Shown piece by piece: positions 1 through 64,000 of a stretch of 64,000 bases of DNA. The stretch's first letter is position 1, and the number at the start of each line of letters is the position of its first letter. Source of the DNA: Crambe crambe. Taxonomy: Eukaryota > Porifera > Demospongiae > Poecilosclerida > Crambeidae. Both the position numbers and the translations under genes were made by a program. The DNA lies in contig OZ004589.1 in the NCBI GenBank assembly GCA_963924555.1, forward strand, positions 4,898,001-4,962,000, given 5' to 3'. Below the pieces are notes generated by a model. It was not told where the DNA came from. It searched no databases and saw nothing but the letters and a program-made list of their open reading frames with translations.

Positions 1-275
1 ATATGATTTCATGTGGTAATGGGTGCATTAAATAGAGTAATATGATTTCATGTGGTAAAGGATGAACTTAGTTTCAGTAAATGTGCACTAAATGGAATAT
101 GATTTCATGTGGTAAAGGGTGCACTAAATAGAGTAATATGATTTCATGTGGTAAAGGGTGAACTTAATAGAATATAGTTTCAGTAAATGTACACTAAATG
201 GAATATGATTTTATGTGTAAAGGGTGCACTAAATAGAATAATATGATTTCATGTGGTAAAGGGTGAAATAATATA
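1..275. repeat. Degenerate short tandem repeats
   Basis: The phrase ATGATTTCATGTGGTAAAG recurs about six times, alternating with GTGCACTAAATAGAG and TTTCAGTAAATGTGCAC variants. This is a degenerate minisatellite with mixed spacing. It lies downstream of the last visible TECR exon, so it is probably TECR intron sequence. No exon was recognised inside it. Confidence 0.75.
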
Positions 276-296
276 GAAGTATGGTGGTGGACTTAC

Positions 297-1858
297 TGGA
301 CCACTGTTGGGATGGGAGAGTTTGCAGCTGTGCCATATATGAATGGAGGACGGAAATAGAAGATCAAGTATGTAAAAAGAGGACCAGCATATTCACTCAA
401 GAAAACCTGCAAGGAATGGCGGAGAAATCAAATCATAGCACAATATATCATGTGCAGTGGAATCTCTCAATGCAGACACTGTCCTGATTACAGAGGTGAC
501 CTTATTTCAGGGGTGCACGAAGAAGGTGTCCTGATTAGAGGAAAGTATCCTGGTGTCCTGATTTCAGGGGGTGAATTAAATGAGACACGTCTCCCGATTA
601 TTGCTGATTGAGTACTGGTCCACATTGAGGGGTTATGTATTTTAGGTTTAAAACTTACAGTTGTCCAGCCAATCTGTGGTCCTGCAATTTCACAATATTT
701 AATCAATTTAGTAATTGGTAGGGGCAAGTCTCAAATAATTATTATAATTATCATGCCACTAACTTATTAACATGTTAGAATACTAATCAGACCACCCAGT
801 AATGAGACCACCTCTTTGTTAAGGCCATTACACCATGTACGTAGTTCCAGCTATTTCGACCTCCCTTAAAAAAAGAGACCACTTCTCTCCATAACTAGCT
901 TCACCATGCCCCATATTCCAGCTATTTCTAACCTCCCTAAACCCATGCATATGGTCACATTCACTGTACTCTACTTCTTAAGTGAGCAAAGGGATTTGGT
1001 ATCAATATGCACATACCAAGGTCTTTGAAATAGAGCACACCACCATCGCCAAGGGAGAGTGACTCCAGTGTTACATTGTCCTTGAGAGCTTTGGATTCTA
1101 GCAATATGTGATACAATAATGACCTACATCCATGCATATAGGATCTTACGCAGCTATGCTAATCTAAGGATGCATTGCACAGTTTACGTAGGCAGACATT
1201 TATCTTACTTCTTTCTTTTTCTGCTTTCAACTGCTGTCGGTCAGGATACAATTTTGGTTCTGGAAACACAAAACAGACACAAATTAAAGCCACTTGGTCT
1301 CATAATGCATGTTGTTGTTGTTGTTGTTGCTGTTGGTTTTGTTGTTGTTGTTGTTGTTGTTGTTGTTTTTCCACCAGGCTCTAGGATTTGTGTCACTGTC
1401 TCTCACTTTTTTTGTAAATGCCCTTCTTGACATCTGCCACAGTAGAAGATGGTGATAGCTGAGAAATGAACATCAGACATGCATATAACACTATAGTGCA
1501 ATGAAAACGATTGCAGTGGGCGTGGCATCACAGGTGTTTCTCCCATAAAAAAAGAAAAAAGAAGGTGGTTTGCTTGTAGCAGCATGATGAACCCTATGCC
1601 AGCAGCAGGAGTCAGTACTGTGCCTTGCACTCTAACATGGCTAACTAGTAGTATGCATCATGGGGGTGTGTCCAAAGCTACATTACACTCACCTCTTCCA
1701 ATACACACAGGGTATTTCCATTTCCAAAACGTTTGACTTCAATCTGCAATAATAATTAGTATCAGGAGATAAAATATACAGAGAAAGATAAATCCTGGCT
1801 GACATGGGTGATCAGCTAGCTATCAGTATCACGATCTAGCTCTAGTTCTTACCTTCAT
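297..1858 (-). CDS. TECR: Trans-2-enoyl-CoA reductase, N-terminal exons (partial)
   Basis: Seven exons read on the minus strand: 1858-1853, 1743-1693, 1458-1407, 1259-1209, 1097-1017, 681-659 and 406-297. All have AG/GT borders and compatible phases, giving about 124 residues. The start codon is followed by Lys and then IEVK, like the MK...EVEI start of animal TECR. The ubiquitin-like N-terminus is recognisable from VADVKKGIYKK, KPKLYPDRQ and GGVLYFKDLG. PQIGWTTVFLSEYAGPL and FYFRPPFIYG then match the first membrane-associated part. TECR carries out the last step of the very-long-chain fatty acid elongation cycle at the ER, reducing trans-2-enoyl-CoA with NADPH. The catalytic C-terminal half lies beyond the left edge. 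Exon 6 is only 23 nt long. The last visible exon ends in phase 2 at a GTAAGT donor. Family assignment is from memory of conserved motifs and is strong. Confidence 0.88.
1311..1370. repeat. (GTT)n microsatellite
   Basis: Two runs of GTT/TTG trinucleotides, interrupted by GCTGTTGGTTTT, lie in the TECR intron between exons 3 and 4. Open frames of poly-Val or poly-Cys across it are artefacts. Confidence 0.9.
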
Positions 1859-2619
1859 CTTTGGACTTTGCAAATGATGATCCACTGGACACAATAGCTG
1901 CAAGTGTACGAATTATTATAGGCTAGCTACCTGCAAGTGTCCTTTGCCAATCTAACACTCAAACGAACTCTCAAGAAAGAGCCTTGCAACCTGCAATTGA
2001 GGTCAAAAGGTGAGAGTAAAGACGTCACGTGCATGCATATATTTTACACGCGCCGCGCGGCAACCTAGAGTCAAAAGCTGAGAGTGGAGGAGACAACTAG
2101 CTTCAGCTGTTCCAAGGCGTGGTGGAATCACTTCTTTCTTACCTCTATAAGTGAGTTATAATATTCTTGAGGTCGGCTGAAATAAATCGTAATTATCAGG
2201 AGCTTTAGCTATGTGGCTGGTTAATTGCACTAGCTAGGTTTGAAGTACTAGGCTAGTGATGGGTTCACATTATTCATAGGTTGAGTTGCTACTGGGAAAT
2301 TGGTCAGCAGTAAGGGTTCTCAATAAGCCTAGCCACTAGTAGCTAGCCAACAGTGCAACATGGGGATAGTCCTGAGGAGCTAGCTAGCTAGTAACATTAT
2401 ATAACCCTACAGTTCATTTCTACATAAAAATATTTTTCAATAGTATATTCTGGAACAGGTTAAAGTGATTAGGTGCACATTCATTTTATGTAAGAGGCAA
2501 GGAGAAAACAGCTCTGTTCCTTTCAAATGAAGCCCATCCTAACATTGAAACACTGAGTTGTTGTTTTCCCTGCAAGTTTTTAGATCTGAATTTAAAAACG
2601 CAATATGTACTCGTAGGCA
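1859..2619. promoter_or_regulatory. Head-to-head TECR / SYK upstream region
   Basis: About 760 bp separate the TECR start codon (minus) from the SYK-like start codon (plus), so the two genes are divergent. At 2021-2033 the sequence reads GACGTCACGTGC, which combines a CRE-type ACGTCA half-site with an E-box CACGTG. It is followed at about 2049-2060 by a short GC island (CGCGCCGCGCGG), unusual in this AT-rich DNA. A plausible splice acceptor (CTCGTAG) sits 3 nt before the SYK start, so a non-coding first exon may exist here. No transcription start is proven. Confidence 0.45.
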
Positions 2620-13457
<10,838 letters not shown>

Positions 13458-13804
13458 CATTTGCTATCGTATCAGAGCATATGGGGATTTCCCTTTATTC
13501 ATTATGGGTTTAAAGCAAATAGACCCTTCTCTTCTTTTTTCATTGCATAATATATTGTATAATTTTTTTCTCTCCTCTCAGTCTCTCTCTATATCTTTCA
13601 ACATAATTTTGTGGATTTTAAATAGAAAGTTTTTCTACTACACCAGTATTATTATTATTTGTCAAACTCTTATTGGTTCCAGGAGCTTATTTTGCTTTCT
13701 GCTTTCTTTGGATTTTTATATAGTAGTCCTAGATAGCATCTCCTTTTAAATGTTTGTCGTACATGAACTGTCCATACAATTACAACCCCATACTTAGTAC
13801 CTAG

Positions 13805-13888
13805 CCTCTAGTCTGGCGTAGTTGACCCTATACCATATTTACCTCCGGGAGGAAATGTGGTAAAGGGTCAACTACACCGGACTCTAGG
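13805..13888. repeat. Hairpin in the intergenic 3' flank of SYK copy 1
   Basis: CTCTAGTCTGGCGTAGTTGA and its near-complement TCAACTACACCGGACTCTAG flank a short loop (CCTCCGGGAGG), giving roughly 38-bp arms. It recurs at about 30785-30870 and 45960-46047, between the convergent gene ends in every unit. It could be a MITE or an RNA structure near the 3' ends. Confidence 0.7.
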
Positions 13889-13985
13889 AAAGAACGTGTA
13901 CATAGGAATTGCAAATTCACTTTCTTTGCAGAGGGCTAGGATGCAGTATTCTTCTGTTGCACAGAAAATACAAAAGATATATAAT

Positions 13986-15205
13986 ATCAGAGAGTGCGGT
14001 AGCACTCTCTATGTAGGGATGACTCGGACGGCCGCGCGCGCCGCCTATAGACTAATACTAAAGTGAAATTCTAGTTCTCCCACTTAGACCTAACAAAAGC
14101 TACTGTGAATGATTATCCAGCCTACTAGAGCCTACTACAATGTGCAAACCAAGTTTCAGGACCAGGGAGCTTACCGTTTCAGAAATACGGCAAGCAGGTA
14201 AATCGCTATATTCTTCTTCTTCTCTATTATTATCAGAGAGTGCGGTAGCACTCTCTATGTAGGGATGACTCGGACGGCCGCGCGCGCCGCCTATAGACTA
14301 ATACTAAAGTGAAATTCTAGTTCTCCCACTTAGACCTAACAAAAGCTACTGTGAATGATTATCCAGCCTACTAGAGCCTACTACAATGTGCAGACCAAGT
14401 TTCAGGACCAGGGAGCTTACCGTTTCAGAAATACGGCAAGCAGGTAAATCGCTATATTCTTCTTCTTCTCTATTATTATCAGAGAGTGCGGTAGCACTCT
14501 CTATGTAGGGATGACTCGGACGGCCGCGCGCGCCGCCTATAGACTAATACAAAAGTGAAATTCCAGTTCCCCCACTTAGACCTAACAAAAGCTACTGTGA
14601 ATGATTATCCAGCCTACTAGAGCCTACTACAATATGCAGACCAAGTTTCAGGACCAGGGAGCTTACCGTTTCAGAAATACGGCAAGCAGGTAAATCGCTA
14701 TATTCTTCTTCTTCTCTATTATTATCAGAGAGTGCGGTAGCACTCTCTATGTAGGGATGACTCGGACGGCCGCGCGCGCCGCCTATAGACTAATACAAAA
14801 GTGAAATTCCAGTTCCCCCACTTAGACCTAACAAAAGCTACTGTGAATGATTATCCAGCCTACTAGAGCCTACTACAATGTGCAGACCAAGTTTCAGGAC
14901 CAGGGAGCTTACCGTTTCAGAAATACGGCAAGCAGGTAAATCGCTATATTCTTCTTCTTCTCTATTATCAGAGAGTGCGGTAGCACTCTCTATGTAGGGA
15001 TGACTCGGACGGCCGCGCGCGCCGCCTATAGACTAATACAAAAGTGAAATTCTAGTTCTCCCACTTAGACCTAACAAAAGCTACTGTGAATGATTATCCA
15101 GCCTACTAGAGCCTACTACAATGTGCAGACCAAGTTTCAGGACCAGGGAGCTTACCGTTTCAGAAATACGGCAAGCAGGTAAATCGCTATATTCTTCTTC
15201 TTCTC

Positions 15206-15242
<37 letters not shown>
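13986..15242. repeat. Five-copy 246-bp tandem satellite
   Basis: Units start at CAGAGAGTGCGGTAGCACTC at 13988, 14234, 14480, 14726 and 14969 (periods 246, 246, 246, 243). Each unit opens with a perfect hairpin (AGAGAGTGC, GGTA loop, GCACTCTCT) and contains a GC-rich box CGGCCGCGCGCGCCG. The unit boundary is a TTCTTCTTCTTCTCTATTAT tract, expanded to (TTA)n after the last copy. The array is absent from units 2 and 3. Confidence 0.93.
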
Positions 15243-15243
<1 letters not shown>

Positions 15244-15726
15244 TTCTTAGACAACCATATCTCTCGAACCACTCAAGCTACAGCCATGATTTCTGGACAA
15301 ATCCACTCCAAATTCTACCAACTACGATCTTTTCTACTCGTTGATCCTCGAAAGAGTCGATGAAAAAGGAGACACTATGGAGCACAGCACTCGACTAATT
15401 CAATTAGGAAGCCATCTTTTCTATAATACGCATGCGCATGTATTTGAATATCCAATTATTCGAAATCATAATATTACTCAGCTGTCTCTAGCTAGCTAGC
15501 TAGCTCTAGCTGATGATAGACTACTGTATCGATTCGGGGATTTAGATTCACCACTATTTCAGCATCTTCGACCTCCAAGTATGGCTCAACAACACAACAC
15601 CTTGACTCGATAAATGATTGGGCTGGTATGCTATTGGAGAACTTCTTTCATCTGTCCCTGCATACACATAGAAGAATGAACTCTAATCATAACTAAAACC
15701 ATAAAAGAGAGGAAAAAAGACCAGGA

Positions 15727-16039
15727 ACAAGTAAGGGAAAAAGCATTTCGTGAAATGAAAAAAAGATGTAGGGATGACCACTGCTCAAAAAAGTAAGGAA
15801 ACAAGAAGGATGGAAATGGGATCAATCTTTGTTCTGTATATCCAGCCAACAATCCCTACATATACGTCAGGTAACTTCAGATTATAGTGTAGTAATGTGT
15901 GTATATGTAGGGATTGTTGGCTGGATATACAGAACAAAGATTGATCCCATTTCCATCCTTCTTGTTTCCTTACTTTTTTGAGCAGTGGTCATCCCTACAT
16001 CTTTTTTTCATTTCACGAAATGCTTTTTCCCTTACTTGT
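15727..16039. mobile_element. Perfect long inverted repeat (139-bp arms)
   Basis: The left arm 15727-15865 and right arm 15901-16039 are exact reverse complements by eye, separated by 35 bp. Perfect identity suggests recent origin or active correction. Both arms contain ATGTAGGGATGAC, also present in the adjacent 246-bp satellite units, so the whole 13986-16039 insert may be one composite foldback element. The empty site is visible in units 2 (30960) and 3 (46140), where AT-rich GATATATAATATATAAAATA is uninterrupted. Confidence 0.85.
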
Positions 16040-16095
16040 ATAAAATAGAGCTGAACTTGAAAATGTAACCAGCTGCAGCTGTAGATGAAGTCATA

Positions 16096-19000
16096 TCACA
16101 GGTGGAATGCTGTAATCAAAATCATAATAATATCAAATCTGTGCCATTTCATGTTACATGATGACCTACCTTCCCTTATTTCAGAGGCAATTCCTCTCTG
16201 ACCAATAGCCTCAAGGGCATTGGTTAAACTCCTCCAGCTGGGAGTGCCACTGGTTTGAGTCACGCGATCTTCCTTCCTCAACCACGAGGCCACCATGTCT
16301 CCTTGGAAACTCGGGAGGGTTCTCATCCTCTGCAGGTGAGAGTAGCGCAAACCTAGTTCTGCACCAAGTTCCACCAGGTGATCGTTGCTTAAGTCCACCA
16401 GGAACCGTGCGACTTGATGGTGATCGTCCATTACAAGAGGATCTGGTTCATGTGGAGTTGGTTGTGGTGGAGAATGTGGCAGGGGAGATGAGACTGATGA
16501 GGTAGTGGGAGGCTCACAGTCTACAACAAAGTTTACAAGTATAACCTGTTAGCACTTCTGAGCATGTGTAGTGTAGTTGACAATCAGTGCCATATTGGGC
16601 TTTGTGTGTTTTGAAACTATGGGTTACAGGATGACATCACAATAACTATAACTATTTATAGTAACAAGAGAAAGGTAACTATAAGTGGACTGACCTTCAT
16701 TGTACCAGCATCTTCCATTGAGTGGGATGCGACTTCTTTTATGAGCTTTGTTACAGTGTATCTTGTGGTGAGTTCTTCCTTCCCTCACAGGATGCATCTG
16801 AGCACAATGTTCACACTTGAAGCATGCCATGGGCTCGAGCTTCTCTTTGCTGTAATGGAGGTCCTTCAAGGATCTGAGGATAGACTTCTCCAGGATCTGA
16901 CGCACGCTATTGCACACTTCTTTCAGGGGAGTATCACGATCATGATCGGACGAAAAGGGAAAGAATTTCACTTCCAAGTGGGTAGAGTAGACTTTCAAGG
17001 ACATCTCGTCTTGATCCCAAGGGGAGTGGACTTCGAAGGACACCTGATCTTTAAAGATTTTGTCATGGATTAGAACGAATGTCGTACCAACTTCTTCACT
17101 TTCAGCCTTCTCTGGGGTCATGAGGTGAGTAGATAAGACACCAAAGATACCCTTCGGGCAATGGTCACTCTTGAACTTGAATAAAAGTGGTAGAATATTG
17201 GTCACTGTGTCTCTTTTGGACTCTGGGACGTGGTTTAGGACACACGGAATGAAGTACCTCTTTTCCTGGTCTTCTTTGTCTCCAGGTGTAACAAGAGGAG
17301 TGACGATGCGGAGATGAACCAGAAGTTGAAGAAACTCCTTGGGTTTGATCTTATCATCGCTACTTACAACATTTTCAAAGGCTGATGCTGTGAGAATACC
17401 CTTTTCTCTGAAATCGAGTACCTCGCTTGTTCTAAGGAACTCACCAGAAAAGGTCTTCACGAGGAGATCGGTGATCTTGTCAAAGAGAACTTGAGGTTCT
17501 TTGACGATGATGTGCTTCAAGCCTTCTATGTCGAAGTATCGAATGACACCAATTCTGATGTGGAGGAAACGCAAGAGGTGAGACACCTGGTCCCCTTCGA
17601 TACCATGTTGGGCTGCAAGAACTTTGCATTCGTCCAGGGTCAAGATACTCTGCTTCATATTTTGGAGATCGAGGCAGAACAAGAGGTAACTGATGGGATA
17701 CTCGATGCTGAACTCTTTACGAGTGTTGATAAGGTGGTTAACATTCGATCGAATCTTCTGGAAGTCTTCTTCACTATCGGAAGTGTTGTCCACTGCAAAC
17801 ATGACGTTGTGATCATCACCAGCATACTGGACTAGATCTCGAAAGCCATTGCTCCGTATGATGGAATCCAGATATCGATTCAAGTTGTCAATCTTGTTAG
17901 TGGCTTCGGCTTCAGAAATGAGAATATCTTTGTGTGTGCCAATGATGAAAACCATGGGCTTGTGTGTCTTGACACTGTCTTCCTCTGACGTGTCCATGGC
18001 ATACACACTAGCAAGACACTGGAGCAAGGCTTCTTCAGTGGTGATGGAGGAGGTGTAGCAATTTATGGACTTGCTAGCACTCATCCTGTACTTGACGTAA
18101 AACTTGCTCTTGAAGTCAAGGTCGAGTCTAAAGACAAAGAAGAAAATGGACGGACCAAAGATCAAGAGAGGTAACATTTCCTGGAACTCAACCTGACCTC
18201 CAGTGTCCCTGAGATACAGGGAACAGGTTTTCTTCAGGTACTTTTTAACCTTACGAAAGCCATACTTCTTGATGACTGAATTGATATTTTCGGAGGAAAT
18301 AATCGTACCGACTTTTAGCTTTCGTCTTGGAAGAGGCACTGGTGCATCCTTCCTTTTGGAGTGTGGTTGTGCCACTCGAACTGAACCTACCTTCTTTGCA
18401 GGATCAGGTCGTGCAGAAGCACGTGTGTGGGCACTCTTTTCTGTAGGCTTTTGAGAATTTTCAGGAGGAATTTCGACATTCACACTCTCCTGCCCCAGCT
18501 GTCTCACATACGACACATCACATTCTATTTCTTCCCAAGTGTCACTCTCAAGTATCGTAACCGGGTGGAAAGTGGAAGGGTTGGTGACGTTAATGTCTAC
18601 AATGACGATGGTGTCACACACACCAGTGGAAGCAGTGAACTTCTTTCTTCCTCTGCCCAGCAAGCGATCCATTAAAGAACTCTTCCCCGAACCCGTGGGA
18701 CCAACGAACATGGAATGTGCTAATCTTCGATCGATCTTTCCACTTTTAGCGATGGCATTTTGAACTCCTCTGACGAACTCTTTCATGCCTGCTTCATCTT
18801 CAGGATCATCTGTACAGATTAAAATAGTTATATTGTTAATCAGGTAAGGGGTTACTAGTATTAACATGTGCAAGTCCCTAGTCATCACGTGCACACACAG
18901 CCTGACCAATCATACTGGGGCTAGCACGTGCATGCAAATCAGTGATTGGGAGTTCCACACATGCACATGCCTCATTCATACTTGGAAGACCTTCATAGTC

Positions 19001-22000
19001 ATGCTGTGCGGGTGCATGTTTTGCCTGGGCAAGGAAGTTAGCCATACCTACACCCTCCAAAAAGAACGAAACCAAAAAACAAAACAAAAAACAACAACAA
19101 AAACAACAACAACAACAACAACAAAAAAAAACATGATCCTCGACCTTAAAAAAAATTACATACAAAAAAAAAAAAAAAGAAGATAGTCAAGATCCTATTA
19201 CATTACTTGACCAGGCCAGTGTGTGTGGTCACAATTAATGGGAATATACAATATTCATTTGTTATTGGAATGCAACCTTTTATACTGGACTGACTGGCTC
19301 GTATTCAGGTTTGTGTGAATGCACACTGGCTAGCAACCCTACACCTAAAACATGTCTATGGCCCTGAATAGAAACATATTAGTCTTCAAGATAGTGAAGC
19401 CATGTCCATCTAATATTCCCCATGTCGATAATGATCAAAAAGTGGGAGGGACCATGGGCTCCCCTGTTCCTACACTGATGCCTTGCTCTGCACTGGTGTT
19501 GACAAGTGACTTGCACTCTACATGTTTGACTATGAGAGACAAGTATGTGGACATTCATAGGGTGAAATGACCTTGTGTGAATGACCTTATGTGGCTTGAC
19601 TATGTAATCTCAATGGTTTAAATTATGGTTGGTTGTTATGGTTACCTGGTATAGTGATAAGGTTGAAGCTGCACTCTCTGTCCAATCCAATCACAAGTAG
19701 TTTTGGTGGAGCAGCACTCGTAGACGAGGTCTTCTCTCCAGAGATGGTGATCATGGGAGGATAGTCAAGGAGGTTGGCATCAACTCCCTCAGGGAAAAGT
19801 ATGCTCTTCTTTGAGATCTGCATCAAACGACATCAATATTCAATCTAGATTGCTAATGTCTAATCTGTATACTAACCTGATTCACTGCATCAAACGTTAC
19901 ATCCCATTCTGTAGCATTCTCAGTTTTGAGGATCATATCTTCAGACACCATCTTTGCAGCGATCATGGCACTCATTGCTTCTCCCTTATTTGATCCACCT
20001 GGAAGCAGACCAGCTATGGCTCTCTCACAGTGCTGCAAGAACATGGCATTGGAATACACACCAACTGATAGTGAAATATCTCACCTTTGAGTAGACGGGA
20101 TGATCCAAGTGGGCTAAGAATATTGTTTTGAAAAAGGTGTCTTCTTTAACAGTCCCGAGCAGCCTCACAGTACACAAGAGACTTTCTGTTTTATGAATTA
20201 ATGGATAGATGGATAGATGTTACAATGAAATTGGCTCTTGTTACCTATTGACGATGTCCTGACTCTCTTAGCCACCCGCATTAATTGGAGAGACTTGAGA
20301 GCTATTTCTCCCTCCTGGTCTCCCACTTTGAAGACTCCCTTTGCTTCTTCGACTTCTCTAAAGGGATAGACCGGACCAGACCCCCTGTACTCTGGGGTGG
20401 ATCTGGCCGACAGAAATGCCAAGTCCTCACAATTTTCTTCACTTCGAAGATAAGCACAGTGTTGGATACGCACTCTCACATCTTTTCGCAACTTCCCATT
20501 CCCTCTGGGCTGTATCAGGTAGGCTGGACTAACTGCTTCATAGTCTGGAGGTAGCTCGAACGGTCCAGTCAAACAGGGTCGAACTGATAATGTCAGTCGA
20601 CTTTCTACTGGATCTAGTGCTCCTTCAGGTATGGAGAGAGAGATGCCTACATTGCTCATGTTTATCGTGACTGAAGAGGTGCTGATGGTCATTACTTTTG
20701 GATCTCCATGGAATGTAACATCAGGGGAGTTCATTTCTACATGGAGCGAGTCAGCTAAAAGAGGAGTAACAGATAACGAGTGTCCATTACTTGACATACT
20801 TTACATTTACCTTCAGTGTCTTTGTTGCAACCAAATTCAGTAATTAAAATGGATGCAATTTCTTTCTTCCCCAGAGAAGTTGCAAAATCAAGTGGTGTGC
20901 GATTATTATAATCACGAGCGTTAATATCAGCATTGTATTGAAGGATCAAAGTCCGAACTAGACCGACACTACCTCCTTCGCATGCAGAATGTAGCAGTGA
21001 TTCGCCATTTCTACCTTTGACGTTGGTGTCACTACCAAACTCTTTGATCAAAAGTAATGCAACTTCTTCTTTCCCAAAAGCAGCAGCTACATGGAGTGGC
21101 GTGTCATTCTCATCATTACGAGCATTGATATCAGCATTGTATTGAAGGATCAAAGTCCGAACTAGACCGACACTACCTCCGTAGCATGCAGAATGTAGCA
21201 GTGATCTGCCATAATTACCTTTGACGTTGGTGTCACTACCAAACTCTTTGATCAAAAGTAATGCAACTTCTTCTTTCCCAAAACCAGCAGCTACATGGAG
21301 TGGCGTGTCATTCTGACCATTACGAGCATTAATATCAGCATTGTATTGAAGGATCAAAGTCCGAACTAGACCGACACTACCTCCTTCGCATGCAGAATGT
21401 AGCAGTGATCCGCCATTATTACCTTTGACGTTGGTGTCACTACCAAACTCTTTGATCAAAAGTAATGCAACTTCTTCTTTCCCAAAAGCAGCAGCTACTT
21501 GGAGTGGCGTGTCATTCTGATCATTACGAGCATTAATATCAGCATTGTATTGAAGGATCAAAGTCCGAACTAGACCGACACTACCTCCGTAGCATGCAGA
21601 ATGTAGCAGTGATCCGCCATTATTACCTTTGACGTTGGTGTCACTACCAAACTCTTTGATCAAAAGTAATGCAACTTCTTCTTTCCCAAAAGCAGCAGCT
21701 ACATGGAGTGGCGTGTTATTCAAATTATTACGAGCATTGATATCAGCATTGTATTCAAGGATCAAAGTCCGAACTAGACCGACACTACCTCCATAGCATG
21801 CAGAATGTAGCAGGGATCCGCCATTATTACCTTTGACGTTGGTGTCACTACCAAACTCTTTGATCAAAAGTAATGCAACTTCTTCTTTCCCAAAACCAGC
21901 AGCTACACGGAGTGGCGTGTTATTCAGATTATTACGAGCATTGATATCAGCATTGCATTCAAGGATCAAAGTCCGAACTAGACCGACACTACCTCCTTCG

Positions 22001-22332
22001 CATGCAAAATGTAGCAGCGATCCGCCATTATTACCTTTGACGTTGGTGTCACTACCAAACTCTTTGATCAAAAGTAATGCAACTTCTTCTTTCCCAAAAA
22101 TAGCAGCTACATGGAGTGGCGTGTTATTCAGATCATTACGAGCATTGATATCAGCATTGTACTCACGAATCAATATCTGAACTAGACTGACATTACCTTG
22201 AGCGCAAGCGTGATGCAAGGGAGTCCATAGGTAGGAGTCTGTGGAGTTTACATGACACTCGCCACTTTGCAACAGTTTGCTGAGCTCGTGCACACGATTA
22301 GACTGGACAGCTCTGTGAAGGGGGGTAGCCAT
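16096..22332 (-). CDS. ANK-ZU5-UPA-like-GTPase-death domain protein, copy 1
   Basis: Eight exons: 22332-20811, 20754-20245, 20185-20085, 20032-19877, 19817-19646, 18809-16695, 16520-16170 and 16109-16096. All phases agree, giving 1646 residues. Residues 1-507 hold 15 ankyrin repeats, including six copies of a 68-residue two-repeat module. A ZU5 domain follows (~525-650; SIPEGALDPVESRL and YEAVSPAYLIQP), then a UPA-like stretch (~678-820). The GTPase part has G1 GPTGSGKS (~857), G3 DTGGQ (~1022) and G4 THKD (~1112), resembling Roc GTPases of DAPK/ROCO proteins, followed by a COR-like region. A Cys/His cluster lies at ~1480-1520 (CFKCEHC...HC...RCW). After a Ser/Pro-rich linker, a death domain ends the protein (~1560-1640). 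The combination suggests an intracellular scaffold that senses ligands through ankyrin repeats and recruits death-fold partners. The 60-nt last intron is in frame and open, so it could be retained. Confidence 0.85.
20902..22125 (-). repeat. Six 204-bp two-ankyrin modules (copy 1)
   Basis: Coding tandem repeat of exactly 68 codons. Invariant cores are GKEEVALLLIKEFGSDTNVK and GGSVGLVRTLIL. Variation is concentrated in the turn before each TPL or SLLH and at the residue before FG or GG (Ala/Ile/Gly; Glu/Tyr). Copy-number differences between units are exact multiples of 204 bp in exon 1 length (1522, 1930 and 706 nt). Confidence 0.95.
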
Positions 22333-22483
22333 TTGTAATTGTTTGCTATATACCTCCAGATATACGGGTCCGGGTTATTCTTGGCATACGATAATTATGT
22401 TTGAGGATCGCGGGAAAATTTTTGAAAACCACGCCCACTTTTCCAAAGCCACGCCCACTTTTAATGACTAATTAGCCCTTTGC
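22333..22483 (-). promoter_or_regulatory. Upstream region of ANK gene copy 1 with GC-box-like motifs
   Basis: On the coding strand, AAAAGTGGGCGTGG occurs twice within about 50 bp, at ~22430-22462, roughly 100-130 bp before the start codon. The same motif precedes copies 2 (~37980-38065) and 3 (~55888-55901). GGGCGTGG fits Sp/KLF-type sites. The motif may instead be part of a dispersed repeat, since it also appears at 56010. Confidence 0.35.
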
Positions 22484-22894
22484 CGGAGGAGGTACGACAC
22501 GAGTGCGCCTTTGCTGAGCTGGCAAGTCAAAAAAGATCATGACGTAACGCCAATTACTAGAATTCCGTGCATGTGACTTTCTTATTAAGCGATCGCGCGA
22601 AATTGCCAGCTATTAAAGTAAACTCAACTCCCATGGATAGGATAGACATTTGCATTCCATCTGAGACCAACGATGCGGAAGAATCTATATTATTGGCCAT
22701 CTTCTGTGGTAGACTCCCTAGCTCTAGATTCCCAAGCTCTACTCTCTCTAGCCCTCTGAGTGCAAGAAATATCCAAAAGTCACGTGTGAAGAATCCTAGA
22801 GGGCGATTACGTCATGGTTTTTGACTTGCCGGCCAGCTCAGCATCGCATGCAAAAGGCTAGGCGCACTCGTATGTCGTGATCGTACCTCCTCAG
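22484..22894. mobile_element. 411-bp MITE with ~90-bp TIRs and 9-bp target duplication
   Basis: The left end GAGGAGGTACGACACGAGTG and the right end (reverse complement GAGGAGGTACGATCACGACA) form imperfect ~90-bp terminal inverted repeats. GCCCTTTGC flanks both sides (22475-22483 and 22895-22903), and unit 2 shows the same place without the element. A 9-bp duplication with long TIRs is typical of Mutator-like elements. It sits just upstream of ANK gene copy 1 and encodes nothing recognisable. Confidence 0.8.
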
Positions 22895-24310
22895 GCCCTT
22901 TGCCTACCCAAAGCGTGCAATTTTGCACATTAGTCGTTTAAATGGGAAAACTCGCTTAAATGGATAAACTCACTGTTTACCATGCTCTCAGTGGATGGAC
23001 TCACTGATGGAGTTTAGTGGATGAATGTGCAGCTGAGGGTTTATGGATTTCCTTTTCCCCAAAGCTCTTGTTTTTTGTTATTTCCGTGGATTTACGTAAA
23101 TCAGCATTCGGAGAAAACCGGGGGTGGGGGAAGGAAAATACAGAGAAAAGGGAGGAAGGAGGAATAGTATGTAGTTACCAACAAAAGGATGTGAAGGTAT
23201 GTAATGAGCAATAACATCCTATCATAGAAAATGAGGATTCCCCACCCCAAATACTTACATGGTATCAATTCACCCACTCTATTAAGGATAGTCAGGGTTT
23301 CATACAGGAATTTTGGATAGAGGGAGGACTATGCAGTGGGTGTACTTGTGTGAGGCTACATAAGACACATTCTATCAGAGGGGGATCTCTCCTCTTTCCC
23401 CCTCGCTGTATGATAGCTGTATGATACCCTGATAGTTACCTTTTCATGCCCCCTCCCCCCGAGGGCTAGGTGACTACTAACATGTTAATTAAAAGCACAG
23501 GTCGATCAGTTGTGGAATAAGTTCAGTGTGGGACTCTAGTCTTGTGGTTCAGGCAGGGGAAAGTGGAATGAATCAATGTCCTGCAATTCAGAGAGTTCAT
23601 ATTGAGTGGATTCCACTGTACATGCATACTTACATGCATATGTACATGCATACTTACATGCATATGTACATGCATACTTACATGCATACGTACATGCATA
23701 TGTACATGCATATGTACATGCATACGTACATGCATACGTACATGCATACGTACATGCATATGCATGTACATGCATACGTACAACAAACGTACATGCATAC
23801 GTACATGCATACATAGCCTCTTCTTCTTCTTCTGTTATTTGCTGCCGTTTCATGATCATACAAGCCCTTCTGGGCAGCAAGGTGTAGTGCATCTATCTTC
23901 ATACATACATACATACATACATACATACATACATACATAGCAAAGTCATTAGGAAGAGTTGAATGTTTGTGTAATGTAATGTAACAGTTTGAGTTGAGTA
24001 AAATAAGCCTTCAGTGAATATTAATAAACTGGTCTTTTAGAGAAGATAAATAATAACAAAGTGGCATTATAAAGTGTGTGTGTGTACGTGACCTGTGTGT
24101 TAGTGGTAGTGTGGGAACTTGCACTATGCACACAGTGAAAACCTCAAACCTTTCCATTGACAAACCCTTTATAGAGAGCTATGTAGGTTACATGTTCTCT
24201 CCAAGTTTCTACTGTTGATTGAGTGCATTATGTAATCTCCTTTGCTTTGTATTCATGGTGAAATCTCAGAATATTGTATCAGAACACTCAAGACTGATGA
24301 TCTCATCACT

Positions 24311-24400
24311 GAGAGAGAGAGAGAGACCTTAGATAGTGAATCTCTATAAATGAACCAGAGAGAGAGAGAGACCTTAGGTAGTGAATCTCTATACATGCAC

Positions 24401-24438
<38 letters not shown>
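24311..24438. repeat. (GA)n blocks upstream of SYK exon 2, unit 2
   Basis: Three short (GA)n runs with the same spacer sequences as unit 1 but far fewer dinucleotides. Confidence 0.95.
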
Positions 24439-24441
<3 letters not shown>

Positions 24442-25012
24442 TATAGCTTAGATAGTGAATCTTTATATACCTTTATTATTATTATTATTATTATTTGCAG
24501 GGCAGTAAATTCCATTACATCATTTCCAGACACCTGGATGGCAGTGTTGCCATTCAAGACGGCACCAAGTTCGACAATCCCCTGGATCTGGTGCAGTACC
24601 ACACACGACGTGTGGATGGTCTCCTCACCACCCTCAAAGTCCCCTGTCGCAGGAACCCTGGCCAGCCTCCCCAGGGGTATCGTTTCATCACGCATGACGA
24701 GATGCAAGTTGCCATGAGACAAGCCGCTCTACAGCTGGGCTATTTGGTAAGGGATGGTCAATTGCATAAATGACGTTATGTATACAGTGTGATATGTAGC
24801 ATCCCCTTCAATGTGGAGTCCCTGTACAATTTGTTACACCAATACTGTTCCCATATTTGGCAATATGTAATAACTATCACCCCACACAAATGAGTCAAGT
24901 TTCTGTAAATAAACATAATGTTCTAACTCTGTCATTTATAAGTGAAAATAGTTACACATTCAAGAGACACCGACTATATTGTGGCTTAATACAGTGGAAC
25001 CACTCTCAATAT

Positions 25013-25149
25013 GGACCAGGACGCTCTCAACATGGACCAGGATGCTCTCAACATGGACCAGGACGCTCTCAACATGGACCAGGACGCTCTCAACATGGAC
25101 CAGGACGCTCTCAACATGGACCAGGACGCTCTCAACATGGACCAGGACA
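25013..25149. repeat. 21-bp VNTR, eight copies in unit 2
   Basis: Core GGACCAGGACGCTCTCAACAT with one GAT variant in the second copy. It is the expanded form of the two-copy locus at 8143-8216. Confidence 0.9.
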
Positions 25150-25682
25150 CTATACAGTGTGTCCCAATTTGAGGTGTCCTTATAAACAAACAAACAAACA
25201 AAAACAAACAAACAAACATCTGTAAAAGAACACTTTATGTGTCATCAATATTCACCTCTGAAATGAGGACACCAAATTTGCCATGTTAATTAAAGAGAGG
25301 TTCAACTGTGAGCTTACCACCATTATATAAAAGAAGCCACAGTTTAGTTCGCGTGTATATCTTTAATGTGTGCTATTATTTTCACTTACATATTGCCAAC
25401 ACTATGAAGTGTGGGGTGTTATGTTACCAAATATGGGAATATCATTGTGCAATCATTTCCTGCTGTGCAAACCAAGCCCTATGGCCCCTAAATCTAGCTG
25501 GATTATGCAGCATCATATCCAACCAAGCCTGGATTTGATTGATGGGCTTGGTTTGATATGATGTTGCAGTCAAAGTACTAGATTTGGGGCCATCCCTACT
25601 TAAATTTTTGTGCTCATGTACATAATTATATCCAGTGCTACGAATAGGAATAATTTATCAGCTCTTGAACAGTATATGCATG

Positions 25683-25762
<80 letters not shown>

Positions 25763-26860
25763 AACAATAATATATTCTTTTCTTCTTAGAACTTCTTTCT
25801 TCTATCTTCATTCCTTCTCCTTTCTACTTCTTTCTTTCATCCCTTCTACTCCTTTATTTCTCAAGCTAGCTTCTTGGCTATTCAATCAGCAACTTTCCAA
25901 TAGATTTACTCACCATCTTCCAGATACATTTTATAGCTAGTCTAAGCCTGCAAGACTAGGTGGGTGTGGCTTATTAATTTGTATGATGTAATGAGATGAA
26001 TCCACATTCTGAATATCCCTCTTCCATTCCTCTTATGATACTGACATCTCATAGGAACACCAAGTTAATGACGCACTGATGAAGAGAAGAAGTGCGTTTG
26101 AGCAGCTGGTTGGGGGGATTTTGCACCGTAAGCAGCTCTGGTTCCATGGAGCCATCAACCGGGAAGAGAGTGAGCAGAGAATGAGAAAGTTTGGCATCAG
26201 GGATGGACTCTTTCTGATTCGTGAACGTACACAGGTCTGTTTGTCTCCCTGTCTATCTGTCCGTCAGTCTATGTATTAATATTTTATGTATTTTTAGCTC
26301 CCCACAACAAAATACATACATAGGCATATAATTGAACACATGACAGAAGTTTTGGGCAATCCATTAAAGCAGAAATGGCTAATTATAAATAATTTGACCT
26401 GGAAATGTTGGATGTTCATGAAAACATCTTGCTACTGGCTCTCTGCTGCTTTGCCTTACCAACTTCTTGTATCATCCAGTGGATTATTATCATCATCAGG
26501 AGTATTGATCAACCTCTAGAGTTCTGTTAATTCTCTAGGTTGATCTACAGTATCATGCATGGACCACATTTCGTGCTGATGTGTATGGACCACCAGCCTC
26601 TGTGATGTATCGCCATTGAGAGTTGATAAACAACATTCATATACACAATACTTCATACCATAATTGGGCAAATGGGAGTTTGTGCATTCATGAATTAACC
26701 TCACATATACGGGTATTACATTCTTGGTTTTAGAGTTCATATCATAGCACATATACCTGCTCAGTATCCCTGTGCTTGGTCCAAGAGTATACTTGTGCTA
26801 TGTTTGCTATAGAGTTCCTTTATGTGTGTACATGTTTGCTATAGAGTTCCTTTAAGTGTG

Positions 26861-27069
<209 letters not shown>

Positions 27070-29087
27070 AACAGGTAAACAGCTTTGCTCTCTGCTTGTG
27101 CCACAGTGGACACATCTACCACTACCTGCTAGATATGGATACCCTGGGGTAGCTCTCCATCGAGAACGGTCGGAAGTTTGAGAATCTCTTGCAGGTGGTG
27201 GACCACTACTCCAGAACCCCCGACGGTCTCCTTCGCTCCCTTGGGGATGTTTGTCCCGTCAGCAACTTTTCGGATTTGAAGTCAGAGTCTCGTGTGAGGC
27301 ATGGCCCACTAAGGATTGATGATTCGGAGATTTCTGTCAAGGGAGAGTTAGGTAAAGATTGGGTATGTGTTGGTGGGGAGAGGGGTGGGGTACCAGAATG
27401 GTGGGAAGAGGGGCACCAGAATTGTGGGAGAGGGGAGAGGAGTGGGGCACCAGAATTGGGGGGGGGGGGGGTGGGAGGTGGTGGAGAGGGAGAGAGGGCT
27501 GGATCAGAAAGTCTGTACATAGATTTACTTCTATATTATGTATGTTTGCAGGTGCTGGCACCTTCGGTACAGTAAGGGCAGGAATTTACAGACCAAAGAA
27601 CGGAGGTCCTGAAGTGGAGTGTGCCATTAAGGTGCTCAAGCCTGCTGATGAATGCCCAAACCAAAAGGTAAATGGGAAGTGACCAGTAGTTGGTCCAATA
27701 CATAGCTCTCATCCTTTCACTTTCACCTTTCACCCTTCTCTCCTAATTCCCACCCATTTAACATGTCTATGTACACATTGTAAGTGCATGTACACTGTAT
27801 TTACATTGTGTATCTATACTGTATTTATATTGTCATTGTGTGTACATTATCATTATATTTACATGGTGTGTACATTGTCATTGTATGTATTTACATGGTG
27901 TGCACATTGTCATTGTATATATTTACATGGTATGTACATTGTCATTGTATGTACACTGTATTTACATGGTGTGTACATTATCATTGTGTGTACACTGTAT
28001 GTACATTGTATGTACACTGTATGAACACTATGAACATTAATTTTTATGACCATGTACATGTAGGCGGAGATTCTCCGAGAAGCAGATGCCATGGCAGGTC
28101 TGAACCATCCATACATTGTCAGACTCTATGGTAAGAGCACATGTATATAGTCTAAGAAGACTATTGGATCTCCATAACTCACAAATTTATTTTCTACCCT
28201 TCATACCTTTGACCTTAAATTTATATGCAATGATGTTATTGTGATGACCCTATATGTTACTCCAGGTATATGACCCTATATGTACATTACTCCAGGTATA
28301 TGTGTGAGCAATCCTATTCGACTGGTGATGGAGATCGCTCCTTTGGGTCCCCTCAACAAGTTCCTGAGAAGGCATCAGTAAGTCAGCCAACCTTCTGTTG
28401 GATGTTAAACAGTGGTGGTCCTTTCCCAGTGAATGTAAAGTATCTCTGTAGGTATAGTTAATGTAGAGATGTACTTATTATTCCTGATTGAAATGTTCAG
28501 TAAGAGAGGAAGTCCTTTATGTCCAATGCCTCCACTGTGTTTGTATTGAGATACTGCTCCATACCTTGACCATGCTTTATTTGTTCCACAACTTAGTCAT
28601 GCTGTTTGTATGTACATACGTAGGTCTTTAGCAGTCTCCAAAATCATGAATATGATAGTTGAAGTTTCTCAGGTTTGTTTGTTTATTTGTTTATTTGTTT
28701 GTTTGTTTGTTTGAGAAAATATTTGATAAAAATCAAGCATCTTTCCATACCCTTCAAGTCTCAAATCTAAGTAATTCTTTTAATATGAATAAGGCCACTT
28801 CTCTTTAATCTTTCAAATGATTATGACAATATTTACTTATAATTGTGTACGTACCTTAAGGGAACTATTACTAATTTTACGGGTACAAAATTTAGCAACT
28901 CATGCCTTCACCATTCAAAGTTATTTTCAAGCGGGGACAATATAAGTTTGAACTTTAAACTAGCTAAAATTTGTACTCACTAATAGTAGGTATAGCTATT
29001 GTTGTTATTGTTATTGTTGTTGTTGTGTTATTGTTTTGTCTCCAGTTTTAGGATGTCCACATTGAAGTATTGATTCCTTTACTGTAG

Positions 29088-29249
<162 letters not shown>

Positions 29250-31022
29250 TGAAGAAGAGATCAGAGTTAAAAGTTGCTACATCATATGTTATGCATGTGC
29301 TGGTCACTGATGTCAGTCATGAAAGTGGCAGACCGCCCTACCAAACTTTCATATGACTAATCTCTCATTCATGATTCATCTGTACAGGCTGAAACAGCTG
29401 GGAAGTGGCCCTTGAAGTGGTATGCACCTGAGTGCATCTTCTTTGCAAAGTTCGACAGCAAGTCAGACGTGTGGAGCTTTGGGGTGACCTCATGGGAAGC
29501 ATTCTCCTACGGGTCCAAACCTTACTCAGTAAGTGAACTCGTACTTCACCATCTCTACGACTACTCTGATTTATCAATTCATGAAGTACTTTCTTTCCCC
29601 AACATTCTGCCTATGTATGTATGTATGTATGTAGGGTCTCATTTGTTATTGAAAGTTCTCCTGTTTATTTTTCTAGGGTATGAAAGGTCAAGAAATAATG
29701 CAGATGTTGGAGAATAACCAGCGACTGCATTCTCCTGACAAATGCCCGCAGTCTGTGTATGAGGTCATGCTGAGGTGCTGGTCATGGAGGTATGTGTAAC
29801 CACTATAATGTAAGCACTTTGGAGCAAGTGCACATGCTCATTTTACCACGAAAAGAAACTGTAATGTTAGAACATTGGACTCCATAGTGTGTGGGGCTTG
29901 CTGCACTTGCCCCAATAATTACTAATTTTCATAGAGACTCTTGGTTCCTTGTCGGAGGGGAGTGGAACCTCTGATCCAAAATATAGTATACTCTATACCT
30001 CCAATCTCTCCTGAGTGTGCATTATTTGGAGATGGAGGATGTCACCTGACATCATTATTGGGGTGTGGTTACTATGCAGTGGTCACCTGACTTCCTTATT
30101 GGGGGGTGCGAGTAATATGCAGTGGTCACCTGACTTCAATATTCAATATGCAGTGGTCACCTGACTTCCTTATTGGGATGTGAATATAATATGCAGCAGT
30201 TCCTTATTAATAGGAGGTGTGATTAATGTGCTCACTTCCTTATTGGGAGTGTGATTTTCAAGACCAATTAAATTTTATTTGTCCTTCTCCCTCTCCCAGA
30301 GCTGAGGACAGACCCACCTTTGCTGAGCTCTCCACCATCCTTCGAGAAATCCAGAACTACATGTTGAAGGAAGAGGGTCGTCCTCCTCCCCAACGCCCAC
30401 CCAGACCCCAGCCACGCCTACCTCCTCCAAGAACCTGACATTTGCTATTGTATCAGAGCGTATGGGGATTTCCCTTTATTCATTATGGGTTTAAAGCAAA
30501 TAGACCCTTCTCTTCTTTTTTCATTGCATAATATATTGTATAATTTTTTTCTCTCCTCTCAGTCTCTCTCTATATCTTTCAACATAATTTTGTGGATTTT
30601 AAATAGAAAGTTTTTCTACTACACCAGTATTATTATTATTTGTCAAACTCTTATTGGTTCCAGGAGCTTATTTTGCTTTCTGCTTTCTTTGGATTTTTAT
30701 ATAGTAGTCCTAGATAGCATCTCCTTTTAAATGTTTGTCGTACATGAACTGTCCATACAATTACAACCCCATACTTAGTACCTAGCCTCTAGTCTGGCGT
30801 AGTTGACCCTATACCATATTTTCCTCCGGGAGGAAATGTGGTAAAGGGTCAACTACACCGGACTCTAGGAAAGAACGTGTACATAGGAATTGCAAATTCA
30901 CTTTCTTTGCAGAGGGCTAGGATGCAGTATTCTTCTGTTGCACAGAAAATACAAAGATATATAATATATAAAATAGAGCTGAACTTGAAATGTAACCAGC
31001 TGCAGCTGTAGATGAAGCCATA

Positions 31023-34000
31023 TCACAGGTGGAATGCTGTAATCAAAATCATAATAATATCAAATCTGTGCCATTTCATGTTACATGATGACCTACCTTC
31101 CCTTATTTCAGAGGCAATTCCTCTCTGACCAATAGCCTCAAGGGCGTTGGTTAAACTCCTCCAGCTGGGAGTGCCACTGGTTTGAGTCACACGATCTTCC
31201 TTCCTCAACCATGAGGCCACCATGTCTCCTTGGAAACTTGGGAGGGTTCTCATCCTCTGCAGGTGAGAGTAGCGCAAACCTAGTTCTGCACCAAGTTCCA
31301 CCAGGTGATCGTTGCTTAAGTCCACCAGGAACCGTGTGACTTGATGGTGATCGTCCATTACCAGAGGACGTGGTCCACGTGGAGTTGGTTGTGGTGGAGA
31401 ACATGGCAGGGGAGATGAGACTGATGAGGTTGTGGGAGGCTCACAGTCTACAACAAAGTTTACAATGATAACCTGTTAGCACTTCTGAGCATGTGTAGTG
31501 TAGTTAATTACTATGGCAATAAGTGAGTATGGATGTATTCAGCATTTTGGTTACAGGGTTTTTCAAAATCATTGCAACAGAACTTGAAGACTGACTGTTC
31601 CTTATTCAGAAGTAGTAGTAGTAGAGCTAGGCCTGGACCACCAAAACTAAGTTCTGGACTTTTGTGGCCAGTGGTTAACCAAACTACTCTGGCTACATCA
31701 ATGAAATGTGATAACCTGTGAGGGTGAAAGTTGGTTGTCCAAATGTAAAGTGACTGTGAGGAAACCAACATCTATTCAGGAACAGCCTCAAGTTTACACA
31801 GCTCTTTTAGATTTTGCATCTTACATTGCAATTCACTGTAGTAGGATGCCTTAATATAAGTGGACTGACCTTCATTGTACCAGCATCTTCCATTGAGTGG
31901 GATGCGACTTCCTTTACGAGCTTTGTTGCAGTGTATCTTGTGGTGAGTTCTTCCTGCCCTCACAGGATGCATCTGAGGACAATGTTCACACTTGAAGCAT
32001 GCCATGGGCTCGAGCTTCTCTTTGCTGTAATGGAGGTCGTTCAAGGATCTGAGGATTGACTTCTCCAGGATCTGACGCACGCTATTGCACACTTCTTTCA
32101 GGGGAGTATCGTGATCACGATCGGACGAAAAGGGAAAGAATTTCACTTCCAAGTGGGTAGAGTAGACTTTCAAGGACATCTCGTCTTGATCCCAAGGGGA
32201 GTGGACTTCGAAGGACACCTGATCTTTAAAGATTTTGTCATGGATTAGAACGAATGTCGTACCAATTTCTTCACTTTCAGCCTTCTCTGGGGTCATGAGG
32301 TGAGTAGATAAGACACCAAAGATACCCTTCGGGCAATGGTCACTCTTGAACTTGAATAAAAGTGGTAGAATATTGGTCACTGTGTCTCTTTTGGACTCTG
32401 GGACATGGTTTAGGATACACGGAATGAAGTACCTCTTTTCCTGGTCTTCTTTGTCTCCAGGTGTAACAAGAGGAGTGATGATGCGGAGATGAACCAGAAG
32501 TTGAAGAAACTCCTTGGGTTTGATCTTATTGTCACTACTCACATTTTCAAAGGCTGATGCTGTGAGAATACCCTTTTCTCTGAAATCAAGCACCTCACTT
32601 GTTCTAAGGAACTCACCAGAAAAGGTCTTTACGAGGAGATCGGTGATCTTGTCGAAGAGAATTTGAGGTTCTTTGACAATGATGTGCTTCAAGCCTTCTA
32701 TGTCGAAGTATCGAATGACACCAATTCTGATGTGGAGGAAACGCAAGAGGTGAGACACCTGGTCCCCTTCGATACCATGTTGGGCTGCAAGGACTTTGCA
32801 TTCGTCCAGGGTCAAGATACTCTCCTTTATATTTTGGAGATCGAGGCAGAACAAGAGGTAACTGATTGGATACTCGATGCTGAACTCTTTACGAGTGTTG
32901 ATAAGGTGGTTAACATTCGATCGAATCTTCTGGAAGTCTTCTTCGCTATCGGAAGTGTTGTCCACTGCAAACATGACATTGTGATCATCACCAGCATACT
33001 GGACTAGATCTCGAAAGCCATTGCTCCGTATGATGAAATCCAGATATCGATTCAAGTCATCAATCTTGTCAGTGCCTTCGGCTTTGGAAATGAGAATATC
33101 TTTGTGTGTGCCAATGATGAAGACCATCGGCTTGTGTGTCTGGACACTGTCTTCCTCTGACGTGTCCATGGCATACACACTAGCAAGACACTGGAGCAAG
33201 GCTTCTTCAGTGGTGATGGAGGAGGTGTAGCAATTTATGGACTTGCTAGCACTCATCCTGTACTCGACGCAAAACTTGCTCTTGAAGTCTAAGTCTAGTC
33301 TAAAGACAAAGAAGAAAATGGACGGACCAAAGATCAAGAGAGGTAACATTTCCTGGAACTCAACCTGACCTCCAGTGTCCCTGAGATACAGGGAACAGGT
33401 TTTCTTCAGGTACTTATTAACCTTACGAAAGCCGTACTTCTTGATGACTGAATAGATATTTTCGGAGGAAATAATCGTACCGACTTTTAGCTTTCGTCTT
33501 GGAAGAGGCACTGGTGCATCCTTCCTTTTGGAGTGTGGTTGTGCCACTCGAACTGAACCTATCTTCTTTGCAGGATCAGGTCGTGCAGAAGCACGTGTGT
33601 GGGCACTCTTTTCTGTAGGCTTATGAGAATTTTCATGAGAAATTTCGACATTCACACTCTCCTGTCCCAGCTGTCTCACATACGACACATCACATTCTAT
33701 TTCTTCCCAAGTGTCACTCTCCAGTATCGTAACCGGGTGGAAAGTGGAAGGGTTGGTGACGTTAATGTCTACAATGACGATGGTGTCACACACACCAGTG
33801 GAAGCAGTGAACTTCTTTCTTCCTCTGCCCAGCAAGCGATCCATTAAAGAACTCTTCCCTGAACCCGTGGGACCAACGAACATGGAATGCGCTAATTTTC
33901 GATCGATCTTTCCACTTTTAGCGATGGCATTTTGAACTCCTCTGACGAACTCTTTCATGCCTGCTTCATCTTCAGGATCATCTGTACAGATTAAAATAGT

Positions 34001-37000
34001 TATATTGTTAATCAGGTAAGGGGTTACTAGTATTAACATGTGCAAGTCCCTAGTCATCACATGCACACACAGCCTGACCAATCATACTGGGGCTAGCACG
34101 TGCATGCAAATCAGTGATTGGGAGTTCCACACATGCACATGCCTCATTCATACTTGGAAGACCTTCATAATCATGCTGTGCGGGTGCATGTTTTGCCTGG
34201 GCAAGGAAGTTAGCCATACCTACACCCTCCAAAAAGAACGAAACCCAAAAAAGCAAAAACAAAAAAAAAACAAAAAAAACAACAAAAAAACAAAAACAAA
34301 CAAAACAAAACAACAACAACAAAACCATGATCCTCGACCTTAAAAAAAAATACATACCAAAAAACAACAACAACAACAACAAAAACAAAACAAAACCAAA
34401 CCATGATCCTTGACCTTAAAAAAAATTACATACAAAAAAAAAAGAAAAAAAAGTCAAGATCCTATTACATTATTATGGAATGCAACCTTTTATACTGGAC
34501 TGACTGGGCTCGTATTCAGGTTTGTGTGAATGCACACTGGCTAGCAACCCTACACCTAAAACATGTCTATGGCCCTGAATAGAAACATTAGTCCAAGATA
34601 GTGAAGCCATGTCCATCTAATATTCCCCATGTCCAAAAAGTGGGAGGGACCATGGGCTCCCCTGTTCCTACACTGGTGCCTTGCTCTGCACTGGTGTTGA
34701 CAAGTGACTTGCACTCTACATGTTTGACTATGAGAGACAAGTATGTGACCTTGTGTGAATGACCTTATGTGGCTTGACTATGTAATCTCAATGGTTTAAA
34801 TTATGGTTGGTTGTTATGGTTACCTGGTATAGTGATAAGGTTGAAGCTGCACTCTCTGTCCAGTCCAATCACAAGTAGTTTTGGTGGACCAGCACTCGTA
34901 GATGAGGTCTTCTCTCCAGAGATGGTGATCATGGGAGGATAGTCAAGGAGGTTGGCATCAACTCCCTCAGGGAAAAGTATGCTCTTCTTTGAGATCTGCA
35001 TCAAATGACATCAATATTCAATCTAGATTGCTAATGTCTAATCTGTAAACTAACCTGATTCGCTGCATCAAACGTTACATCCCATTCTGTAGCATTCTCG
35101 GTTTCGAGGATCATATCTTCAGACACCATCTTTGCAGCGATCATGGCACTCATTGCTTTCCCCTTAGTTGATCCACCTGGAAGCAGACCAGCTATGGTTC
35201 TCTCACAGTGCTGCAAGAATATGGCATTGGAATACACACCAACTGATAATGAAAATATCTCACCTTTGAGTAGATGGGATGATCCAAGTGGGCTAAGAAT
35301 ATTGTTTTGAAGAAGGTGTCTTCTTTAACAGTCCTGAGCAGCCTCACAGTACACAAGAGACTTTCTGTTTTATGAATTAATGGATAGATGTTACAATGAA
35401 ATTGGCTCTTGTTACCTATTGATGATGTCCTGACTCTCTTAGCCACCCGCATTAATTGGAGAGACTTGAGAGCTATTTCTCCCTCCTGGTCTCCCACTTT
35501 GAAGACTCCCTTAGCTTCTTCCACTTCTCTAAAGGGATAGACCAGACCAGACCCCCTGTACTCTGGGGTGGATCTGGCCGACAGAAATGCCAAGTCCTCA
35601 CAATTTTCTTCACTTCGAAGATAAGCACAGTGTTGGATACGCACTCTCACATCTTTTCGCAACTTCCCATTCCCTCTGGGCTGTATCAGGTAGGCTGGAC
35701 TAACTGCTTCATAGTCTGGAGGTAGCTCGAACGGTCCAGTCAAACAGGGTTGAACTGATAATGTCAGTTGACTTTCTACTGGATCTAGTGCTCCTTCAGG
35801 TATGGAGAGAGAGATGCCTACATTGCTCATGTTTATCGTGACTGAAGAGGTGCTGATGGTCATTACTGTTGGATCTCCATGGAATGTAACATCAGGGGAG
35901 TTCATTTCTACATGGAGTGAGTCAGCTAAAAGAGGAGTAACAGATAACGAGTGTCCATTACTTGACACACTTTACATTTACCTTCAGTGTCTTTGTTGCA
36001 ACCAAATTCATTAATTAAAATGGATGCAATTTCTTTCTTCCCCAGAGAAGTTGTAAAATCAAGTGGTGTGTGATTATTATAATCACGAGCGTTAATATCA
36101 GCATAGTATTCAAGGATCAAAGTCCGAACTAGACCGACACTACCTCCGTAGCATGCAGAATGTAGCAGTGATCCGCCATTATTACCTTTGACGTTGGTGT
36201 CACTACCAAACTCTTTGATCAAAAGTAATGCAACTTCTTCTTTCCCAAAAGCAGCAGCTACATGGAGTGGCGTGTCATTCTCATCATTACAAGCATTGAT
36301 ATCAGCATTGTATTCAAGGATCAAAGTCCGAACTAGACCGACACTACCTCCGAAGCATGCAGAATGTAGCAGTGATCCGCCATTATTACCTTTGACGTTG
36401 GTGTCACTACCAAACTCTTTGATCAAAAGTAATGCAACTTCTTCTTTCCCAAAAGCAGCAGCTACTTGGAGTGGCGTGTCATTCTGATCATCACGAGCAT
36501 TGATATCAGCATTGTATTCAAGGATCAAAGTCCGAACTAGACCGACACTACCTCCTTTGCATGCAGAATGTAGCAGTGATCCGCCATTATTACCTTTGAC
36601 GTTGGTGTCACTACCAAACTCTTTGATCAAAAGTAATGCAACTTCTTCTTTCCCAAAACAAGCAGCTAGTTGGAGTGGCGTGTTATTCTCATCATTACAA
36701 GCATCGATATCAGCATTGTATTCAAGGATCAAAGTCCGAACTAGACCGACACTACCTCCATAGCATGCAGAATGTAGCAGTGATCCGCCATTATTACCTT
36801 TGACGTTGGTGTCACTACCAAACTCTTTGATCAAAAGTAATGCAACTTCTTCTTTCCCAAAAGCAGCAGCTACTTGGAGTGGCGTGTCATTCTGATCATC
36901 ACGAGCATTGATATCAGCATTGTATTCAAGGATCAAAGTCCAAACTAGACCGACACTACCTCCTTCGCATGCAGAATGTAGCAGTGATCTGCCATAATTC

Positions 37001-37911
37001 CCTTTGACGTTGGTGTCACTACCAAACTCTTTGATCAAAAGTAATGCAACTTCTTCTTTCCCAAAAGCAGCAGCTACTTGGAGTGGCGTGTCATTCTGAT
37101 CATCACGAGCATTGATATCAGCATTGTATTCAAGGATCAAAGTCCGAACTAGACCGACACTACCTCCTTCGCATGCAGAATGTAGCAGTGATCTGCCATT
37201 ATTACCTTTGACGTTGGTGTCACTACCAAACTCTTTGATCAAAAGTAATGCAACTTCTTCTTTCCCAAAACAAGCAGCTAGTTGGAGTGGCGTGTTATTC
37301 AGATCATTACAAGCATTGATATCAGCATTGTATTCAAGGATCAAAGTCCGAACTAGACCGACACTACCTCCTTCACATGCAGAATGTAGCAGTGATATGC
37401 CATTATTACCTTTGACGTTGGTGTCACTACCAAACTCTTTGATCAAAAGTAATGCAACTTCTTCTTTCCCAAAAATAGCAGCTACATGGAGTGGCGTGTT
37501 ATTCAGATTATTACGAGCATTGATATCAGCATTGTATTCAAGGATCAAAGTCCGAACTAGACCGACACTACCTCCTTCACATGCAGAATGTAGCAGTGAT
37601 CCGCCATAACCACCTTTGACGTTGGTGTCACTACCAAACTCTTTTATCAAAAGTAATGCAACTTCTTCTTTCCCAAAAGCAGCAGCTACATGGAGTGGCG
37701 TGTTATTCAGATTATTACGAGCATTGATATCAGCATTGTACTCACGAATCAATATCTGAACTAGACTGACATTACCTTGAGCGCAAGCGTGATGCAAGGG
37801 AGTCGATAGGTAGGAGTCTGTGGAGTTTACATGACACTCGCCACTTTGCAACAGTTTCCTGAGCTCGTGCACATGATTAGACTGGACAGCTCTGTGAAGG
37901 GGGGTAGCCAT
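31023..37911 (-). CDS. ANK-ZU5-UPA-like-GTPase-death domain protein, copy 2
   Basis: Eight exons: 37911-35982, 35925-35416, 35364-35264, 35210-35055, 34995-34824, 33981-31870, 31447-31097 and 31036-31023. All phases agree, giving 1781 residues. The start was set at the ATG before ATPLHRAV, conserved in all copies, rather than an upstream in-frame ATG at 38010 that lies in non-conserved flank. It has 19 ankyrin repeats, with eight 68-residue modules (36073-37704). ZU5, UPA-like, GTPase (GPTGSGKS, DTGGQ, THKD), Cys-rich and death-domain segments follow in the same order as copy 1. Exon 6 is one codon shorter. Module residues differ from copy 1 mostly at turn and helix-tip positions (Glu/Tyr/Lys/Phe before GG; Ala/Ile/Cys before FG). 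It appears intact and lies 585 bp from the 3' end of SYK copy 2 in convergent orientation. Confidence 0.85.
36073..37704 (-). repeat. Eight 204-bp two-ankyrin modules (copy 2)
   Basis: Same 68-codon module as copy 1, with two additional copies. One module carries Trp in place of Arg in the GLVRT motif. Confidence 0.95.
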
Positions 37912-39058
37912 TTGTTTGCTATACACCTCCGGATATACCACATGGTACACTACGATAACGCGCGGGAAAAATTTTGAAAACCATGCCCACTTTTCCAAAA
38001 CCACGCCCACTTTTAATGACTTTAATCCTTTGCCTACCTAAAGCGTGAATACCACGCCCACTTTTAATGACTAACCCTTTGCCTACCCAAAGCGTGAAAT
38101 TTTGCACATTAGTCGTTTAAATGGGAAAACTCGCTTAAATGGATAAACTCACTGTTTACCATGCTCTCAGTGGATGGACTCACTGATGGAGTTAAGTTTA
38201 CTACCATATAGTTTAGTGGATGAATGTGCAGCTGAGGGTTTGTGGATTTCCTTTTCCCCAAACTTTGATAAGCTCTTGTTTTTTGTTATTTCCGTGGATT
38301 TATGTAAATCAGCATTCGGAGAAAACCGGGGGGTGGGGGAAGGAAAATACAGAGAAAAGGGAGGAAGGAGGAATAGTATGTAGTTACCAACAAAAGGATG
38401 TGAAGGTGGGTGTAATGAGCAATAACATCCTATCATAGAAAATGAGGATTCCCCACCCCAAATACTTACATGGTATCAATTCACCCACTCTATTAAGGAT
38501 AGTCAGGGTTTCATACAGGAATTTTGGATAGAGGGAGGACTATGCAGTGGGTGTACTTGTGTGAGGCTACATAAGACACATTCTATCAGAGGGGGATCTC
38601 TCCTCTTTCCCCCTCGCTGTATGATAGCTGTATGATACCCTGATAGTTACCTTTTCATGCCCCCTCCCCCCGAGGGCTAGGTGACTACTAACATGTTAAT
38701 TAAAAGCACAGGTTGATCAGTTGTGGAATAAGTTCAGTGTGGGACTCTAGTCTTGTGGTTCAGGCAGGGGAAAGTGGAATGAATCAATGTCCTGCAATTC
38801 AGAGAGTTCATATTGAGTGGATTCCACTGTACATGCATACGTACATGCATACGTACATGCATACATAGCCTCTTCTTCTTCTTCTTCTGTTATTTGCTGC
38901 CGTTTCATGATCATACAAGCCCTTCTGGGCAGCAAGGTGTAGTGCATCTATCTTCATACATACATACATACATGAAACCTTGAAACCTTGAAACAGCCCA
39001 AAGCTCGAAAAGCTGTCATACATACATACATACATACATACATACATACATACATACA

Positions 39059-39089
<31 letters not shown>

Positions 39090-39468
39090 GGTACATACAT
39101 AGCAAAGTCATTAGGAAGAGTTGAATGTTTGTGTAATGTAATGTAACAGTTTGAGTTGAGTAAAATAAGCCTTCAGTGAATATTAATAAACTGGTCTTTT
39201 AGAGAAGATAAATAATAACAAAGTGGCATTGTAAAGTGTGTGTGTGTACGTGACCTGTGTGTTAGTGCTAGTGTGGGAACTTGCACTATGCACACAGTGA
39301 AACCTCAAACCTTTCCGTTGACAAACCCTTTATAGAGAGCTATGTAGGTCACATGTTCTCTTCAAGTTTTTACTGTTGATTGAGTGCATTATGTAATCTC
39401 CTTTGCTTTGTATTCATGGTGAAATCTCAGAATATTGTATCAGAACACTCAAGACTGATGATCTCATC

Positions 39469-39471
<3 letters not shown>

Positions 39472-39528
<57 letters not shown>

Positions 39529-39552
39529 TAGATAGTGAATCTCTATAAATGA

Positions 39553-39601
<49 letters not shown>

Positions 39602-39625
39602 TAGATAGTGAATCTCTATAAATGA

Positions 39626-39666
<41 letters not shown>
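39472..39666. repeat. (GA)n blocks upstream of SYK exon 2, unit 3
   Basis: Three (GA)n runs of about 53, 41 and 37 nt, ending 63 nt before exon 2. Confidence 0.95.
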
Positions 39667-39670
<4 letters not shown>

Positions 39671-39729
39671 TATAGCTTAGATAGTGAATCTTTATATACC
39701 TTTATTATTATTATTATTATTATTTGCAG

Positions 39730-45617
<5,888 letters not shown>

Positions 45618-46194
45618 CATTTGCTATCGTATCAGAGCGTATGGGGATTTCCCTTTATTCATTATGGGTTTAAAGCAAATAGACCCTTCTCTTCTTTTTT
45701 CATTGCATAATATATTGTATAATTTTTTTCTCTCCTCTCAGTCTCTCTATATATCTTTCAACATAATTTTGTGGATTTTAAATAGAAAGTTTTTCTACTA
45801 CACCAGTATTATTATTTGTCAAACTCTTATTGGTTCCAGGAGCTTATTTTGCTTTCTGCTTTCTTTGGATTTTTATATAGTAGTCCTAGATAGCATCTCC
45901 TTTTAAATGTTTGTCGTACGTGAACTGTCCATACAATTACAACCCCATACTTAGTACCTAGCCTCTAGTCTGGCGTAGTTGACCCTATACCATATTTTCC
46001 TCCGGGAGGAAATGTGGTAAAGGGTCAACTACGCCGGACTCTAGGAAAGAACGTGTACATAGGAATTGCAAATTCACTTTCTTTGCAGAGGGCTAGGATG
46101 CAGTATTCTTCTGTTGCACAGAAAATACAAAAGATATATAATATATAAAATAGAGCTGAACTTGAAATGTAACCAGCTGCAGCTGTAGATGAAG

Positions 46195-49100
46195 TCATAG
46201 GTGGAATGCTGTAATCAAAATCATAATAATATCAAATCTGTGCCATTTCATGTTACATGATGACCTACCTTCCCTTATTTCAGAGGCAATTCCTCTCTGA
46301 CCAATAGCCTCAAGGGCGTTGGTTAAACTCCTCCAGCTGGGAGTGCCACTGGTTTGAGTCACGCGATCTTCCTTCCTCAACCACGAGGCCACCATGTCTC
46401 CTTGGAAACTTGGGAAGGTTCTCATCCTCTGCAGGTGAGAGTAGCGCAAACCTAGTTCTGCACCAAGTTCCACCAGGTGATCGTTGCTTAAGTCCACCAG
46501 GAACCGTGTGACTTGATGGTGATCGTCCATTACCAGAGGACGTGGTCCACGTGGAGTTGGTTGTGGTGGAGAACATGGCAGGGGAGATGAGACTGATGAG
46601 GTTGTGGGAGGCTCACAGTCTACAACAAAGTTTACGTGTTAGAATAGTTAATTACTATGGCAATGAGTGAGTAATGTACCATATTGAGCTTTAATTTATC
46701 TATTCAGCATTTTGAAACTAGCTATGGGTTACAGGATGACATAGGTTACTATGGGTTACAGGATGACATTGGGTTACTATGGGTTACCATGGCACTGCTC
46801 TTCAACGCTGTCATCATGCATTTGATGTGGGCACTTTGCTTGTGATCTTGCATCCTTTTCTTAGTACACAGACCCACCATAATCAGTACCCCTTTGATGT
46901 GGTTACAAAGGAGCTTTGTCACTTCAGAATGATACAGCAGACAGTGGTAACTGCTTCAAAGGTGACCTAGTAATGACTTCAGATTTTTCTTGATGTATAC
47001 CATCACCTTGTGCCTTTTGTATATTGCAAACTCCTTTCATGTTGTTATTCCAAAGGTGAGGCAGCCTGTCACAACAAGTGACACTAGTATATAATTCCTT
47101 GCCTTGAAGTTCAGTCAAGAGAGATGGAGTTCACATACCCTCTACAACACCACAGCACCACCCTCAGGGACTTACAAGATGCTGTTTGTGAAGTGACCCA
47201 ATTGGTTATTAGCTAGGGTGCAGTGGAACCTCTAAATAAAGCACACCTTGATTGAGCCTTGTAGAGAGATTGAGGCAAGAAATGTACCAGTATGTAAATG
47301 CATAATAATAATGTGTGGAGTTTCTGATGTCTTCACTAGTTAGTAGTTCCAATGAAGAGGGACATAGATTACGAGGGTCAACGTCACTCAACGAGTAGTG
47401 TGGTCGGATACAAGTGGTTGCAGTGGCAGATCCAGGATTTTCTAAATAGGGTACTTCTTGTCCCACCACCACTCTCATAACCACACCCATTTTTAGTTTC
47501 ATGTGTTGTAAGATGTGAAAGATGGGTACTTCTTAAGAAGTAAAAGAAACTCCCTAAATCCGCCACTGGGTTGAATACTTACCCTCCTCCTTTGTCTTCT
47601 CCCTCAGTGTGTGACAGATGGCTTCAGCAGTACTTGTGTCCCCTCCTTCACAACACACCCTCAACAGGTTCCCGTAGGTGGCATGCAGACCTTCCTTCCC
47701 CTTCCATATCTTCAACACTGCTCTCCTGTACACAAAAATAAGTACACCACAAAAAATATCACCAAGTCACATGCATGAATTCAACTTCCATGCAGTGGGA
47801 AATTGCATGGGGAAATTTTTGTGATCTACTGATCAAAAATATAAAAGGGAAGAGAATTTAACGAAATGACTTAATTTTTCTTCTATCTTACCTCAGGAGA
47901 ACAGGGTCAGAGTGCAAAAGTTTGACATCATGTATTTCAATGGTAGTCAGTTTCAGAGGAGTGGAGAGCTTCTTCTCCCAGTCCAGCATGTGATCTGCTA
48001 TGGTGTTCAGATCTCGGTCCACTCCTTTATGGTCCCAGTCCAACCGTTGCTCCAGGAGGGGGTGGACACAGGCAGGGAGAGAGGATACGTACGATGAATA
48101 GTCAACTGGAGGAACCATGAAATATTATCAGTCTTACATGCCCAAACTCGCGTAAACCAACGGACATAGAATTCGCTAATTCCATCAATCTTTCCACTTT
48201 TAGTGATGACCTTTTCAACTCCTTTGATGAACTCTTTCATGTGGGGTGGGTTCGGGATGAAGCAGGCATGAAAGAGTTTGTTGATGGAGTTGAAAAGGCC
48301 ATCTCTAAAAGTGGAAAAATTGATCGAGCACATTCCATGTTTGTTGGTCCATGGGATTCGGGGGGTGGGAATTCTTGGGTCAGTAAGGATTTCTTTAGTC
48401 AATAGAAAGATTCCTCTCAGCTACAGGCAAGCCAATATCTGATAGGAGTATGCTTACTTGCTCTCTGTGTGATTCCAATCTCTTCAGTCCCTGCTCTGTA
48501 GTTTCCTGCAGCAGGGTCAAAAGGAGCACTCTTCTGTGGAGTTGGTTGTGGTGGAGAACATGGCAGGGGAGATGAGACTGATGAGGTTGTGGGAGGCTCA
48601 CAGTCTACAACAAAGTTTACGTGTTAGTATAGTTAATTACTATGGCAATGAGTGAGTAATGTACCATATTGACTCTATTCAGAATTTGAAACTATGGGTT
48701 ACAAGGATGACATTGGGTTACACACAATAACTACAGTGGAACCTCTAAATGTAGACACCTTTGGGACCAGCGAAAAGTGTCCTGATTAGTAGTCAGGCAG
48801 ATATGTGAAAAAATCGTTCCCCTTTGGGTTACAAGTGTCAAACTTAAAGATTATGGGATCAGAAACCGTTTTGGAAGTGGAGCCACCTGCAAAATTTTTT
48901 TGATCTGAGGATTTCATAATAACGATTTTCGCAAAAATTAAAAATTTAGCTCACCATATATTTTCAATGCACGAAATTAAAAACGCAAAAATATTTTAGT
49001 CAATTTGTAACTAAAGGTTTAAACTCATTCAAAGTATTAGAGCTGCAAAGTAGGCAGAACCATGCTTAGAGAAACAAAGTCAATTCGTTCTTGCATGGTT

Positions 49101-52100
49101 CAGGCTCCACAGAGCTGTGCATTTCAATGCTGCCTTTTTACACTAGCATCGTCCTGTAGTGCTACCTTTCTTGCAGCAATTCTCTGGATGAGACACAGGT
49201 AGTGTGTGGTCCAACAGTAGTTTCCAGTTCCTTGGATCAACCCATCCCCAGTTCCAGGAGTTGGCATGTCCAGGCAAACTTGTAACGTCTTGCCCCAGTA
49301 ATGTCCACCTTGGTAAACTGCTCTTTAATGTTGCATAAGAGCAGCTCTTGTTGGTGGAAGAGCATCCATTGCAGGGCTGGATATCCAGGATTTTCAGATA
49401 AGTGGGGTTGTAGGACTAACAGCTCAAACACTGGACCATGAGGGAAGGAGCATAGTTATTTGGAGGACCCATGTGGGCCGTTCACTGGTACTCAAACTCA
49501 AAGTAACACCGGTAAGGTCACACCTCAAATCACAGCGCTGAGTTATCTAATGTATGACCTTGAAAATGTAAGCCAAGGATATCTTCGAAGTGACATGTGC
49601 AAGGTCACATGTGTGATTGTTCAGGAAATCAGTTGATATGCACTGAATTATCCAATGTGTAAATGCACTCCGAAAGAAATGACACGTGCATGGTCACATG
49701 GTGTGATCGTAAAAGGAAATCACAGTTAGTATGCACCAAGTTATCCAATGTGTGAAAGTGAAAGCCAAAATGGATGTGTCATGTATACATAGATTGTTTC
49801 TTTCTTTGACCGTAGCCATAGTAACCGCATTAGTTCCTAGTTTAGTATAGTTAACCCACACATCATGTAGCTAACATGTTCTCTCTTCTAATTTTAGAGG
49901 AGAAACACGAGTTGTCAAAGACATGGCTAGATAGGCATGGTCAAATTGCATTTTCATTTTATAATAGCTTGGGAACAAAAAAGGGGGGGGGGAGGGGGTT
50001 GCAACCCCCTCAACCCCACCCCTGGATCCAGCCCTGCATTGTCCATCCATTCTCTTGATGAACAATTCTCGGCAAGCTTCATCAATTTTGATAATAGATC
50101 ATAAAGCAGGATAGTGAATCGCTCCAGCACACCTACACCCTCATTTGGATCTTCTTGCAGCCCTTATTAACAAATGCTAATCCGTGTATGAGCCTCCTCA
50201 TAGTCACAAGGGGGCCTGGGGCAAACCATTGGTGTCCTGTGTAGGGATGCACAAACTTCAGAACCATTTGTAGTAACTATCTGCTTGGTGATCACCATCT
50301 GTGACATATGCTTCACCAAGAAAGTAAATTGTTAGCATCTATCCACAGAAATTGGCTGGTAGACTAGAAGATTTTATAAGGATAAATGATAAGTGAAACC
50401 TACATGAGCAATGAGCTTATTTTTGTAGCTACCCTGCTTCTGGTTTATCATTCAGCTCTATGGAGTTCTCCAGACAGTGCAAAAGGTCAGCTTTGTTTCC
50501 CAACCATGCTGGGACAGTGAAGGAGGACATGCTTGGTTCTCATGGCTGAAAAATTCGTCCAGATTAGCTACCATCATGTGACTGCAAGATACTTGCAAAC
50601 TTGCACTGGATTTTTTGGGTTGACTGAAATTAATAGCCTAGGGTCTATCGTGCCTAGTGCATGAATGAATCTGCCTAGTGCAGGGAATAGAGCCTAATGC
50701 TGCCCAGTGCATAGCAAGCATGAAAATGTGTTACCTATTGTGTACGATACTGACAATATTTTCGCGTTTTTAATTTCGTGCATTGAAAATATATGGTGAG
50801 CAAAAATTTTAATTTTCGCGAAAACCGTTATTATGAGAAGTGCTGGAAAATTCTCAGATCAAAATATTTTTGCAGGTGGCTCCACTTCCAAAACTGTTTC
50901 TGATCCCATAATCTTTACTTATACCAAGTTTGACACTTGTAACCCAAAATGAAACGATTCTTGTATTTCAGTGCACATATCCACCTGACTATAGAGAGGT
51001 TTTTGTATTTCAGGGATCCACATTTAGGGGGTTCCAATACCGTAAAAGAGAAAGGTAAATATAAGTGGACTGACCTTCATTGTACCAGCATCTTCCATTG
51101 AGTGGGATGCGACTGCCTTTACGAGTTGCTTTACAGAACACCACGCAGAACTTTCCACCTGTCTTCACAGGATGCATCTGAGTACAATGTTCACACCTGA
51201 AGCATGCCATGGGCTCGAGCTTCTCTTTGCTGTAATGGAGGTCCTTCAAGGATCTGAAGATGGACTTCTCCAGGATCTGACGTACGTTATTGCACACTTC
51301 TTTCAGGGGAGTATTGCGTAAATCATCAGACAAATATGAGAAGAATTTCACTTCCAAGTGGGTGGAGTAAACTTTCAAGGACATCTCGTCTTGATCATAA
51401 GAGGAGTGGACCTCAAAGGACACTTGATCTTTAAAGATCTTGTCGTGGATTAGAATGAATGTCGTGTCGCCTTTATCACTTTCATCTTGCTCTGGGGTCA
51501 TGAGGTGAGTGGACAAGACACCAAAGATACCCTTGGGACAATGGTCGCTTTTGAACTTGAATAAAAGTGGCAAGATATCGGTTGCTGTGTCCTTTTCTGA
51601 CTGTGGGACGTGGTTTAGGACACACGGAATGAAGTACTTCTTTTCCTGGTCTTCTTTGTCTCCAGGTGTAACAAGAGGAGTGATGATGCGGAGATGAACT
51701 AGAAGTTGAAGAAACTCCTTGGGTTTGATCTTATCATCGCTACTTACAACATTTTCAAAGGCTGATGCTGTGAGAATACCCTTTTCTTTGAAATCAAGTG
51801 CCTCGCTTGTTCTAAGGAACTCACCAGAAAAGGTCTTCACAAGGAGGTCGGTAATTTTGTCAAAGAGAACTTGAGGCTCTTTGACAATGATGTGGTTCAA
51901 GTCTTCTATGTCGAAGTATCGGATGACACCAATTCTAATGTGGAGGAAACGCAAGAGGTGAGACACCTGGTCCCCTTCGATACCATGTTGGGCTGCAAGG
52001 TCTTTGCATTCGTCCAGGGTCAAGATATTCTGCTTCATATTTTGGAGATCGAGGCAGAACAAGAGGTAGCTGATTGGATACTCGATGCTGAACTCTTTAC

Positions 52101-55100
52101 GAGTGTTAATAAGGTGGTTAACATTCGAACGAATCTTCTGGAAGTCTTCTTCACTATCGGAAGTGTTGTCCACTGCAAACATGACATTGTGATCATCACC
52201 AGCATACTGGACTAGATCTCGAAAGCCATTGCTCCGTATGATGGAATCCAGATATCGATTCAAGTCATCTATCTTGTCGGTGCCTTTGGCTTCAGAAATG
52301 AGCATATCTTTGTGAGTGCCAACAATGAAGACCATCGGCTTGTGTGTCTTGACACTGTCTTCCTCTGACGTGTCCATGGCATAAACACTAGCAAGACACT
52401 GGAGCAAGGCTTCTTCAGTAGTGATGGAGGAGGTGTAGCAATTTATGGACTTGCTAGCACTCATCCTGTACTTGACGTAAAACTTGCTCTTGAAGTCTAG
52501 GTCGAGTCTAAAGACAAAGAAGAAAATGGACGGACCAAAGATCAAGAGAGGTAACATTTCCTGGAACTCTACCTGACCTCCAGTGTCCCTGAGATACAGG
52601 GAACAGGTTTTCTTCAGGTACTTTTTAACCTTACGAAAGCCATACTTCTTGATGACTGAATTGATATTTTCGGAAGAAATAATCGTACCGACTTTTAGCT
52701 TTCGTCTTGGAAGAGGCACTGGTGCATCCTTCTTTTTGGAGTGTGGTTGTGCCACTCGAACTGAACCTACCTTCTTTGCAGGATCAGGTCGTGCAGAAGC
52801 ACGTGTGTGTGCACTCTTTTCTGTGGACTTTGGAGGAGGATTTTTGACATTCACACTCTCCTGTCCCAGCTGTCTCACATACGACACATCACATTCTATT
52901 TCTTCCCAAGTGTCACTCTCTAGTATCGTAACTGGGTGGAAAGTGGAAGGGTTGGTGACGTTAATGTCTACGATGACGATGGTGTCACACACACCAGTGG
53001 AAGCAGAGAACTTCTTTCTTCCTCTGCCCAGCAAGCGATCCATCAAAGAACTCTTCCCCGAACCCGTGGGACCAACGAACATGGAATGCGCTAATTTACG
53101 ATCAATCTTTCCACTTTTAGCGATGGCATTTTGAACTCCTTCGACGAACTCTTTCATGCCTGCTTCATCATCAGGATCATCTGTACAGATTAAAATAGTT
53201 ATATTGTTAATCAGGTAAGGGGTTACTAGTATTAACATGTGCAAGTCCCTAGTCATCACATGCACACACAGCATGATCAATCATACTGGGGCTAGCACGT
53301 GCATGCAAATCAGTGATTGGGAGTTCCACACATGCACATGCCTCATTCATACTTGGAAGACCATGCTGTGTGGGTGCATGGGCAAGGAAGTTAGGGGTAG
53401 TTAAGAAGTTGGGGGGGGGGCACATAAGCCATACCTACAGTCATGCCCAAAAAAATAAAACCATGATCCTCTGGCTGCAAGATCCAAGATCCTATTACAT
53501 TCATTACTTGACCTGGCCCTACAGGGCAAGTGTGTGTGGTCACAATGGGTTGTTATTGGAATGCAAGCTGTTATACTGGACTGGCTCGTATTCAGGTTTG
53601 TGTGAATGCACACTGGCTAGCAACCCTACACCTGAAATATGTTTATGGCCCTGAATAGAAACATATTAGTCTTGCCATGTCCATCTAATTTTCCCCATGT
53701 TGATAATGATCAAAAAAGTGGAAGGGACCATGGGCTCCCTTACACTGGTGCTGTGCACAAATGACACAAATTACATGATTGACTATGTGGGAGAGACAAG
53801 TATGTTGATTACATTCATAGGGTGCAATGACCTTGTGTGAATGACCTTATGTGGCTTGACTATGCGTTATTAAATAATCTCTATGGCTTAAATTATGGTT
53901 GGTTGTTATGGTTACCTGGTATAGTGATAAGGTTGAAGCTGCACTCTCTGTCCAATCCAATCACAAGTAGTTTTGGTGGACCAGCACTCGTAGACGAGGT
54001 CTTCTCTCCAGAGACGGTGATCATGGGAGGATAGTCAAGGAGGTTGGCATCAACTCCCTCAGGGAAAAGTATGCTCTTCTTTGAGATCTGCATCAAACGA
54101 CATCAATATTCAATCTAGATTGCTGATGTTTAATCTGTATACTAACCTGATTCACTGCATCAAACGTTACATCCCATTCTGTAGCATTCTCAGTTTTGAG
54201 GATCATATCTTCAGACACCATCTTTGCAGTGATCATGGCACTCATTGCTTCTCCCTTATTTGATCCACCTGGAAGCAGACCAGCTATGGCTCTCTCACAG
54301 TGCTGCAAGAATATGGCATTGGAATACACACCAACTGATAGTGAAATATCTCACCTTTGAGTAGACGGGATGATCCAAGTGGGCTGAGAATATTGTTTTG
54401 AAAAAGGTGTCTTCTTTAACAGTCCTGAGCAGCCTCACAGTACACAAGAGACTTTCTGTTTTATGAATTAATGGATAGATGTTACAATGAAATTGGCTCT
54501 TGTTACCTATTGATGATGTCCTGACTCTCTTAGCCACCCGCATTAATTGGAGAGACTTGAGAGCTATTTCTCCCTCCTGGTCTCCCACTTTGAAGACTCC
54601 CTTAGCTTCTTCCACTTCTCTAAAGGGATAGACCGGACCAGACCCCCTGTACTCTGGGGTGGATCTGGCCGACAGAAATGCCAAGTCCTCACAGTTTTCT
54701 TCACTTCGAAGATAAGCACAGTGTTGGATACGCACTCTCACATCTTTTCGCAACTTCCCATTCCCTCTGGGCTGTATCAGGTAGGCTGGACTAACTGCTT
54801 CATAGTCTGGAGGTAGCTCAAACGGTCCAGTCAAACAGGGTCGAACTGACAATGTCAGTCGACTTTCTACTGGATCTAGTGCTCCTTCAGGTATGGAGAG
54901 AGAGATGCCTACATTGCTCATGTTTATCGTGACTGAAGAGGTGCTGATGGTCATTACTTTTGGATCTCCATGGAATGTAACATCAGGGGAGTTCATTTCT
55001 ACATGGAGCGAGTCAGCTAAAAGAGGAGTAACAGATAACGAGTGTCCATTACTTGACATACTTTACATTTACCTTCAGTGTCTTTGTTGCAACCGAATTC

Positions 55101-55778
55101 AGTAATTAAAATGGATGCAATTTCTTTCTTCCCCAGAGAAGTTGCAAAATCAAGTGGTGTGCGATTCTCATAATCATGAGCGTTAATATCAGCTTTGTAT
55201 TCAAGGATCAAAGTCCGAATTAGACCGACACTACCTCCTTCGCATGCAGAATGTAGCAGAGATTTACCACTATTACCTTTGACGTTGGTGTCACTACCAA
55301 ACTCTTTGATCAAAAGTAATGCAACTTCTTCTTTCCCAAAAGCAGCAGCTACATGGAGTGGCGTGTCATTCTCATCATTACGAGCATTGATATCAGCATT
55401 GTATTGAAGGATCAAAGTCCGAACTAGACCGACACTACCTCCGTAGCATGCAGAATGTAGCAGTGATCTGCCATAATTACCTTTGACGTTGGTGTCACTA
55501 CCAAACTCTTTGATCAAAAGTAATGCAACTTCTTCTTTCCCAAAAATAGCAGCTACATGGAGTGGCGTGTCATTCTCATCATTACGAGCATTAATATCAG
55601 CATTGTACTCACGAATCAATATCTGAACTAGACTGACATTACCTTGAGCGCAAGCGTGATGCAAAGGAGTCCATAGAAGGGAATCAGTGCAGTTTACATC
55701 ACACTCGTCACTTTGCAACAGTTTCCTGACCTCGTGCACATGATTAGACTGGACAGCTCTGTGAAGGGGGGTAGCCAT
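46195..55778 (-). CDS. ANK-ZU5-UPA-like-GTPase-death domain protein, copy 3 (possible double death domain)
   Basis: Conserved exons: 55778-55073, 55016-54507, 54455-54355, 54302-54147, 54087-53916, 53180-51075, then 46619-46269 and 46208-46195 (1371 residues). Only seven ankyrin repeats remain (two modules, 55164-55571). The GTPase keeps GPTGSGKS, DTGGQ and THKD. The ~4.4-kb gap between the GTPase exon and the usual death-domain exon contains three further phase-compatible exons (48604-48458, 48105-47892, 47725-47583) that encode a duplicated Pro/Ser linker and a second, unrelated-looking death domain. Including them keeps the frame and gives 1539 residues with two death domains in tandem. 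Whether they are spliced in is not known. The GTPase-to-linker intron also hosts a ~2.3-kb TIR element. Confidence 0.78.
46796..46893 (+). pseudogene. TMPPE exon-1 fragment
   Basis: The plus strand contains GCTCTTCAACG, GTTTGATGTGG-like TTTGATGTGGGCACTTT and GCATCCTTTTCTTAGTACA-CAGACCCACCA, all matching in order TMPPE exon 1 around 58546-58668 (encoding ALQR...FDVGTL...CILFLVQTDPP). About 60 nt of the parent are missing in the middle. It is non-functional and lies in an intron of ANK copy 3. Confidence 0.75.
47421..47568. mobile_element. ~148-bp MITE, CAGTGGCGGAT-type ends
   Basis: The left end CAGTGGCAGATCCAGG and right end (reverse complement CAGTGGCGGATTTAGG) form short terminal inverted repeats. 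It lies within the unit 3 specific insert and has no coding capacity. Confidence 0.6.
47583..48105 (-). CDS. Second death domain exons in ANK copy 3 locus
   Basis: Two exons, 48105-47892 and 47725-47583, with CCAG and ACAG acceptors and GTAAG donors. They encode a death-fold pattern: LPACVHPLLEQRLDWDHK, then HMLDWEKK, VLKIWKGKEGLHATYGNLL and AEAICHTLRE. The W...GLHATYGNLL...AEAI signature is typical of death domains and is clearly different from the death domain at 46269-46619. The pair starts and ends in phase 1, the same phase as the surrounding ANK-gene exons, so it can be a cassette. It has no homologue in units 1 and 2. It may come from another death-domain gene captured during rearrangement. 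Confidence 0.7.
48158..48360. pseudogene. Head-to-head fragments of the GTPase P-loop exon
   Basis: On the minus strand, 48240-48158 encodes MKEFIKGVEKVITKSGKID. On the plus strand, 48255-48360 encodes EAGMKEFVDGVEKAISKSGK and HSMFVGP. Both derive from the start of the GTPase exon (parent EAGMKEFVRGVQNAIAKSGK). The P-loop that should follow is destroyed in both (GPWDSGG in the plus copy). Together they form an inverted duplication about 15 bp apart. Confidence 0.75.
48458..48604 (-). CDS. Duplicated linker exon of ANK copy 3
   Basis: Its first ~70 nt duplicate the start of the usual linker/death-domain exon (46619; DCEPPTTSSVSSPLP). It then diverges and ends at a GTAAGC donor after 147 nt, phase 1 to phase 1. 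The flanking intron sequence up to about 48670 is duplicated from 46620-46690 as well, so this is a partial tandem duplication inside the gene. Confidence 0.65.
49372..50036. mobile_element. Nested 665-bp element, CAGGGCTGGAT ends
   Basis: CAGGGCTGGATATCCAGG at the left and the reverse complement of CCTGGATCCAGCCCTG at the right form short TIRs. CATTG occurs on both sides as a possible 5-bp target duplication. It lies entirely inside the 2.3-kb TIR element. Confidence 0.6.
49500..49770. repeat. Degenerate ~95-110-bp tandem repeat, about 2.5 copies
   Basis: AAATCA...TTATCTAATGTATG, AAATCA...TTATCCAATGTGTA and AAATCA...TTATCCAATGTGTG follow each other with intervening GGTCACATG-type sequences. 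No coding sense. Confidence 0.6.
51076..51780 (-). other. C-terminal GTPase/COR-like and Cys-rich coding part of ANK copy 3
   Basis: This part of exon 6 is the most divergent between copies. Copy 3 has TQMHPVKTGGKFCVVFCKAT, where copy 1 has a His-rich AQMHPVREGRTHHKIHCNKA. The CxxC pair (CFRCEHC) and final CWYNEG are kept. The histidines that might complete a zinc site in copies 1 and 2 are therefore lost in copy 3. Confidence 0.6.
55164..55571 (-). repeat. Two 204-bp two-ankyrin modules (copy 3)
   Basis: The array is contracted to two modules. Their variable turns read GNYGRS and GNSGKS, the second a combination not seen in copies 1 and 2. Confidence 0.95.
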
Positions 55779-55941
55779 TTGTAATTGTTTGCTATATACC
55801 TCCGGATATACGGGTCCGGGTTATTCGTGGTATACAATATGTTTGAGGATCTATCCGCGCGTCAGCGCGGGAAAAATTTTTGAAAACCACGCCCACTTTT
55901 AATGACTGATGACTTAGTAATGCTAATTGACCATTGTTGCA

Positions 55942-56341
55942 TAGTTGCCAACTTCTAGTTCTGGAAATAGAATATAGGGACAATATAGGCGCGCGCGAAA
56001 ATTTTCTAGACCACGCCCACTTTCTAATAAACACATTAAACTTGACCTCGGTAGTAAGAACTATGTAATAAGTTAGCTAGCAAAATCGATAGAAAAACCG
56101 CAAAACCGAGAGATCTCACACTGGCCACGCTGGATTTCATCATTTGTTTATAACCATGGTGCTGAGCGTAATAATGCTACAGCTGAAGTAACTACTGCGA
56201 CTTGATTCTTTCCTTGGCCTACGAGACTACCTTGTAGCTCTATCTGTCGGGACAAATCGTTAAAGCACTATGTCGGGCGGGACCGGGACAAGAGGTATAA
56301 TATCGTGAGTGTCCCGGCCAAATCGGGACGGTTGGCAACTA
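55942..56341. mobile_element. ~400-bp MITE, TAGTTGCCAAC ends
   Basis: TAGTTGCCAAC at the left and GTTGGCAACTA at the right are exact 11-bp terminal inverted repeats. GGGACAATA and its counterpart GTCCCGGCC lie just inside. It is immediately beyond the end of duplication unit 3. Confidence 0.6.
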
Positions 56342-57882
56342 TATGTTGTTGACTGATGTGATAAAAGTATTCATGATTAATTAACAATGTGAGAAGGTGA
56401 GGTGGAAAGGATGGAAATGGTGGGGCAGTTCTATATTTCTGAAACTACTGAGACTTTTGAGCTCAAAGTTGGAAGATAGAATCTACTAGCTATCAGACTT
56501 CTGAGCTCAAAGCTACTGTCATTGCAGTGGTTTCAGAAATATTGTGTTGAATCTAACACTAAAAATATATTTATAGGGGAATTCTTAAATCTATCAACAT
56601 AATCATCATATGCATAGATATGAAGGGCCAGGGCCAGGAGAGGAGAGGCAGGAACAACAGAATGATCAACCACTTCACTTTCAACCTCCACTCTGGGTCT
56701 TTTCCTACAGAGTAAAAAGTGCAATTGCAATTTTCATTTTATAAATAAACAATCCACTTAGTTTCAATAACTGATTCTCTACATATCATAAATCGTTAGA
56801 AGATTCTTTTAATAAAATCTGTAGTAGATTTTGTTAGATTTATACCTAAGAAATCAATAATTATAGAATCATACAATATTTGATACAATTAAAACCAAAA
56901 CCTGTACAATCAATAGAGTGGCTAGACCTTAGCCTCACGAGCCAGCCGAGCCCTAGCTAGACCTTCGAAAAGAAACAACAACTGGTATTAAACTGAACTT
57001 GCACTGTAGAACTGAAAACCGAACTTCGATGAGCATGATTCTTATGTGCATGCGTCCAGGGGCTTGAACGAACACTGCATTCCTATTGTGTTCGTTAATT
57101 AAACATATCCCTTCATTAGATAACAGATTCCACTCTTCATCCTTTGCCAGGCAAGAGCTTGTTTTTACAACTGTGTTGGGGAGAACTCTATCTGTCTCTA
57201 TGCATGTTAATTAACTTCATTAGTGTTCCAAGCCCATGGAGGGTGTGATCTTGCACCCACCCCTCAGAGAGAGACAGCACCACCTGCAGCACGAGAGTCT
57301 GCTCAATCAGATTTCCTCCCTCCAACGTCTTTACTGATTGGTGGTCTGTTTGAACAAGCTACGTGTAAGAGTGAAGATTAGGCGCAAGCACTCGAACTAC
57401 AGTTGAGAGAAAAGCCAAAGTTATTGTTGAATCTGTGTATGTATGAATATTACATGTGCATGTACATTTACATGTGCATGTTTTGTACATGTGCAAGTGT
57501 TATATTGCATGTTACATGTGCATGTGGTTAAGAAATGGCTAAGCTGATTATTAAAATAGGAATATCATCCTGTTTTTATCTAGGCACACTGATTTATAAG
57601 TCTTCACAATTATACAGTGTTTTTTAAAAGGTGTCATGGCCATACTGAAATGGTTTTTAAGCTACACTGAACCGTTAACATTGGTGTTGAAGCTAATTGC
57701 TGACAATGGGCCCTCATCTGGCTTATCACATGAGTCACTAACTCAGTGAACTCTGAGATCCAGTGTGATTACTAACCAGTAGTTCTACTGGCAGAGGGGC
57801 AAAGTGTCGGAATACCGTGTGACCTCTTTCAATGAGGCTGGACTCCATTTAGGGTTGTTATCCTTATCATTAATCACAGCTC
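56342..57882. other. Gene-poor interval with two doubtful exon-like pieces
   Basis: Two weak candidates were seen. One is a minus-strand open stretch at ~56705-56540, behind a TCTGTAG acceptor, encoding KRPRVEVESEVVDHSVV. The other is a plus-strand stretch at ~57270-57336, after CCCCTCAG, encoding RERQHHLQHESLLNQISSLQ and then a stop. Neither could be joined to a gene or recognised. The rest is AT-rich with ACATGTGCATGT repeats at 57450-57530. Confidence 0.3.
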
Positions 57883-58084
57883 GGTTTAAACCCTTCTCTT
57901 CTTGTTTCATTGCATATATTGTGTGTCTTTCCCCCTCCTCTCAGTCTCTATCTTTTAACATTATTTTATGGATTTCAAATAGAATGTCTTTCTATTATTA
58001 TACCAGTGTTATTGGTTCCAGGAACTTTCTGCTTTCTTTGGATTTTTTATATAGTAGTCCTAGATTAACATCTCCTTTTAAATG
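57883..58084 (+). pseudogene. Relic of the SYK 3' flank
   Basis: The sequence from GGTTTAAACCCTTCTCTTCT through GATTTTTTATATAGTAGTCC to CATCTCCTTTTAAATG matches, with indels, the 3' flank of the SYK copies (13508-13752, 30489-30732, 45668-45908). No SYK exon precedes it. It is more diverged than the three unit copies are from one another, so it is an older fragment. Confidence 0.8.
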
Positions 58085-58137
58085 GACCGTGATACTTGCA
58101 CAACCGATAGGAAAAGGTCGTTAAAATGGGATACGCC

Positions 58138-58166
58138 AAGCTAGCTAGCTAGCTAGCTAGCTAGCT
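58138..58166. repeat. (AGCT)n microsatellite
   Basis: Seven AGCT-type tetranucleotides in a row upstream of TMPPE; self-complementary, so it could extrude a hairpin. Confidence 0.85.
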
Positions 58167-58272
58167 TGAAATATGGAAAGGGTCATCAATATACAATTTA
58201 GAGTTTGGAAAGGGTCGCTAGTAGTGTAACGTAAGGTATACGTGCACCTTTGTTTCCTTTGCTACTCCACCT

Positions 58273-58280
58273 TATATAAA
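58273..58280 (+). promoter_or_regulatory. TATA box of TMPPE
   Basis: TATATAAA lies 48 bp before the TMPPE start codon, leaving room for a start site near 58303-58310 and a short leader. It is the clearest TATA-like core promoter seen in the window. No transcript evidence is available. Confidence 0.5.
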
Positions 58281-58327
58281 GACAAGCATCTACGCTCTCT
58301 CTTTAGCTACCAGCTGGTTAGTTCATC

Positions 58328-60168
58328 ATGCAGGAACGGATGGATAAAATACCAAAACTCTCCAAAAGAATCCTCTATGGTGGTGGTATGATTGCTCTGC
58401 TGGTATTAGCTCTCATCTGTTTGGAGTCATGGGTGATCAGTCTCCCATCATCTCGTAAAATCAAAGCACTGAGAGTGCAGCTCTATTTAGGTATAGGAGT
58501 CATCATGTTGATTTGTTCAGGGTATATTTGGAGGCGAATCAATGCTCTTCAACGCAGTCGGCATCCGTTTGATGTGGGGACTTTATTCAAGTGTGTAATG
58601 CTAATCTTGCTAGTCCTTTCCCAAGTAGCTGTTGCTTGCATCCTTTTCTTGGTACAAACAGACCCACCACGCTTTTCATTTGTCGCCACTTTCAGTTTAG
58701 GGTGCATCATAATTCTAACGTTTTGCTTGATAGTTACAGATATCTTTTCCTTTATCTGTCGGAAAATCATCTGCAGGAAAAATCAAACTCTTAATTCTCT
58801 TAATAAGACCGAAGTCAAGATTCGTTTCTTGCTCTCTCTAATCAGCACATTAATTTTGGTCACGGCTGGAACAGTGTGTGTGAATCAACTAGCGATTGAA
58901 GAAATAAGTGTTCCTATCAAGGGACTTAGCCCTCGTCTTAATGGTATTCGAATTATACAAATAAGTGATATTCATTTGGGACCTTTTAATGGGAAGCAGA
59001 GGCTTAGTACGGTTGTGCAGAAGGTGAATGAACTTGAGGGAGATATTGTGGCACTTACTGGAGATCTGGTGGATTCTAGTGTGTCAGCTTTACGGGAGGC
59101 TGTGAGTCCACTAAAAAATCTACAAGCAAAAGATGGTGTTTTCTACATCACAGGTAAGTGAACCATTATGATATGCTAATAGCTAGATTTAATGTGGTGG
59201 AAATCTCTGAATGATATCAGAATCAGCTACAAGGTCAAAAAGACTAGTTGGAACAAGGGCTGAATTGATGGAATTATGCAAGGCATTGACTGGGTTAAAT
59301 TATTGAGGCAGGAAATAGCTTAGGAGAATTCTTGAAAGGAGTTTTTTGTTGTTCTATTGTGGGGTCCTTTATCAGATACTGACTCTTAAGCAAGGGGTCC
59401 TTTATCAGATATTGACTCTTAATTAAGAGGGTCCTTTATCAAAGGGTGACTCTTAATCAAGGGGGTCCTTTATCAGAGTGTGACTCTTATTGGTATCGTG
59501 TATGACACTGTATGTAGGTAACCATGAGTACTATACTGGAGATGTGGACAATTGGATAGCAGAGATTCCTAAACTTAATATCACTCCTTTACTCAATCAA
59601 CGAGTGTGTCTGCATCCACGGGATAAGTCTTCTTGCACTGGTGGACTGTATTTGGCTGGTCTGGAAGATATTGCTACTAGATTGATGAAGTAATTTTGGC
59701 AGTGCAATGCTAATTATAGCAGAGTTAGAAATAATAGGTATGACCAAAATTGGCTTATATCAAATTGGATTCTCCTCCCTAGCACTGTGGTAGTGTATGT
59801 ATGTACGTATGTATTATTTTTATGATGTATGTTCTCTTAACAGATATGGATCACACAGCATGGACCTCCATGCAGCCCTTTCTGGTCGGACTCCCGGAGT
59901 GCCCACAGTCGTGTTAGCCCACCAGCCCCGCGCAGCACAAGAGGCCATGTATTGGACGGATGTACGACTTGTTCTTTCAGGCCACACCCATGCTGGACAG
60001 ATACTGCCTTTCATGCCCTTTGTGTATCTGCTGAACCCTTTCTTTGTGGGGTTGTATGAGCCTCGTCCTGACACTTATGTGTACGTGAATCCAGGCACAG
60101 TGTACTACTTGGTACCCTTTAGACACTATAGACCTGAAATCACAGTGTTGACTTTAATCAGCAGTTAA
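58328..60168 (+). CDS. TMPPE: Transmembrane protein with metallophosphoesterase domain
   Basis: Three exons, 58328-59153, 59518-59689 and 59844-60168, with phases 1 and 2 matching at the junctions, give 440 residues (human TMPPE is about 453). Five hydrophobic segments lie at roughly 18-37, 53-68, 90-110, 117-140 and 165-185. The calcineurin-like metallophosphoesterase domain follows, with DIH (Asp214, His216), GD (245-246), GNHE (276-279), an AHQP motif (His359) and GHTHAG (His380, His382). These provide the full two-metal site. The GNHE motif is created exactly across the exon 1/2 junction, which supports the model. Family members are membrane-anchored phosphoesterases with poorly known substrates. 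It is convergent with the TSSK-like gene, 452 bp away. Confidence 0.9.
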
Positions 60169-60170
60169 AA

Positions 60171-60173
<3 letters not shown>

Positions 60174-60267
<94 letters not shown>
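60174..60267. repeat. (TTA)n microsatellite after the TMPPE stop
   Basis: About 94 nt of perfect TTA/ATT trinucleotides begin 6 nt after the TMPPE stop codon, so it probably lies in its 3' UTR. A second, shorter run is at 60530-60568, near the 3' end of the TSSK-like gene. Confidence 0.95.
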
Positions 60268-60268
<1 letters not shown>

Positions 60269-60619
60269 GTGGTATATTCACAGCTGCAGATTGCTCTAGC
60301 TACTGCACCCAAGTATATCAAATTGATAATTATTAAGAGAAGTAAAAGTATGCATACAGAACCGGTATATATATGACAGCACAACTCAGGGGCCCGTGCC
60401 AGCTGGCCAATGATATAGAAAGTAACAGTTTACATAACATCTAGGTGACATACACAAAAAGGTCCAAAGTTCAACACTAACATAGTAACACTATAAGAGT
60501 CAGAGTCCTTAATTAAAGTCACATTATTACATATTATTATTATTATTATTATTTATTATTATTATTAGTTGCTTAATTTTTTCTATGGCATTGTTATTTG
60601 TATGCATGTAAACTTGGCT

Positions 60620-62889
60620 TTACTTCAGTTTTCCATCATGTACTTTTGGAACACAGTTTTCCAGTGTGTATTTTGGACTCTTTGGTTTGAGTTGTGCTGG
60701 CCTGACACAAGGATTGCTTCTAGTCCACTGACAACTGGAGATCTTGGCAATATCAGGTCGCCTCACAGGGTCATTTGTGAAAATGTACTGGATAAATTGT
60801 TGGCAACCTACATTGCCTACATTCATTATAACAGAATATTTATAGAGCTTGGTGGCCGGCTGAAAGGAATGTACTTCAGTTTCACTGGGAGGGGTGGAAT
60901 TACAGTGATTAACTTCACTTTTATTGCTACCTCAAGAATATTATGCTGCATTATTACATTTGTGATTAGCTTCAAGGGGGCCAATGTTTTAATTAAAGGG
61001 GCACTGCCCCTGGGTGTCTTCTGCCTATGGAAAGGCTGGCGTTATAGAGACTTGAGGGCTGAAAACTTCCCAAACTGATTCTCACCTAACTTGAGAGCTA
61101 TTTAAATTTGAGCTATCAGAAACTCACTGTGTGATATGTATTTCGGGAATTTCAATGGACAGCTTTTACTGAGGTATTTTTTTGTATCAGCTGAACTCTT
61201 GAATGGTAAAGTGCCAGTCAGCATAGCAAAGAGAATAACACCTCTGTGTGAAAAGAAGGAAAACCCCATGGATAAGGAACCTGTACTATTAATTTTGGAG
61301 TAAACATGAGTTTGGAGATTGACTGAAGCATGAAAATCAAACAGTTTTTAAAACAGGCTTCTTTTAAGCTGTTATCTTAGCTAGCAGGCTTTCAAGAAAT
61401 TATTCTTTCCCTGTATAATTATAGTTATTAGTTAACCTAACTTGGTTGTTCTAGCTACACCATGCTATTTTCTAGGTCAGTATAATTGTAGCTATCTTGA
61501 ACATTCCAGTGGTGAACTAAGGGAATAGGCTTCATAGTTATTATTAAAGTAGAAACGTACAGACTCCATATGTCAGCTTTTTTGGCATCTATATTTATTG
61601 CATCATCAGCGAACAGAATTTCAGGTGGTGCATATCTTCTGGAACCACATGAGGGAAACAAGAGAGGTTTGCACAAATCCATAGCGAAACCAAAATCTGG
61701 AATATATATAGGGGCAAAGAAATCAGCATGTGTAACAGTTAAATTGTGGTAAAGTGTGATACTCTTTACAAACTACTCAGTGTATAATAATTACTTGAAT
61801 GCGTATAATAATTATTTGTGGGTTGCTACTTCTGTGTGCTATCACTAAGTTACCACAATAGTAAAGATCAATTTTATGACTCAGTAGTAGCCAGGGAGTA
61901 CGTAGATAGCTATGTTCAGGGTGTATTCAAGTCAGTTATCAAAGGAATAATAATGTTCATAATACAAAGTGATAGTGTGATATTGTATTCAGGTCAGTGT
62001 ATGCTTGCATTCTTGGAATGTTTAATATCCTGGCCTTAGCTGACTCATAGTGGTTGATAGAAAAATCTCCCCCACCCCACCCCATTCTCTACCCCGAGTA
62101 GACTCACCTCCCAATTTGACATCCATATTCCTATCCAGCATGATATTCTCACATTTGAGGTCACGGTGAGCAATTTCAATTTCATGGCAGTAAAATACAG
62201 CATCACATACTTGTCTGAAGACATGCCTGCTCTCTGCCTCACTAAGAAACTGTCTGCTGTTGATGTAGTCTAGAAGATCGCCATTTGCAGCTAATTCCAT
62301 GATATAGAAGCAGCTCTTTTCAGTCTCCACTATTTGGTGTGTGTGGAGAATGCAAGGGTGCCTAAGTTTGGAGAGAATAGAGACTTCTTGTGGGAAGGAG
62401 GTAGAAAAATAGTCACCAGTTTCTTGCTGTTTGTCAATGTATTTAATGGCAACCTATAAGAATATTGAAATAGAAGGTTGGTATACATAGCTAGCTATAG
62501 CGAAATACATAGTAATGTAGCCAGCTATGTGCCACTATACCTATAGTTCTTCAATAAGAAAGCTTGCTATTTACTACACATTCAAGTGGTAGCCAACAGA
62601 CTATGCCATCTTTGTATATTAGCTAATTTGATAAACCCTTTCTTTCTTGTGCACCTTCCTTTCTTTTAAGATCTCCAAAATACCTCTGTAAAGCTATAAT
62701 TAGATGAAAACTTACTAGTTTTCTATCACAAGATGACCAGGCTGCCTTTACTTCACCATAACTCCCAGAACCTATGGTGTGTCCCACCATGCAACCAAGA
62801 GCCTCAGGGCCTGGTACAAGAGAGGAAGTCGTAGTAAGATGAAATCCAACATCTTCAAACTTGGAAAGCACTGTTGAAGCAATGGCCAT
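60620..62889 (-). CDS. TSSK-like serine/threonine kinase
   Basis: Five exons, 62889-62716, 62453-62108, 61696-61561, 61243-61128 and 60816-60620, all phase-compatible, give 322 residues. It is nearly only a kinase domain: glycine loop IGSGSYGEV (~39-47), VAIK (Lys62), helix C Glu81, MELAANGDLLDYI, HRDLKCENIM (Asp156), DFG (Asp174, split across an exon junction), CGSRRYAPPEIL and WSLGVILFAMLTG, then a subdomain XI Arg in NDPVRRPDI. HRDLKCEN with the GDLL...YI hinge is the pattern of testis-specific serine kinases within the CAMK group. The activation segment has APPE in place of the usual AAPE. Exon 5 has two in-frame acceptors 9 nt apart (60816 or 60807). The plus-strand frame at 60569-61078 is its shadow. 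Group assignment is confident, the exact subfamily less so. Confidence 0.85.
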
Positions 62890-63677
62890 TGCTAGCTGTA
62901 AATGAATAACTGAATATCTGATATTTTGGAAAGGTTTATATACAAAATTGATATACGTAGGTTGTATGGCAAATAATCACAATACAACCTGCTATTGTTT
63001 GACATCACATACAACACTTTGTAGAAAGCTATATACGTGGCTTGTGATAATAGCTATCATCAGCAAAGGAAACATTCTTTTCTCAGAAACACTTGTGCTA
63101 CCTGTAACTTCAAACAATAATATTTACTAGCTAGCTATTGTAGTTGCTGATATGCACACATTGACAGTGTGCCATGGTTAAGAATTTGGACCAATAGGAT
63201 TGCTGCATTTGAGTCTGTCAATTATCAATCTCCTGGAGATAAATGCTGAGACTGTTGATTTACGAGGTAAATGTTGGTGCAATAGAATAAAGCTAAGTAG
63301 CTTGGTATATATATATCTGCTGCCATGGTACAAGTCAGTCAGTTATCAACCTTCCATGGTTTATATGCAATTTTAGTAGCTCATGCTTGTGGTCACTGCA
63401 TGGTCTTGTTCAGAACTCTCCTCGCTCGGAGACAGTCTCTACCCCCACTTTGGGGGGGGGGGGGGGGGGGGGACATGTTGCATACAATTGAATTATTATA
63501 ATTATAATTATAATTATAAAAAACAGAGAGAAATAAATAATCATTATGATCAAAAACTCTATTCAAGTATTAGCTACAGCTAGTTGGTATCTTATTCCTT
63601 ACTGAAGTCAACTATAGCTTCCTAAAGGAACAATAAATATAATGTTAGCTTATTGTCAAGTGTTTAGATGTACTCAC
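62890..63677. other. Intergenic region with poly-G tract
   Basis: No exon recognised. It contains a G run at about 63451-63472 and an AATTATAATTATAATTATA tract at 63490-63518. Confidence 0.5.
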
Positions 63678-63806
63678 ATTGTGTTTGAGGCTGGAGATCA
63701 GTACAGACCATGCCATGCTTGTAGAGTTGAGGAAGACAAGACGAAGAGTAAGTGGCATATAGGCAAAATTGACGAATTGGACAACACAAAAAAATGAGAC
63801 GTCAAA
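63678..63806 (-). CDS. Mpv17/PMP22-family exon (partial gene)
   Basis: A 43-codon open exon lies between a CTGCAG acceptor and a GTGAGT donor. It encodes VVQFVNFAYMPLTLRL followed by an aromatic/aliphatic helix ending in LISSLKHN. Q-F-x-N-F, M/V-P and R-L are the hallmark of the C-terminal membrane segment of Mpv17/PXMP2-family proteins (inner mitochondrial or peroxisomal membrane channels). The usual WP before VQFVNF is replaced by FFCV, so this could be a diverged member or a decaying copy. Upstream exons would lie beyond 64000. Confidence 0.5.
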
Positions 63807-64000
63807 CTGCAGCGAAGTAAAATAGCAAAGTTTAAGATAGCTATAGATTTTCAAACTACATAATTTTGGAACAAAAATGAGTATTTTCTTAGTCTAAAGC
63901 TTAGACTGTCACATACAAATTGCTAGCTATAATAATATTATCGTTATTAATAGTAACTATCATTAACACAATACCAAAAGTGTAACCAAGAACTTCTGTT

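Follow-up and report, generated by a model that had tools for sequence, protein, structure and literature searches.

Ankyrin arrays varying at predicted contact positions in a sponge Roc-COR gene family: a putative germline-diversified recognition receptor

Does selection at a ligand-binding surface explain why near-identical ankyrin modules differ from one another at a locus of the sponge Crambe crambe? The window, by which we mean the whole 64 000-nucleotide stretch analysed, is part of chromosome 9 (sequence set C12) and holds three tandem copies of one gene on the minus strand. Each presumed gene encodes, in exons predicted from DNA, an ankyrin array, a ZU5 domain, a Roc-COR GTPase and a death-like domain, in that order (Table 1). 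One 204-bp module comprises two 34-residue ankyrin repeats (68 codons), and the 16 full modules of the window differ on average by 11.0 of 204 nt. A sequence-only reading had described near-identical 204-bp modules in 6, 8 and 2 copies, which TRF, module counts and this mean difference bear out; the two-module array lies outside the interval it gave, 20902..37704. The residue differences it listed, in the turns, before GG, in TPL-H/Q/R and before FG, are present in the module translations. An assembly artefact, with haplotypes set in tandem, is unlikely because Roc-COR dS among the three copies is 0.06–0.16 and the assembly, according to the available text describing it, was Hi-C scaffolded and manually curated (PMC12166358). 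The window also contains kinase exons on the opposite strand, which resemble tyrosine kinases in gene models built from DNA only.

Table 1. Arrays and predicted exons of the three gene copies, in positions of the window
Copy	Feature	Position	Strand	Remarks
1	204-bp array (TRF)	20914-22198	-	6 full modules
1	Ankyrin exon, 525-aa ORF	20755..22332	-	Modules 1-6 at about 20917-22140; Pfam Ank_2 E 8.3e-119
1	ZU5 exon	20198..20797	-	Pfam ZU5 E 6.4e-07, 30.0 bits (cut-off 21)
1	Roc-COR exon	16624..18909	-	COR-A 37.2 bits (cut-off 35.3); Roc 23.6 bits (below cut-off 27)
1	Death-like domain exon	16096..16548	-	Domain about 16183-16443; from profile of relatives
2	204-bp array (TRF)	36062-37777	-	8 full modules
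2	Ankyrin exon, 694-aa ORF	35926..38010	-	Modules 1-8 at about 36088-37719
2	ZU5 exon	35192..35968	-	Pfam ZU5 E 4.5e-07
2	Roc-COR exon	31772..34081	-	COR-A 32.9 bits, just under cut-off 35.3; 95% identity to copy 1
2	Death-like domain exon	31026..31373	-	98% identity to copy 1
3	204-bp array (TRF)	55153-55644	-	2 full modules
3	Ankyrin exon, 253-aa ORF	55017..55778	-	Modules 1-2 at about 55179-55586
3	ZU5 exon	54295..55059	-	ORF; protein identity to copies 1 and 2, 99% and 98%
3	Roc-COR exon	51010..53280	-	COR-A 40.6 bits (cut-off 35.3)
3	Death-like domain exon	46198..46545	-	97% identity to copy 1

Chromosomes 2 (set C3) and 3 (set C5) carry 25 more arrays of the same module, and the analysed sample comprised 200 modules in 28 arrays (16 in C12, 154 in C3 and 30 in C5). 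Modules were accepted at 34 or more identities out of 68 to a window-derived consensus, a threshold that misses more diverged ones; two irregular modules among the 202 found were dropped, and in one retained C5 module the start is shifted by 9 bp. The reading frame is open from first to last module in all 28 arrays, and module number ranges from 2 to 13 among the paralogues of one haplotype. For 198 of the 200 modules the nearest relative lies on the same chromosome; the modules are homogenised within each chromosomal cluster, and a fusion of modules in register occurs in one recent array pair. Four-gamete counts in C3 revealed many incompatible site pairs, such counts reflecting either recombination or recurrent mutation.

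The contact set consisted of 12 canonical binder positions among the 68 module codons, for which we took repeat positions 2, 3, 5, 13, 14 and 33, presumed to be those randomised in DARPins, as the basis. In the window modules 72% of the nonsynonymous differences fall in these 12 codons, compared with 10% of the silent ones, so that the two kinds of variation are not spread evenly over the module, and none of 20 000 random 12-codon sets matched the nonsynonymous diversity of the contact set. The earlier claim that modules vary only at ligand contacts thus holds for the bulk of the replacements, but others occur at module positions 10 (TPL-H/Q/R), 2, 11, 45, 55, 61 and 63. The ratio of contact piN to module piS was 5.79 in C12 (2.96–7.63, with only three genes to resample), 4.62 in C3 (3.56–6.69) and 1.54 in C5 (1.23–1.76), the last a weak excess; an alternative 12-position set, with module positions 34 and 68 instead of 35 and 1, gave 5.65, 4.56 and 1.57, respectively. 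The nine positions of the sequence-only reading, which had been picked from the window, retained their excess in modules outside it, with piN/piS(all) of 5.19 (95% gene bootstrap 3.98–7.37) in the 154 C3 modules and 1.61 (1.36–1.79) in the 30 C5 modules. Closest-neighbour changes (nonsynonymous, silent), counted with module positions 34 and 68 in the contact set, numbered 41, 2 at contact and 26, 15 at other codons in C12, 248, 14 and 327, 83 in C3, and 132, 15 and 179, 108 in C5.

Codon by codon, excess replacements at 5% BH were found in 7 (C12), 15 (C3) and 5 (C5) of the 68 codons; codons 4, 37 and 48 recur in all three sets, and the 15 of C3 include two, codons 22 and 66, that are not obvious contact positions. 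The C3 codons outside the canonical 12 have a mean ratio of 1.29 (0.89–2.23), which becomes 0.60 only after removal of variable positions chosen post hoc. The ankyrin cap preceding the C3 arrays has a ratio of 1.13, and by structural element just one turn exceeds 1.1 in C5. On these counting methods diversifying selection on the modules is well supported, and the earlier proposal, that modules multiplied and were subject to diversifying selection at a binding surface, finds support in the sample of 200 modules from 28 arrays.

Helix boundaries were taken from a predicted model, and surface placement combines these with knowledge of the ankyrin family rather than computed exposure. Few elements vary as little as helix B1, whose piN is 0.000 in C12 and 0.032 in C3; the corresponding values are 0.156 and 0.142 in loop 1 and 0.134 and 0.172 in helix A1. 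The inner-helix L/A/A residues, which we take to be buried, hardly vary (each is conserved in 152 of 154 C3 modules), and the variable module positions are presumably exposed. This predicted placement points away from the buried or back surface, although, counted as sites, the avoidance of helix B (1 of 11 variable positions, P 0.10) is only a trend. The excess of amino-acid change is at hairpin and inner-helix positions, with the core, outer helices and downstream domains conserved.

Pfam gave no match at E up to 0.01 for the copy 1 death-like exon alone, and a profile of 20 relatives matched two death-domain structures (E 0.0029 and 0.011). These were its only solved-structure matches, PIDD-CC and ‘Leucine-rich repeat and death domain-containing protein’, the latter of which we take to be PIDD; 5 of the 20 relatives matched Pfam Death with E values no higher than 0.1, the best being 1.2e-4. 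The domain thus appears related to PIDD, and we call it PIDD-like. COR-A exceeds its cut-off in copies 1 and 3 and falls just under it in copy 2; Pfam Roc scored 22.9–23.6 bits, below its cut-off, and the copy 1 ORF shows GPTGSGKSS and DTGGQ. The Pfam matches listed for this NTPase exon include neither NACHT nor NB-ARC, but COR-A and, weakly, Roc instead. Comparisons by sequence and by fold gave ankyrin-1 and ankyrin-2 as best matches, and both also matched DARPin chains.

Taken together, the arrays are probably the variable, ligand-binding part of a multigene receptor family, a germline-diversified putative intracellular recognition receptor, a designation that would fit the ankyrin-ZU5-Roc-COR-death-like architecture. 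They could instead have diversified for many endogenous partners, in scaffolding or the regulation of cell adhesion, as the matches to ankyrin-1 and ankyrin-2 suggest; these two also combine ankyrin repeats, ZU5 and a death domain. We consider this unlikely: recent tandem-cluster copies with piN above piS are unexpected for scaffolds, and Roc-COR with a PIDD-like death domain would indicate regulated signalling. The same pattern in fungi was, in the available text of Dyrka et al., tied to non-self recognition (PMC4986451).

The downstream exons served as controls. Roc-COR dN/dS in the window is 0.30–0.34; ZU5 has dN of 0.003–0.015 and dS of 0.027–0.051, and the death-like exons dN of 0.004–0.015 and dS of 0.039–0.064. 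Roc-COR, ZU5, death-like exons and outer helices are conserved. ZU5 silent divergence was our neutral yardstick, there being no usable intron after the array; C3 ZU5 has a piN/piS of 0.54 and a piS of 0.064 (21 of 22 genes, the examined stretch of the other being truncated). Under neutral drift, the concave face would be free to vary while folding constrains the rest and array homogenisation sharpens the contrast. Presumed exposure of the variable positions, core residues among the invariant ones and contact ratios near one in C5 and C6 agree with drift, which we nevertheless judge very unlikely: it caps piN at about piS, a level that the piN of contact codons exceeds 4.6- to 5.8-fold in C3 and C12; helix B1 is conserved; and module silent diversity in C3 (0.052) is not abnormally low, since the adjacent ZU5 exon has a similar value.

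At 11 variable C3 codons, chosen post hoc, 45% of differing codon pairs differ at two or three bases, against 5% elsewhere, as a mutational hot spot or targeted hypermutation might produce without selection for amino-acid change. Mutation targeting should not, however, spare silent bases in register, and 10 of these 11 codons have an almost constant third base (in at least 136, and up to 153, of 154 modules; 148–153 in 7 of the 11), which argues strongly against an explanation that we therefore regard as most improbable. That selection keeps neighbouring repeats dissimilar, against aggregation or recombination, is scarcely credible either. Although no more than 2 of 172 adjacent module pairs match at all 16 surveyed positions, neighbours within an array differ slightly less (6.02 differences) than modules further apart in it (6.67). 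Selection for DNA stability should show as silent changes, and these are rare; avoidance of aggregation should affect more than one face.

Returning to the recognition receptor, our best reading is that it would work like the fungal ankyrin NLRs, but would switch through Roc-COR and carry a PIDD-like death domain. In the cytosolic proteins that we envisage, the ankyrin solenoid would be the sensor, followed by ZU5, with the Roc-COR GTPase as switch and the death domain as output. Each array would act as a germline-encoded paratope, its specificity set by module number, order and contact residues; binding of a non-self ligand, whether microbial, from a symbiont or from another sponge, may change the Roc-COR state and gather death domains, leading to a death or inflammatory response. 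The computed comparisons show that genes and modules were duplicated in tandem and that modules were homogenised within clusters and fused in register.

Parts of this architecture are familiar. PIDD1 is arranged as LRR-ZU5-ZU5-death, and the Crambe family shares a ZU5 domain above cut-off and, in exons predicted from DNA, a death domain matching PIDD structures, but has an ankyrin array in place of the LRR sensor and Roc-COR between ZU5 and the death domain. DAPK1 (kinase-ankyrin-Roc-COR-death) likewise unites ankyrin, Roc-COR and death domains, as does one presumed Crambe gene with its death-like domain; no kinase was found among the minus-strand window exons examined, and the Crambe family differs in its ZU5 domain and hypervariable multicopy arrays. 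In the available text of Dyrka et al. 2014, fungal NLRs (Podospora Pa_3_8560 and relatives) with highly conserved ankyrin repeats are linked to non-self recognition; like the Crambe family, they show near-identical modules in variable number, concave-face positive selection and signs of concerted evolution (PMC4986451). The fungal-type internal repeat conservation above 85% is found in the window modules too, and positive selection at the concave face is indicated by counting methods, with exposure taken from family knowledge. The repeat-number variation seen in Crambe is between paralogues of one haplotype; in the fungal type it is between individuals. The fungal proteins have NACHT or NB-ARC and fungal effector domains where the sponge family has Roc-COR, a death-like domain and ZU5, and the Crambe module, unlike theirs, is two repeats of 68 residues in all.

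Designed ankyrin binders are described, in the text available, by randomised positions or the concave face (PMC8683736, PMC4132713, PMC8229355); DARPins keep the scaffold constant and place diversity on its concave face (PMC8229355). Crambe modules do the same, but the arrays are natural, with 34-residue repeats and extra variation at repeat positions 9, 10 and 25/26. Demosponge NACHT-LRR receptors, for example in Dysidea avara, form large expanded families, some with death domains, and differ from the Crambe family in having NACHT and LRR rather than Roc-COR and ankyrin; the available main text mentions NACHT-Ank and NACHT-Zu5, and the terms ‘roco’ and ‘ankyrin’ are absent from it (PMC12909245). 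According to the text available, microbial patterns up-regulate ankyrin-repeat and DEATH-domain genes in two other sponge species (PMC6208332). None of the top-ranked matches listed from the openly available literature describes an animal receptor that combines diversifying ankyrin repeats with Roc-COR.

How recognition diversity arises in invertebrates without antibodies or MHC, and on what sponge self/non-self recognition is based, are long-standing questions. Here one genome offers a family in which both the sensor and the variable surface are clear, together with a mechanism of diversification and a plausible output in death signalling, all testable in a collectable sponge. Such a family would be the equivalent in animals of the fungal ankyrin NLRs, with another switch and another output, and would resemble a DARPin library that arose naturally. 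More tentatively, and with some doubt, it could be a sponge innate immune or allorecognition class parallel to NLRs, in which Roc-COR replaces NACHT, long ankyrin arrays form a germline DARPin-like library of hundreds of modules re-sorted by module exchange, and the output is a death domain, possibly with a co-duplicated Syk-like kinase.

Family members are not uniform. On C3 only 7 death-like exons (at least 68% identity) were identified against 23 Roc-COR matches, so a death domain in every member is unsupported. The longest array, C5:1211800, has 13 modules and may belong to a broken gene, because it lacks the usual terminal cap, its ZU5 match spans only 126 nt in the stretch examined and the Roc-COR match nearby is partial. 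Two further arrays were compared with module position 10 added post hoc to the contact set: one on C6, with a contact ratio of 1.13, barely above one, and a different, 33-residue array on C11, in which variation lies on the same face as in the 204-bp modules.

The window, which lies on chromosome 9 of Crambe crambe, carries three tandem copies of a putative receptor gene, spaced ~15–19 kb apart and each on the minus strand, with ankyrin, ZU5, Roc-COR and death-like exon types in every copy; from their order and strand we infer that the four exons are joined into one gene. Each ankyrin exon runs from a cap through 204-bp modules, each of two 34-residue repeats (68 codons), to a terminal cap. 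The 6, 8 and 2 modules in copies 1, 2 and 3 reproduce the numbers of near-identical modules reported by the sequence-only reading. A single death-like sequence found no Pfam match at E <= 0.01. A profile of 20 such sequences from this genome matched two solved sequences at E <= 1, 'PIDD-CC' (E 0.0029) and 'Leucine-rich repeat and death domain-containing protein' (E 0.011), both taken here to be PIDD, and 5 of the 20 matched Pfam Death at E <= 0.1 (best 1.2e-4). The death-like domain occurs at at least 150 places in the genome (150 scored of 341 candidates), far beyond the receptor family.

Features of the window (window coordinates)
Feature	Position	Strand	Remarks
Tandem repeat, 246 bp x5	13985-15214		Reported beside first gene copy only
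Ankyrin exon, copy 1	20755-22332	-	ORF
Tyrosine kinase exons	26055-30435	+	Pfam SH2 E 2.6e-7; kinase E 4.7e-19, 5.2e-18
Ankyrin exon, copy 2	35926-38010	-	ORF
Ankyrin exon, copy 3	55017-55778	-	ORF
ORF, calcineurin-like phosphoesterase match	58328-59161	+	Just outside third gene copy

The genome searched comprised 143.14 Mb in 119 contigs; the assembly odCraCram1.1 is described as having 124 scaffolds that total 143.20 Mb (PMC12166358). A search with the module DNA yielded 365 matches, with close copies beyond the window at 7.48–7.83 Mb of chromosome 2 (C3) and 1.20–1.24 Mb of chromosome 3 (C5). ZU5 copies of >=77% identity over most of the query number at least 28 (C3 22, C5 3, window 3), a lower bound from 150 matches scored of 291 candidates, and a further ZU5 piece (61 residues, 89% identity) lies at 8.88 Mb of C5. 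Roc-COR gave 63 matches, 30 of them at >=86% identity (C3 23, C5 4, window 3) and several partial, and at least 13 death-like copies reach >=68% identity (C3 7, C5 3, window 3; 150 of 341 candidates scored). All 28 arrays analysed (C3 21, C5 4, window 3) have an upstream cap and stay open and in frame through all their modules, and yielded 200 usable modules (C3 154, C5 30, window 16) after exclusion of two irregular ones. The longest array (13 modules, C5:1211800-1215700) lacks a normal terminal cap and has a ZU5 match of just 126 nt in the stretch examined, and may therefore be part of a broken gene. The ZU5 exon at C3:7759591 has no module of the receptor type in the surrounding 3606 bases, a possible array loss.

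As a measure of selection we took the 12 canonical designed-ankyrin-binder (contact) positions, set before the test, and compared their replacement diversity (piN) with module-wide silent diversity (piS), with intervals from a gene bootstrap. The ratio was 5.79 (2.96–7.63) in the window, where just three genes were resampled, 4.62 (3.56–6.69) on C3 and 1.54 (1.23–1.76) on C5; piN/piS at non-contact codons was 0.48, 1.29 and 0.43, respectively. Restriction to same-array pairs altered the ratio little (6.64, 4.90 and 1.70), and the contact piN was attained by 0, 1 and 0 random 12-codon sets per 20,000 trials. Changes between closest modules were also counted on a minimum spanning tree. Replacements exceeded the expectation from the silent rate (5% BH) at codons 3, 4, 10, 14, 37, 40 and 48 in the window, 1, 4, 15, 37 and 48 on C5, and 1, 4, 6, 10, 11, 14, 15, 22, 36, 37, 45, 48, 49, 61 and 66 on C3. 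The contact excess proposed from the sequence holds in all three clusters, but its restriction to contact positions alone is too strong a claim. C3 codons 22 and 66 do not match the contact face.

Among the 154 C3 modules one codon is strongly dominant at most positions, silent base included, and diversity is concentrated at module positions 4, 6, 10, 11, 14, 15, 37, 40, 45, 48 and 61. In designed-binder numbering we take the first six to be positions 3, 5, 9, 10, 13 and 14 in repeat one, and the other five to be positions 2, 5, 10, 13 and 25/26 in repeat two. In 10 of these 11 codons the third base is near-constant (136–153 of 154 modules), codon 15 being the exception, and in those 10 the first base varies, as does the second in most. 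A mutational hot spot at the hypervariable codons should hit silent bases in register as well, and the near-constant third bases argue against it.

A structure predicted for array 2 (mean pLDDT 89, pTM 0.75) places helix A at module positions 8–14 and 42–49 and helix B at 18–26 and 52–62; the fold is an ordinary ankyrin one, with ankyrin-1/2 ranking first among PDB matches by sequence and by fold, followed by DARPins. The ankyrin binding interface is described as the concave surface, formed by inner helices and hairpin loops (Dyrka et al., PMC4986451). On C3 (piS 0.052) replacement diversity was 0.142 in loop 1, 0.172 in helix A1, 0.229 in the turn and 0.032 in helix B1, and onward 0.054 in loop 2, 0.127 in helix A2, 0.014 in the turn, 0.049 in helix B2 and 0.020 in loop 3. 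In the window helices B1 and B2 had 0.000 and 0.037 against a piS of 0.039, and on C5 replacement diversity rose above piS in just two structural elements, the first turn (ratio 1.37) and loop 1 (ratio 1.04). The gene outside the array behaves normally: dN/dS was 0.30–0.34 for Roc-COR, the ZU5 and death-like exons were low, and C3 ZU5 gave a piN/piS of 0.54. The ankyrin cap adjoining the array gave 1.13 on C3, and therefore some selective pressure may partly extend to the cap.

The modules have evolved in concert within clusters and, in part, within arrays: of 200 modules, 198 have their nearest neighbour on the same chromosome. That neighbour belongs to the same array for 11/16 in the window, 41/147 distinct sequences on C3 and 17/30 on C5, more often than the random expectation of 0.37, 0.05 and 0.29. 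The 7-module array at C3:7482700 and the 8-module array at C3:7650000 are recent duplicates, with 5 mismatches in 700 nt downstream and 99% identity upstream in two BLAST pieces (325 and 117 nt). Their matching modules include two identical pairs, two pairs with a single-base difference and one pair with two differences. Module 1 of C3:7482700 follows module 1 of C3:7650000 to nt 66 and module 2 of C3:7650000 from nt 53 on, which represents fusion of two modules in register and a net loss of one, or the opposite event. Between module 4 and its counterpart, differences are confined to codons 11, 14, 15 and 20.

A contact-face excess recurs in this genome, yet is not universal among its ankyrin arrays. 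A distinct array type on chromosome 8 (C11:7529900-7533300) has at least 32 near-identical 33-residue modules (32 counted, 15 distinct) that vary mainly at repeat positions 1, 3, 5, 10 and 13, with a contact piN of 0.191 against a piS of 0.0095, position 10 having been put into the set post hoc. A relative array on chromosome 16 gave 1.62 (1.37–1.86; modules resampled) and a very long array on chromosome 4 was near neutral at 1.13 (1.03–1.23). Two ankyrin open frames, 4443 and 3502 residues long, lie at ~8.87–8.88 Mb of chromosome 4 and ~1.98 Mb of chromosome 13, and ankyrin and ZU5 matches coincide in the same regions on several chromosomes.

A variable ankyrin sensor, a GTPase switch and a death-type domain would together give an NLR-like layout made from other parts, and the closest functional likeness is most likely to the fungal ankyrin NLR class. 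The likeness to NLRs lies in variable sensor, switch and output domain, the difference in the component domains themselves; neither NACHT nor NB-ARC was among the Pfam hits listed for the receptor exons, and we therefore do not claim membership of the NLR family. Judged from sequence, candidate ligands would be microbial, symbiont-derived or from another sponge. In two other sponge species, microbial patterns are reported to raise the expression of ankyrin-repeat and DEATH-domain genes (PMC6208332), which is consistent but relates to different genes.

Between the receptor copies, plus-strand exons encode a tyrosine kinase that carries one or more SH2 domains; the closest solved relatives of the kinase exon are ZAP-70 and SYK, besides a top row labelled EGFR. 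Kinase pieces repeat with each receptor copy (window ~7600-13457 and from ~39700), co-duplicated on the opposite strand.
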